From contig NW_027441196.1 of assembly GCF_949628215.1 (NCBI RefSeq), forward strand, positions 124,001 to 188,000: 64,000 nt of DNA. The letters run 5' to 3'. Origin of the DNA: Phalacrocorax aristotelis (Eukaryota; Chordata; Aves; Suliformes; Phalacrocoracidae). Position 1 is the first letter of the stretch, and each line of letters opens with the position of its first letter. The translations under genes were made by a program, and so were the position numbers. Below, in pieces: positions 1 through 64,000 of the stretch. The notes under the pieces were generated by a model. The model saw nothing but the letters and a program-made list of their open reading frames with translations. It had not been told where the DNA came from and searched no databases.

Positions 1-3000
1 GCTTCCCATCTCTGACTGCCCTCACATTGCAGAAGTTTCTCCCTATATTGAGCCTGAGCCTCTCGTGTTTCAGCTCGTTGCCTCCTGTGCTCCTGCCTTG
101 CACCACAGAGTCTTCTTGGAAGCCTCACCACAGGCAATGCAAGTCTAGTACATCCTCCCCGCAAAGCCCTCTATTCTCCAGGATGAACAAGCCCAGCTCC
201 TTCGGCCTCTCCTAAGGGGACAAGTGCTCCAGCCTTGACCACCTCTGTGGCCCTCCAATGAACTTTTGTGTCCCTCCAGCTTGCCGATGTCTCTCTGGCA
301 CGGTTTGGAAACAATCCCTGGTCAAGTATTTTGGTTGTGGTGTAGCAAGCACTGAGCAGAGGGAGATGATCACTTCCCCTGGCTGTGCTAGTGCTCAGAC
401 AGCCCAGGGTGCTGTTGGCCATCTTTGCTGATGGCTCATCTTTTGCCTAATGTAACCCAAAGCCCTGCAGAGCCTTTCCTGCAGAGCTACTACCTGCCTA
501 GGCTGTCCATCTCCTATGACACTTCAGAGCCTATATCCACTTCAGGAGAAAAATTTTGGTTGAATCTTTACAGGATATCATGAGATTCCAGTTGTCCCAT
601 CCCTCCAGAATGTCTACGGCCTTTGGATGGCAGCCTGCCCTCCAGCCCAGCCCTGCTCTCCTCAATGTGAGACCTTCAAGAAATGTTATGACAAAGGACT
701 CTCTTGTATCCTCCAGGTCATTAAAAAGGTGTTAAACAGGGCAGGTTGCAAGATAGACTCCTCCAGGGCCCTACTAGCGAGATGGCTCTGGGCAGAGAAC
801 CACACAGCTCCCACACTCTTCCAAGCCCAACTATCCTGCTGGTTTTTCACTCAACTACTCATCCAGCCAAGCTGCCCACACTATCCCAGCTTGGACACAA
901 GAAGTTTGTGGAGGGATGATGCTGAAAGTCTTGATGACTTCCAGGTAAAGACCATCACTGCCCTCCCCTGTCCAGCAATCCTGTCCTTCCATTATCAAAA
1001 GCAAAGAGGATGGAGAGAGACAAACTACCCTGAGTAAACCCAGTCACCTTCTCTTTCAGGCACCCAGCAATGGCCACACAGTGTCTTTGTTTTCCCTTTA
1101 ACTGTTCCTGAAGTAGAAAACACTCCTTATGGTGCCCTTGAGCTGCCTTTCAAGTTCAGAGTGAGTTTGGATCTGGACCCTTGCTGAGATTGGAGGATGC
1201 TGTCCTTGAAAATGAGCTATGCTGAGCTCTGCAACCATGTCACAGCTGTGTCTGCTCAGTAACGGCTCCAGCTCCTCCGCCTGTGCCCCTGGCTGAGGGC
1301 ACTGCTGCACATCTGGGCTGAAGCAACACAGCTGTGCAACCAGGCCAGATCCAACTTGCCGTAAGGAAACCTGGTACCAGGTGTCCAAGACCGAGTGTGT
1401 GCAAAGGCGTTGCTTCAGAGCAGAGACATGGCATGGACACAAGGGAGCTGCATGTCCTTCTAGCCCCAGGCCTAACGACCCAGGAGGAACTGCCTAAATT
1501 CACTCAGTGGAACACATCCTGCCATTCTAGAGAAATTAGATCCTTCCCTGTCACCTTCCTGCTGTCCTGTCTAATGATGGGAAAACAAAAGTGATTCTCT
1601 GGCCAAATAGCTTTCTAATAGGAGTAATGACTCTGCTGGAAAGCAGCCCCTCCCCCCAGCTGAGGGAGGGAACGTGAGGGATTCCTGCAGCCTGTTTCAC
1701 AGCAGGTTCCCCTGGAGCCCCAGGGACACCTGGAGGGAGCCCCGAGGGGCAGAGAAAGGGCTGCCTTGGGCTGGGCCTCTGCTGCCGAGCTGGGCTGGGC
1801 TCCTGCCATGGAGGGAGCTGCTGGCAATGAGGCAGCGCTGCCGAGAGACAGCTCTGCCCAGGAGCAGCTCCTCTGCCAAGCGCAGCAGGGCTGAGGGCAC
1901 TGCCTGCAGGCACCGAGGGCAGAGGAGCCGGGCAGGGAGAGGGGAAAGGCAGCCTGGCGTGGGAGGATGCTGGGAGCTGACTGGGGGAGAAACCTTCCCC
2001 ACCCTCTACGTGGTAAGTGTCTGGGTGCAGGACAAAGCAGCTGGTGTTCCTGGAGGGACATCCAACAGCTGCTCCATCCCACAGCATAGATGATCCTTGA
2101 GGAGGACTCTCACAGTTGCCCTTGCACAGGGGAGGAGGACATGCTGAGGAGCAGCACTTCCCTGCTGCACTGTCAGAAGGACAGGGCACGGCGGCTGCCT
2201 TCACCCGGGGATGGCTGCAGGGCTTTGCAGGCGTGTGTGCATCCAGGGGTGCATAAGGCTGTCCTTGCGAGCAGGGTCCCTGTGCACCAGGGGTCTGTGT
2301 GCTGGGGCAGGGACTCTGCCGCCTGCCAGGCTCAGCACTCAGCCTGCCCCGGGAGCTCCCACAGTGCTGTGGGGATGAGCTGTGGGTGGAAGGAGTGACC
2401 CTGGCAGGGCAGGGTCCTTCTGCTGTCAGAGGGTGCAGCGATGGGTCAGGGCTGCTCAGAGTTCTCCATCACCCTGAGGACATTTGCAGAGGGTCATTTT
2501 AAAGATGGATGTCAAGGTAGGGGATTACCTGAAAGGATGTGAAAGACATCTGTGCTTTGAGTTTTCGCTGCTTGGTTGTCTGGGTGGGCAGTGGGATATG
2601 GGAATGTGTTTCTGTGCTCTGGGGTAGGCACCGAGGCCCCAGCTCTCGTTAGGACTCGTCTGAGCTGCTCCTTAGCCCCTGCCCGCACAGAGCTGTCCCT
2701 GGGCAGTGCCCTGCTGCCAGGAGGTGTGTGCAGGGCAGAGCTGAGCACACAGCGTGTGTGGGATGGGCTCTGTGAGCAGGGAGAGGGAGGAGACGTGGGG
2801 ACCGAGAAAGAGGTCTTGGCCAAGAATTTCTCCAGGCAGCAGAGGCATGGTCAGGGAGGAAGAGAGAACTGCTCCCAGCAAAGCCGTGGGAGGAGGGACT
2901 CCGGTGTCTCCCTGCCATCCCCTGCAGTGCAGGTGCTTTCCCTGGAGCAACCCCCTGGTCTCCCCACTCCCACGCAGAGCCTCTGCCCTTAATATCCTGG

Positions 3001-3840
3001 GGACATGGCCAGGAGCTGCCCTTGCAGCAGCCTGACCACCAGAGAGCAGAAAACCTGCAGTGTCTGACAGGGTCTCCCTCTCCTGCCTCCCTCGGCAGGG
3101 TGCTTTGGCATGTTCTCCTCTTCTCCCGCCCACCCTGATCTTACTGTTACACTCTGTGGTGTTGGGGGTGAGGAGTCGAATGCAGCTCAGACCCCAGTGC
3201 TGCGTGTACTGTCATGCACGTATGTCCATGGGGTGAAATCATCCAAGTCTGAGCCTGTTCCCCTCTGGGGCTCTGGGTACTGCAGTGTGTGAGGCTGGCA
3301 ATGATCTCGGCCTCTCTTCAGGGCGTAACAAATGTAGGCGATGGGAGTGTTTCCTTGGGAGGTGCTGCTGGGCCGCAGGCTGTCCTCCAGTAGGGCAAAG
3401 CTCTCCCAGGGCATCTCTGGGTTACGCAGGAGCCCCATGGGGAAGATGCCTCGCGGCTATGGCCGTGGAAATGCTGCTGTGTGGCTGTAAGTGGGCAGCT
3501 GTAATGAGCCCTCTGTGTCCCTGTCTGGGAGGGCAGAGCTGAGATCCTCCTCAGGTACGATGTGGTCTGGAGGGGTTTGGAGATCTGCACTCAGAAACTG
3601 GATTCCTCTGCTCCCATCAGCATCCTGTTTCTTCTGCGAGGAACTGCCGAGGGCAATGGTCCTCCAGGTTAAACAGCTGCCGGCAGAGAGCAGCTGAGAT
3701 CAGGGCTGATGGACAGACTGACTGGCTCCTGCAGAGCCCACAGCAGAGCCTGCTGCTCCCTGGGGCACCCTCCCTCCACCACCACCATCCAGAGCTCACC
3801 CAAGATCTTCCCGATAAGTGAAAGGCACTTTGGGGTTTTT
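1..3840. other. Intergenic, no gene recognised
   Basis: Moderately GC-rich unique-looking sequence upstream of the olfactory receptor. Open frames here are short, overlap on both strands and resemble nothing I know. No repeat family, RNA gene or splice-bounded exon could be supported. Confidence 0.5.
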
Positions 3841-3864
3841 TTTAGAAATTGAATAGTTGCCCTA

Positions 3865-3894
3865 ACTTCTCACATTCTTTACCTCCCTGTTCAG
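3865..3894 (+). other. 3' splice site just upstream of the OR start codon
   Basis: A pyrimidine-rich run ends in TTCAG, 23 bases before the ATG at 3918. Vertebrate olfactory receptor genes typically have 5'UTR introns ending just upstream of a single coding exon. This places the in-frame ATG at 3849 inside an intron and favours the start at 3918. Confidence 0.55.
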
Positions 3895-3917
3895 TGCTCC
3901 ACACCCAGAGGCAGCAG

Positions 3918-4886
3918 ATGTCCAACGGCAGCTCCATCACTGAATTCCTCCTCCTGGCATTCACAGACACGCGGGAGCTGCAGCTCCTGCACTTCTGGCT
4001 CTTCCTAGGCATCTACCTGGCTGCCCTCCTGGGCAACGGACTCATCATCACCGCCATCGCCTGCGACCACCGCCTCCACACCCCCATGTACTTCTTCCTC
4101 CTCAACCTCTCACTTATTGACCTTGGCTCCATCTCCACCACTCTCCCCAAATCCATGGCCAATTCCCTCTGGGACACCAGAGACATCTCCTACGCAGGAT
4201 GTGCTGCACAAGCCTTTCTGTTTGTCCTTTTAATATCAGCAGAGTTTTTTCTCCTCACGGTCATGGCCTACGACCGCTACGTGGCCATCTGCAAACCCCT
4301 GCACTACGGGCCCCTGCTGGGCAGCAGAGCTTGTGCCCACATGGCAGCAGCTGCCTGGGCTGGTGGGCTTCTCCATGCTCTGCTGCACACGGCCAGTACA
4401 TTTTCACTCCCCCTCTGCCATGGCAATGCCCTGGAGCAGTTCTTCTGTGAAATTCCCCAATTCCTCAAGCTCTCCTGCTCAGACACCTACCTCAGGGAAG
4501 TTGGGCTTCTTGTGGTTACTGTCTGTGTAGCACTCAGCTGTTTTGTCTTCATTTCTTTCTCCTACGTGCAGATCTTCAGGGCTGTGCTGAGGCTCCCCTC
4601 CAATCAGGGACGGCACAAAGCCTTTTCCACGTGCCTCCCTCACCTGGCCGTGGTCTCCCTGTTTGTCAGCACTGTCATGGTTGCATGTCTGGAACCCCTC
4701 TCCATCTCCTCCCCATCCCCAGATGTTGTGGTGGCATTTCTGTACTCGGTGGTGCCTCCAGCAGTGAACCCCCTCATCTACAGCCTGAGGAACCAGGAGA
4801 TCAAGGTTACAATGTGGAAACTGATGAATGGATGTTTTTTTCCAGGAACAATAAACTACCTGTTTTCCTCTGCACAGCATTCATAA
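3918..4886 (+). CDS. Olfactory receptor, OR14-like (avian gamma-c type), intact
   Basis: A complete 322-residue class A GPCR in one coding exon, the usual length for an olfactory receptor, predicted to act as an odorant receptor in the olfactory neuron membrane. Hallmarks in order: an N-terminal glycosylation site (NGS at residues 3-5), the TM1 motif LLGNGL, LHTPMYFFL in the first intracellular loop and TM2, MAYDRYVAICKPLHY at the end of TM3, FFCEIPQFLKLSC in extracellular loop 2, KAFSTCLPHL at the start of TM6, and PPAVNPLIYSLRN in TM7. The frame can be extended upstream to an ATG at 3849, but that stretch has no receptor character and contains a likely 3' splice site, so I start at MSNGSSITEF. 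The overall style is that of the bird-expanded OR14 group; the subfamily call is from recognition, not alignment. No disabling change is seen. Confidence 0.93.
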   Translation: MSNGSSITEFLLLAFTDTRELQLLHFWLFLGIYLAALLGNGLIITAIACDHRLHTPMYFFLLNLSLIDLGSISTTLPKSMANSLWDTRDISYAGCAAQAFLFVLLISAEFFLLTVMAYDRYVAICKPLHYGPLLGSRACAHMAAAAWAGGLLHALLHTASTFSLPLCHGNALEQFFCEIPQFLKLSCSDTYLREVGLLVVTVCVALSCFVFISFSYVQIFRAVLRLPSNQGRHKAFSTCLPHLAVVSLFVSTVMVACLEPLSISSPSPDVVVAFLYSVVPPAVNPLIYSLRNQEIKVTMWKLMNGCFFPGTINYLFSSAQHS

Positions 4887-6466
4887 TGTAGCTCATTACA
4901 GTCTTAGCCTGCCTTCTATGGGTTTTGGTGGTGTTGGGGGTTTCTTTGTATTTCGTGTGGTAATGATGTGCATAACCTAATTTCATTATTCATCCCTCTT
5001 CCAATTCACTGTCTACCTATTGAGTTTGACCCAGAGACTGTGTAAATGAGGAATCATGCTCTGTCTGTATTTATACAAAGCAAAGGACCCTGCAGGAATT
5101 GCTTGTCCGAGACCCTTCCTCTGAGACCTCTGTGAAGCTGCAGGGCCCCTGCCTGTGGGCAGAGGTAGGGGGAAGAATAGTCCCGGAACAGCAGCACTGC
5201 CAGAGACCAGCAGTGTTTGCTCTTTTCAGAGCTGCTCTCTTCCCACCTCCTCACTCCACTTCAGAGCCGCTGTGTTGGTGTAAGGCGTGAGTGCTCTTGG
5301 AGCTTGGTCCCACTCCTGCTGTGTTTTAGTCCTGTGACTGCAGGAAGGGACAGGCAAGGAGCCCTTCTCCGATAGAGCTGACCTCCATGACACCATTTCC
5401 ATCAGGAAAGGGCATCTCCTGAGTGCAGTGTCTGAAGGCTTATGTCTTCTGCCAAAGTTGCTCTCAAGAACATGATAAAGGAATAGACTCTAAAGAGGCT
5501 TGTAGTTTTGCTCACTGACTTCATGGGCTCAGTGAGACGAGATCATGGTCCCAGTATGGCCTTCAAGGGACTGAGGGCTGCTTCAGGTGCTGCTTGTTGG
5601 TGGCCAGCACCCATGCAGGTGGTGAATGGTCTCTCATTGACCCTCCTGGGGCTCTGGAGCATGTGGCAGGGCCGATGGCAGGTGAATGTTTTTCTGTAGG
5701 GACTTGGGAGGTGCCAGGAGAGCAGAGGGGATGTGCAGGGAGGGACAGCGTGTGCCAGGGAGTTGGCAGTGAATGGACCCCACCGAGCAGCAGCCTGTCC
5801 AGCACAGTGTTGCCCAGAGGTGATACCCTAAATGTGGGTGTGAAGTGGCAAACAAGAGCTCAGCAAGCCCAGGGGACACAGCAGGGGCAGGGAAAGGCGT
5901 CTGGTGAATGACTTGTCTTACCCTCAGTGAACTTGCCCAGGCTGGACGCAGCGCAGCACCCAAACCCATCTCACAGCACTGGAATAAGGCGGGTACCTCT
6001 GAGCACCCTCCATGGCTACAGAAGGGCTTGTGTAGGAGGTGGTCAGCGGCAGTGACCAGCACCAGCTGGCTCTGCCTCCCAGCCTGACCAGCACAGTCCA
6101 AGGGAGTCACGCCGTGGTCCTGGGCACCACAGCCCACTTTCTCTGCAGCGCAGCACCGCCAGCTCGGGGGCTGTGGGGAGCATGGGGGCAGGGTGCAGGA
6201 ATGGGCGGCCTGGCCAGCACAGGTGTGCTTAGCTGGGGAAAGGCATCCTGTGGGGAGATGGGATGTGCTGGGAGAGGAGCAGGGCACCGTGTGTGTGCCC
6301 GTGAGGCACGGACAGAGACATCCTTTGGTGCAGGTGCCCGGTTGGGGCAGCAGGAGCTGCCTGAGGAGCCCCTGGGCCAATTCTCTCCTGTCGTGCTGGG
6401 GAGCAAGTTTGGCACGAGGGGCTGCAGAGTGCCTGGGCTGGGCAATCTGCTCAGTGTGTCGGCTGG
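4887..6466. other. Intergenic, no gene recognised
   Basis: OR 3' flank and unique-looking sequence. Frames are open on both strands in the GC-richer part (5.6-6.4 kb) but none has recognisable domains or splice-consistent ends. Confidence 0.45.
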
Positions 6467-6690
6467 ATGAAGATTTTTAGCCCTGATTTATGGGACCAAT
6501 TCTTCTGTGGTTTGGCCCCAAAGCTGGAACTCTCCTGCAGTGAAACCATGACACTCATGCTCTCTGGTTTCATAACCTGTTTTTTAGATCCAATCTCCCC
6601 ATTCCTTTTCATGCTGACATCAATTTTGTGCACAAGAGCTGCCACCGTGGGGCATCTACAGCCTGTGGAGCAGAAAGGATGGGGGCAGGG
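6467..6690 (+). pseudogene. Olfactory receptor relic (extracellular loop 2 to TM5 fragment)
   Basis: The plus-strand frame from 6467 reads DQFFCGLAPKLELSCSET followed by a hydrophobic stretch ending FLFMLTSI. This matches the conserved olfactory receptor pattern in extracellular loop 2 (FFC..xP.L.LSCS-D/E-T) and the following TM5. No TM1-TM3 motifs precede it, and no KAFSTC or NPxIY motif follows in frame. It therefore looks like a truncated, decayed receptor of a different subfamily from the intact gene 1.6 kb away. The match rests on one conserved block only. Confidence 0.5.
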
Positions 6691-7019
6691 CAGCACTGAG
6701 GAAAACACTCAGGAAAGCCATGAGCTGCACAAATAGCCCACTGGAGTCGGGGGGCTGTCGGGAGAAATCACTTGTGGTTCTCTTCGGAACTTGCCCTGAG
6801 GACCCAGACAGGGATGTGCTGTGTTCTGGGCACTCACCTGGCAATGTGGGCTTTTGGTGTCAGGGATATTGAGAAGGTTGGCCAGGTTCATTGTGAGACC
6901 TCTCCCAAACACCTTGGAAAGGCCAGAGACAACAGATGTTCATGGGGACTTTGAAAAGGCAGACATTAAAACAGTCTTCAAAAAGAGCAGGAATGAGGAT
7001 TGGGAGATTTAGGGAGTGG

Positions 7020-7078
7020 TTGGCCACAATGGTGTTCAGGGCTCGCTTCCAACCCCAGTGATCCTATGACTCAATGAC
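7020..7078 (+). repeat. CR1 LINE 3' tail relic
   Basis: CTTCCAACCCCAGTGATCC followed by TATGACTCAATGAC is a degraded form of the CR1 3' terminus (CCTTCCAACC... ATTCTATGA repeats). Only the last 50-60 bases are recognisable. Confidence 0.55.
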
Positions 7079-10000
7079 TGTCTTGTCGTTGGAGAACTCT
7101 GAAGACAGAAAAGGCAAAGGAAGAAGAAAGATTAGAGAGCAGAAGTAGAGATATAAAATGCAGCAGCATAAATACAGCAGTTCTTCTGAGGGACATTTTT
7201 CCACTCATGGTGTTCATGGCCAACAGGGCCACAAGGAGGAGATGGTTGGGTACAGTGTCGTGTGGTCAGTTGTGTCTCAGGAACACCCCATCCAGTAGGA
7301 ATCCAATGGCTGTGAAGGTTAAGAGCAGGACCGTGGCTGGGAAAGGGACTGTGAGGTCACTTTGTGAAAGAGCTGGTGGGTCAGCGCTTGACCCACGGCT
7401 GGGGTATGTGCTTGTAAGCTGATACCTGCCAACATCTCCGAGAGGCTGGCAGAAGGCACCTGGCTGGCACAGTGACTGTGAGATCCCCTCTGCCGAAGGA
7501 GCCAGGCTCACTGCACGAAGGGGGCTTCTGTTCTGGGTGTCGTGTCTCTGCTGCCCGGGGGCCTGATGGGGCAGCAGCAGGCACGCAGCTTGGCCGTGTC
7601 TATGCGAGAAGCTGAAGGGCTGCAGCCTTGGGGGATGACGGTGAGGTTACTTCTGGTGCTCAGGGGAAAGGCCATGGGAAGGCTGACGCGCTGGGACGCC
7701 TGCTTGAAGGGTGGTTTCCCAGTGGTGGAGCTTTCCTTGGAGGGAGGGAAGAGCAGGAGAGAGCAGCACTGCCACACAGGGCAGCCTGGGAGGTGGAGAG
7801 TGGCCATGAGGAGGAAGAAATGTCCCTCAAAGGGTCATGCTGTCGTGCATGAAGTCCTCCCAAAGGAGGATGACATCAGTCCGTCTCTTTGTGTTTCATA
7901 AAACAGAGCGTGAGGATGGACAGACGTCAGTGACTGCATGGCAATGGCAAGTGAGAGCAAGGTGGGGAAGCGAGGGGGGTGTCTGCAGTGTGCAGGGAAG
8001 AAGCAGCTGTGGGACAGCATAGGACAAGCTCTGGGAGAGAAGGCAAAGAGCGCTGGCAAGGCTGGAAGTGGCCAGGAGAACCCAAGGCTTTGTCCCCATG
8101 GCTCTGGCAATCGCCTCTGCCAGCAAAGCCTATGAGGAGACACATTGTCCTCAGGCACTGGGGCCTCCTCGCCTCCTTGCACACCCCAGTGAGGCTGGGC
8201 ACTGCCATACCCTTGTCCTTCACTCAGCATCACACACCCCACAGCCCCCTGCCCCAGGAAGGGCCCTGAGCGCTGTGTGAGGGACAGGATCTGCCTTCCC
8301 CGGGGCTGGGGCTCAGAGCTTGGCCTTTCTGCTTCATGAGGCAAAGCCAGGCTTTTCCCAGCATCTGAGCTGCCGGCACATTACCTTGGCCTCCCTGGAG
8401 TCACGGCTTCCAGTTATCTGCCCTAACGAGTCCCTGGGGAGCCTGTCTCAGAAATGGCCCTCCTCAGTGGGACTCGGTCCTACTTCAAGATTTTTCTTGA
8501 AAAACTTCTTCAAGTTTTGTGCCATCTCCTCTGAGTACCTGAGGTTCAAGGACCCAGCACCATGGGTCTCATTAAAAGAAAGCAAGCCCTAATGAGCTAT
8601 GCCTCTCCCAGTAATTTTCTTGTACTCTTGTACAGTGAATTAGAGACGTTTCCCGGTGGACTTACGGAGAAAGGTTTCAAAGAGCTTCTAATTAAAAGGG
8701 CTTTTTATTTTAAAGGGTGTAGATTAATATTTTTCAATTTAGAGAAAAGCTGATGGCCGCATTCTCCAGTAGATGTTGATCCAGGGTCTCTCCTAAGGAG
8801 ACCTGGACTGGTCAGGGAAGATGTCCCTTCAGGTCTGACACAGTAAGGACAACCTCCCACCGCACCTCCCCAGCCCCATCATGTCTCTCATCAGGCACCT
8901 GGGACTTGTGTTGCTTTTCCTTCCTTCAGCCTTCTCCTCTGCACTCTGCAGCTGGGTGTTGCAGCTCCTTTGCACCAGCTCCCACCTGCTTTCCTTTGAG
9001 AACTGGCTGCACACAGGCAAAGGGGGATTTTCTTATTTTTTGAACAAAATCTGACAATGCTCACCATTAAAATAAAAAACAGCCCTCTTATCTTTATGCC
9101 AAGTACAAGCTGCCACCAATAAGGTTCACCTTCCAGAAGGCAAAATCATGCAAGAAATGTGTTAGACAGAAAGGATATGATAAAATAAACACAATGAAAG
9201 AGTTGGCTAAAGCCAGCATGAGATGGAGTATGGAAAGATAGGCAGGCTTTTAACTCCCTGGTGCTCAAAGCAGCAACTGGATTGTTGAGAGGTGCTTCAA
9301 TGACCAAAGAGTGAGGGGAAGGGAAATCCAGAGACCAATTGCAAGTGTTTCTGTGCAGATGGGCTGCTGGAAAGGTGACTTCAGATGTGGTCAATTTAGG
9401 ACAGGTAGGAATGCATGAAAGATGAGGGAGATGAAATGCACAGCCTAATAGAGAGAGCACTGACAGTGCAAGCCTGGAGGAAGGTCAATAGCTCGCCTCT
9501 TGCTATTAATGCACATCCTGAAAACTCCTCATTTTAGAGAAATCAAGGGAAATCGTGTCATTAAAAGTGTTCAACTGTTTCAGCTGAGGAGGTCGTGCTC
9601 ATCCTTTGAAACACGTGTCAGAAATTCTCTGGTTTTCAGGCAGGGCTCCGCTGTCTGACCGTGAGTATCGAGCGCTGCCTCTGGAGGAGCCAGTGTCTCT
9701 GAAGTACAGCCTGGCACTGGCAGCTGTCACAGAGGAGCTGCTGGAGCGAGAGGCCCTCGGAAGCGGCAGCTGGAGCCTGGGCAGAGGGTCCCAGGGCACC
9801 TACACTGGCACCTACACTGGCACCACGTGCCCATGTCCCTCTAACTGCATCCCAGCCCAATCCTAGCATCACTTGCCTTGGCAAACAAAGGCAGTACAGA
9901 AAATATCCCCAGAGATCACTATATTAAAACAAAACAAAGCAAAGCAAAGCAAGAAGGATAACAGCATCAACAATGTTTGAAGCTTCAAGCTGCACGAGGA

Positions 10001-11739
10001 CATTTCCTTCACTCTACATCGTTCATTCTCTGTTGCTTCAGTTTTTTAAATGATCTCAACATTTCTATTATACCCACAGTATTAAGGAAAATAAATTTTT
10101 GTGTCTGGCACAGAGCCCAGGGACCAAAAATCTCCCTGCCCTGGACTGCCCAGGCCACCTCTAACTCTTGGCACAGAGGGAGTCACGCTCGGAGGTGTTG
10201 ACCTCTCTTGCCTGATGGAGGAAAGCAGGGAAAAAGCTTCAGTGAAACACTCCCTTTTTGGATGGCCAAATTTGCACTGTGCTCATCCAATCTGTGTTCT
10301 CTGTCTATGTCAGTACATGCAAAGATCTATATTTGTGCATAGGTAAATGTAGCGAAAAATGTCGAGGCCTATCCAGTTCCTCAGCGAAATGCATTTCCTA
10401 CCAGCGCTCTGAAGGGGGAATGTTTGTTCTGAGGAACTGCTGAATTTAGCCTGTCTCTGTCACTCCGTCCCCTGCCCCTCTGGGCGCTGGGACCGGGGTT
10501 CCCTCAGCTGCCTTCCCTGTGCTCACAGCGTATTTAGGGAAGCCCTTCTGGGTGCCCTCCCCATGCAGGGCCATTTCCAGGCACCGCTGAGCTTTGCTTT
10601 TGCTGGCTCCATCCCTGCACCCACAGGCCAGGTCTCTAGCTGCCTCCTGGGCAGCCCCTTCCCCCGCCAGCCTCCCTGCACTGCTTCCTGCAGTCTGACC
10701 TCCTGAGTCAGGGGGTCCCTCTTCATCCACGCTGGCCTCTTGCCAGGCCCTGCTCGGCTCCCTGCGCATCGGGCTGGCTTCTTCCTGGGCTTTGAGGACA
10801 TTGTCCCTGGAGATGCAGGAGAGACTCACAGGGTCTTTCCCTCCAGGACAGTCCAAGGAGATCCTCAGCTAACTGAAACGACCTCTCCTGCAGTCCTGCA
10901 CCCTCATTCTGCTAGTTGTCCTACTTCTCCACCACCTCAGGGATTGTGGAGGGATGGACCTTGCCAGGTAATCGAGGGCCTGTGACCATGACACTTCCTC
11001 CAATGCAAGGCTCTGTGCACGCCAGCCTCCCTCCCCTTTGCACGGAGCTCGCCTCCACCTCCTCCCCTGCCCGCCTGCCTTCCAGCAGCTTCTCTCTCCG
11101 TGTGAGAAGGGACCAGCGGTGAGGGCAGCACCGTGGGTCCCAGCTGGGTCTCGCAGGTGGCTGCGGATGTGTGCAGTGGCCACAGTGGTGCCAGAGGGGA
11201 GCCCTGGTGACCTTCTGGGCACTCAAGCCTTGCGAGGCCATCGGTGCCTGGGGAAGCCACCAGTGATGCCACTGAAGTCCCAGAGGCCCTGGGCAGAGGT
11301 CTCCAAACTATCAAAGTTGGGTACAAACGGAGAAAACCTGAGACCGTTGGGTAAAATGTACTTGCTGAGGGTTATTAATTGGTGGGGAGGCTTGGGCAGG
11401 GAAAGGGAGGGATCCAGGTGGATTGTGGAAAAAGAAGCCCGTGGAAGTGCGGGCAGGCGGGGGATTCAATGGGCCAGCTGCCCGTGGGGATGTGGCTGGT
11501 CAGTGCTGGCCTGGCCTTTGCCGTGGAGGTGCGTTGCTGGCTCGTACTCAGGTTGGTGACCCCCGGGACCCCAAGGCCCTGCTCTGCAGCGCTGCTAGCT
11601 GGCTGGTCAGCCCTCAGCATTATGATGGTCACTGTGTGGTTGGATCACAGGCTTTCCTCCCCCAGGGACTTTCTCAGCAGCAGCTTGTCCTTCTTGGAGC
11701 TCAGCTCCACCTCTCTCAGAGGCCCCGTGGTGCTGCAGA
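7079..11739. other. Intergenic, no gene recognised
   Basis: Unique-looking sequence with short overlapping frames. A small AAAAC/AAAGC low-complexity run lies at 9926-9953, and a 12-base direct repeat (ACCTACACTGGC) near 9799-9822. No exon or repeat family could be assigned. Confidence 0.45.
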
Positions 11740-13294
11740 GTCACCTGGGACAGCAAAGCCCTGACGCCATCCACCCGAGGGTGTTGAGAGAGCTGGCTGA
11801 CATCATCGCAAGGCTGCTCTCCATAATCTTTGAGAAGTCATGGAGAACGGAGGATGTCCCAGAGGACTGGAGGAAGGCAAATGTTACCCCTATCTACAAG
11901 AAGGGCTTGAGAGAGGATCCGGGTAACTCTAGGCCCATCAGCCTTACTTCAATCCCTGGGAAAGTTATGGAACGACTCCTCCTGGGGGCCATCACAAGTC
12001 AAATGAAGCACTTGACTGGGAAAAGCCAACATGGCTTCACTAAAGGCAGATGGTGCTTAACAAACCTGGTGGCCTTCTATGACAAAGTGACTTGCCTGGC
12101 TGACATGGGGCAGGCGGTGGACATTGTTTACCTGGACCTCTCCAAGTCCTTTGATACGGCCCCCTAGTCTCCTCCTGGAGAAATTGATGTGTTATGGCCT
12201 AGACAAGTGGTCTGTGCAGTGGGTGGGGAACTGGCTGACAGGCCGCACCCAAAGGGTGGTGGTAAATAGCTCTTTCTCAAACTGGCAACCTGTCACTAGT
12301 GGAGTCCCCCAGGGATCGATATTGGGCCCAATGTTATTCAACATCTTTATAAGTGATCTGCATAACGGCATCAAGTGTAGCCTGATGAAGTTTGCTGATG
12401 ACACCAAGTTGAGCGGGGAAGTAGACACTCCAGCAGGGTGTGCTGCAGGTCCCCTACAGTGCTCTGCAGGGAGATCTGGATAGGCTGGAGGAGTGGGCCA
12501 GCAAGAACCTTATGAAGTTCAACAAGGAGAAGTGTAAGGTCCTGCACCTGGGAAAACATAATCCAGGAGTGCAGCACAGCCTGGGATCCGCCTGGCTGGG
12601 GAGCATCTCTGTGGAAAGGGACCCGGGGGTCCCTGGTGGACAGAAAGCTCAACATGAGCGAACAGTGGCTGCTGCGGCCGAGAAGGCCAACAGGATGCTG
12701 GGTTGCATCAAAAAGGGCATTGCCAACAGACAGAAAGAAGTCATCATCCCGCTCTACTCAGCGCTTGTCAGGCCACACCTGGAGCTCTGTGTACAGTTCC
12801 GGTCCCCGCTGTACAAAAAGGATGTGGCCAGGCTGGAAGGGGTCCAAGAGGGGCCACCAGGATGATCAGAGGCAGTCTGGGAAGCTGCCATATGAGGATA
12901 GGCTGGGAGAGCTGGGTTTGTTCAGCCTTGAGAAAAGGAGGCTCAGAGGGGATCTCATCCCCGTGTACCAGGACTTCAGGGGTGGCTACAAAGAAGATGG
13001 AGACTCCTATTTCACACGGAGTCATGTGGAGAGGACAAGGGGGAATGGACACAAGTTGCTCTTAGGGACATTCCGATTGGCCACCAGAGGGAAATTTTTC
13101 ACACTGAGGACAGTCACCATTGGAATAATCTCCCCAGGGAAGTGGTTGACTCGGACATGTTGGACACCTTCAAGAGTCGTCTGGACAGGGTACTGGGCCA
13201 TCTTGTCTAGGACTGGGCTCTTCCCAGAAAGGTTGGACTAGATGATCGCTGAGGTCCCTTCCAACCTGGGATTCTGTGATTTTGTTTGTTGCTG
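11740..13294 (+). mobile_element. CR1 LINE, 5'-truncated, with reverse transcriptase frame and 3' end
   Basis: A non-LTR retrotransposon of the chicken-repeat-1 family, sense on the plus strand. The reverse transcriptase part begins near SPDAIHPRVLREL (about 11760) and includes the finger/palm block NVTPIYKKG. The catalytic-site block is [14 protein letters not shown] (from about 12299) and KFADDTKL (about 12386). The C-terminal part (NKEKCKVLHLGKHNPG, about 12521 onward) and the 3'UTR follow, ending at repeated ATTCTGTGATTTTG-type octamers near 13271-13294. Frame breaks near 12165 and 12430, plus a shift after about 12630, mean it cannot encode an intact ORF2. The endonuclease and ORF1 are missing, as usual for 5'-truncated copies. 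Its 3' end directly abuts an ERV fragment, so one element interrupts the other or a rearrangement joined them. Confidence 0.93.
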
Positions 13295-13378
13295 TGATTT
13301 TGCATTAATTGTACCGAAAGGTTTTCTTGCCAAGCAGCTCCACTGATTAAAGAGATAGGACTGCAAACCAGAAAGGTC

Positions 13379-13606
13379 TTAGTCCCCATTCTGCCTCCGC
13401 AGTCTAAGTTTCAAAGGTCCCTGGGCTTCACAAGTCCAGGCTTGTCCTGGTGCTTTCTTTACTCGAGAGTAGTGGATCCAGGGCGTCTCTTCCTTGATGG
13501 TGATTGCCATGGAGGTGGTCAGAAGAACCTGGTAGGGTCCGTCCCACTTCTTTCGCAGAGGATCACCTGGAAAAGTCTGATCATAAACCCAGTCCCCCAG
13601 GCTCAA
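13379..13606 (-). pseudogene. ERV integrase C-terminal domain fragment
   Basis: A frame of about 75 codons starts near GDWVYDQTF and contains WDGPYQVLL and PWIHYSRVKKA. The GPY/F-type module and the following SPWIH-like block are typical of gammaretrovirus-like integrase C-termini. The zinc-binding and DDE domains are missing. The stop codon lies 11 bases inside the downstream env-like start at 13389. A remnant only. Confidence 0.75.
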
Positions 13607-13639
13607 AAGGGTGGACCGGATGGATCTAGGACAGCTCTA

Positions 13640-14690
13640 GTACATATCCTCTCTGGGTCCACAGGCATCCTCACCGGGGAACTCTCTGATTGGCCTTGAG
13701 CTCCCGATCCTACCTCATTTGGAGACAGGCCGCTTTCTGCACACTTTCCACTAACTGATCCACCATACCTGTTATGGCCAGGGGATCTCCCTTCTCCAAA
13801 GGGTTCAGCCCTCCTGCCCAATATGCGGCCCGCTGGGTTAATCACCAGGGGGCTCAGCGATTACCTGTAGTTAGGAACATACTTGGAACCCAATAGCCTT
13901 CTGCCTCTTTCTCTGACAGCAACCGTCCATCCCCGCCCGACGGGGACACTCTCCGCACATATTCTCTGTCCAGTTCCTCCGCACACCTTGCAAAGACTTT
14001 ATTCAACTTTACTACTTCAGTTGCTGTAAATGGGACTTCTTTGGTAAGAACTTGAGGACGGTCATCATTGTTGTCCTCCTACAAAGGCTCTCTTTTAACC
14101 AGCGGATACATGGGAGGGAGGCTTTCTACGGTTTGCCTTGCCTTCTGCAAGTCTCCCTGAGGGTAAATTTGCCATAGCCCCTTTTCCAAAAGCTTCACCT
14201 CTACCTCCACCGGTGTATCTGCTTCCCTCAAAAGTTGGTTCCTCAATTCTTCCTTCAGTATGGCATTTTGATCCCTTTCCTCCTTCAACAACTGCTTATT
14301 TTCCTCCAATTGCTCCTGCAGTGACCTTATGACCGTCTGCAGCGAGTCTAATGCGGCATCGGCTTGACAAAGCCTCTGTTTCGTATCTTCCAACACCGCT
14401 GCCAGACTCGCTCCCAGTACCGCGCAAGTGATAGCTTTTCCTTTGCCTGATCTTCTTTCTGCAGCACCCTTAACCTGCCTACTACGCTCTGCGGTGGAAA
14501 CCAATGATTATTTATGCCCAGCCTTGTTCCTGGAGTGAGGGGCGAGATCGGTGCGCCTCCAAAAGATCATATAGCTTATCAATCCCTTCGGCCGGCAAAG
14601 AGGCATAATTGTGGGCATCGCCGGCCTTCTGAGGGCACACCTTATCTAACACACGCCTCCGTCCCTGGAGACGTCAGCTGCTCCTCGACA
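13640..14690 (-). pseudogene. ERV gag remnant (matrix-like, coiled-coil and capsid N-terminal parts)
   Basis: The minus strand carries a matrix-like stretch (about 14680-14540), then a longer frame (14504-14079) with a heptad-patterned coiled coil rich in Glu, Leu and Gln (about 14390-14200), ending in the proline-rich PPMYPLVKREPL. After a stop at about 14079 the same frame continues with capsid-like sequence including EAEGYWVPSMFL and LTQRAAYWAGGLNPLE, broken by further stops near 13860 and 13710. At least one frame change separates the matrix part from the rest. The gag identity rests on the order of parts and on the adjacent integrase end. The family assignment is approximate. Confidence 0.65.
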
Positions 14691-16020
14691 CGCTCACCTG
14701 TGGCACACAGAGCCCCAGCAGACCCACACGCCCACCCATGGGACACACCCTCCCAGCAGTCACAGATGCTCAGCCATGGCACACGACACCAGGGGACACG
14801 CAGCAGGCGAATGGGGTCACCAGGGTGTGCAATAATCGCTGGAGGAGACTTACAAATTAGACTTCTCTTTTCAAAAAAGGTACAGCACGGAAGAAGCTTT
14901 CAGGGTGCAGCACAGCTGACATGTGCCAAATCCATTCCACGCAAGATCCCCAGTAACCTCTAGGTGTTGACAGTTCCAGGAGAACTTGCTCTACTGACCC
15001 TAAGAGTTGTGCGGAGAGTGGAGAGGAGCGGAGTCACCGTGGCCAGGCTCCGTGATAAATGGGAACTCGAGGTACCATGGAGCCGGTAGACTGCACATTT
15101 GCCACCCTGAGCCAACAGTCAGTCGTGCTTTTCACAAAATGCTGTCCTTTTGGTGAACTTTGCTCATTCTAATAGCATTCTAATACCAAATCACACCTCC
15201 ATCCCAAAAGCCACCCTGCTCTAAGGTGCAACCACCCGTCGCTGGGCACACGCTTGGAATTTTTCTAGTCCACGCCTTTAAAAGCAAAGTGGGGAAATTT
15301 TACACCAATCCTAAGAACGGTATGTACGACTAGAGTCACTCCAGCTCCACCTGAAAGGTCAAAATGAGTATAACATAGTTGAAGAGAAAGGGGGTGTTAG
15401 GGAAGACAGCATCGCGTACCACTCGGGCTTCTGGGAGCAGTCGACGGGCTGAGCCTCTCTTCCCCTGCCCTGGCACGCCTTTGCGTAAGCTTTGAACACT
15501 TGGTGATACCAACTGTTTCTCCAGGAAAACTTAGAAACCTCTCGATAGAGTCCCTTTAAATCTCCAGTGCATTCCAACTGCTTCCTATTTGCTTAACGCA
15601 CCTGTAGCCTAGCAGTGTTATGCATTTTCTTGGTATTTCTGTGTGCCTTGTAACCAGCAGATTTATCACCGGAAATGCAAAGAACCTGTGTATCTGTTGC
15701 TTTAATCAATCGTACTATTCGTTAAGCTAGCCGTGATGGTTCTCCCTGAAAGCCAGGGGCCTGGGCATCTGCCCAATTAGGTACTAACAACTACCCTGAT
15801 GGAGGTTAACGTCAACAATCCTGAGGAAATAAACGGTTGACCAAGTCTGAGACGAAGACCGGACTTAGCCGCACCTAGACACCTCTAGGAGAAGGAGTTT
15901 AGGAAAGAAGGGGGTCCTGCCTGAACCTCGGGACTCAACGGTAGCGTCTCTCCCTAGCCACTCCTCAGACTCTTCCTATTAATGCAACAACAAGGGGACG
16001 CACACCCCTCATGCAATCAT
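14691..16020. other. Unassigned stretch between ERV gag and protamine-like gene
   Basis: No LTR, primer-binding site or exon could be recognised with confidence. A 72-codon minus-strand frame (15577-15359) has no identifiable motif. Part of this may be ERV leader or LTR of the gag-bearing element, but I cannot show it. Confidence 0.35.
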
Positions 16021-16026
16021 TGCAGC

Positions 16027-16032
16027 TTTATT
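16027..16032 (-). terminator. Poly(A) signal AATAAA of the protamine-like gene
   Basis: AATAAA on the minus strand, about 100 bases after the TGA stop at 16131-16133. It would give the very short 3'UTR usual for protamine transcripts. Confidence 0.65.
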
Positions 16033-16130
16033 GAGGGAGCCACGAGTGCAGTGGTGCGGGGGCGCAGAGGCAGTGGTGCCCGGGGCTCTCGGGGGCACCG
16101 GCTCCGCAGACGCCCAGCGCCGGGCTCAGC

Positions 16131-16352
16131 TCAGCGGCAGCGCCTGCATGTGCCACGCAGCCACCGGCGCCCTCCAGAGCGGCGGCTGCGTGCCCCGGCC
16201 CGGCGCCGGCTACCCCTGGAAGGGCATCTGCGAGCCCCAGGCCGGCGCCGCCTCTTCCCATCCCGGCGGGCAGGCCGGCTCTGGCAGCGGCGCAGGGTGC
16301 TGCGTCGTTGCCGGCGCTGGGTACGGGTCCTGCTTCGCCGGGGACGGGCCAT
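16131..16352 (-). CDS. Protamine-like sperm nuclear basic protein (galline-like, Cys-containing), 73 aa
   Basis: A single-exon frame of 73 codons from ATG 16352 to TGA 16131 encodes a protein with 33 arginines (45%), one lysine and four cysteines at residues 23, 43, 69 and 72. It begins MARPRRSRTRTQRRQRR. Apart from residue 4, its first ten residues match the start of the chicken protamine galline as I remember it (MARYRRSRTR). Protamines replace histones and compact DNA in sperm nuclei. Gene architecture agrees: intronless, a TATA-like TGTAAAAG about 50 bases upstream, and AATAAA about 100 bases after the stop. Galline has no cysteine, whereas mammalian protamines use Cys for disulphide cross-links, so this would be a diverged or separate avian type. 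Caution: the segment is very GC-rich and other frames are also open on both strands, so an accidental Arg-rich frame must be excluded. The combined N-terminal match, promoter, stop and poly(A) signal favour a real gene. Confidence 0.68.
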   Translation of the reverse strand: MARPRRSRTRTQRRQRRSTLRRCQSRPARRDGKRRRRPGARRCPSRGSRRRAGARSRRSGGRRWLRGTCRRCR

Positions 16353-16400
16353 GCTGGCCACCCTGTCCTGCCGAGGACTGTGCCTCCGTGCCCCTGTCCC

Positions 16401-16410
16401 GCTTTTACAG
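16401..16410 (-). promoter_or_regulatory. TATA-like element upstream of the protamine-like gene
   Basis: Minus-strand CTGTAAAAGC, centred about 53 bases upstream of the start codon. Initiation about 30 bases downstream would leave a 5'UTR of roughly 20-25 bases, short as in other protamine genes. Confidence 0.4.
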
Positions 16411-16590
16411 AGGTGCCGGGGCGAGGCCCTTTGTGACATGGACACATTACAGGGCCAACATCAGCGCTGGCATCACAATGTCCCCACGATGATGCCCTAC
16501 CACACACGGGCTCCGTGGCTACTGGCCGGCCGCAGCCCGCGGGAGGGGGGCGCCTGCCCCGCACCGGCACCAGCCCCGCGTCAACACCTC

Positions 16591-16970
16591 TGAAGCCAGG
16601 CAAAATCGCAGAGTAACTCAAGAGTCAATTTGTCCGAGTACTGAGGAGGTATTCTTTATTGCAGCACTGCGTGCTTAGGGGATCGCTCCTCCCAAGGCAC
16701 ACCAAGCGGTGAGTGCAGCCTGCCTATACACAAGCATGGGATACACATTTCACATATTTCTGGGAGATCTAGTACATGGTTGTGACTCTTGCGGGAATTG
16801 AGGGTTCCACCTTCTTCTCTTCCTTTTATGGTATTTCTGCCCTCCTGCTAATTTGGTTCGATGGGATTTTTTCCTCATCATTGTCTTCCCCAAGGGTCGT
16901 AGCTTCATCCCATCACACTCTTGCATTTACTCAAATTTCATAGCATCCAATACAACCTTACCAACCACCA
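16591..16970 (-). repeat. ERV 3' LTR (ERV-L-like element)
   Basis: About 380 bases on the minus strand, starting TGGTGG directly after a polypurine tract (16990-16971) and ending in ...TTCA at 16591, so TG...CA termini. An AATAAA poly(A) signal lies at 16660-16655. It follows the integrase frame of the same strand by about 330 bases, as expected for a 3' LTR. Only the TG/CA edges and the tract support the exact borders. The LTR ends about 240 bases upstream of the protamine-like ATG and points toward it. Confidence 0.68.
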
Positions 16971-16990
16971 CCCCTCCCCTTCCCATCCTT
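16971..16990 (-). other. Polypurine tract of the ERV
   Basis: Minus-strand run GGGAAGGGGAGGGG immediately before the LTR edge, the usual primer site for plus-strand DNA synthesis in LTR elements. Confidence 0.6.
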
Positions 16991-17302
16991 TGACAAGATA
17001 CACAAATATCATTCCCTTAGTCTATGGACCTTCCCTGTAAAATGTCCGTTAAAACGTCCATTGAGTTCACCTAATCCATGTCTCTGGGCTCCATCTGTTG
17101 TATCAGTCTTTCAGGGTGGGAGAGATGGTGTGTGTGGCGTTGGGTTACTGCGTACCAAGTCAGTCATCGTCCCATCACTGCTGCACTTTACTTGTTTCAC
17201 AGTTTATCTTCCATGGCTTGGGAGGCTCGTACTCTGATATCATTGCTACAACACAGAGGTGACACACAATATTATATAGCAGTTCGCATTGCCCCATTCA
17301 GT

Positions 17303-19035
17303 TCATTGCCTGTTTTCGCCCAAAATCAAACCCCCTTGAGGCACACATCGGACTTCTCCGTCCTCCCGCATCACCCACCAAGTGCACCCAGGTCCTCGAG
17401 CAAAAGCAATCCCAGGAATGGCTTTGCCTTTGCCTGAGGCAGGAAGAACCCAGACTGTGTTGCCCAGCGTACTTTTTGCGTGCGCTACAGGGACTCCATC
17501 CCCTCCCACAGGATGTAGGATTTCTGACTGGGCAGGGCCAGCTCGCCTGGCAGATCCCCTCCTGTTGACTAACCACGTGGCTTTTGCCAAATGTGCACCC
17601 CAGGGCCTGAATGTCCCACCCCTCATTGCTCTCAGCGTAGTTTTTAACAGTCCATTGTACCCCTCCATTTTCCCAGAGGCTGGTGCGTGACAGGGGGTGT
17701 GATACACCCACTCAATGCCGCGCTCTTTGGCCCAGCTGTCTATGAGGTTATTTCGGAAATGAGTCCCGTTGTCTGACTCAGTTCTCTCTGGGGTGCCATG
17801 TCGCCTCAGGACTTGTTTTTCCAGACCCAGGATGGTGTCTGGGCAGTGGCGTGGGGGATGGGAGATGTTTCCAGCCAGCCGGTCGTTGCATCCACCATTG
17901 TAAGCACATGGCACTTGCCTTGGCGGGTCTGTGGGAGTGTGATATAGTCAATGTGCCAGGCCTCCCCATATTTGTATTTCAGCCATCGTCCCCCACACCA
18001 CAGAGGCTTTACCCGCTTTGCTTGCTTGACTGCAGCGCACCTTTCACATTCGTGGATAGCCTGTGCAATAATATCCATGGTCAAGTCCACCCCTCGATCA
18101 CGAGCCCACTGTATGTTGCATCTCTCCCTTGATGGCCTGAGGTGTCATGGGCCCACCGAGCTAGAAATAGTTCACCCTTTTGCTGCCAGTCCAGATCCAC
18201 CTCAGCCGCTTCAATCTTGGCAGCCTGATCCACCTGCTGGTTGTTTCGATGCTCTTCAGTGGCCCGACTCTTGGGGACGTGAGCATCCACATGCCGTACC
18301 TTTACAACCAGGTTCTCTTCCTGGGCACCAATATCTTGCCCCAGTGCGGCAGCCCACATGGGTTTGCCTCTGCGCTGCCAGTTCTGCTTCCATTGCTGCA
18401 GCCAGCCCCACAGGGCATTTGCCACCATCCAGGAGTCAGTACAGAGATAGAGCACTGGCCACTTTTCCCGTTCAGCGATGTCTAAGGCCAGCTGGATGGC
18501 CTTTACCTCTGCAAAGTGGCTCCGTTCACCTTCTCCTTCAGCAGGTTCTGCGACTTGTCGTGTAGGACTCCATACAGCAGCCTTCCGTCTCCGGTGCTTC
18601 CCCACAAGGCGACAGGACCCATCAGTGAGCAGGGCGTATTGCTTCTCATTTTCTGTCAGTTTGTTATAGAGTGGGGCCTCTTCAGCACGTGTCACCCCCT
18701 CCTCTGGTGATATTCCAAAGTCTTTGCCTTCTGGCCAGCCCATGGTCACTTCCAAGATTCCTGGGCCACTGGGGTTCCCTACTCGAGCCTGCTGGGTGAT
18801 CAGTGCGACCCATTTACTCCATGTAGCATCACTTTGTGCTAATCCCACCTGGCACTGCTTGTGGTTCTCCCGAGTGCGGGGGGCTTTGAAGAGCTCTTGG
18901 CGCACAACGGGCACCCAGCCTCTGTTCGCACCATATCCGATTGTCACTCATGGGCTCTTCCTTGACCGTACGCCGGCAGAGTGGCGTTATAACCTTGCCA
19001 GGTGCTCTCCAGCACTCCCTGACCATGATCACCAA
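17303..19035 (-). pseudogene. ERV-L-like pol remnant (connection, RNase H, integrase)
   Basis: Minus-strand remnant of a retroviral pol. The longest frame (18947-18081) covers a connection-like part and RNase H, with acidic residues visible in LLTDGSCR, HFAEVKAIQLAL and LCTDSWMVANAL and the late histidine block VRHVDAHVP. An HHCC zinc-binding motif (WAHDTSGH ... CERC) follows. The integrase core has its Asp in WHIDYITLP, Asp in ESDNGTHF and Glu in KMEGYNGLL; the last two are separated by 35 residues, as in DD35E integrases. Frame changes near 18085 and 17830 break the reading. Reverse transcriptase, protease and gag are missing upstream, so the element is 5'-truncated. The style matches avian class III ERV-L copies; the class call is from recognition. 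Confidence 0.85.
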
Positions 19036-20742
19036 AGATCTCTCTCTAACAAACCATCAAGTGCCTCCTCTTCATAAGCGAGCAGGCAAATCCACTCACA
19101 AGCACTGCTCTCTGGCAGGAGAGCCCTCACTAACAGTTTAGATTAGCAATCAAGACCGGCAAGCACACTTGACAGTAGCACTCAGTTCCAGGAGGACAGA
19201 AACACAGATAAAATCTAGCCACTGCTTCACACCAGGAAAGTGATAAATGCCGGTCTTTTGCGTTACGCTGACATGAGTGTTAGTAACAGGAGATAAAGGA
19301 ACTGACCGGCCTCCAGCTGCGTATTAGTGACAGCTGCTTCCAGCTGGTTCTTTGACTCAAGGCTTACCTGGCCCACAGAACTGCGGGATCCTGCGGAGAC
19401 GAGCATGCCGTTCTCGTCCTTTAGGAAGCTCCTCTGAGGCCAATAGGCTGGATCAGAAGCAAAGGCTTTCCTGTGCCCTGGATTCCTAGGGTCACACACG
19501 CTTGTGCTGTCGGTGTTCACAGAAGTCACACACCTCCTTCCTGCATCCTTCTCTCTGTCTGTATTCAAATTACAGCCATAGTATCAAACTACCAGCAATC
19601 AGGCTTTCACTAATAATTCATCGTCTGGTCTGCGTTTAAACCCAGTTCAAGAGCAAGGCACACCACACCGATGGCTGCTGTGGGATAAGCCTGCTCTTGA
19701 ACCACGCCGGGTGATGCACAGCCCAGGAGTGGGTGACCTGAACCAACAGGCACATCAGGAACCGTCACCTGCATTTTTCCCTCTACCTCACGTATGGGTC
19801 ACCCACACAGCACAGTGCATTGGGAAACGCTTTTTATTTGAGGAACAGATGTCATTCAAAAGGAACCGCAGAACATTTCTCTCCGAGCAGCCAAAGGCAC
19901 TCATTATCGTGACTGCTTTGGTGAGAACAGCATTCCTGCGATGGAAACCTGCAAGTTTTGCACAGAAGACAAAAGTACCAGCAACGTAAGAAACAAATGC
20001 TACCTTACTATGTGAAATTCTATTATTTCATAGCATTTTCCGACTGGCCTAGACTAAGAGGTTACAAGCATTGCCTAACAACTCACAAGAGACTATGGAC
20101 TGGCTTCTGCCTGGAGCTTACTTCTTCCCCACCACAAGCTAGTTATGGTTGGTTACATGGGAAGGGATGAATTGCAGCAAATAAATGGAGTGCGCTGACA
20201 ACCTTGAGAGTCATCTTCCATGAGAAGGGGTTCTGATGGGGGATTAAACTACTTAGTTATCTGCGGCCTTATTTGCATGCTGGGCATGTCCTTGTAGTAC
20301 GATCTGTCCAAGGTCTTGGTCTTTTCTCATGACAAAAGGACAGCAGAGAAGGACAGTAACTGACCTTCATTGCCCTCAAGTCCAAATATACCAGAACTGA
20401 GGTTGATTTGGCCCTACCACCTGTAGGAAACTCATCTGACAGCTACTGGCCTCTTTCCTGCTCTTTATCGTTCTGCCTATTTTTAAGTGAAAGAGGCAGA
20501 AACAAAGCAGAAAGATGTCAGCAAGTGGGAAGAGATTACTGTTTGATCACACAATCAAGTCTATCAAGATGTGTACACCAATAGCTTGATGCTAATCATT
20601 GTTTTAGTTTCAGCTCTCTTAAATTCTCTAAACATATTTACCATAACGTAAATATATGAATTTTGCATAACAAACATTATCATAACAGAAAAAACTCGCT
20701 CTCAACTGGGTTTCTGCTCGTTTCCTACCCATAACTCCCTAC
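19036..20742. other. Unassigned stretch between ERV pol and the ELYS-like exons
   Basis: No downstream AHCTF1-type exon (the expected continuation after 20743) was found here. A minus-strand frame (19568-19263) contains a GTAAGC donor-like site at about 19371 but has no recognisable domain. It may hold the truncation point of the ELYS-like gene or older ERV sequence. Confidence 0.4.
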
Positions 20743-21069
20743 CTTTGGCCAATACACGACTGCTGAAAGGTGCTCTTGGATCCACATATCCTGCATTAGC
20801 TGGTTTTGTTACTGATGAGAATGGCTTTGGTCTTGCGGCTGTAAAGCACGAGGGAAAAACGATCAGCCTTGTGCAATCAAAGCGATGGTTAGTTGTGCGT
20901 TATGTTCCCCCCCAAAATTACCTCCTCTTGGTCCGGATGAAGGCAGACGGGAAGGCTTGGCTCTCCCTGCAGCCAGCTGCCTCGGACCTCTAGGAAGGGT
21001 CTTGCCGTGTTGGCCTGAGAGAGAATTTCTGGCAACTGCTCTCTGTCTCCAGCGAGGAGCACGATCGTT
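20743..21069 (-). other. ELYS-like exons 23-24 (last recognisable exons)
   Basis: Exon 21069-20922 ([18 protein letters not shown]...) and exon 20838-20743 ([11 protein letters not shown]... to SSRVLAK), the latter followed by a good donor GTAGGG. They match in order the ELYS segment at the end of the helical domain. The presence of a donor shows the ancestral gene continued, but the next exons were not found before the ERV at 19 kb. Confidence 0.78.
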
Positions 21070-24000
21070 CTGATGAACAAAAAGCGTAAAGCAAGAAGTT
21101 TCACCCGGTATTTTTAGCCAAGCCGAAGGAAGACTGGAATAACAACAGAACCTACAGCTATAACTTAAAACCATTCCCGCACTCTGCAGAACCTGATTCT
21201 GACACGCTCGTCAGCACCCACAAGTTTCACGTGGCTGACAAAACAGCAGCCTTTCCCTTGTTTTTCCTGAAACGCCGCTGTCCCAGGTGACTGAATCTCC
21301 AGGGCAACGGCGGGTTACTTTGGACAAAAGGAAGTGAGGATTAAAACGAGGAAGAGAAAGCTACCTACACTCCCCATCCCCCTGGATGGAAGCTTTCAAA
21401 TGCAGGACCTAAACCTTCCAAAGCCACCTGGGTAAGTTTGCTTCCCTGGAGAACTATGGTTCCAGAAAACAGCACATGGATCACAGAACCACCACAGAAG
21501 TTCCCATAACACAAAATTTGACCTGCCTATTTTGAGATACAGAAGTTAGGTAAGAATTTTGGTCCTAAAAGTGGTAAAATGAAAGCTGTGGAATTGCAGA
21601 CCTCACGCTATAACTTGAGGAAATAATAAAAAGAACAACCCGTAATGTAAATGTTGCCTGTGGGTTGGCACCCAGAGCTGCGTGCAAGATACCAGAGATG
21701 ACACACAACACACTCTTCATTCCACAGTGACCCAAACAACTTCCAATCATCCGAACCCTACATAACGTACGTCGCTGAATATCTGAATGGTAGGAGTGGC
21801 TGACAGGAAAGATACTTATTTAATCCTCGGACGCAAACTGTTTGAAGTGGAGTCAACAACAGCCTGGAACACGGAATTTCCAACTGCACGGGGCAGCTTT
21901 GGAGTAGTGACACATTTTGTTCAGCTTTTAGGTTCAGCTGTAATGTAAGGTGCAGAGGCTTACTACAAGTATTTCAAAGAAGGGTGTGATAAAGAAAGCA
22001 GGATTCTTACTGAGCGCTGTTAAACCGGTCAGTAACCCCTGAGAGAAACTGGCACACTTGGCAGGACTTTTACGCTTACCATGAGATGAACGTTCATCGC
22101 CTGGTTCAGCCGTGCTGCTGCCGTACAGTTGGCACGCTGCAGGTGCTGGACTAAAAGAATTTCATGACTCTCTAAAAATTTCTCCAAACACTTCTACGAG
22201 AAATAACACATTTTAAAACATATATGATGATCCTGCCTCTTCTCTTGGCAAAGAAGGGATTCAGATTTTCCTCTTGCCCACACTTCCTTGTTCAGAGTCT
22301 GTGAAAGGCAGCTTCAGGAAGTCTCCCACTAGTCCCATCTCCCGACAGATGTCATACATATCTTTTAATAGCTCTTCCTCCTTTAACTGAGCGGCGTCTT
22401 CCTGCAGCAGACCCCAAGCCTCTGCCATGCACCTGTAGTTAATTTTTTGAGATGTAAAGGCGTATTAATAGTATAACTAAAAAGATGCACCACAATTATT
22501 GTGCTCAAAGTTTAAAGGAAATTTAGGGGATTGTGATTTCTAGTGTTTGTTCTCCACCTTTCACAGTATTTCAATGCCAAAACGGTGGCATATATTTCTT
22601 TACCTGTTGGACAACAGCACAGTGAGGAAAAGCCGCTCTTCACAACTGCTTGAGAACGGTGGCTTCATCACCTGCATGTATCTGAGGGCTCGCCTATGCT
22701 GTCCTTGGCACATGAGGGACCCAAGAATTCTCACGTGTTGCCACGACACAGGTTTGGTTGTAGCTGGGTGAAAGAGCAGGGCCAGGGAATTCTGCAGAAG
22801 GGGGAGATCAGGTTTACTAAGATCACAGAATCCCAGGTTGGAAGGGACCTCAGCGATCATCTAGCCCAACCTTTCTGGGAAGAGCCCAGTCTAGACAAGA
22901 TGGCCCAGTACCCTGTCCAGACGACTCTTGACGGTGTCCAACGTGGCCGAGTCAACCACCTCCCTGGGGAGATTATTCCAATGGTGACTGTCCTCAGTGC
23001 GAAAAATTTCCCTCTGGTGGCCAATTGGAATCTCCCCAAGAGCAACTTGTGTCCATTCCCCCTTGTCCTCTCCATGGGACTCTGTGTAAAAAGGGAGTCT
23101 CCATCTTCTTTGTAGCTGCCCCTGAAGTCCTGGTACACGGGGATGAGATCCCCTCTGAGCCTCCTTTTCTCAAGGCTGAACAAACCCAGCTCTCCCAGCC
23201 CATCCTCGTATGGCAGCTTCCCAGTCCTCTGATCATCCTGGTGGCCCCTCTCTGGACCCCTTCCAGCCTGGCCACATCCTCTTTGTATAGAGGGGACCGG
23301 AACTGGACACACAAGCACACAACAAAACTGTTCAAAAGTTTCTTCAGTAAGGGTGAATGTCCTTGATACCGGACAGGTAAATATAAATTCTTTACTATTT
23401 GCAGAAAAAAAAAATCAGTTAGCCATACAGAAAAAAAACAGAGTTTTTTAAAAGGAGTGATTCACACTCGGCTAGGGTAACCAAATCCCCATAGGCAAAC
23501 ATCACTTCTTATAAATACAAGTTATTCTCCCAGACAGGTTGTATTAAAATTGTGACAGACAAAGAGCAACCTTCAGCATCAGAAGGAACATGAATTAGAT
23601 TGAAGAGTCACTTTGGCGGTCTTCTGTCTCAAATCTTGCTGCTAGGATGGTCATTTGACTATTTAAAGTACCCAAACCACTGCTTTTGAGAAAGTGCTTG
23701 ACTGCTCTGCTGAGAACAACCTGAACAGACGGCTTTGGCAAGTCACACGTCAAGCATTAACGTTGACTTCTTCATTGTCTTAATCCATTTCCTGTCAACG
23801 TAATTAAAACCAAACTGCAGATCATCACGTATTCCTGAAGGTGCTGCTGGAGCAGGATTACAAAAAAAGCTTCCCATGTTTTATCACCTGTTATTAGCTA
23901 AGCACCAGGTTTTTAAAGTCATTTGCTAGATCATAGCCTTGTACTACAACGTATGCCTAACTAAACTGTCACATGCTTACTTCATAGTCCTTGTGGTCTA

Positions 24001-27000
24001 GAAGCCAAAATCCTTGAATAAGCTTAACAAGGCCCGAAGGGATGGCAAAGGCAGCTGCGAAGGAGTCGACGGAAGCTTCTGTTTTGTTCGGAAAGGAATG
24101 TATGATGTCCAGCAGCAAGTAAATTGTCTGATATCAAGTATCTAATTAAGGCTAATAAATTTGCAAGACCAACAATTTATCACAGGAAATAATATTATTC
24201 CTATGATTAATATAATAGGAATAAATAATAAAAGGAAATAAGAATATCATAGTGGTAGGACGCAGAAAATACTCATGTATTAGTCTTGCCATTTTATGCT
24301 GTTGCAACCTGAAGGTAGCCAGGCCCTAACAACAAAATTGCATTCCGAATAAATAACCAGAAAGACAGACTCTCTGATTTCTCTAAGGCATTCAGAAAGG
24401 TTGCCTTTCGATATTTAAACAGTTCCGTTGGAAACTCAGGCTCCCTCTTTAGTCACTGGAGCCACCAGCTGGACATTCAAAACACGTGAACGGCCAATGC
24501 TTGATTATTAAAGCAAACAAATTCTACAGTTGGTTTCTTCCCTCCTTTCCAGCGTATATGAAACAACTGAAATTAGGGTGTCCTTACAGCACAGCTTAGC
24601 TCTGAATGATTAAAACTGGATTTGAACCAGTACCTGGATCATTCATCGGCAGTGTCCTTTTCTCTTTCTGACAGCTGTTTTGGGGGGTGTATTCTCATCA
24701 GAGAGCTCCGGGGTGCAACAGCTTTTAAAGCCCCTGCTCTCTAGGCTCCCCTCTCGGGTCAGGCAACAAACAACCAAAGCAACGCAGCGCATTTTGGCAG
24801 CTTAAAACTTCAGTTTCTGCCCAGTGGCTTTTCTCTTCTCTCTCTCTTTATTATTCTGTGTGCCCGCACTTGTAACAGCACAAAAGCAAGCCCTCTTAGC
24901 TGTGCTGGAAAATGGATGATTTCAGCAAAATCAGGTCCTGGTAAACCGCTGTCAGAAATCCTTTTGCTCTGAAGCAGCACATTCTAGTGCATCGCTCGAG
25001 GAAGCAGCCGTTTGCTACAGGTATGGGTGCTTCAAAAATGAAAAACAGTTTACATTTTGAGAAAATCTAAGGGAGCTTTCTACTTTTAACATTGCTTAGT
25101 AAACCTGTTTTCTGATATCAGAAAAGACTTTGCAACAAAACATTTTAAAAATTCCTAAACAATCCACAGTACAAACAAATAATCAGTGCTTCCTTCCGTG
25201 CCTTCATTCTAAACTACATGTTTTCCCTTGCACTGTGTTTGAAGCATAAATTAGAAAATGCATCGAACGCGTAGGTGACAGACATTTCAGACCACTGATG
25301 TGCGTATACTGGAGGTGTGACAGAAATAACTCCAAGGGATACAATTGCATGTTTGTGGCTTTCTTCAACGCCTTCTAGCAAATAGAGCTCCAGCAGTGCC
25401 TGGAATGAAAAGGGAAAAGGTTTTTAAAAACTCCTCTCTTTGAGAAATCATTGGCTTTGGGGGAGGGCTGGGCTGGGGCTGGGGTCTGTGGTGGTGGTGG
25501 TTGTTTTCAGGGAACACAACACTCACCCGTAAACTAGGAGGTGGGTATTTCCCAGTTCCTCCTTCCTCTCTCTGCCACATCTCCTCAACTTGGTCTCCCA
25601 ACTGGGAAACCATCCCATCGACCGTCAGGCAGTCAGAGTCCCATTTGCCTCTGGAACAAAACGTAGCGAGGATTTGACAGAGGAAAACACTAATTCCAGC
25701 CTCGCGGTGTCACAGATTTCCTCCAGCCAAAACAAACCCAGCAAAAGCTCCCACGAGTCCAAGAAAGGAACAAACAGACACAGGCATGATCGTGATTTGA
25801 ATGAGACTGGAAAGAAATTTCTGAGTCAGATGAAAGGTGTTCATTAGATCATAGTGAGCTATTAAAGGAGTTCCAAATAGGAATCCTAGAAGCTCCCTTA
25901 TTAAGGGGAAAGTTGCAGTTTTCAGTTTTTCTTTTTTGTCGCATTACTTGTAATACAAAGGCAGCGTGAGCAAAGCTACCCCAAATCTCACGCCTCCAGC
26001 GGGACTGTTCCCACACACAGCGGTGAGACCACAGCACGGAAATGTCCGGCTTTGTTCTCAGCACCTCGCTTCTGTTACTGAAAAACAGTCACGGTCACAA
26101 AGCTGAGCCCACAGCTGAATTCTGGTACCACCTGAAGCAGCACGTTTGTGCCTCTGCACATGCCATCACAGTGACGGAGGGCTGGCCTGTTAAACACTGC
26201 ATTCCTCAGAAGCCCATCGCAGGCTCCTGCGGGCTGCGACGCCAGCCTTTCATTTCCCGAGGAGGACGAGCAGAAGCAGCACGCTGGAGGTGGTGCTTCT
26301 AAGGAGCCCGTGAGCCTGTACGAGAGTTACCTCAGAAGGAACCTCAGGAAGAGGAGCTTGAAAGCCAACGCCTGACATAGAGCAGCTTCCACCTGGACTC
26401 CTCCTGCAGCACCTTGTTCACGGTGCCACAGCCTGAGCTTCTTTAGGACTTGCTTTAGTTACAGTACAGGTGCCAAATTAAAATCTGCTCTCACCTAACC
26501 CAAGGCACATCACCTGTATGCCAGGGAGCCAGTCCAGGAAAGGGAGTTCCCATGAGGAAGGCACTTTTATCCAGTCGCCAGGAGCGCGCTGGCTGTGCCA
26601 GCTGCGTGGACCTCTGCCCATCTCCTTCAAGGACACCGCGGTGCTTGGGAGTAGGAGATTTGGGCCAATCCCCTTATCGCCATCTACTACTCGTCAAGGA
26701 GAGAGATTATTTTTGGTTTTTAAAACATGCTTTCTTCTGTGTCCAGAACAATTGCTCTGCAAAGGCCGTGCCTTGCTGACCTGGCCGTGACTGACCCTGT
26801 CCTCATCACATGCCCTTTTCCAGTAGTCACAAATCACACAGAATAGCCAGTGAATTACGTGCGCTTCAAAGAAACGATGATACCAACAAAGGGCACTAAG
26901 CAGAGGTATATATCAACGTTTTAACCCAGGAAAGTAACCTCTGTGTTCTGCAGAACACGCGCATCACTGAAGTCAGGGCTGTTGCCGGCAAATGCATGAA

Positions 27001-30000
27001 GCGTAGCAAATGCAGCTGTTGATGGAAAAGCCACTCGCTGCCGCTTCTGAATTTGCAGTGGAACTGTTCTAGAGCTTTCCTGCACGTCTTACCTTGATAA
27101 ACGCTCCAGTTTCTGTCGATGACCCGCGTAGTAGCTCTGAATCAGAGGATAATTGTAGAAAGGTCTAGAGAAACTCATATCATCACCTACAGGCAATAAA
27201 TAAGAAGTAAGTTAAAGAGGGAATACCACATTTTCAACCTACAGTTTTTGACTAAAAAAGACACAACACAGAAGCTGAGCATCAAAATCACAGGCCAGCC
27301 TCCGACTTTGAAAGAAGCCAATCCTCCTTCTGCCTTTGCTAAAAGAGACCGAAGACACAGGAGTCAACTCCTTCTTGTCCCAAGCGCCATTTCAAGTTTA
27401 CAGCTGAGGTCGCATCCAGAACATGTAGTGTCAGCTGAAGTTCACTATAAAGAAAAAAACCCAATTCTCAAAGGGAATGGGTGTTTAAACATGTCACGTG
27501 AGCATGCGTAAGGCAATTAAGGCTGACAACAGAATTTATAACCCATCCAAATGATGAACTATTTCCAAGGTGTATTTTTTCCCCAAACAATCAGTAAAAA
27601 GATCAAAACATGCAGGCCATGCTTTTACTGTAAAATCAAGCATTCCAGTGTCGGTGCTTTAAGAGTTACTTGTTTAAAATCTCAAGTATTTCAAGCTGTG
27701 GGCATGAGCAACTCCTTCACTCAGAGGCTTAGTGCTGTTTCTGAGAAACATCCCGGAAAGAAACTTGGCATCATTCTACACGATGTAGTTGAAAAAAACC
27801 CAGTAAAACCTCAATTTCAGCAGCATAACTTCAGCATCTGCTGTCACTGAACCGGCACGGCTTGGTATTGATGAAGCACTGACAGAACCACGGCTAGGCA
27901 GGTGTTCATAGGAGCCACTTACTGCTACAAATGCAGGACAGTTTATGCTTACCTGAGCCCTCGGGCAGGAGACGGGACCAACAGAACCAGAGGACCACTC
28001 GAGCATACAAAGCTGTGAGGCTGGTTTCTGCCAGCTTCTTTGTCAAGTCTGCAAAACAGGTAAAAAAAGCTCAAGAGGACTGTTGGTATGCAATTTCTTT
28101 TGTTTTGTTTTGTTTTGTTTTTTAATAAAACTCCCCTCATTGCACTAAAGTGAAAGTAGAAAAATAACAGGCTAGAAATCTTTGCCTTTGCATTTTTTTC
28201 ACTCCGTAACACGTCCTTCTCTGAAGAAAAAACCCACAATCACAAGCAACCCCTACAGAGACGCAGATTCACTAAAGGTTACATAAAAAAAAGTAGTCTG
28301 AACAGTTAAATCCACTCATGGATAAGACATCTGTTTTTCACAGAGCAGAGATTTTTCCTCTAGCAAAGGGATATTCTCTTTTCTCCTCCATATGCCAAGA
28401 ACAATTTGTAATAGAAACAGCTACAGAAATTCATGCAACTCACTTCACACGTCACTCATTCATGCTTCCTTTCCTTTTTTAGTCATTTCCAATCCAATAT
28501 TTGCATGCAATTACGCACTGCTAGCTGACAATCAAAGGGAGTATTTGTCACAGTGCCACATCCCGCTGCTGTAATTTCAAGCCGGGTGCTTGCACAGCTC
28601 CTTGCTGAACGCAGCCTCCCCACCCACTCGCACCAGCCCCACAACAAACTCTTGCCCTGAACTCAACGTGCGTTAAGTGGCAGCCCCAACCCCTCCCATT
28701 TAAGCCCCTTCTCCCCACTACATCTGACTTGCTGCCCATCAGCAAAACCAACAGCAGCTCCTCTTTCCACAATTACAGCCCCAGCATCATCCCAAATCTT
28801 AATAAAACATACCACCGAGTTAGAAATACTGTGACAAACCTTCTCCAGCCAGCTCGTGGGCTGCTGTTAGAAAGCAGTTTAAGACTCTGCTAAGGTTGCT
28901 CAAAAGCAACTGGCGGCGCTGAAGAGCCTGTAACCTCTGCGGGTCAGTGGAGCTGCAGGAGCCGTCAAACAGCACAACACCTTTTCAAGAGCAAGTATGA
29001 AAGCGTCAGCCTGCAGAGCAAGTTCAGAGTCGCAAAGTGCACTTCCAGATCTGCAGGCAAGACCATCTACCAGCAGATCACTGATTGAGCTCAGCTGGAA
29101 AGAATGACTCTAGGTTTGCAGCATGGCTGCACTAGTACTCACAGATTTGGTCAAATGCGCCTTTTGTATAGATCACTCTGCTCCGTGTCCAGTCAAGGGC
29201 AAACTCTACATTAGCAGCAGAACTTGGCTGCTCTTCAAAAAAAGAGAACAAAAAAGAAATGAATCAAGAATTCCAGACTAAAAAAATATGCAACACAAAA
29301 ACCACACAAGAAGTGTTACCTTTAGATGTCCAAAGCTTAATGCAGCCGCTCAGAAGCCCTACAGAACCTGTCCGGGCAGCAGCTGACAAGACCGCGTCTA
29401 ACTGCTCCTCCTAAACGTAGCAGACAAAAGAAAAGGAGAATCCCACCTGCTTTCAACATCCCAACCACCAACAGTAAGTGCTTGTTTCTAACTGTGCCCT
29501 CACTCGGGCATCACAGGCTGGGCTGCTTGTTGCTGGGAGGAGCACAGGAAACTTTCCCTCTGACATGACAACTTACCAAAGGCTAATTCTAACCTCCTGC
29601 ACGGAACCTCATGCTTTGAGGAACTGACGGGGGGAAGGTTGTTCTGAGGGAACGATGCTTCCTTTTCTCCAGTCTGCCCTCTTTTTCCAAGGTAATCAGG
29701 GATCAAAACCCAAACTCAGGACCACGCAGGCAGTTGCACTCATTGATGAGAGAGAAGGAACAGCTTTCCCCGACTTTCTCTTCCTGCTCCTAGAGCAGCG
29801 CTGCCTTCCTTTCTAGACATTCAGGCCCTGATCGTGCTTCAACAGGAGGCAACGGTGGGTTTACACTCCCAAGAGGGGACCTCAAACATCACCATTTGCA
29901 TAAAACTGGCAGGGTACAATTGCAGTTACGCGTGTGGATGGGCAGGAGCAGCATAAAATGGCCTCTGACACTGAAAGCAGCGCCATGGAAAGCTTAGGAA

Positions 30001-33000
30001 AGGTCCATCTCTTGACATTCTCAATAAAGACACAGTAAAAGCTCACCTCCTTCTGGAAGCCGCTGCACGTCATATGAACAACTCCAGAGCTCAGCAAGCA
30101 CGTGCCATCTGCAGAGACAACAAACGTTGGACAACGTTCCATACTCTCACAGTGATGGAAGGACCAGTTTACATTTTTGTCATAGCAGCCCCTGGAAAGG
30201 TACAACTGAGTACCCGTTCTCCTCCTCAGAGCACTTAAAACCTTTTTTTAGAAAAATAATGGCTGAGTGTAGAAATTTTACCTCCGGGGCTATCGAGGTG
30301 CTGCGCTTTGAGCTTCAGCCCAGAGTCATTTTATCTGATCACCAGCACCACGTCATGGGCTGCGTTACAGAAGCACCCAGCCCCCAGGCCCAGCCAACTG
30401 TCAGAATGGTGTCACAATAGCACACGCTTTGTCAGTACAATGTGATCAGAGTTGGGCGGGGGGTGAGTTGGGGTGTTTTGGTTTGGTTGGGTTTGGGTTT
30501 TGCGTGACAGCCAATGAACAGGGGAACCAATAAATGGCATCTGAGCTCGGTTTAAGCTTATCACTATTCCAAGCAGTGAAATACCTACTAAAATTATAGG
30601 TGCTTGGGTGAAAACACAGCTCAGGGTGTGGATAAGAAGGAGGAACTCTCCAGCTTAGGCTGCGCTCCTGCACCACAACATCCAGAAGGAGGTTTGGAGC
30701 AGTCGTGCTTGTCACAGCGTCCAGTGACCACAGTGCAAAATAGGGGCAGTCCTGAAGGGATTCTTCTGGCCTGAAAGAAAACAAGTGCAGAAGCTCAACG
30801 CTGACTTTCCAATGAATTATGGGGAGGGATACTGAAAACAACTCCATCAAAATCTACCTTAGTGAGCGTGGCATTTGAGCCTGATACCAGCAAGTAATGT
30901 CAAATACACCCAAATAAGTAGATGGTTTTCCCTGGCTGCGTGTATTCACTTGCCAGCTGAAGACTGAGACACTGGCGTCAGGAGATATGACTGTAAAAGA
31001 CAAGACATTGTGTCTTATTGGGAGAAAATACAATATACCTGACATTTTCAAAACACCCCTTTCTATTTTAGCTTCATTCTGCTACATCACTCATGAAACG
31101 CAACACTTCAGTAAGAATAATTTTAAACATTTACACCGTAGCAAACACCTCTGTGATAGGTTTCAGTCATACTGCCCCCCTTTTCGAGTTCCAATTGTCT
31201 CCATCCTAAGCCAAATCAAATACACAATTATCAGCTAATCAGGTTTTCCATACAGTAAGAGTGGATCAAGATGGTTAGCAAAAAAACCCCCACAAGAATC
31301 CCAAAACAAAAAAAGACCCTAGGAAAACATACCTCGCTACTTTTAGAAAGCATACAAATACTTGTCGTATACACTTGATCACTCAGCTGGCATTATTAAT
31401 TTCCAGATTTGACTTAATTACAAGTTTTTCGAATAGCTCCTTTCCAGCACAGTCAGAATGAAAGAACACAATTATCAGACAAAACAAATACAAAACCCCA
31501 AACCCAACAAACAGGAAATTGGAACAAAGAGTTTAACATCAAACATTGACCATGTTACACTCGGGTTCTCTCAAGAAGTGGGACGGTCTGTCTCCTCTGG
31601 GGAAGGCATGCTCTAGATGTGAGCAAAGTGGGTGGTGCATCCTTTACCCTGACAGAGCAGGGAACCAGGAGACAGGTCGTTTGGCAAAATGGGTCTCTGT
31701 TCTCTGCTGAATTCATCAGTGCTGCTTAGGGAGCCTCCCACGCTTTACTGTGTTTCATCGTGAACTTCTGTGCCCTTTCGCTTGTGTGAGCCGCTGAAAC
31801 TGCCTTTGAAGATATCAATTAGTTCCATAAATCAGAAGCCAGCTGCATTTCTAACCTCAATCCACATCCAACGGTAGCTCATGTGGGCCTACAACCTGAA
31901 TAGTTTCTGGACAAAAGCTAATTAGGGTCCATCAGAAAAATTACAAGTATTTTTCCATGCCTCACACTTCATAAAAAGGGGCTTTTTTGTTGGTTTTGTT
32001 GGGTTTGGTTTGGTTTTTTTTGGGGGGTGCGTGTGTTGTTTGGTTTTGACAAGTTTTTAGAAGGCCCTCTCCCCAGAATCATGACACAAGTGGAGAAAAT
32101 CCAAAGGTGTTTTTATTAGGTTTTGACACCCTGTTGTTAGAGGGTGGCACCACAAAAGAGGTGGAAGCTGCCTCTTCAGGACTAAGTCAAAGCTAATAAA
32201 CACAACTAGCCTAGAAAGTCATGCCAGTGCCTCCTTTGTGACCTCAGGCATAAGTTAAGGCCAGTAAGAAGAGAGGGAAGGGCATTCACACACCCAGACA
32301 AAAGGCTGTGGCAGTTATCTTTCTGTATATCAGTATCTTTCTGTATATCAGTATCTTTCTGTATATCAGTATCTTTCTCATAGTGAGGGGCCCAAAACTG
32401 AACACAGGATTCGAGGTGCAGCCTCACCACCGCCGAGTAGAGGGGGACGATCACTGCCCTACTCCTGCTGGCCACACTATCTCTCATACAAGCCAGGATG
32501 CTGTTGGCCTTCCTGGCCACCCGGGCACACTGCCGGCACATCCAGATGGTTGGGGAAGGTATCAAACAGATCTGGCCCCAGGACCGAGCCCTGGGGAACA
32601 CCACTTGTGACCGGCCGCCAGCTGGAGGCAGATGCAGGCATAGGTTTGAAGAGGGGAAAAAAGAAAGTTCAGGGAACATTCCTAAGCAATGGAGGGGATG
32701 ATCTTGCTGTTCAAAGACGAGAGCTGGAGGAATAAAATCGCTGACAAGTGTTATAGAGGTGACCCCACCATACATCGCTACAGCATGTCAGCAAGCATTG
32801 AAGGGAAAAATAGGGTTTATCTTAGCAAGTCCCACAGAACCCAAGCACCCAGTTTTTCCTTTGAAATAAGCCCAAGAAGTTAGTCTATATAGATTTTTAA
32901 GACCTTCAGACTGTGGGTATAGAACAGCATTCATTGCTTGGACTCCAAAACCATTTCGTTTAGAATCACCAAACACGGACATCAGGAACAAACCTTCATC

Positions 33001-36000
33001 AGCGCTGCCTTCTCTGGCTGCGTGGGTGGGAAAGGTTTCTACAGCCTGACAGCTGAGTAACTTGGCCTTGCTGCCCTGCCCTCTCAAGGGAAAGGCTCCG
33101 CCCGTCAGATCCAAACTGTACTTTTCAACACAGGATGCCAAACGCTGCGGAAAAAATCACAGGTGAGAGAAAGGTCATTTTCAGATAAAAGCAGACATTA
33201 TACCTAAGGATGAAAGAATGTCTATATCTAATATAACCTGCATATTGTACTGTATCACTCCCAGGCGCTTAATCTGATGGCAAAGAGAAACTACACCTGA
33301 CATGCAAGAGAACTAAGTGTCAAACCGTAATGGGTAAGTTTGGCCGTAAAAGCTTTGCACATTTTCAGAACTGAGCATTTCCCTCCCATTATTGGTTCTG
33401 AATGTGTTTTGCAGAATTCCTTGCAACATCCAGATCTCTTCACAAACCTACATATTTATCTAGAAAGAGAGATCTGAAATAATGCAATACATAGGCATGC
33501 AAAGCGCTTTGCTCCGTGACTTGATTACGGAACTGATTAGAGAAGTTAGAGAAGTCACGGCATTCCAGCAGCCAAAGCTCTCTTGCGAGGCATTATCTAT
33601 AGGCACACACCGCTAGAGTGAAAGCACATCCCTCGGGAGCAGCCATGAGAACGTCTTACTGATTCACAGCCTTCTCTCAAACCACATAAGCTCCTGCCAG
33701 CTCCTCCTCTCACCTCCTCAGAGATAATGGGTGAACTATCCCTCCATCTTCCATTAACTACACCACAGCTTTCTCAGGCCACAAACACAACAGCCTTATT
33801 TTATCACTTTGTGTCCCTTTTTTAAAGACTGTCAGCTGGAGGTTCTAGTAGAGCCATATTTAAAAGCTGCTGAAACACTTCAGCCTTCTGAGCTGAAAAC
33901 TGACACTCCTCACATCGTATTCAGGAAAATAAGATGACCGAGGCAAGGAATCACCAAAGAGTAAAAGGTCCCGCAGTGTAACATTGAAGTATGGAGACAG
34001 AACAAAGTAGCCACCAGAGGAAGGGCTACAGACAACTGGGGTTTTTTACCAAAGAAGGACACAGGACAAGGTCTTGTCTTTGCCACAGCTAAGGCTGTAG
34101 CTACAAACAGTTTTTAAGAGAGGGTAAAAGAAAGCAGAAGTTCAAAACTGAAACTGGGGAAAAATTAATGAAACTGTCTCCTATCAACTTGCCACAGCGC
34201 TTAGAGCACCACAAGAGATGCACAAGTGAACTGCAATGAAAGCCCTTTTGTACGTGAACAACCCCATCAGGGTGCTCTGTTCCTCCACAGCACTGGATAT
34301 TTATGTCATTAAAAACTGCACATCAACAAAGAGGAAGAGAAGACATCCATGTTTAGAACACACTGAATCACCTGAAGGTACTTATACTTTGGCATCGTGA
34401 GAGAGAATGTGTTTTAAAGAAACACCACCTTTCCCCAACTCCTCACCTTTACCTGGTCAAAAGCAATATTTACCGATGAGGAAGGAGCTCTCCTCTACAT
34501 AAGGAAAAAAGTCAAAATGTAAGGTCATTCAAAAAATCAAAATGCACAGTCCCTATCAAAACAGAGCACCACGATACAAGAACCACCCGTTTCATTCCGG
34601 ACCTAGTGAGCATACGCAAGAGAAAGTAACAAAATCAGAGGAAAGAATTGCTCTGAATTAAGGTTACTTTCCCCTCAAAGAGATTTTGCCAGGGTTTCAA
34701 GCATATAAATATTACCCCTGCCAACTGCACTGATACTCCCTTAGAGAAAAGGACTCTTTCCATCTGTTCACGGATGTGCAAGTCTTACCTCATACAGGAC
34801 TTGTCCCGATGGCAAGCGTCTTCTGGCAGCAAACACTAACTGCAACAGGTGTAAACTCAGAGCATCGCCTTCACTGAAAAGGTATAAATTATGACATTTG
34901 GTTACAAAGCTGCTTTATAGTCCTCATTATCCTTTCCTTAGATCTAGGCTGAGGTTTCCTGAAGAGCACTGTCTCGCTGAAAAGAAAAACAGCCCTTCCC
35001 AAAGCATGACAATTGGTCACATTTAGCCGCTAAAACACAACGGAGGACATTTGGACACTAACAGCTTCTGGGGCAAAGGCTAACCACACAGTCTGAAAGC
35101 TTTAACATGTTATGTGGACTAAAAATGGTTGGGAATAGCTCTTCACAGTGAAGAGTTCTCAAGCAAAACTGCTTTACAGTCAAAGTGAAAAAGATTGCCA
35201 CTCTACGAGCAGCCGAGCTGAGTAAATAGCTTGCTGATGCTGAGAGGGGCAGATCTTTCCACCCTTCCCTTCCCACCAGAGCTCCAGTCCCTCTCCTGCA
35301 CACACGGCACCTTCCACACCCTTGTTTCAGTCCTTAGCCCAGCAGGAAACCACCGACTTGGCTGCTGAACACCTTCCCTGCCAGGCGAGCTGAGCTGGCT
35401 CACCAAGGCTCAAGCTGGCACCCGGGAACCGGCCATGCTGTCACCTCCTCCTTTAGGGGCAGCAGGCTGGTGGATCGGCACCGTTAGTGCTCTGGAGCTG
35501 CAGCCTCCACTGCTTTTCATGGTATTTTTTTAATACCATGGTATTGAAAGAATAAGGAATAAAGAATTAAGAGAATGTTTCTTGTGTCATCAAGAAACAA
35601 AGGCAGCCATTTAAGAATGCAAACACAAAAATACAGCCACTGTCACTTTGCCACCTTGCAGCAGGGAGGAACTAGTAGGTCCCTCTTCATCTCTGCTAAA
35701 TCCTGTAAAATTGCACCGTAAGCTCAACACCTTCCACACCTGAGAGAATCTCCTGCACAGCTAAATAATCACAACAAATATACGTGTGTCAACTGTATGT
35801 GAACAGATAGATATAAAAAGTTAATTCAATGGCTTAGAGTAAGTTTTTATTCACCTTTCTTGTGTCGACTGAACAGCCCACAAGTAGCAACAATTGCGAG
35901 GGTCATTCTCAGGCTCTTGAATAATGGCGTAGACAGGAATCCTTCCTCCTTCAAGCTGACAGTGGTGCCTACAGGGTTAAAAAAAAAAAAGACAGAAAAA

Positions 36001-39000
36001 GAAACAAGATGAGCCTAGTGGCCCCAACTGCTTGTGTTAGGGTGGAAGCATCTTCCGAGCAAAGAGCACCCGACATGCTTCTCCTCCCATTCCACTCCTG
36101 AAAAAGGTCACTTTGAAGTAACAGACTTCCTCCTCGAGCAAAGCCTTGAGAGCCCTGCACCTCCAGGCGTGACCAAGTGCAAAGGCCGACTTACTCCCGC
36201 TGCAGAGTTTTCACATCCCACAGTGACAGGCAGCCGTCGGAAAAACCCACGGCGAGCTGGTTGCTTCTGCTGATGTAGCGCAGGGTCGATATTGCTGTTC
36301 CTGAAGGGCTTTGCAGTTGAAAGCAGAGATGTCTCCCTTCTCTGGTCACCATTTCTCTTCTTAGTGGAACTCCAGCAGCAATTCTGGTGACAACTACTAG
36401 AGCTACACGCACAAAACCACACAATAAAGGAATGCATTATGCCATTCAGGTTGCATTTGAAACACTGACGTGACAACATGTATAAACTAACTCTACCGTC
36501 CCAGGCAAAATACCCATTGATGCAACACTTAGTTTGCTCTTTCCATTTTGTACATATTCGGAGAACATAAGAACTCTCTGTCTGGACAGGTATTCTCAGT
36601 CGTATTTCAAAACCAGGTAAAAGTGTAGCCTTCATAGACAAATTCTTCCTGGACTCTGCACATCAGGAGTTCGGGCCTCATGATGAAGCTCCTTGAAGTG
36701 ACATCAACTCTTGAAGCCACTGGTGTAAGAGCCAAAACAGAGTATGCACTCCAAATACACAAATTAGAGGTTTCTTTCATCCAAATGGATGGGGTTTGAT
36801 AAGTTGGATTTAGATTAAAAAAAAAAAACAAACAAAACTAAAATTTGCCCCAAGCCAATGAACAGAAGCAGAAGAACATTCCCAAGAAATAGGGCACGTC
36901 CGATACACCTTCCTATCCGGCAGCTGCACCGACTCGGATGGTCAGATTCCTACTCCTCACTGGCAAGAATCACAGTGACAGAGGGACCCTGGTGGGAGGG
37001 GGTATTTGTAACCTTAGAAGGAGTACAAAGCCACTCCCATTTTTAATCCATTCAGGACCAGACAGTGTCAAACTGCTACCTGTAATCAGCAGTCATAAAT
37101 GTCTGCACAGCAGAATCTTCAAAGTGGGATGCATGTTGTTGATTTAAAAGACACAAGTTTTCTTACTTTTCAATTCAAGTTTAGAAACTGCAGCTTACCC
37201 GATGGCTCATTTTCCCTCTGGCTGCAAGATGGATCATCCAAACCAAGGTCCACCACAAGTAGATGACCAACATCTGTTGCCACCGCTGCCGCTCCACAGA
37301 ACCACTGCAGAGCCCGGTGTAGGTGCCAAGGCCTCACGCTGGCTCCTCCGGGACTAGTTATGGGCTCTATAGCAGTTACCTACAGGAAAACTACAAGTTA
37401 ATATTTAAGCTGTTTGACAAGCTAAATAGAAATCACTGAAAATTGAAGCCAGAATTAGGAATATAAGACTTAAAAACACAGCATTGTTTCCAGTTATATC
37501 AAGAAGAAAGAAAGGAAAAAAAAAGCCCTCTACAAACATCCGTTACTGCCTTGCGTTTACTAGAATTCCTGCAGTTATTTCACTGAGTTCACATCGACTG
37601 CAATGGCACACTCTATTATTACAGCTTACCAATTTCCATTTCCTGCAGTTTTCAAAGCCTTTTTGTGCAAGTGGAGAATTAGGTAACTACGTGCTCTACC
37701 ATAAAACCAGAAAACTTGTTTTACTATCAGTAAACTCAAAGGATAATGGTACTGTGAAGCCCACCATTTTACATCATGCCGCTCTCGACTGGACACTCTG
37801 CAGTGACAGTATGATGACGCAATAGAGAAAACAGACTTCCTAACAAAGAGACGCTCCAAAGCTGCTCCTGAAACAGCGTTATGCAGCACCTGACAGCGTT
37901 TCCCCCATTAAAAAGCACCTACCCTTCCTGGCAGAACAACTGCTGTAACCACGCTGGATGTTCCAGGGTCGTACAGGCAGAGAACACTTCCCTCTGCTTC
38001 TCTCAAGCCAACCAGCAGCCCCGTTCCCGTCTGCCAGGAGACCTCCTTCACCACGCGGATGGTGGGAGGCGGCTGCTCACGGGCTCCACTGAAACGGTGT
38101 GCAGAGAGCCGCTCCCCCGTCACAGCGCTCACGACCTCCAGCTGAGGGCCACACGCCAGCCAGGCCAGGCCACCTCTCCCTGGAAGAGCAGGGAAAGCTG
38201 GCTAAAGCCAACTCCCAAGAGACGATTGAAAACAACTGGAAAATCACAGTCACTGCCCCTTTGCTTCAACAGAGGTGCCTCACAGAGGGAGACAGACTTA
38301 CCGAATTCTGGTCAGTCATTGAAAATCACCCACTGAACCCTCAAGCAATACATCTTCAAATGAACCACCTTATGATTTTGCATTTGTACTTGTCATTCCT
38401 GCACTGAAGGGTTCTGCTTGTTTGGGATAAAGATTACAATATATTGATCTCTTGTCTTTATACCATATTCAGCTTGGTTTTGCCAGAATTCATCTAAACA
38501 CCTATGGGAATACAACTCCTAAAGCATACTTCAAATAGATCAAATCTCAGCCAATTCTTTTCTACTTTACTAACTTTCCTTGACACAAGCCTACTTTGGG
38601 CAGGGATTTGGACTTCAACAAGAAACTACCTCAAAATAGGCACTGAGGGAGCCAATTTCAACTTTCACACACGCTGATCACAGATAATTTAGCGCATTTA
38701 GTTTCACTGAACTACTTCCAACACAAAGGGAGTATTAACTCAGTTACTGCACTTACAGTCACGTAGAGGGATTCTACATGGTCTCAGCAGATGCCCGGAC
38801 ACGCAGGCAGGCCCCCGGCTCTACATTCAGATCACCTACAAAGTCAGCTACCTCATCTGCTCAGCCACTCTCAGCACCTCTCCCGGGACACTCCTCTGCA
38901 TCCTATTAAATGCTCTGCAAACCTGGCTGCAGCGCCTACCAGGGCTTTCCCCTTCCTCCTGTTTGTATTCAGGCTAGCAACAAAAAAGCAGGGCCCTCTG

Positions 39001-39489
39001 CTGCTCTAACACTGTGGGGGAACTCTTTCTGCAGGCGATGTTATGATGGTACCAATAAATACAGCCCAAAACAACACTAGGACTTTTTTGAAAACTGCCC
39101 TTCATTCAATTAGCAAGTGAGGAGGGCTCACTGACTTGCGCCTGTTATTTTAATGGCTCAAGATTGGCGCAGGCTGTTGTCATTTCAAAGTTTAACTCTG
39201 CTAATGTTTTAATGTTAACATTTGTCATCGTTTTTTTCATAGCTCATCCTTTCTGTTCTCTCAAAACCTGATGCACCTGAGCAGCACCAACCTGACACAG
39301 CTGATACTGTGACCCTGTGCTTCAGGTCACCTCCAATTTCAAGGCCCAGTTGCAAGGAAAACGCTCACCTCTGCAAAACTGCCCGCGCAGCACAGCACCT
39401 CGGGTGGTCTCATCTTCCCCAAGAGCCTGAATGGTCACCTCGGGAAACTGCAGCAGGCTGCTCGTTACCTGAGCCGCGAGGTCTCGCAT
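20743..39489 (-). CDS. AHCTF1-like: AHCTF1/ELYS-like gene, N-terminal half only (23 exons seen)
   Basis: ELYS (AHCTF1) is a nucleoporin that recruits the Nup107-160 complex to chromatin and starts nuclear pore assembly after mitosis. Minus-strand exons with consensus splice borders and continuous phase encode about 1008 codons, from [18 protein letters not shown] (ATG at 39489) to SSRVLAK (20743). They run in family order through the N-terminal seven-bladed beta-propeller (exons down to 30047) and the alpha-helical ELYS domain (29410 to about 22080). No in-frame stop is present. Peculiarities: the exon expected between 30047 and 29410 was not found (its loss keeps frame); the donor after 22288 is GG, not GT; nothing resembling the long disordered C-terminal half with AT-hooks follows. 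Identity to the human protein looks about 60% in conserved blocks, lower than I expect for the true bird orthologue. I therefore favour a diverged, possibly truncated paralogue over the orthologue. A young pseudogene is the alternative. Confidence 0.88.
22286..22287 (-). other. Non-canonical splice donor (GG) after ELYS-like exon 21
   Basis: Minus-strand junction GAACAA|GGAAGT. The family boundary after EQ and the phase of the next exon (AAG TGT...) place the donor here, so GTAAGT has become GGAAGT. Read-through would meet a stop 8 codons into the intron. Confidence 0.65.
22824..23313 (-). mobile_element. CR1 LINE 3' end inside an ELYS-like intron
   Basis: On the plus strand it begins ATCACAGAATCCCAGGTTGG, the reverse complement of the CR1 3' terminus, and continues through 3'UTR and the last ORF2 codons ([19 protein letters not shown] on the minus strand). 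It is 5'-truncated at about 23313. It closely resembles the 11.7-13.3 kb copy, so both belong to the same subfamily. It sits in sense with the host gene. Confidence 0.93.
28097..28120 (+). repeat. (TTTTG)n microsatellite
   Basis: Four to five perfect TTTTG units in an ELYS-like intron. Confidence 0.85.
32316..32378 (+). repeat. 18-base tandem repeat, 3.5 copies
   Basis: The unit TATCTTTCTGTATATCAG is repeated at 32316, 32334 and 32352, with a half unit from 32370. The units are identical, implying recent expansion. The run abuts the CR1 fragment and, read on the minus strand, extends the CR1 frame as repeated DTDIQK. Confidence 0.93.
32379..32640 (-). mobile_element. CR1 LINE internal fragment with internal deletion
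   Basis: The minus strand encodes [18 protein letters not shown] and [19 protein letters not shown], typical of the CR1 ORF2 C-terminus. On the plus strand the text jumps near 32548 from the KANSIL region directly to the part encoding the 'vtsGvpqG' neighbourhood (CCAGGACCGAGCCCTGGGGA), so a block of ORF2 is deleted. No 3' terminus remains. Confidence 0.88.
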
Positions 39490-41974
39490 TCTTCACTCTA
39501 AATAAAGACAAAAATGCAAAAAGAGACTTCTGACAGCCATAGACATTTTTGAGATTGACAGATGTTTCATCAGGTTGCCGTGAATAATCTCCCATCCACC
39601 TCCTGTAGCTCTTCTCCTGAACAAAATGGCACTGAGGGCAGATTTGGATCTCACAGCAGAGCAAAAGAAGAATCCTTTGCTTTTCTGATGCCTACGAGGT
39701 CACCAACAAAAAGGGACGCAGGGGTATTGACAAGATAAATAACAGGGAAAAAAGCCCAGGACACTGAAGTCAAGTCTACTCACACAGGTTAGTACGATGC
39801 GATCTGAGAAAAATCATCTTTTCAAAAGCTTCTCAGTAATAGGGAGAAGTTTCCATTTGTCCCTTTCCTTGATTTCATACTTTATTCTTAATAGTCCATT
39901 GACTTCTAGTAGATTTCATGCATCGTTTGTGTCTTGTTCACTTTTGGCATGTGTATTTTGAACAACGTTCGTAAGGACCTTCATTCTCTAAACTCTTCCA
40001 CAAAACGTACTCTTGATATTTTCACGTTACAAGCAATACAGACTTTCATAGCTCATCAGTTACACAGCAGTTTTCCATACACTTATGATGGAAACGTAAC
40101 ACAGCATGGATTTTTTTTCTACACTTAAAGCCTCATATTCCTTATCCCAGTCCTTTCCTTCCTACTGCCTGTCCTTACCGCTCCTCTGCAGGATTTCACA
40201 AACATTTCTAGGCCTTTCAGACACTTCCCACACTTCTGGAGGTGCTCCACAAAGAGTTCATGGTTCTGTACATCAAGAGAGATTTTGTTGTGGAAAAACT
40301 GAAAAGCTGAAGGGATTTACAAGGTTAAACAGGTGCCTTAATAAGAGATACACTCTGGTTTCTCTTCAGGTCTTATCAATCTTTCTCTATTTCCGACACG
40401 TGGAAAGACAAACTCCTTCAGGTAACTGTGCTTTGCAAGGTCTGAAATGGTTCCTGAAAACGCCTCCCGAAGGCAAGGCAGATTTAATCACCCCGTTCAA
40501 ATGGCACTGCTTTCTTCACGGCGTCTCAAAAGGGAGACATGAAACGCAGCTCGCTGTGCCTGGGTGTCCCACCTGCTGGCCAAGGCAGGCGTCAGCGCGA
40601 GCCCTTACCCCGTGCTACGGAGCAGTACAGCCAGCGCTTACACGGGCTCACACGGCGTGTTGCGGTGTCTGTGCCGTACGTGTTCTCCTGCAAACAAAGG
40701 GCTACGATCGCTCCTGCCAGCGTGCACTGGGAACCTGTGTCCCTCCCAGCACAGGAGGTCACAGCTCGCTCTGAAGCCCGGGCTCGGGGAGCAACACAAG
40801 GGCATTCAAGGGCAGCGCTGACAAGGAAATACAAGTTACACAGACGGGCCTGCTGTGGAGAAAGGTTATGCTCTGAAGGCCGGGCAGTGGAATCGGCTGC
40901 ACTTCAAGCCATAGGCACTGCAACTGCTTGGGAATATGTTCCAGTACCTTCTGCCAGCATGAAAAGCACGAGCGCGTGACACACGGGACGCGGCCGTCAG
41001 GGTCCTGCACTAGGCACAGGGCAACATTTTGATGGAAGTGCTTCATGATCACTCATAGAATATATTCTACTAGTAGCAAGGTAGTTGTAAGAAAAAGAGT
41101 GAGCAAGTCTCTTCCAGCAGGGCAGGTAAGAGCAGTCAAGAAACCTTCTCAACCTGCTGCTCTCCATGAGCCGCCCTGAGTCACCCTGCCTTTGCCGCTG
41201 CCTCCCGCGACAGGCCAAGAGCACAGAACTTTGTGTAGACAAATTGGAAGTAAAATTTCAAGGATTTAAACTAACTGGGGAGATTGGAGCTTAAGAGCAA
41301 ACCACTCACCTCCCCAAACTCCCCACCAAACCAGAAATAATTCTTCTCTGGTGGAAAGCTCAAGGCTTGACACAGTACCACTCGGTCATTTCTTTCCCAC
41401 TCATAGCAAAACACCTGCATTCAGTCCAAAACCAAAACCAAAAGTTTTCTTCTAAAAAGCCACTGCGTAACAGATATGGTCTGTATCAGAATTCTACAGT
41501 CAGTCAGGCTTATTGCGCCGATGCTCCACAAGCTCCCCATGATGCACAGATCTACAGCAAAAGGTGAGAAGACACAATTTAAGCTCTCTATCCCAACAGC
41601 CCTGATCCCGCATCTGATGCAGACCACAGATTTCATCCCTTTAAATGAGAAACAAACAAAGCCAAGACACATCAGCATTTGAAACTGGAGCCACTTTACC
41701 CAGCTGCCTCCTATGGTTATTCTCCAACACGACTACTCTTGCATGCAGGAGCTGCAGTCCCTCTCTAACGTGGCTAAGCTAGCAAAAGCTCCTCAAGTCA
41801 CTCCTGAAAGTGTGCTCTGTTGCACGCTGCTTGGCGTACCTGGACAGACGGGCGCAGGCGCCGAGTGTCTCAGGGCAGAGCGCACACGCAGCCGTCCCGA
41901 CAGAGGCAGAGCCCAGGGAAGACAACGTTCCCAGTGCTCCCACAGCGCTGGCCCCTCGCAGCACCACTTCCAGA
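39490..41974. other. 5' flank/5'UTR intron of the ELYS-like gene, nothing else recognised
   Basis: Must hold the noncoding first exon and promoter if the gene is transcribed. I see no CpG-rich promoter that I can assign with confidence. Open frames on both strands (40.1-40.9 kb) have no family features. Confidence 0.4.
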
Positions 41975-42115
41975 GTCACGGAGTCACAAGGGAGAGAAAG
42001 GCCTTCCGGAATCCCTGGGGGCAGCTGGTCCAGCCCCTGCGCAGGCAGGGTCACCCAGAGCAGGCTGCCCAGGGCCAGGGCCCGGCGGCTGCTGAACCCC
42101 CAGTGCTCAAACACA
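41975..42115 (-). mobile_element. CR1 LINE 3' end fragment (older subfamily)
   Basis: Plus-strand AGTCACGGAGTCACAAGG at the low-coordinate edge, then a diverged GGTCCAGCCCC ... CAGGCAGGGTCACCCAGAGC block, is the reverse complement of the CR1 3'UTR. Divergence is higher than in the 13 kb and 23 kb copies. Confidence 0.75.
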
Positions 42116-43365
42116 CCCCTTGCAAACAGCCGCCCGGCGAGGGGAGCTGCGGAAACGTTGGCAGCCCACGCGACAGGCCCAGGGGTTTGGGGACTCGCTC
42201 CGACCAACTGAAGTATTCTCTCCCCCACGCAAGTAAAACACCACCCCACCAGCAAAGGCTTGTCACCATTCTTCCTCCAAAGCTCCGTCCGACGGCTCAC
42301 TAGGCAGAAGACACAAAGTTAAGGGAAGCCTGATTAAGTTCGTTTCACTGCCTTAAACCAGCAAACCCCAGGCATGTGGATGCAGGAAAACGAGCTGAAG
42401 CAGGCAGGGAATGAGGAGCCGCCCTCAGCAGAGCAGGACACGGCACCGTGTGCCCAAACGCAGGTGACAGCTGCCAGCCAAGGCTGACACAACCATCCCG
42501 ACTAATGGGCATAAGGTGGCACTTGAACCACCGCGCTCAGCCCCACACCCCAGACGGGGGGTCAGCGGTGCCGACAGGATTAAGTCCTGACTGACTCCCA
42601 ACAACAGACGCTGACACTGACTGATGCCAGCCAGCTGAGTCCGGGCAGGTGATGCTGGCCGACTGACGCTGGCCGACTCACTCTGGCCAACTGACGCACG
42701 GCTCGGGTCCTCCTTCTGCCATCGCACCTGGGCATCACCCCTGATGGAGCTGGGCGGGCAGAGGGGTCCCTGGCGCTGCCACTCATACCTGTCGGGCAGA
42801 GCTCGGGAAGCTGGAGAGGCCCCTGACTAGTAGAGGCGCTACTTAGCGACACGGAGCCGCTACTTAACAGCAGCTGAAACATCAGTGTGCCCTCAGCACT
42901 ATGCCAGCGACGCTGAAGGACATTAACTCTATCCCAGCTACAACCAGCACAGCTCTGAAGTTTTTAACCACCTCTCCCATGGAGAAGAGTGTGGATGAAA
43001 TGCCCAGCTCCCCGTTGGCTGCAGACCACAGGAAGGCACCAGAGATGGCTCTATAATTTTGTGTGAGGGAAAGGGCTGGGGACAAACCAAACGCGTTCGA
43101 TATCTAATACTGTAATCACCTGCGCAGTTAGGCTCTCTTCCCAAACTCCTCCTTCCACCTGCCAAGAGGCTTTAACTACATATGTAAAAAGGGAAAAAAG
43201 CTTTCTGCCTTTTTTTCCCTTTCTGTGAGAAAAGTCCTTTCCTATTCAGGCTCTGCTTCAGTCTTAAATAGAACTGGTGACAAAGTAATTCCCTGATCTC
43301 CTCTTTCTGCTTTCAGAAGATCAGGTGTGATGTTTTGAATTAACAACCATGGGAGTCACACTTAC
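42116..43365. other. No gene recognised downstream of the RBBP6-like exons
   Basis: The next RBBP6 exon (rest of the RING domain) would be expected here on the minus strand but was not found. Apart from the short tandem repeat, nothing could be assigned. Confidence 0.4.
42654..42695 (+). repeat. 14-base tandem repeat, three copies
   Basis: GCTGGCCGACTGAC, GCTGGCCGACTCAC and TCTGGCCAACTGAC in tandem, with further weaker CTGACTGA-type echoes just upstream. Confidence 0.8.
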
Positions 43366-44619
43366 ATTCGTCACAAGGACTCTTTCCACAGCAGGCACTA
43401 ACAGCGGCATCGGACATTGTATCTTCACAAATGAGACACAACAACTCATCTGGAATAGGATCATCAGAGGAGGATGAGGAGGAAGAAGAGGACGATGGCT
43501 CCCGTGGCAAAAAGGGAGGCTTTTCCTTCTTTCCTCGCACAGAAGCTTCCCTGGAGGGGGAGAGGGCCTGGTGGGAGAGAAAAGTTTAAAGATGGGTCAA
43601 AGAAAACTTTTCCAAGCTTTGGATTTTATCAAAGGAAGAGAATAGGTGGAATTCTTCTCACTCCACATTAGCCCTCTAACACACAGGCCTTTAGTTTAAA
43701 CTACTCTTCTAGAGCCACAAAACCAGACGAGGGAGGGGGGAACAATTTTCCTTCTGCAGAACTCTCCCTTTCGTTTGATCAACCAAGAAATTAGATCAGA
43801 CTAGAAAAATAACTTTTTGACAGCTAGAAATCAGGTGAAATCAATCCCACCTCTCCTTTGCCAGACGGCAAATGTAACTTGCAGGCGCAGCACCAAGTTA
43901 GTCTCCGATCAAGTTAGTCTCTGAGTAATTGCATTTTAGAAATGGAAGGAGTCTGTGTTACAGCTTCTCCAGAAGGAGATCCATGGCAGGAGAACAGAAG
44001 TACTACCAAGTGCAGTTTAAAACAGCCGCTCCTCTCAGCACACAGGAGTGTTTTCTTAATTTACAGCAACAGGAAAACTTCCATCTGTTCCACACATGGG
44101 ATTTCATAAAAGTCAGAGGGGGAGGACATCTCAGTCCAGCAGTAATTAGTTAAATTTTGCAAGGAGCCTTTGCAACATCAAACAGAACCAAAACGACCTC
44201 TCAAAGAGAACAACTCCGCTACAAACACCACTGAAATGTTTTGCAGAAATACAGATTCTTAGCACAGCACAGATTTAACCAACTTCCAGGGGCATGAACA
44301 CGGGGACCACCCTACTGCAACATTAGAAAGTGTCACAGATTTTAAGATTAAGACGCAATGACAATGCTTCCTCACTCGTAACTACAGACGCTGGCCAGTT
44401 CGGTTGCATTGCCGCTCACACTTCTGTGCATGGTTTCTCTTGTTCACTGCTTTATCAGTCCAATTCATTCCATCCTTACGCAGTAAGAGCTGCCATTGCA
44501 TATTTCCCACTGCTTGTCAGCATGGCACCCTTTGGGTTGGGATCTTTCACCTCCACCATGAAACTCCACAGAATTCCTGTGCTCTTTTTAACTCTGGGAA
44601 CAGGCTCAAAAGTTTTGTC
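43366..44619 (-). CDS. RBBP6-like: RBBP6-like gene fragment, two consecutive exons (RING-type E3 ligase)
   Basis: RBBP6 is a nuclear RING-type E3 ubiquitin ligase with DWNN, zinc-knuckle and RING domains, linked to p53 turnover and pre-mRNA processing. Two minus-strand exons with good AG/GT borders match consecutive RBBP6 exons. Exon 44619-44480 contains KKSTGILWSFMVEVKDPNPK and GAMLTSSGKYAMAA. Exon 43550-43366 contains GKKEKPPFLP, a ten-serine run and the RING start IPDELLCLICEDTMSDAA, then ACCGKSPCDE. The join keeps phase (GC|G GAA). Preserved zinc ligands include CLIC and CC...CDEC up to the exon end. The family EEDD stretch has become a poly-serine run, and residues around the third ligand differ from RBBP6, so this is a diverged copy. 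The flanking zinc-knuckle exon, the rest of the RING and all later exons were not found. Either a partial duplicate or the remainder is too diverged to see. Confidence 0.85.
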
Positions 44620-46223
44620 CTATTAAGAAAAGAAACACAGACTTATCTCATCTTAAGAACCACGTTTAAAATGACATTTCCATGATTATTTTAAGCAGCA
44701 AAAGCCTCTCACCCTCTCATTTTACCCAGCATAAGTGTTGCTCAACTAAAATACTCCTTTGCCTCAGTGAATAGAGCCGGGATGTTCCAAAGGCTTGGGC
44801 AGGGTTTTGAACTCACTCGACATTCTTTGGCTTAACTTCAGGTTCCCTAAGGGCGAAATACCCCTCAGCTCACCATCCACTCGGAGAAGGGGCACAAACC
44901 CGCTCCTCCTCCGAAGCGCAGTGCAGAGTGAGAGCTTAATTCCCTGCTCTGGATCCGTCCCTGGGGAAACTCCTATTCACCACCTGTGTACGAAGGTCTA
45001 ATTCATACCTCACGCACACACCTTCAGTGAGTAACGTTCAATGGCATGAATACTCAGCCAGAGGCTTGTGTCATTGAAACACGCAACTATTCAATAGGTG
45101 GGGTCAGCAGCAACGTCTTGGTTATATACGAAATACTAAAAACTGAACTGTCATTAAAGGAGTTGAAAACTGAAAAATTTCCAGTAATATTGAAATATAT
45201 AAAAATACACATGCAAGGTCACACGGAAAGATCGATGAACATATTTAATGTCTATGACCTGGAAAAAAGAACACTTCACATTTATAATTCCAGGTGTCCC
45301 TTGAATTTTGAAGGGCTTTGCAACATTGCCGTATAACCTCTCGATTTCAGTTTTCCTGAAACAAACTCTGCAGTGTTTATTGACAACTCAGGCTCAAGTG
45401 TAGTTTTACCACAAGGAAAAAGGGTAACTGTCCTCTTTCTCCTTTTCCAGCCTATTGAATTATATTATGCCCCAAGCCCCAGTTAAGCTTACGCTGGGAA
45501 AACATTATCAAAGAGACACGTGACTCACTGCTTATTGTGTCTTCAGTTGTTCAAAAGCGTAGAATCAAACCTCACAATGTCAGCGGAACAGCTCTCCTCA
45601 AGGCGTCACTAAATCGCTCAGAAGAGAGATTAAAACCCTTCCTTGCAAAAAGCTCTTGTCCTTTACGCCCTAACATAGCGGGAGAATTCAAGGGAGCAGT
45701 TGTAGCAGGCACTGGGGAAAAAACATCTACATGCAGAAGACGATTGCTCACGCCAGCGAATCGCTCCTGCTCTATATGTTTAGGGAAGCACATACAACAT
45801 GACCGCATTACTGACTCAAAAGCCCTTGAAAACGTGCCTTTGGAGAGGAACACCCAGAGCTGGAAAAAGAGACCTTCGTTCCATTGCAAGTCTTGCCAGA
45901 AGATTCAACTTCCCTTCTTTTCAGAACATTTTGTACCTAGTTCTGTTAGAAAGGAAGCCTGATCAAGTGTTTGGGAGCTTCGTGCTCCATATGCCACCCT
46001 TTCTGGCACATGGAAGAACAGGCCTATGTCCTCTCACGGCAGGCACAGCCACTCTCAATTTTTGGTTATTTCAGAAGCAAACAGGAAACTGGGGAAGCTC
46101 CCTCTTGGAGTCTGGCATTGTACAGCCTGGCATTGACCAGTGCTGGGGCACAACAGTTCATAAACTGTTAATGAGTTCTTGCATTTTCTTAGGAAGCAGT
46201 TATGACATGGCCTGCAGGCACAG
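44620..46223. other. No gene recognised upstream of the RBBP6-like exons
   Basis: The zinc-knuckle and DWNN exons of an RBBP6 gene would be expected here on the minus strand; I could not find them. Short open frames on the plus strand (45046-45336, 45537-45962) have no convincing family match. Confidence 0.4.
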
Positions 46224-46720
46224 TGTGCTGGTTTTGGCTGAGAAGGGGTTAATTCTCCTCACCGTGGGGGGCGGCTGCCTTGCCGGCTTCCCGCGCTCTG
46301 CCGCGGGGGGGGTGGGGGTGGGGGGGGGGGGGTGGTCTGGGAGGGGCGGGGCCGCGGTGGGGGCGGCTGACCCCGACTGGCCAATGGCAGGTTCACTCCA
46401 TACCACGTGACACCACGACCAGGATATTGAGGGGGGGCAGTGGCAGCGCGGAAGCGGCGCGGCGGCGGGTCGGCGGGCGGCTGCGGTTTGTTCCGGCGGT
46501 TCGTTCCCCCCTCCCCTCCCTTCCCACCTTCCCCCCGGGGCTTTGCGCCTCTCGTTGTTCTCCTTTGCATTGCATTTCTATTGTTGTTTCTTTTAATTTT
46601 AATTATTAAACTGCTCTTATCCCAACCCACGAGCGTTACCCTTCTGATTCTCTCCCCCATCTACCGGTGGGGAGTGAGCGAGCGACTGTGTGGGGCTGAG
46701 CTGCCGGCTAAACCACGACA
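46224..46720 (+). repeat. Solo LTR of an ERV-L-type avian retrovirus
   Basis: About 497 bases beginning TGTGCTGGTTTTGGCTGAGA and ending AAACCACGACA, a signature pair of a common avian ERV-L LTR family. Internal landmarks: GACTGGCCAATGGCAGG, ATTAAA poly(A) signal at 46605-46610, and the downstream block CCCAACCCACGAGCG ... GATTCTCTCCCCCAT near the 3' end. No gag or pol follows or precedes it, so it is a solo LTR. No clear target-site duplication is seen. It contains an unusually long G-run segment (46304-46370). Confidence 0.85.
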
Positions 46721-49700
46721 CCATGTCGATCACTGCCTAGCTTGAATGCGACGTCTTCATCAGTAGCTGAAACGCAGGCCCAGTTGGTTTGCGAGCTGCC
46801 CGACAGGGGAAAGCAATCACGGAACAAAAGCGTTCGGCTTCCGCTAGAATCCACTAAAGCCTAATGACAACGCGAAGAGGGACAGAGCAGCACCGAAGCG
46901 GTGCCCGTGAGCACTGAACACGTGTGTGTGTCGGCACAAACACAGGTAATGGTGCTCATGCAGATGCAACGCAGCAGAGGCGTTTCAGCTCTCATCTGAG
47001 AAGAAGCGGTCGGGGGTGGGCTGTGGCGATGCGCACTGCATACCTGTGAAGTGAGATCCTACCGACAGCAGCAGCAGTCGTACCGTCTGGTTGGTTTTCA
47101 CACCAATTTAACCTTTTTTATTTTTTTTTTTCCTTTTCTCTGCCCCTTGATGCTTGAAAGTGGGGAAGATGAAAGGACTGGTAGAACAGGACCTGGGCTG
47201 AGCCGCTCTGCATCAGCTGGGCCGTGGTAACAGCAGTAAGAAAGAGCTCAGTGCATCTCTCCAGAGCTTGTTACAGCCCTGCTTGCTCAGAGGAACTCGC
47301 TGTTTTGCCCAGGCTCTTTAGGTGTCTGAAAGTAGCTAAGAATAAAGCAGAAGCATTGGGTGTGAAGGGCATTGGGAAGCTTGGAAGAAGAGGCAGAGCC
47401 CTCTCGTTGGATCACAGGGCAGAAGCCGGGAGCAAATGCATCAGCCCAGCGAGGGTGTAAGTCTTCCCACCTCCCTCCTGTCTAGAGGCGAGAAGGTCCT
47501 GCTAAAAGGATGCCTTTTATGGATATGATTTTTTTTCTTTACTAAGTGGTTGAGAACACTCTGAACTGGTAGAAGGAAAACGTTGCCAGTGAAACATTAC
47601 GCTTGAGGAATCATGGTCTCTTATTTGGTAAGTGCGCCAGGTTAAGGCTGCTCGGTAATTCAGTGGGAGCTTCTCTCCTGTTCTCCCCCATTGGAGGAGC
47701 ACGGTCTGGGAGACTTGAGCTTCCCTTCCTCCTGCTGCGTATCCCTTTATGGGCCGAAGCTGACCTGCACCCCAGGATGCTGTTCTGCAGCAGTGTGGGC
47801 TCGGGCTTCCCCTCAGGCTAGCGGTCCTCAGCATTTGGGCAGCCAGCGCTCATTTCCAGGCTGCACTGCGGCTTGCAGTTACTGGTGGAAGTAGGGATTT
47901 CCTCCACGTTTGAAGTATTTATTACTTTAAATAGAAGAACAAGTCTTGATTTTGGCAGCAGCATTTTTATTTCTTGGATCCTTCTTCTTTTACTCAGCCC
48001 AGTCCTGCCTCATCTGGGTCTCCGATAGAAACTCCTTCTACCTTCCCAAATCTTTCCGTTCCCTGTTGTGCAGGCAACAGCAAAGCTCTGCTGCAAGAGG
48101 GTGTCCATGTGCTTGTGATAACTGTGGCTTGTTGCATGACAAATAACCTTTCGATGTGGAAACAGTGCTCAGCCTTCAGTTGTCACATTAATGCTTCGTT
48201 TTGTGCTTTCTAGCCGTCTATCCAGCCTTGGCTTTTGTCCGGTTCTGTCTGGTTTTTGTGTGTGGTAAGTACAAATCTTTTAACCCAGCGTTTTGGTTTG
48301 GTTTGGTCTGTTTTCTTCCTGTGGCTTTAATTGATTTGCTGTTCCTTAGAAGTGTCTTGGGGATTAGGGTGACTTAACACGAGTTAGATGTGGGTGGGCA
48401 GCATCCATTATTTGGTGCTTCCTGTGATGGGAATCGCTGCTGCAATTGCTCTCTCCAGCCCAGAGGTTGTCACCCTTTTATCGGTTCCTGTAACACCAGA
48501 GATCACTCCTTGTCTTGGCTGTGGGGCTCCTGATGGGTCCCTATTGAGCAGGCTCAGAACATACCCCTGGGATAGGCACCTCTTCGGCAGCTCTACCCAA
48601 GTGGCTGCGACTGTGGCTCTAGGGAGCAGGCAACGTGTTGCCCAACAGGAATTGCCCGTACTGCACAACCCTGCTTCCACAGCTGCAGAAAAGCAACAAA
48701 CCTTGTACGCTTGAATGCAGAGTACCAGCTTAAATAAACTCTTAAACAAAATTACAGGGAAGGGTCCTGTGTTGCTTCCCTCCTCTGATCGTGTTTTCTC
48801 ACCCAGCCACACCACCTCACCAAACTGATCTGAGCACGCCCTGAGCCTGTAACCCTGGCTGGAATTCATGCCCCCGCCCTCAAAGCAGGGAAACGGTCTG
48901 GAAATGCCATTGTACCTGCACACTGGGCCATGAATTTGGGGTTCAGGTTCCAGTACGGAGCATGCTCATTGGTGCCCAGCATCCTCTCGCTGGGCCCACG
49001 TCACTTGCTGGCAGAGGGCTGGTGTTCTGGGTTTTTCTTTCACTCATTTTCTAGCTCGTCTTGTCTCTTCTCTCTGGCTCTGGTGACAGGCATGAATCGT
49101 AAGGCTCAGAGCCCTTGGAAACAGGACTCTCAGCATGATCTAGATGGGAGAAACCTCTAACCTCATTTATGTGGAAGGTAATCACAGCTCTAGCTACTTC
49201 ACCCTTGACTTCCCCTGTGTATCAGCCTTGCTTTTCCAGGTGGGACTTCCATTAGCCTAGTGCTTGGTGGAGAGCATTGGATGGGTACAGCCATCCTTGG
49301 GGAACCAAGGAGATGCTGGACAGCCAAGTTATTTGTCTGAATTTAGTGCCTGAATTTCAAAGTCTCCGTAAACGTGAGCACAGGTGGAGAGGGATGTTAC
49401 CTTAAAGCAGCTGACCCACCAAGGCCACCTGGCTAATGGAAGCTCCGCTCTGATGACATCTGCTCGTGGTGCCTCTGTTCTCTTTTTCTTTTTGCCCGGA
49501 CTTTGAGACCTTCAGTTCCCTAGTGGCCTTTCCAAACCTGATGCTGAAGTGTCAGACCACAGCTAGCTTGGTGCATCGCGCCTGTCCGTCTTCCCTGTGG
49601 AGACCTATATAAATGGTTGTCTTTATTCCGATCTCCTCTACTCCTAGAGGTCGTACCAGATATAGGAGAAGAGGTCACTTGCTTCACAGCCTCTGTAAGT

Positions 49701-50195
49701 CCTTTCTGCCTACGGCTATGTGTGTAGATCTCTTCAGCACCTACACTGTAGTATACTAAATCCCAGATGGTGACTAGCGTCACTCATTTTGGGGAAAAAA
49801 TTCTTGTGCTGAGCAGGAGATGGGCTTTGAGTTTGGATTTGTAATGGCTGTAGGTACAGTTTGGACTTCTGGTGCCTGCTGTCCCTTCAGAACCTATGGC
49901 AGGAGGTTCAAGGGACTCCTGTGGCCCAGCAAATTACTTAACTCACACTTCTCATCCGGTTTCAAAGGGTTGCTACTGCTACATAGCCTAACAAAGGGAT
50001 TTGGTCAGGTAGCGTTCCTGGGACTGTGTAGGGAAAAACATGTCCATCAGACCGAATCAGCCAAGCTTGAAGCGACTTCCAGCCGGTGTGAGCATGGATA
50101 CGTGGAAACCATGCATATAAAGCGCTGCCAGCAAACTGGTCAGGAACAGGTTATGTTGGGGTGAGCTGTCCCTTGTTTTTCTTACTCCCAGAAAT
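46721..50195. other. Intergenic, no gene recognised
   Basis: Frames of 60-170 codons occur on both strands but none has a recognisable domain. Donor-like GTAAGT occurs at about 47629, but I cannot build an exon pair. Confidence 0.4.
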
Positions 50196-50993
50196 AGGTG
50201 GAGACGATTTAGGTGTTCAAATATATGATTTGAAGCAGGAAAAATGATCCAGAATTATTGATACCTCCCTCACTGATGGGAGCAGCCAGTCCTGGGGTAA
50301 AGATGAGTGGACCCGCCAATGTATGGTACAACGTTATGGACCCGTAACGCGGAACCCCAATGAATGGGTTAGTGGTGCTCGAGAAGCCATTTGCAGCCTA
50401 AATCGCATTATCTGGCTGCAAGCTGTATTAGAAATTGTCACCAGTCAAACAGCTGAGGCCCTTCACCCATTGGCAGATCAGGCAACCCAAATGCAAACCG
50501 CAAGTTATCAATAGCGCATGGTTCTCGACTACCTACCAGCCGAAGAAGGCGGGGTCTGTGGGAAATATGATTCTGATTGCTGTTTAAAAGTCAAGGACAA
50601 CGGCAAGGTTGTTAAACAAATTACTGCCAGAATACAGAAATTAGCCCATGTTCCCATCCAAACCTGGGAAGGCTGGAATGTTGATCTGTTCTCCTGGCTT
50701 CCAGGATGTCCTTGGATTAAATGAATCTGATTTTACCTATTGGGAGGTCTAGCTACGTTACTGCTTTTGCCATGTGTCACCCCATGGTTCATTCAGTTAA
50801 TCCAACGTGTTGTCTCAAATATGCAGTTTGCACCCACTGTGTCACCTGACGGAGTGAAACAAATCCGAGCTGTACGACAATTTGTGTCACCCACAGTCCA
50901 AACTGCACAAACTCTTTGTCTCCCCAACCTGTTTTTATTGGAAATTGAATTGTCATTGTTGTCAGGCATTGGCCCTGTTTAGAGCTGATATCG
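50196..50993 (+). pseudogene. ERV env transmembrane-subunit remnant
   Basis: A plus-strand frame with the layout of a class I-like retroviral transmembrane subunit: helical region around 50360-50510, then the immunosuppressive-like segment and a CX6CC motif (CGKYDSDCC, 50557-50583), a Trp-rich membrane-proximal part (about 50665-50715) and a hydrophobic membrane span (about 50734-50815). At least four in-frame stops interrupt it (50245, 50512, 50722, 50728), so it is not functional. The surface subunit is not recognisable upstream. The sequence style agrees with the ERV fragment at 13.3-14.7 kb, perhaps the same family. Confidence 0.75.
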
Positions 50994-51290
50994 TTATAAT
51001 GTTTTGGCTTTTATAGCTGGCATCCTTGTTATTGGTATAATCTTTCTGCCTTTGTTTCTATGCTTTCCACCAGATTCGAAGATACATCGGACTAATGGGA
51101 CGCTGCAGAGCCGCGGTGGGAGCTATCGCAATGCTCTCTCTTTCCCTTTCTCACTTTTTTCTCTTTTTCTCTCCTTTTCCCTTGCATACTTGTTGTTGGC
51201 CAAATAAAGTGACTTGGCACTTGACTCCGGTTTGAGTCTTAATTCTGCTTCCGAGAACACAAAAGGAACCTAGTCACGATAAAATGTTTG
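50994..51290 (+). repeat. Probable 3' LTR remnant after env
   Basis: Follows env on the same strand and contains AATAAA at 51203-51208, followed by a CACTTGACTCC-type region as expected for LTR R/U5. Exact edges and a polypurine tract were not identifiable. Confidence 0.45.
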
Positions 51291-51379
51291 AGTTAACCAG
51301 AAGTTAAGCCCAGCCGCCCCCAGCCACCCAGAATTAGCTGAGGTCGCTTGGAAAGCAAGGGGGTTTAACCTCTGCCAAA

Positions 51380-52375
51380 TTATTCAACCCAACAGTGGAT
51401 TGTGACCGTCTCCTTTTCTCCAGGCTGAAGAAACCAAGTGACTTTAGCTGCTCCTTGTGTGGTTTCTCCTCTAAACCCTTCACCAACTTGTGGCCCTCCT
51501 CTGGGCATTCTCTAGTAGCTTTATATCTGTAATGTACTGTGGCACCCAAAACTGCCCACAGCACTTAAGGTGAGGCCGCCCCAGCGTGGAGCAGAGCGGG
51601 ACAATCCCCTCCCTCGACTGGCTGCCATGCAGGGCTCGATGCCCCCCAGGGCACGGTTGGGCCTCTTGGCTGCCAGGGCACGCTGCTGGCTCGTGTTCAA
51701 CTTGCCGTCGACCAGAACCCCCAGGTCCCTCTGCAGAGCTGCTCCCCAGCCCCTCGTTCCCCAGGCTGTCTGTATATCCCAGGTTGCCATGCCCCAGGGG
51801 CAAAATCAGGCACTTGCCCTCATTAAACTTTATGCAGTTGGTGATTGCCCAGCTCTCCAGCCTGTCCAGGAGACATGGTAGTGTTAGGAGATATGGTAGT
51901 CTTGGTGATCTTAGAGGTCTTTTCCAACCCTAATGATTCTGTGATTCTATGGTCTCTCTACAGGGCCTCTCTGCCCTCGAGTGCCAACAGCTCCTCCCAG
52001 TTTTGTGTCGTCAGCAAGTTTAGTTAGTATTCCTTCAAGCCCTGCACCCAAGGCATTTACCAAGAGATTAAAGAGTACCAGAGCCAAGATGGAGCCCTGT
52101 GCAACCCCACTAGTGACTGGCCGCCAGCCCGATGTAAGCCATTGACTATGACCCTTTGAGCCCGACCCATCAGCCCATTGCTCACCCACTGCATGACGTG
52201 TTTATCCAGCTCTGTGCTGGACAGTTTGTCCAGGAGAAGACTGTGAGAGACAGTAGCGAAAGCTTTACTGAAATCCAAAAAGATCACATTGGCTGACTTC
52301 CCTTGTTCAGCTAGGTGCGTGACCTCGTCATCGAAGGAACTCAGATTTGTCGTCGTTGCCCATTTGTCGCTCCAA
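51380..52375 (-). mobile_element. CR1 LINE, 5'-truncated, interrupted by a second CR1
   Basis: Minus-strand ORF2 pieces: VIFLDFSKAFATVSHSLLLD (about 52290) from the reverse transcriptase palm, then QSLVGLHRAPSWLW with the expected catalytic region shifted out of frame, then ILTKLADDTKL and RALAAKRPNRALGGIEPCMA near 51650. Multiple frame breaks. A subfamily different from the 13 kb copy. The 3' terminal repeats are not visible at 51340-51380, so the end is decayed. Confidence 0.88.
51871..51952 (+). mobile_element. Short CR1 3' end nested in the opposite-strand CR1
   Basis: About 82 bases ending GATTCTGTGATTCTATG, with GGTCTTTTCCAACCCTAATG before it, is a plus-strand CR1 3' tail. The flanking host CR1 reads continuously across it (CAGCCTGTCCAGG then TCTCTCTACAGGGCC), so this is a later insertion that dates the host copy as older. 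Confidence 0.85.
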
Positions 52376-52389
52376 TTCATCCTCTCCCC

Positions 52390-53060
52390 CCAAATCCATA
52401 CCCTGGCGGGCCTGCCTCAGGCCCTGGCAGGAGGGCTGGAGCAATGGCCTTGGGGGGCGACGGGGTGGTTTCCGTTTCTGCGAGGCCTGGAGGGTGCTGG
52501 GCCGTTCCTGCAACACCTTGCTGGCCGAGTTGGACAGCCACGCGGGCAGGGGCGGAGGCGGCGGGGGCGGAGGCAGGCAGGCCGGGCGGCTGTCCGGGCC
52601 AGTGGGGGCTGGTTCCCCCCTGGTGCCCCATGGCTGGCGGGCCGCTTTCCCAGGCACACGTGATGGCTGCTGGTATCGGGTCCAGCTCTCGGAGGGGCTG
52701 GGGGGGTCAGTCCAGCTGTCCGGGCGTGAGGGGCAGCTGCTGGTGTCGGGCCGGGCTCTCGAAGCTGCGGCGAGGCGCCTGCGGAGAGAGGAGGCTGCTG
52801 AGGCCCTGCCACGGCTGCGGTGCCCGGAGGGTGTGGGGCAGAGCTGCACGCCCCACGGGGTCTGGGAACCCGGCTGCATGTGGGAGCTGTGGGCACGGAG
52901 AGCTCTGTGCAGAAAATGGGGCGCCCCGCACCCCTCGGGTGGGGCTCTGCTCCCAGAAGCTGAGAGCTGGGAAGGTTTGTCACCACAGCCTGAGCTGCTG
53001 GGACACCTTGGCCAAGGGCAAGCTCTGGGATTTACAGCATCACCTAGCAGGGTGATTTCT
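52390..53060. other. GC- and CpG-rich segment, no gene assigned
   Basis: Frames of 170-265 codons are open on both strands at once, a consequence of base composition. No domain is recognisable. It could be a CpG island or a GC-rich repeat. Confidence 0.45.
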
Positions 53061-53360
53061 GCCACTAGGCTCACTGGCGGGGAGATGTCACTATTGCAGT
53101 TCTCTCTTTCTACGGCAACGTCATGCCTTGTTGTTACTTCCTGACCTTCCTCTGCCTATGTCGGTCACTGGCTCTGCTCTAGTCCAAGCAGGGTCCCTTT
53201 TAACCCACATTTGTCTCAGTAAGAAGGGGTTACAGAAAAGAATGCCCACGAATTGAGAGGCCAGTTAAAACTCAGCTCTCCAGAATACCCTGCCTCTAAA
53301 TGAGTCTCAGCAAATAGCAGCCATCTCATGCAGAAGTTTGGCAAAAGACCTCCCAACGAC

Positions 53361-53681
53361 TCACCGTCTTCTCTTCCTCCACAGGTGGATCAGACAACAA
53401 AAAAACATCCCAAGCAGTATGGACCCCAAGACCGCCACGGCACCTTCTATGCAGAACTTCTGGAAATCCTTAGGATCCGTGTCGCTTGAGCTTCTCTTGC
53501 CATCCACACCTGGAGGAACAGTTCTGCACGTTACTGTGTCCTGCGTGCTACTGGTAATCTCACAGGAGGCCTGACGTTGCCAGGAGATGTTTGTCCTCAC
53601 TTTGTTAGCTTCTCTGAACCAGTGAACATCCTGGGGCTGCAACGTTTCCTTGGTTTCAGTAGAAACCAAGGAAAGTCCCAA
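53361..53681 (-). CDS. Exon-like frame with a transmembrane helix and basic tail, unassigned
   Basis: A minus-strand frame of 106 codons. Residues about 76-100 form a hydrophobic helix (GAVAVLGSILLGMFFCCLI) followed directly by HLWRKRRR, a typical stop-transfer end of a type I membrane protein. The part before it has an NIS glycosylation site and several cysteines (ASCEITSSTQDTVTC), suggestive of an extracellular receptor stalk or Ig/FN-like end. An acceptor-like TTGCAG (about 53637) and a donor-like GTGAGT at the end suggest it is an internal exon. I do not recognise the family. It may belong with the signal-peptide exon at 57 kb on the same strand, but no middle exons were found. Confidence 0.4.
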   Translation of the reverse strand: MGLSLVSTETKETLQPQDVHWFREANKVRTNISWQRQASCEITSSTQDTVTCRTVPPGVDGKRSSSDTDPKDFQKFCIEGAVAVLGSILLGMFFCCLIHLWRKRRR

Positions 53682-53689
53682 AGCCCTTG

Positions 53690-56600
53690 CAAATCAATGC
53701 ACTCTGGAGCATCTCTTTCTCCTCTCACCTCTGCCTACACTCCGGGATGGCCATAACCCAGTTTTCCCCGTGCCATGGGTTTGCTCCCCCTTCTTGGCTA
53801 CCCTTCCCATTTGCACACAATTTCTTTGGTGCTCGCCCACCCTCGCTCTCCGAGGCTTGCTGGTGCCGCTGCACGGAGACTCTCTCTGACCCGTTGGGAC
53901 AAGCTGTCCCACGGAACAGAACTCATGAGGCCAGATGGAGAGCACATGGGGGAGCGCAGCTCTTTGACCAACCGCCCCTTTGAGCAGCACGGACAAAACC
54001 CATCCCTGCATCGGGGAGCGCCACCCCCAGCTCTCCCTCCCCAGCCCAGTGCCCACACCCCGAGGGCATGGAGTCAGGCCCTCTCAGGAGACACCTGACC
54101 CTTGTTCTCCCCCTTTGCCTTTTCTCCAGCGTGGGCACGCTTGCACGCCTCCACTTCTCAGGAGTTGTCTCCCACCTATGGCCCCTGCAAGACTGCTCAG
54201 TACCTGCACTCTTCTGAAAAAATTCATACGTCCTGGCGCGGTGGGCTTCCCCGGGGTTGGACAGCACTGCCAAGAAGGAGAGAAAGGAAAAGCCTCAGCA
54301 TGGCTCAGGCCCACAGGATGCAGAAGGATGGTGCAGGATCCCTCTGCCCCAGCAGCGAATCCCTTTGGACCCCAGTTCACAGGAGGGATCCCCCTCTGTT
54401 GTGCCCAGGGCCTCTGGGGACTCACAGCAAGCTCGGGGTACTCAGGGAGGGACATTTGATTAAGAGTCGTCTTTCCCATCATCTACTGAACGTGGCTCAG
54501 GTGGCCTTGCTCCCAAAATGGCAGAGGTCTGAAAATCCTGTGAATGGGCTGCGGTGGGAGGTGAGCATTCCACCACATCCGCAGAGGGTTACCAGCATCT
54601 CTCTGGCCCGCTGATGGCAATAACCACCGCAGCCCCGAGACGACCGTCATCCTCAGAGAGCCGCTCCTGGCTTCTTTGAGAACACTAGCTCTGTACTAAG
54701 GGTTTGGCTGCCGACCCAATGTGCAGTAGCGGCACCAGGGGAGGAGCCTGCAGACGCCCAGCGCTTTTGATATGTGACCCTGGATGACTGGGGGGCAGCA
54801 AGTACTTGGCATGCCTGTTGATTGAATTGCTGCTGTTTTTTCATCAGAGACTGGCACCGCGTGACCACCTCTTTCCTGAAGCGCCTCCTTCCCCACAGTC
54901 TCACGGTCCATCTCTTTAGAAAGAGGGTCACTTTAATGAGAAGCAACCGTTCCTCATCAGGAGCGTGGTGTTTTCAGGAGGCAAAATACGTTAATAACAC
55001 TTAGAAACAAAGCCTGGGCATTTGGGGGTGCACCTCGTCTCTAGTCCGAACTATGTGTCATTCGCAGAGAAAAATTTAAGCACTAGGCACTTTCCAGTTT
55101 ACCAGTAGACAGCAAAAGCTGACCTACTGAGAGCCTAGGAGATTGCATGGCATCTTCTTGTTTGCACTTAGTTCATTTTTGGCAGACTTCAAGATGATGG
55201 TAAATGACTTTGTTCAGAGAGGACAGGAAGATGCTGCACCCAGTTCCGCTGGGGAAAGAGCCCTTTGGAGAAGCACGTCCCATCATGCCAACTCCATCAC
55301 ACGGTAAGGGCAACAGACACAGACGCCGGGCTGAACCCCAAGCTCTTGCAACCATGTTCTGGGCACTTTCACAAGTGGCAGCAAAGAGCCCACGGTCCCC
55401 CAAAGCAAGAGGAAAACCAGAGCCAAGTTTTCTAAAACACAGCTGGAAACAGACAGCTAAACCACCCAAGACTGAATTCACAGCCCCTCATTTTAGCTGC
55501 CTTCAAGTTAGCTGTCGGGCCTCAAGCTGGGTGTGCAGCTCTCACCTGCCCCTGACCGTGAGGTGTCACCGAGAGACCTCAGACATCAAGGAGGACAACG
55601 GAGCCGGCTGGAGCAGGCTCCCATCCTTGCCAGGCATTCCTGCAGCCCCGGCAGGGTCTGCCGGTCTCAGCGACCCCAAAGTGCCTGCGCATCCTCATGC
55701 ACACCATGCATGGAGCTTTCGGGAGAAAGGATTCCTTGGAGCTCACACCAGCTCTGAACTCAAGCCCAGAGAGCCCGCGGGCTTTGCAGCAGCCACTGGG
55801 AGCAGCAGAGGCTCGGAGGGGCTGTCAAAGACACCTTCGCAAGGCAGAGTATCCCAGGGCACATCACCGAGCCCGAGCCGTGCCCTCTCTGCTCTTCTGC
55901 GTGTCTGAGCATTGGCCAAGAAATTGTTGAGTAAAATTTCACATGAACAGCATCTTCAACCCTAAATGCACATTCCTTGAAGTGACATACCTGTGGGATC
56001 ATCCTGAGGCTCCCAGAGAACATCTGCCTGAGGCGCCTGGAGACCATGGCCTGGAGGCACGGCTGTAATCAAGCACATTTCCATTAGCTGTTGTGATCGA
56101 CTTCTTTCCCAGTGACCTGCAGTGACTGGAGGGGGGTCAGGTAATGACACGGGTGGAGATTTCCAAAGCCGCAGAGGGGCCTGAGTGGCCTGTTGGCTGG
56201 CACCTGGAAGCTCTCAAAATACTGTTTCCAGGCCGCGTGCCACACGCCTCAAGCACCGGATGGACATACGGCCCCTTGGGGATTTCTTACTGGGAGATCT
56301 CTACTGTGCACAAAAGAGGCCAACGTGGAAGCACTGGAGGGAAAAAATGGTCATTTGCACATCTCGTGGAGAAGGGCCTGCTGGGCAGTGGGAGTGCCCC
56401 ACCGCTGCCCCATCTGTTCCCCCGGGCTGAGGGCTGGGGCTGTGTGTCGGGGACCTGGGTTTGCCAAGGAGAGCACTGCAGGGCTAGAGCAGGAATGCTC
56501 CCGTCTTCCTGAGCGGATGTCTCCCCAGGAGAGACATCCCCGAGGCTGAAAGCTGGACCCAGCTGGGGAGCGGCAGAGCCACGGCCCCGGGCACAGCTGT

Positions 56601-56992
56601 CACCAGCCCGGCATAGAAGCGCTCCCGAAGGCTACTGCCTTGCTCTGCTGTGCAGCGCTGGCGCCGACGTGCAGGCTGCGGGAAGGCTGCAGCGGGACTG
56701 GGTGGCACAGGGCCAGCTCTAGGGATGCTTTCTCACCCCACAGCACTGCTCCCGGCCCCACCATTCACCTGGAAAATCCCCCTGCAGTGGCCGCGGCCCC
56801 CGGCGCCTCCCCGCAGCACAACTGCCTCCCACTTGCCCCTGGAGCCGGCCATGGCTCCCCTGGCTCAGCCCAGCCCTGCTGCTCTCCCAGCCTTGCCCCA
56901 CCATGGTCCCGGCCCCGCTACCACCCCAATGTGCGCTGGGCGCTGCTCCACGCTGCCCAGGGCTGCATGCCAGCCCTCGCCTGCCCACCTAC
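53690..56992. other. No further exon recognised between the TM and signal-peptide segments
   Basis: Several minus-strand frames (for example 56708-56484, 56047-55760) are bounded by splice-like sites but have no recognisable domain and do not join in phase to the 57 kb exon without a stop. Confidence 0.35.
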
Positions 56993-57083
56993 CTAATCCC
57001 CATGCTTGCCATGGAGCAGCCTGGATGTCCTGGGCTTGCAGGGCCACCAATAGGAGAATAATAAGGAGGCACGTGGGGGCCAT
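56993..57083 (-). CDS. Putative first coding exon with signal peptide (secreted/membrane protein)
   Basis: On the minus strand ATG 57083 opens MAPTCLLIILLLVALQAQ followed by DIQAAPW: a short polar start, a leucine-rich hydrophobic core and small residues suitable for cleavage after residue 18 or 22. The frame ends at a good donor (TTAG|GTAGGT, exon end 56993) after 30 codons plus one base. A TATA-like ATATATTG lies about 115 bases upstream, with a CAG-repeat 5'UTR between. The next candidate exon (acceptor near 56670) gives a stop after about 14 codons in the required phase, so the downstream structure is unresolved. Family unknown. Confidence 0.45.
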
Positions 57084-57231
57084 GGTCCCCCGTGCCTGCG
57101 CCGTGCTGCTGCTGCTGCGGCTGCTGCTGCTACCGCTGCTGCTGCTGCTACTGCTGCTGCTGCCGGCACTGGCCAAGCTGTACCCGCGGCACAGCACAAT
57201 ATATCATGGCACGGCACAGCGGGGTCTGTGA
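57082..57231 (+). CDS. Leucine-rich small frame on the opposite strand (doubtful)
   Basis: ATG 57082 opens a 49-codon frame whose core is poly-leucine encoded by the CTG tract, ending at TGA 57231. It resembles a signal peptide only because of the repeat. Its ATG and that of the minus-strand frame overlap in the palindrome CCATGG at 57080-57085. Probably not a gene. Confidence 0.15.
   Translation: MVPRACAVLLLLRLLLLPLLLLLLLLLPALAKLYPRHSTIYHGTAQRGL
57106..57163 (+). repeat. Imperfect CTG/CAG trinucleotide repeat
   Basis: About 19 triplets, mostly CTG with CGG, CTA and CCG interruptions. On the minus strand it is a CAG tract in the presumed 5'UTR of the signal-peptide exon. Confidence 0.9.
57198..57209 (-). 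promoter_or_regulatory. TATA-like box upstream of the signal-peptide exon
   Basis: Minus-strand CATGATATATTG, about 115-125 bases upstream of ATG 57083 and just outside the CAG tract. Confidence 0.35.
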
Positions 57232-58970
57232 CCTCACAGTGCGCCCTCCCCACCCACCCAGCCACGCCCATGGGGTGCCACCCCGCCCCTAAGCACTGCT
57301 CCCCTGGAGCACCCCACCCCACTTGTCACCTCGGGAGGGGGACTTTCACAGCCTGGCCAGCGCTGCCCCTCTGTCCACCCCTGTGATCTCTGCTGCAGAG
57401 TTTCTTTGCGTTTCCTTCCCCACTCTGTGATGGAGCAGCCAGATGCAGCAGACTTGTGAACACAAGGGATTTCTCCTTCCAGGTCTGCTAGAGCCCAATC
57501 AGGTGGACTATCGCACCCAGGAGGCTCGTCCTATCCCAGCCTGATGGATGTGGCCGCTGCTGTTGCCATGTGTGTGTCCGAGAGACTTGCGCTGCTTTCC
57601 AAAGGGCCAGACACACCAACACACGCGCAGACTTACACAATTAATGTGACCGGCAAAAGAGATGGGCACAGTCGGAGCAATGCCTTTGCCAGCACCCATG
57701 TATATGCAACCACTGCTTAGATAAACATGAACACAGCCTGGTCCTTTTCTGCCTTTCCAGATGAGCAGGGCTGGATGTTTACTGGTGAAACATAAACACA
57801 CCTTCACTCCCTAGATTCATAAGCGCAGCGTGTTCATAGATTCCTCCAATAACAGCGTGGAAATCAAGTCCCTGCAATATCCGTGGCTGGCTGTCAAGCT
57901 CCTCACCCAGTCATGGGTGCAAACCTTGGGCCTTTCTAGGTAGAATGTAGGACTTTGAAATATGGCACTCCTTGAAAACGTTGCTCGTTCAGTAGTGGGT
58001 TGACTTGTTCCTGGCTGGCAAACTGAAGAGCACCGTGAGGTCAGGCTGCCAAAAGCCGAGCTGGTGCTCTTGAGGAGAATGCCCATCGACTGTAAATAGG
58101 GAAATCTGGCATGCTTTCGAAAACCTGGTGCGCAACACAACACTGCTGTTTCAAAAGAGCATTAAAAGAGTATATTTAAAAGAGCATTAACAGCATCGTG
58201 AATATTTACACACAATCTCCAGGTGCAGACCGCCTTCCCTGGGGAGAAGGGACATGCTATTCACATAAACAGCCGATGTCTTTCCCTGTTTTCAACATCC
58301 CTGGGCAGCTGAGACATTGCCTGCGGACGTAGATGAGAGCCCCCAGCCCCTGGAGGGGGGGCTGGAGGATGGGCACGTCAAAGGACCCTGATGGGAGCCC
58401 TGCAGGGCCTCATCCCTTGGACCAACGGGCACCTTCCCTTGTCACACAGAGCGTCTCATGGGCTGGAAAAGGGATGCTCTGCAGAGTTGCTGGCAAGTCT
58501 CTGGAGAAGAGCTTCCCCCTCCGCCTCTCCCAAGGCCTCTCTCAGCTCCAGCGCCCTTCCCAAGGACAGCCGCAGCAGGTGGGTGCAGGCAGCACTGCAG
58601 GGAAGGACAGGCAGCGGCCACAAGAGTCGGCACTGCGGGAAAGGCGGCACCCCGGAGAGCCTGCCGGGGTCCCCAGTGTGTGCGAGACAGTGCCCAGGAG
58701 GGTGGTTTTAAATCTAGGCTACCCCCTGTCTAACCATCTATGTGAGAGTACAACCTGACCCGGTGTGACACATAACACCAGCGCTGTGAAGAGATGTGAC
58801 GTTCAAATGAAAAATGGGACAGTTTGAACAGCTTTTAGTAGCCTGCAGGAAGCAAAAGGGGAAGCGCTGTATATAGAACAAAAAAACAGACTGAATAAAT
58901 TTCTGAACCTGCTGTGAGAAGTTATGCCATATCGAAGTGCACGTCTGCAAGCCCTGCGCTGCACTATGTG
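57232..58970. other. Intergenic, no gene recognised
   Basis: A 108-codon minus-strand frame (58143-57817) and overlapping frames at 58.3-58.7 kb have no recognisable features. Confidence 0.4.
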
Positions 58971-58974
58971 AGCC

Positions 58975-59450
58975 CTGCTCACATGCAGTGATCTGGCTGA
59001 TGGGGCAGAGTGTACCCTCGGACAGCTTGCAGGTGGCACAGAAGTGGGAGGAGAGGCCCATGCGCCGGCGGGTCGTGCTGCCAACCAGAGGGGCCCTGAG
59101 AGGCTGGAGAAAGGGGCTGACAGGACCCTCATGCAGCTCACCCCGGGGAAGGGCAAAGTCCCGCACCTGGGAAGGAACAAGCCCTTGCACCAGTACACGC
59201 TGGGGGACACCCAGCTGGAAAGCAGCTGTGCAGACTCCTGGGGACATGGTGGACCCCCAGCTGACCAGTTTGGAGCCGGCAAAGTGCTCCTGGGGCACAG
59301 GCGGCTAACTGAGTCCTGGGCTGCAGTAGGCAAGGCATCAGCAGGAGATGGAGGGAGGTGACCCTTCCCCTGTGCTGTGTCCAGCTCTGGGCTCCCCAGT
59401 GCAAGACTCACAGAGCCATACTGGAGAGACTCCCCGCCCAGTTTCCGTTG
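58975..59450 (+). mobile_element. CR1 LINE ORF2 C-terminal fragment
   Basis: Plus-strand sequence follows CR1 ORF2 after the catalytic Asp pair: SDLADGAECTLG, then RAANQRGPERLEKGADRTLM, then LTPGKGKVPHLGRNKPLHQY and TLGDTQLESS. Later text jumps to the CCAGCTCTGGGCTCCCCAGT region, so a block is deleted. No 3' tail is visible. A GC-rich subfamily unlike the 13 kb copy. Confidence 0.83.
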
Positions 59451-61774
59451 GGGTCGGACCGTTGGAGCCAACCGCCACCAGTGCCGGCAGGACGGAGCTG
59501 TGCTGGCGTGGAGCAGCGCTGGGAGGAGGCAGAGTCTGGCGTCGGTCTCGGACTAGCAAGCCAGTGACTTTAGAGCAGAACACACTTTTCTCTGGACTTT
59601 GGGTAGGAAAAAACAGCCTTCACTGAGTGGTCTGGGAGGTGGTTAACAGATTGACTTTCAGCCTGAAGTCCTTCAATCTCTGCTAATTGAATATGGTGCC
59701 TGTGCAGATGGGATACACTGTGCAATGTCACTGATTTTTCCTGTCGTCTCTAACCCAAAACTCAAACAAAGTCCTGTCCCCTCGGCTCCTTATCTGAGCG
59801 TAGACAAGAGTCACCTTAACTTAATGGAACGTCAAGATTCACTCTATTTTTATCACCTTAGAATATGCAACAAATAAATACTTCCTTATTACTCAGCTTT
59901 CCAGAACGTGATTTGGTTTGACTTGCTAGAATCCAGGTGGGGATTTGCTTGTCTGTAGTGCTGCAGTGGGATTACTGGCAGCGAGCGTTTGTGTGGTGGT
60001 GATGCCTAAAGAGACGAGTTGGGTTGGTGCTCCACTGTGTTAGTTTGCCGATCAACCTGATAAATCTCAGAGTTTGAGGTGGAAAGGCAAGCTGTGTGCT
60101 GACGTAAGCGTATAGCCTGTGAGTTACTTATGTTTGTGAAAAAATGACATCGTTTTGTAAGTCTTATTTCTTAAATCTAAGTAAGCTGGGAACAGGGAAA
60201 GTAAAGGTTCAGAAGGATCACGTCACACCTTGAATCTGTGTCTACCAAAGTGATTTGCAATCGAATGTAGTTGTAACTCTCCGTTGCCTCAGGGAGTTTT
60301 TCTACACCACAAAGAAGTGGTTCACTTTTGAACGTGAAGAACATGAAGAACCTTTGGTGGGGAAATTTGGTTGTAGTGTGGTAAAGGTTATGAAGAGTCC
60401 TCGTAACCTAAGGAGGGAGGTCCTCATCACCTTCCTCCTAAGAGTCATCGAGACTTGGAGCAGCAAGAATTCGCATAATCAAAAGGCTTTTGGTAGTGCT
60501 TTGAGTAGCAGAGAAGGTTGGAAATGTAATTTGGTTTCCAGGAAACGTGAAAGAAAATACAGTTGTCTAGATTACTGTGGGCGCTGCTAAGATTAGAATT
60601 CTTGTAGCCAAGAGGAAAGGTAAATTCTGCAGCAGCTTGCCAGGCAGCGCAGTCACAGCAAGCCCTCGATCTGGGAGAGGAGGAAGCCTTGGGGCTTAGG
60701 GTTTTTTTTATTTTCCCGCACCTCTGGGAGAAGAAAAAACAACGTATAAAGGAAAGGATACGTTGTGATGGTCACGTCTCTGTTTTGTTGTCGTGTAACA
60801 CTTTGCTGTTGATGTAAAGCTCCCTGTTGTCATCGTGTTGCATTTTGCAAGGAGGCTAAAGGCCAGCCTGCGTCCTGTTCTTGCAGAGCTTAGTGCAGGA
60901 GTCTTGGCGTGCTCGTGTCTCTGCTCTGGCAGTCAGCGCTGTGCTGGGAGGGGCTGCAGGTGCTGAAAGGTCTGTCTTCATCAAGGCCTTGTAACAAAGC
61001 TGCTGGCAGGCGGCTTTGCGTGTTACAGAGCAGCGTGCGCTTCTCCTCGGCAGGAGTCAGCTTTTTGCCGAACAAGCTGCTGTGCTTTTTGCTGTTGTTT
61101 CCGGCTGCCTTTGTCAATTTGTGTTCTCATTCATGAAGGCGCTGGTGTGCATTCAAAACTTTTTTGCTTTCCCTGCTTGCTATTTTGATTCTAAATGAGG
61201 GCTGGTGCAAACTGTACTAAGCTATTATCTCCCTTCCACGCTTTCTAGAAATACTCCTTTCCCGTGGCAATGGTGTGTGTCTCCCCTGCAACTCGGCCGC
61301 TGCCTCGTCTGAGGTAGAGCCATGATTTGCCCTAATACCCGTTTGGCAAAGAAGGCGCGGGCTGTATCCCAGTGCTGACGGGCTGTGAGCAGTGGGAGGG
61401 CGAGGCTGAGATTTGTCTCTCTTACTTAAGGCCCTTAAATAGGATAAAGTTTCTCGTACTTAACTGATATTCTATGTTTTGTTAGAGCTAATGTTCTCAG
61501 AGTAGGGAATGGCAATTGCTAAGCTGTAATAATAGAATGCACCATTGCAGATGAAGTGAACTCAGTTAAAAAACTGTAGAAAATGTAGTAAACGCAAGGC
61601 AGTAACGCATTTTTGTACAGGGCTTTTTTTATTCCTTGTTTTCTTTTTTCTTGATCTAATTGGAAACAATGCTGGGTGTTTAAGACTTACAGTCCTGTAT
61701 TTACTTTCTTGTTTCTGATGGGCTAATTCTGGCTCCACCTTTGAGTGATTTCTATTCAGCTTGTCCTTTTATGT
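59451..61774. other. No gene recognised
   Basis: AT-richer sequence. The 111-codon plus-strand frame at 60255-60590 has no family match. It may include further intron-derived duplicated sequence flanking the ELYS-like exon copy, but similarity was clear only from about 61775. Confidence 0.4.
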
Positions 61775-62066
61775 TCTTCCCTTCAGTGAGACAATGCTCT
61801 TAAGGCAACTTCAGCCTAGATCTAAGGAAGGGATAACGAGGACTATCAAGCAGCTTTGTAACCAAATCTCATAATTTATACCTTTTCCAGTGAAGGCAAT
61901 GCTGTGAGTTTACATCTGTTGCAGTGAGCATTCGCTGAGAGAAGACACTTGGCATCAGGACAAGTCATGTATGAGGTAAGACGTGCACGTACGTGAAAGG
62001 ATGGAAACAGTCGTTTTCTCTGAACGAGTATCGGTGAAGTTGGCAGGGGTGATATTTACCATGAAA
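61775..62066 (+). pseudogene. AHCTF1-like: Inverted duplicate of ELYS-like exon 6 with flanking introns
   Basis: The 85-base exon copy (61891-61975) has the same length, acceptor (TTTTCCAG) and donor (GAG|GTAAGA) as the minus-strand ELYS-like exon 34873-34789. About 115 bases of upstream intron (CAGCCTAGATCTAAGG..., GCAGCTTTGTAACCAAAT) and about 90 bases downstream also align. Differences are scattered substitutions. In the exon frame, CTG TTG CAG is followed by TGA at 61925-61927 where the 35 kb copy has TTA, so this copy is disabled. It is a DNA-level duplication (introns retained), not a retrocopy, and lies in opposite orientation 27 kb away. No other exons of the copy were found. Confidence 0.85.
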
Positions 62067-62859
62067 ATTCAGAGGTGACTTAAACAAACAAAAAGACTCT
62101 TTTGCTGGGTCTTCTTGGGCACGGCCTTTGTCCATTCTTTTTGAAAACAAGTCATACAATTTCATACCGCAGCGTCGTGTGTTCCAGCTAGACTCGTCTG
62201 CAAAAAGCCTGTATAAATTCATTTCCTGAAGAGGAAGCAGCTTTTACAAATAGCATGTTCTTCATTTAAACACCAACTCAATGGCACGTGGGGAGAGAAG
62301 ACGGGGCTTTGAATAGCTCTATTTAACCAAACTGCACACTTGCATAAGCTTCTGTCTGCCTCCCTTTCTTAAAAGGCGGTCACAGAGCTTGACTCTGTTC
62401 TGATCTTCAGGTTTATATTCTTGTTTTTCTTTTGAGCTCTGTCAGCAGGACTTCGAATGAAGTGTACCTACAGGGTCTCTTCAGTGTTGATCCTGTAACG
62501 TAGTAGCTAGAAAGAGAACTCTTTCTACTTTTTGGCTGCATTACCCACGAAATCTACTCCTGAAGCCAGCAAAATACGTAAATACAGTAAAGTGTGGTAT
62601 GATTGGTTCAAAAGAGTATATGTAAATTTTTAGAAGTGTCCCCAAAGCTGTTGCCTTTAAAATGTAGATGAGCTCAATTTTGAAAACGTGCAAAGCTTTG
62701 ACAGCCAAACTTCCCCGTTATGGCTTGATAGTTGTCTTGCCTGCCAGATGTAGTTTCTCTTTGGCATCAGATTAAGTGCCTGGGAGAGATACAGTACAAC
62801 ATGCATGTTATATTAGATACACACTTTCCTTCGTGCTTAGGTATAACTCCGAGAGCCCA
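62067..62859. other. No gene recognised
   Basis: AT-rich, probably intron-like or intergenic. Similarity to the ELYS-like intron 6 fades at about 62066. Confidence 0.4.
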
Positions 62860-63290
62860 TTGGTGCCTCACAGCTCGCACCCCAGGAGGCCGCCCCGAGG
62901 CACAGCTCAGGGAGGCCGGAGCGGGGCACAGGCCCAGCTGGCTGCTGCCAGGACAGGCCCGGGGGCGGCCTGGGGCTGCGGGACAGGCCTCGGGCCACGG
63001 GCTGGGGCCGGGGCAACATGGCCGCCCGGCAGCCCCTGCCCCAGGGCTCCAGCTCCCAGCATGCCCCGGGGCGCGCCTTCCCGCCGCCCGACCCTGCGCG
63101 GGCACCGCCCCCCCAGCCCGAGCCCGCCGCCCCCCCGCAGGCCCCACGGCCGCCTCCCCGGGGCTGCCCAGGCCCTGCTCCGGGACACCCGCTGGGCGGG
63201 GAGGGGGCAGGGGGGAGACAGCAGCAGGCAGACACACAGAGGGAGCAGGAGAACAGGGCGCAGCTGGGCAGGGAGTGGAGGAAGGAAAAA
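62860..63290. promoter_or_regulatory. CpG-rich promoter-like segment with ZNF143-type and YY1-type motifs
   Basis: Very GC- and CpG-rich block. TCCCAGCATGC (63054-63064) is the core of the ZNF143/SBS promoter motif. CAACATGGCCGCC (63014-63026) resembles a YY1 site placed near transcription starts. Such a pair is characteristic of housekeeping, often bidirectional promoters. No TATA box. Which gene it serves is not visible; a gene to the right of the window or leftward on the minus strand are both possible. Confidence 0.55.
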
Positions 63291-63294
63291 TCCT

Positions 63295-63990
63295 GGTAAG
63301 GAGCCGGCAGAGGGACAGAGGGACGGAGCGAGAAACAGATGGAGGGCAAGGGGGCAGCGGGGCTCCGGGCGAGGGAGCGGGACAGGGGGTCAGAGAGACG
63401 GTAAAGGCACCAGGAGAGCGCAGGGACAGAGACGTGGCAGAGGGAGCGGGGCAGGGGGACAGAGGGGAGAGGGGCGGAGGGAAAAGGCAGCGGGGAGAGA
63501 GAAAGGGGGAGGCCGGGGCGCAGAGCGGGACACAGGGCGAGGGGAGGGCGGGAAACGACCCCGAGAGACTGAGGCAGAGAGGGCTGTGGGTCAGGACAAG
63601 GAGGCGCAGAAGGGCACAGCAGCCGCGGCCTCCAGGGTGGAGACGCAGGAAGAAGAAAAGCAGACAGGAGCAGGACGGAGGCCCCGAGAGCAGCAGGGCC
63701 AGCTGAGTGGGGAATACAGGCGGGAGAGAGGGCACAGGCTGCAGGACACAGGGGAAAACAGCAGCCAGGAGGGAGGACACGGCAACAGAGAAAGGAGAAG
63801 GCCAGGGAGCGGGAGAGAGGTGTAGGGAAAGGAAAACAGAGTAACAGGCTACAGGACAGACAGGGCGGAGTTAGACAATACAGGCTGGGAGTCAGAGAGA
63901 AAGAAAGAGAAAGAGAAAGAAAGAAGGAAGGAAGGAAGGAAAAGACAGAAATAACCAGTGATGGGCTAAAGATAGAGAGGGAGGAACTGA
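63295..63990 (+). repeat. Long purine-rich (GGA/GAGA) tract
   Basis: About 700 bases dominated by A and G on the plus strand, built from GGGACAGAG-, GAGAGG- and AGGA-like units. The long open frames here (up to 349 codons) are low-complexity artefacts. Confidence 0.8.
63893..63945 (+). repeat. (GAAA)n/(GGAA)n microsatellite
   Basis: GAAA-type units followed by perfect GGAA units (AAGGAAGGAAGGAAGGAA), inside the purine tract. Confidence 0.93.
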
Positions 63991-64000
63991 AAAATGGGGT

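Follow-up and report, generated by a model that had tools for sequence, protein, structure and literature searches.

A cysteine-bearing, protamine-like reading frame within a segmental duplication of a bird genome

The window, a stretch of 64,000 nucleotides (contig C141, positions 124001-188000), carries on its minus strand a protamine-like reading frame of 73 codons plus a stop (16131..16352), which is open in all four copies that we found. The protamine-like gene sits in a segmental duplication or array. With moderate confidence, we favor the explanation that it belongs to the avian protamine (galline) lineage, has diverged within it, and was amplified recently. The evidence comes from the frame itself, from its copies and two older remnants in the same assembly (1.279 Gb in 352 contigs), and from the sequences that surround it.

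The reading frame and its relation to galline

The sequence-only reading had described an intronless frame of 73 codons with 45% arginine, four cysteines, and the N terminus MARPRRSRTR, all of which was borne out when the frame was read. Thirty-three of the 73 residues are arginine (45%), cysteine occupies positions 23, 43, 69, and 72, tyrosine and histidine are absent, and aspartate, lysine, and tryptophan occur once each. The longest arginine run is four residues, and SR/RS sites are present. To gauge chance, the 384-bp region was shuffled 5000 times with its dinucleotides preserved, and each shuffle was scanned for a frame, from ATG to stop, of 50 amino acids or more with at least 40% arginine. 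No shuffle contained one (0/5000; the top value was 30% arginine), whereas 668 of the 5000 held an open frame of at least 73 amino acids; thus, the length of the frame is ordinary for such GC-rich DNA, but its arginine content is not. Additional open frames cross the same bases. Better conservation of one of these had been named as evidence against the gene, and the reverse was observed: a 203-codon frame on the plus strand is shortened in the other three copies, where the minus-strand frame stays intact.

Chicken galline (HSP1_CHICK) starts with MARYRRSRTR, contains 58% arginine and four tyrosines but no cysteine, and is encoded by an intronless gene. Compared with this galline sequence, nine of the first ten residues of the frame product are identical, a match reached by 4 of 500,000 composition shuffles. 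Past these ten residues, 1646 of 5000 shuffles in global alignment and 258 of 5000 in local alignment scored as well. The motif SRRSxGGRR, chosen post hoc, is common to both proteins and was reached by 79 of 200,000 shuffles. BLASTP without composition correction returned E values of 4e-13 to galline and 3e-6 to human P1, which were set aside because composition inflates them. The earlier suggestion of a diverged avian protamine is supported by the N-terminal match, by an intronless layout as read from the frame alone, and by homologous promoter and start sequence on contig C35 and a homologous 3' end on contig C4; within the protein, this support is confined to the first ten residues, the rest of the chain not standing clearly above composition.

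Searches of protein families and databases were of limited use. The frame product had no match in Pfam, PF00260 included; this silence says little because galline was also missed; human P1 was matched. The product likewise did not fit the P1 signature, which we take to be [AV]-R-[NFY]-R-x(2,3)-[ST]-x-S-x-S. None of 62 candidates in the protein database scored for the frame product and none of 170 for galline, and since galline itself went unmatched, this database is uninformative on birds. Two weak matches to solved structures (E 0.35 and 0.51) were to unrelated proteins and were rejected. In the genome, the galline query yielded 0 candidates and missed even the four known copies, so its empty result shows nothing on a second galline-like gene. 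The protein search with the frame product scored 13 candidates and gave nine matches, namely the four copies and five loci at E 0.66-2.5 (L027-L031); the latter were rejected as protamines on their arginine content, four of the five being without any 50-residue stretch at 30% arginine and L028 having stretches of 32-36% arginine within long Gly/Pro/Ala-rich frames. This search found no further protamine-like gene beyond the four copies.

Copies, gene unit, and older remnants

A DNA search of the genome with a 451-bp query found six places, comprising at least four full copies (99-100%) and at least two partial ones, all copy counts being lower bounds. The full copies lie in the window, on contig C42, and twice on contig C240, and all four are open and free of stops. 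In comparison with the stretches fetched from C240 and C42, the gene-bearing duplication covers positions 1..36270 of the window: the second C240 copy (C240b) matches 1-36270 at 98.7-99.8%, C42 matches 1-28942 at 98.9-99.9%, and the first C240 copy (C240a), which is rearranged, matches pieces of 7580-36106 at 87-99%. As only the fetched stretches and matches above 400 bp were considered, these extents are minimum values, and the outer limits lie beyond them. C240a (L011-L013, at about 42-72 kb of C240) adjoins a rearrangement junction, and pieces of window 29590-18837 are inverted ahead of it. A separate repeated stretch at 57706..63926 recurs about 78 kb upstream on the same contig (C141:104001-110228) at 98.8%.

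Relative to the window, the frame differs at 0 of 222 positions in C42 (flanks, 22/3050), at 1 of 222 in C240b (flanks, 18/3062), and at 3 of 222 in C240a (flanks, 36/3062). R57C is present in both C240 copies, and R14Q together with one silent change in one of them, so that of the three changes in the frame, two are amino acid replacements. The copies can be distinguished by the variants at 16408, 16312, 16197, and 16184. Between copies, the frame thus appears to change about as fast as its flanks, with no sign of constraint among these few changes. With only two amino acid changes and one silent change, dN/dS between the recent copies is uninformative.

The TATA-like element and AATAAA signal that had been claimed around the frame were both confirmed. 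The TATA-box position (16402..16409, minus strand) reads TGTAAAAG in the window copy and is separated from the downstream ATG by 49 nt, a stretch (16353..16401, minus) that presumably contains the 5' leader. The AATAAA polyadenylation signal (16027..16032, minus) follows 98 nt past the stop. The other three copies and the remnant on C35 carry TATAAAAG at the TATA position, from which the window copy differs at 16408. A genome-wide scan for the pattern TATAAAAG-N40-70-ATGGCCCG gave five matches: three of the four copies, the C35 remnant, and C4:8221579, the last of which was rejected as a protamine-like gene as it lacks an Arg-rich frame. The same pattern read backwards, used as the control, gave six matches; the count of five is therefore no more than chance, and only the identity of the matches is informative. 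Judging from the sequence of this element, the three TATAAAAG copies would be likelier transcript sources than the window copy, whose TATA box is changed.

Homology to two remnants elsewhere in the genome sets the outer limits of a gene unit of about 600 bp (15987..16588, minus), within which GC content is 0.68-0.77 against 0.47 in the flanks and CpG observed/expected is 0.63-0.87 against 0.37-0.54. At C35:24686465, the remnant covers promoter and leader sequence over about 230 bp, with 79% identity to window 16588-16355, and retains the first six codons before a repeat that, by eye, we take to be CR1. The remnant at C4:84201828 holds 170 bp of the C terminus and 3'UTR, 85% identical to window 16156-15987; it is preceded by a repeat, and two stops interrupt its corresponding frame. 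Since C35 has homologous promoter and start sequence and C4 a homologous C terminus and 3'UTR, the gene unit predates the array, and the divergence of the two remnants (K80 of 0.24 and 0.17, respectively) makes it much older. The codon for Cys69 also encodes cysteine in the C4 remnant, where codons 71 to 73 differ and the Cys72 codon is not cysteine; Cys23 and Cys43 lie in the region kept by neither remnant. Neutral evolution was simulated along a branch with K of 0.08-0.12, with indels assumed to occur at 0.1 per substitution. The frame stayed open with a chance of 4-13% with indels and 31-44% with substitutions alone, and its openness over this branch is suggestive rather than strong evidence.

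The C35 remnant is probably sex-linked because its contig bears a CHD1-type locus. A search of the genome for PF13907 gave four matches, against none in 14 control genomes that are uninformative here. Two of the four, on contigs C36 and C35, are CHD1-type C-terminal exons that encode the same protein, with DNA identity of about 75% across 1.6 kb. CHD1 is a Z/W marker in birds, and from the sequence of these loci, C36 and C35 are likely to be the sex-chromosome pair; two CHD1-type loci on two contigs fit a ZW female. Together with the 1.279-Gb genome and the presumed CR1 and olfactory receptor frames described below, they also suit a bird. C35, which at 31 Mb is the shorter of the two, is probably the W. 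If the unplaced array contigs belong to the W as well, the gene would have no role in sperm.

Mobile-element sequence lies on both sides of the gene unit. Retroviral fragments flank it at window 18947-17306 and 13636-13382 (both minus) and include RNase H, a weak integrase, and an MLV-type integrase C terminus. Just upstream of the unit, a second AATAAA (16655..16660, minus) is presumably part of an LTR-like end, a label given by eye, and still farther upstream lie the frames for the weak integrase and RNase H; the homology to the remnants ends short of this LTR-like end at about 16655 (800 bp compared). A reverse-transcriptase frame is presumably a CR1 element, and an inverted repeat pair (12877-13283 and 22819-23224, 94-97% complementary) also appears CR1-like by eye. 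Elsewhere in the window are an olfactory receptor frame of 346 codons from stop to stop (3846-4883, plus; PF13853, E 7e-50) and two ELYS/AHCTF1-like beta-propeller exons (38201-37911 and 36436-36194, minus; PF16687, E 6e-37 and 5e-27), about 20 kb away from the protamine unit. A frame at 43585-43343 (minus) had no match in Pfam and by eye presumably resembles the RBBP6 RING region (IPDELLCLIC...). The kilobase at 63001-64000 is strongly purine-rich (AT skew 0.70, GC skew 0.30).

Competing explanations and the origin of the cysteines

Descent from the galline lineage has several observations against it: the P1 signature fails, arginine stands at 45% instead of 58%, aspartate and tryptophan are present, and the frame changes about as fast as its flanks. 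The main rival holds that the frame is a relic, that is, a once-working protamine gene that was segmentally duplicated in a repeat-rich, possibly W-linked or silent region and is now losing arginine codons by CpG decay, with cysteine, tryptophan, and some glutamine as products of mutation. We regard this as a possible though tentative explanation. All four cysteine codons being TGC, with R57C and R14Q (two of the three frame differences) of the same type, would follow from it, and it agrees with a frame that is no slower than its flanks, with the altered TATA box of the window copy, and with the fragments of retroviruses and of reverse transcriptase that flank the gene. It is also in keeping with the breakage of two further loci, one on a CHD1-bearing contig that is probably Z or W, but fits poorly with the finding that all four copies have an open frame and three of them an exact TATA box. 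The CpG content of the gene unit, elevated over its flanks as given above, is unlike long methylation decay, and Cys69 is common to the older C4 remnant.

Two other explanations are far less probable. That the frame encodes a different testis or nuclear basic protein resembling a protamine, such as a transition protein or an RS-type protein, would suit its arginine content below that of galline, its aspartate, lysine, and tryptophan, and a chain that after residue 10 is not alignable clearly above composition; given the MARxRRSRTR start and the protamine-size intronless layout, we consider this very unlikely. That GC-rich DNA produced an open frame by chance seems least credible of all: frames of at least 73 amino acids are common in the shuffles (668/5000) and other frames are open across the same bases, but no shuffle in 5000 reached 40% arginine, the N terminus matches galline, and the three copies that shorten the 203-codon plus-strand frame keep the minus-strand one.

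If the gene does belong to the galline lineage, it would be transcribed in spermatids, and by analogy with known protamines, the Arg-rich stretches of its product would neutralize DNA phosphates, replace histones, and condense sperm chromatin. With less confidence, the four cysteines of this tyrosine-free protein might form intra- or intermolecular disulfides in late sperm, in which case cysteine would take the role of the cysteine of placental mammals or of the tyrosine proposed for marsupials. The absence of tyrosine is what a swap of cross-linkers would look like by this analogy. All four cysteine codons are one CpG transition away from CGC, and the differences R57C and R14Q between copies are the same type of change as CGC to TGC; mutation alone could therefore supply the cysteines without selection. 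Of the disulfide-capable design proposed from the sequence, the four cysteines are present, whereas the design itself is only possible, as mutation pressure could suffice. We consider it unlikely that this bird lineage independently replaced tyrosine-bearing sperm chromatin free of disulfides with a protamine cross-linked through cysteine, by its own mutational route of CpG transitions from arginine to cysteine codons, with the gene amplified into a multicopy array.

A working cysteine protamine in a bird, if true, would represent an independent origin and would make it possible to ask whether the stability of sperm chromatin, the protection of DNA, or sperm competition tracks the residue used for cross-linking. 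If the gene is instead a relic, the locus would still show protamine genes that were duplicated, relocated to what is probably a sex chromosome, and disrupted, and how cysteines may arise in Arg-rich proteins through CpG decay.

Comparison with known protamines

The frame product resembles galline in its MARxRRSRTR start, small size, arginine richness, SR/RS sites, and intronless gene, and differs from it in having 45% instead of 58% arginine, no tyrosine instead of four, four cysteines instead of none, and both aspartate and tryptophan; in addition, the gene is present here in at least four copies within a large duplication. Like mammalian protamine P1, it is Arg-rich, bears cysteine, and starts with MAR. 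Unlike human P1, with which it shares five of its first ten residues, it has its cysteines at other positions and lacks tyrosine, which P1 has. A cysteine-bearing, tyrosine-free, multicopy bird protamine would be new among known protamines. No cysteine-bearing bird protamine was found in the literature on protamines, amplification, and neighbor genes, in which subscription journals are thinly covered. The original paper on the cysteine protamines of Planigale is reportedly that of Retief (1995).

The accessible text of one source describes rooster protamines as being without cysteine (PMC12877042), and the accessible portions of three others make no mention of cysteine in a bird protamine (PMC8812575, PMC11607694, PMC7290884). 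Cysteine is sporadic in invertebrate sperm proteins, according to the part available of PMC11607694. Disulfide cross-linking of protamine is described, in the available part of PMC7126135, for placental mammals, with Planigale as the exception among marsupials, for which tyrosine has been proposed as the cross-linking residue; in Planigale, cysteine replaces tyrosine at conserved sites (PMC7126135). As far as that text goes, the present case resembles Planigale in that cysteine was gained in a group whose protamines are without it. While the cysteines of Planigale stand at former tyrosine sites, here the cysteine codons resemble former arginine codons, and tyrosine is absent.
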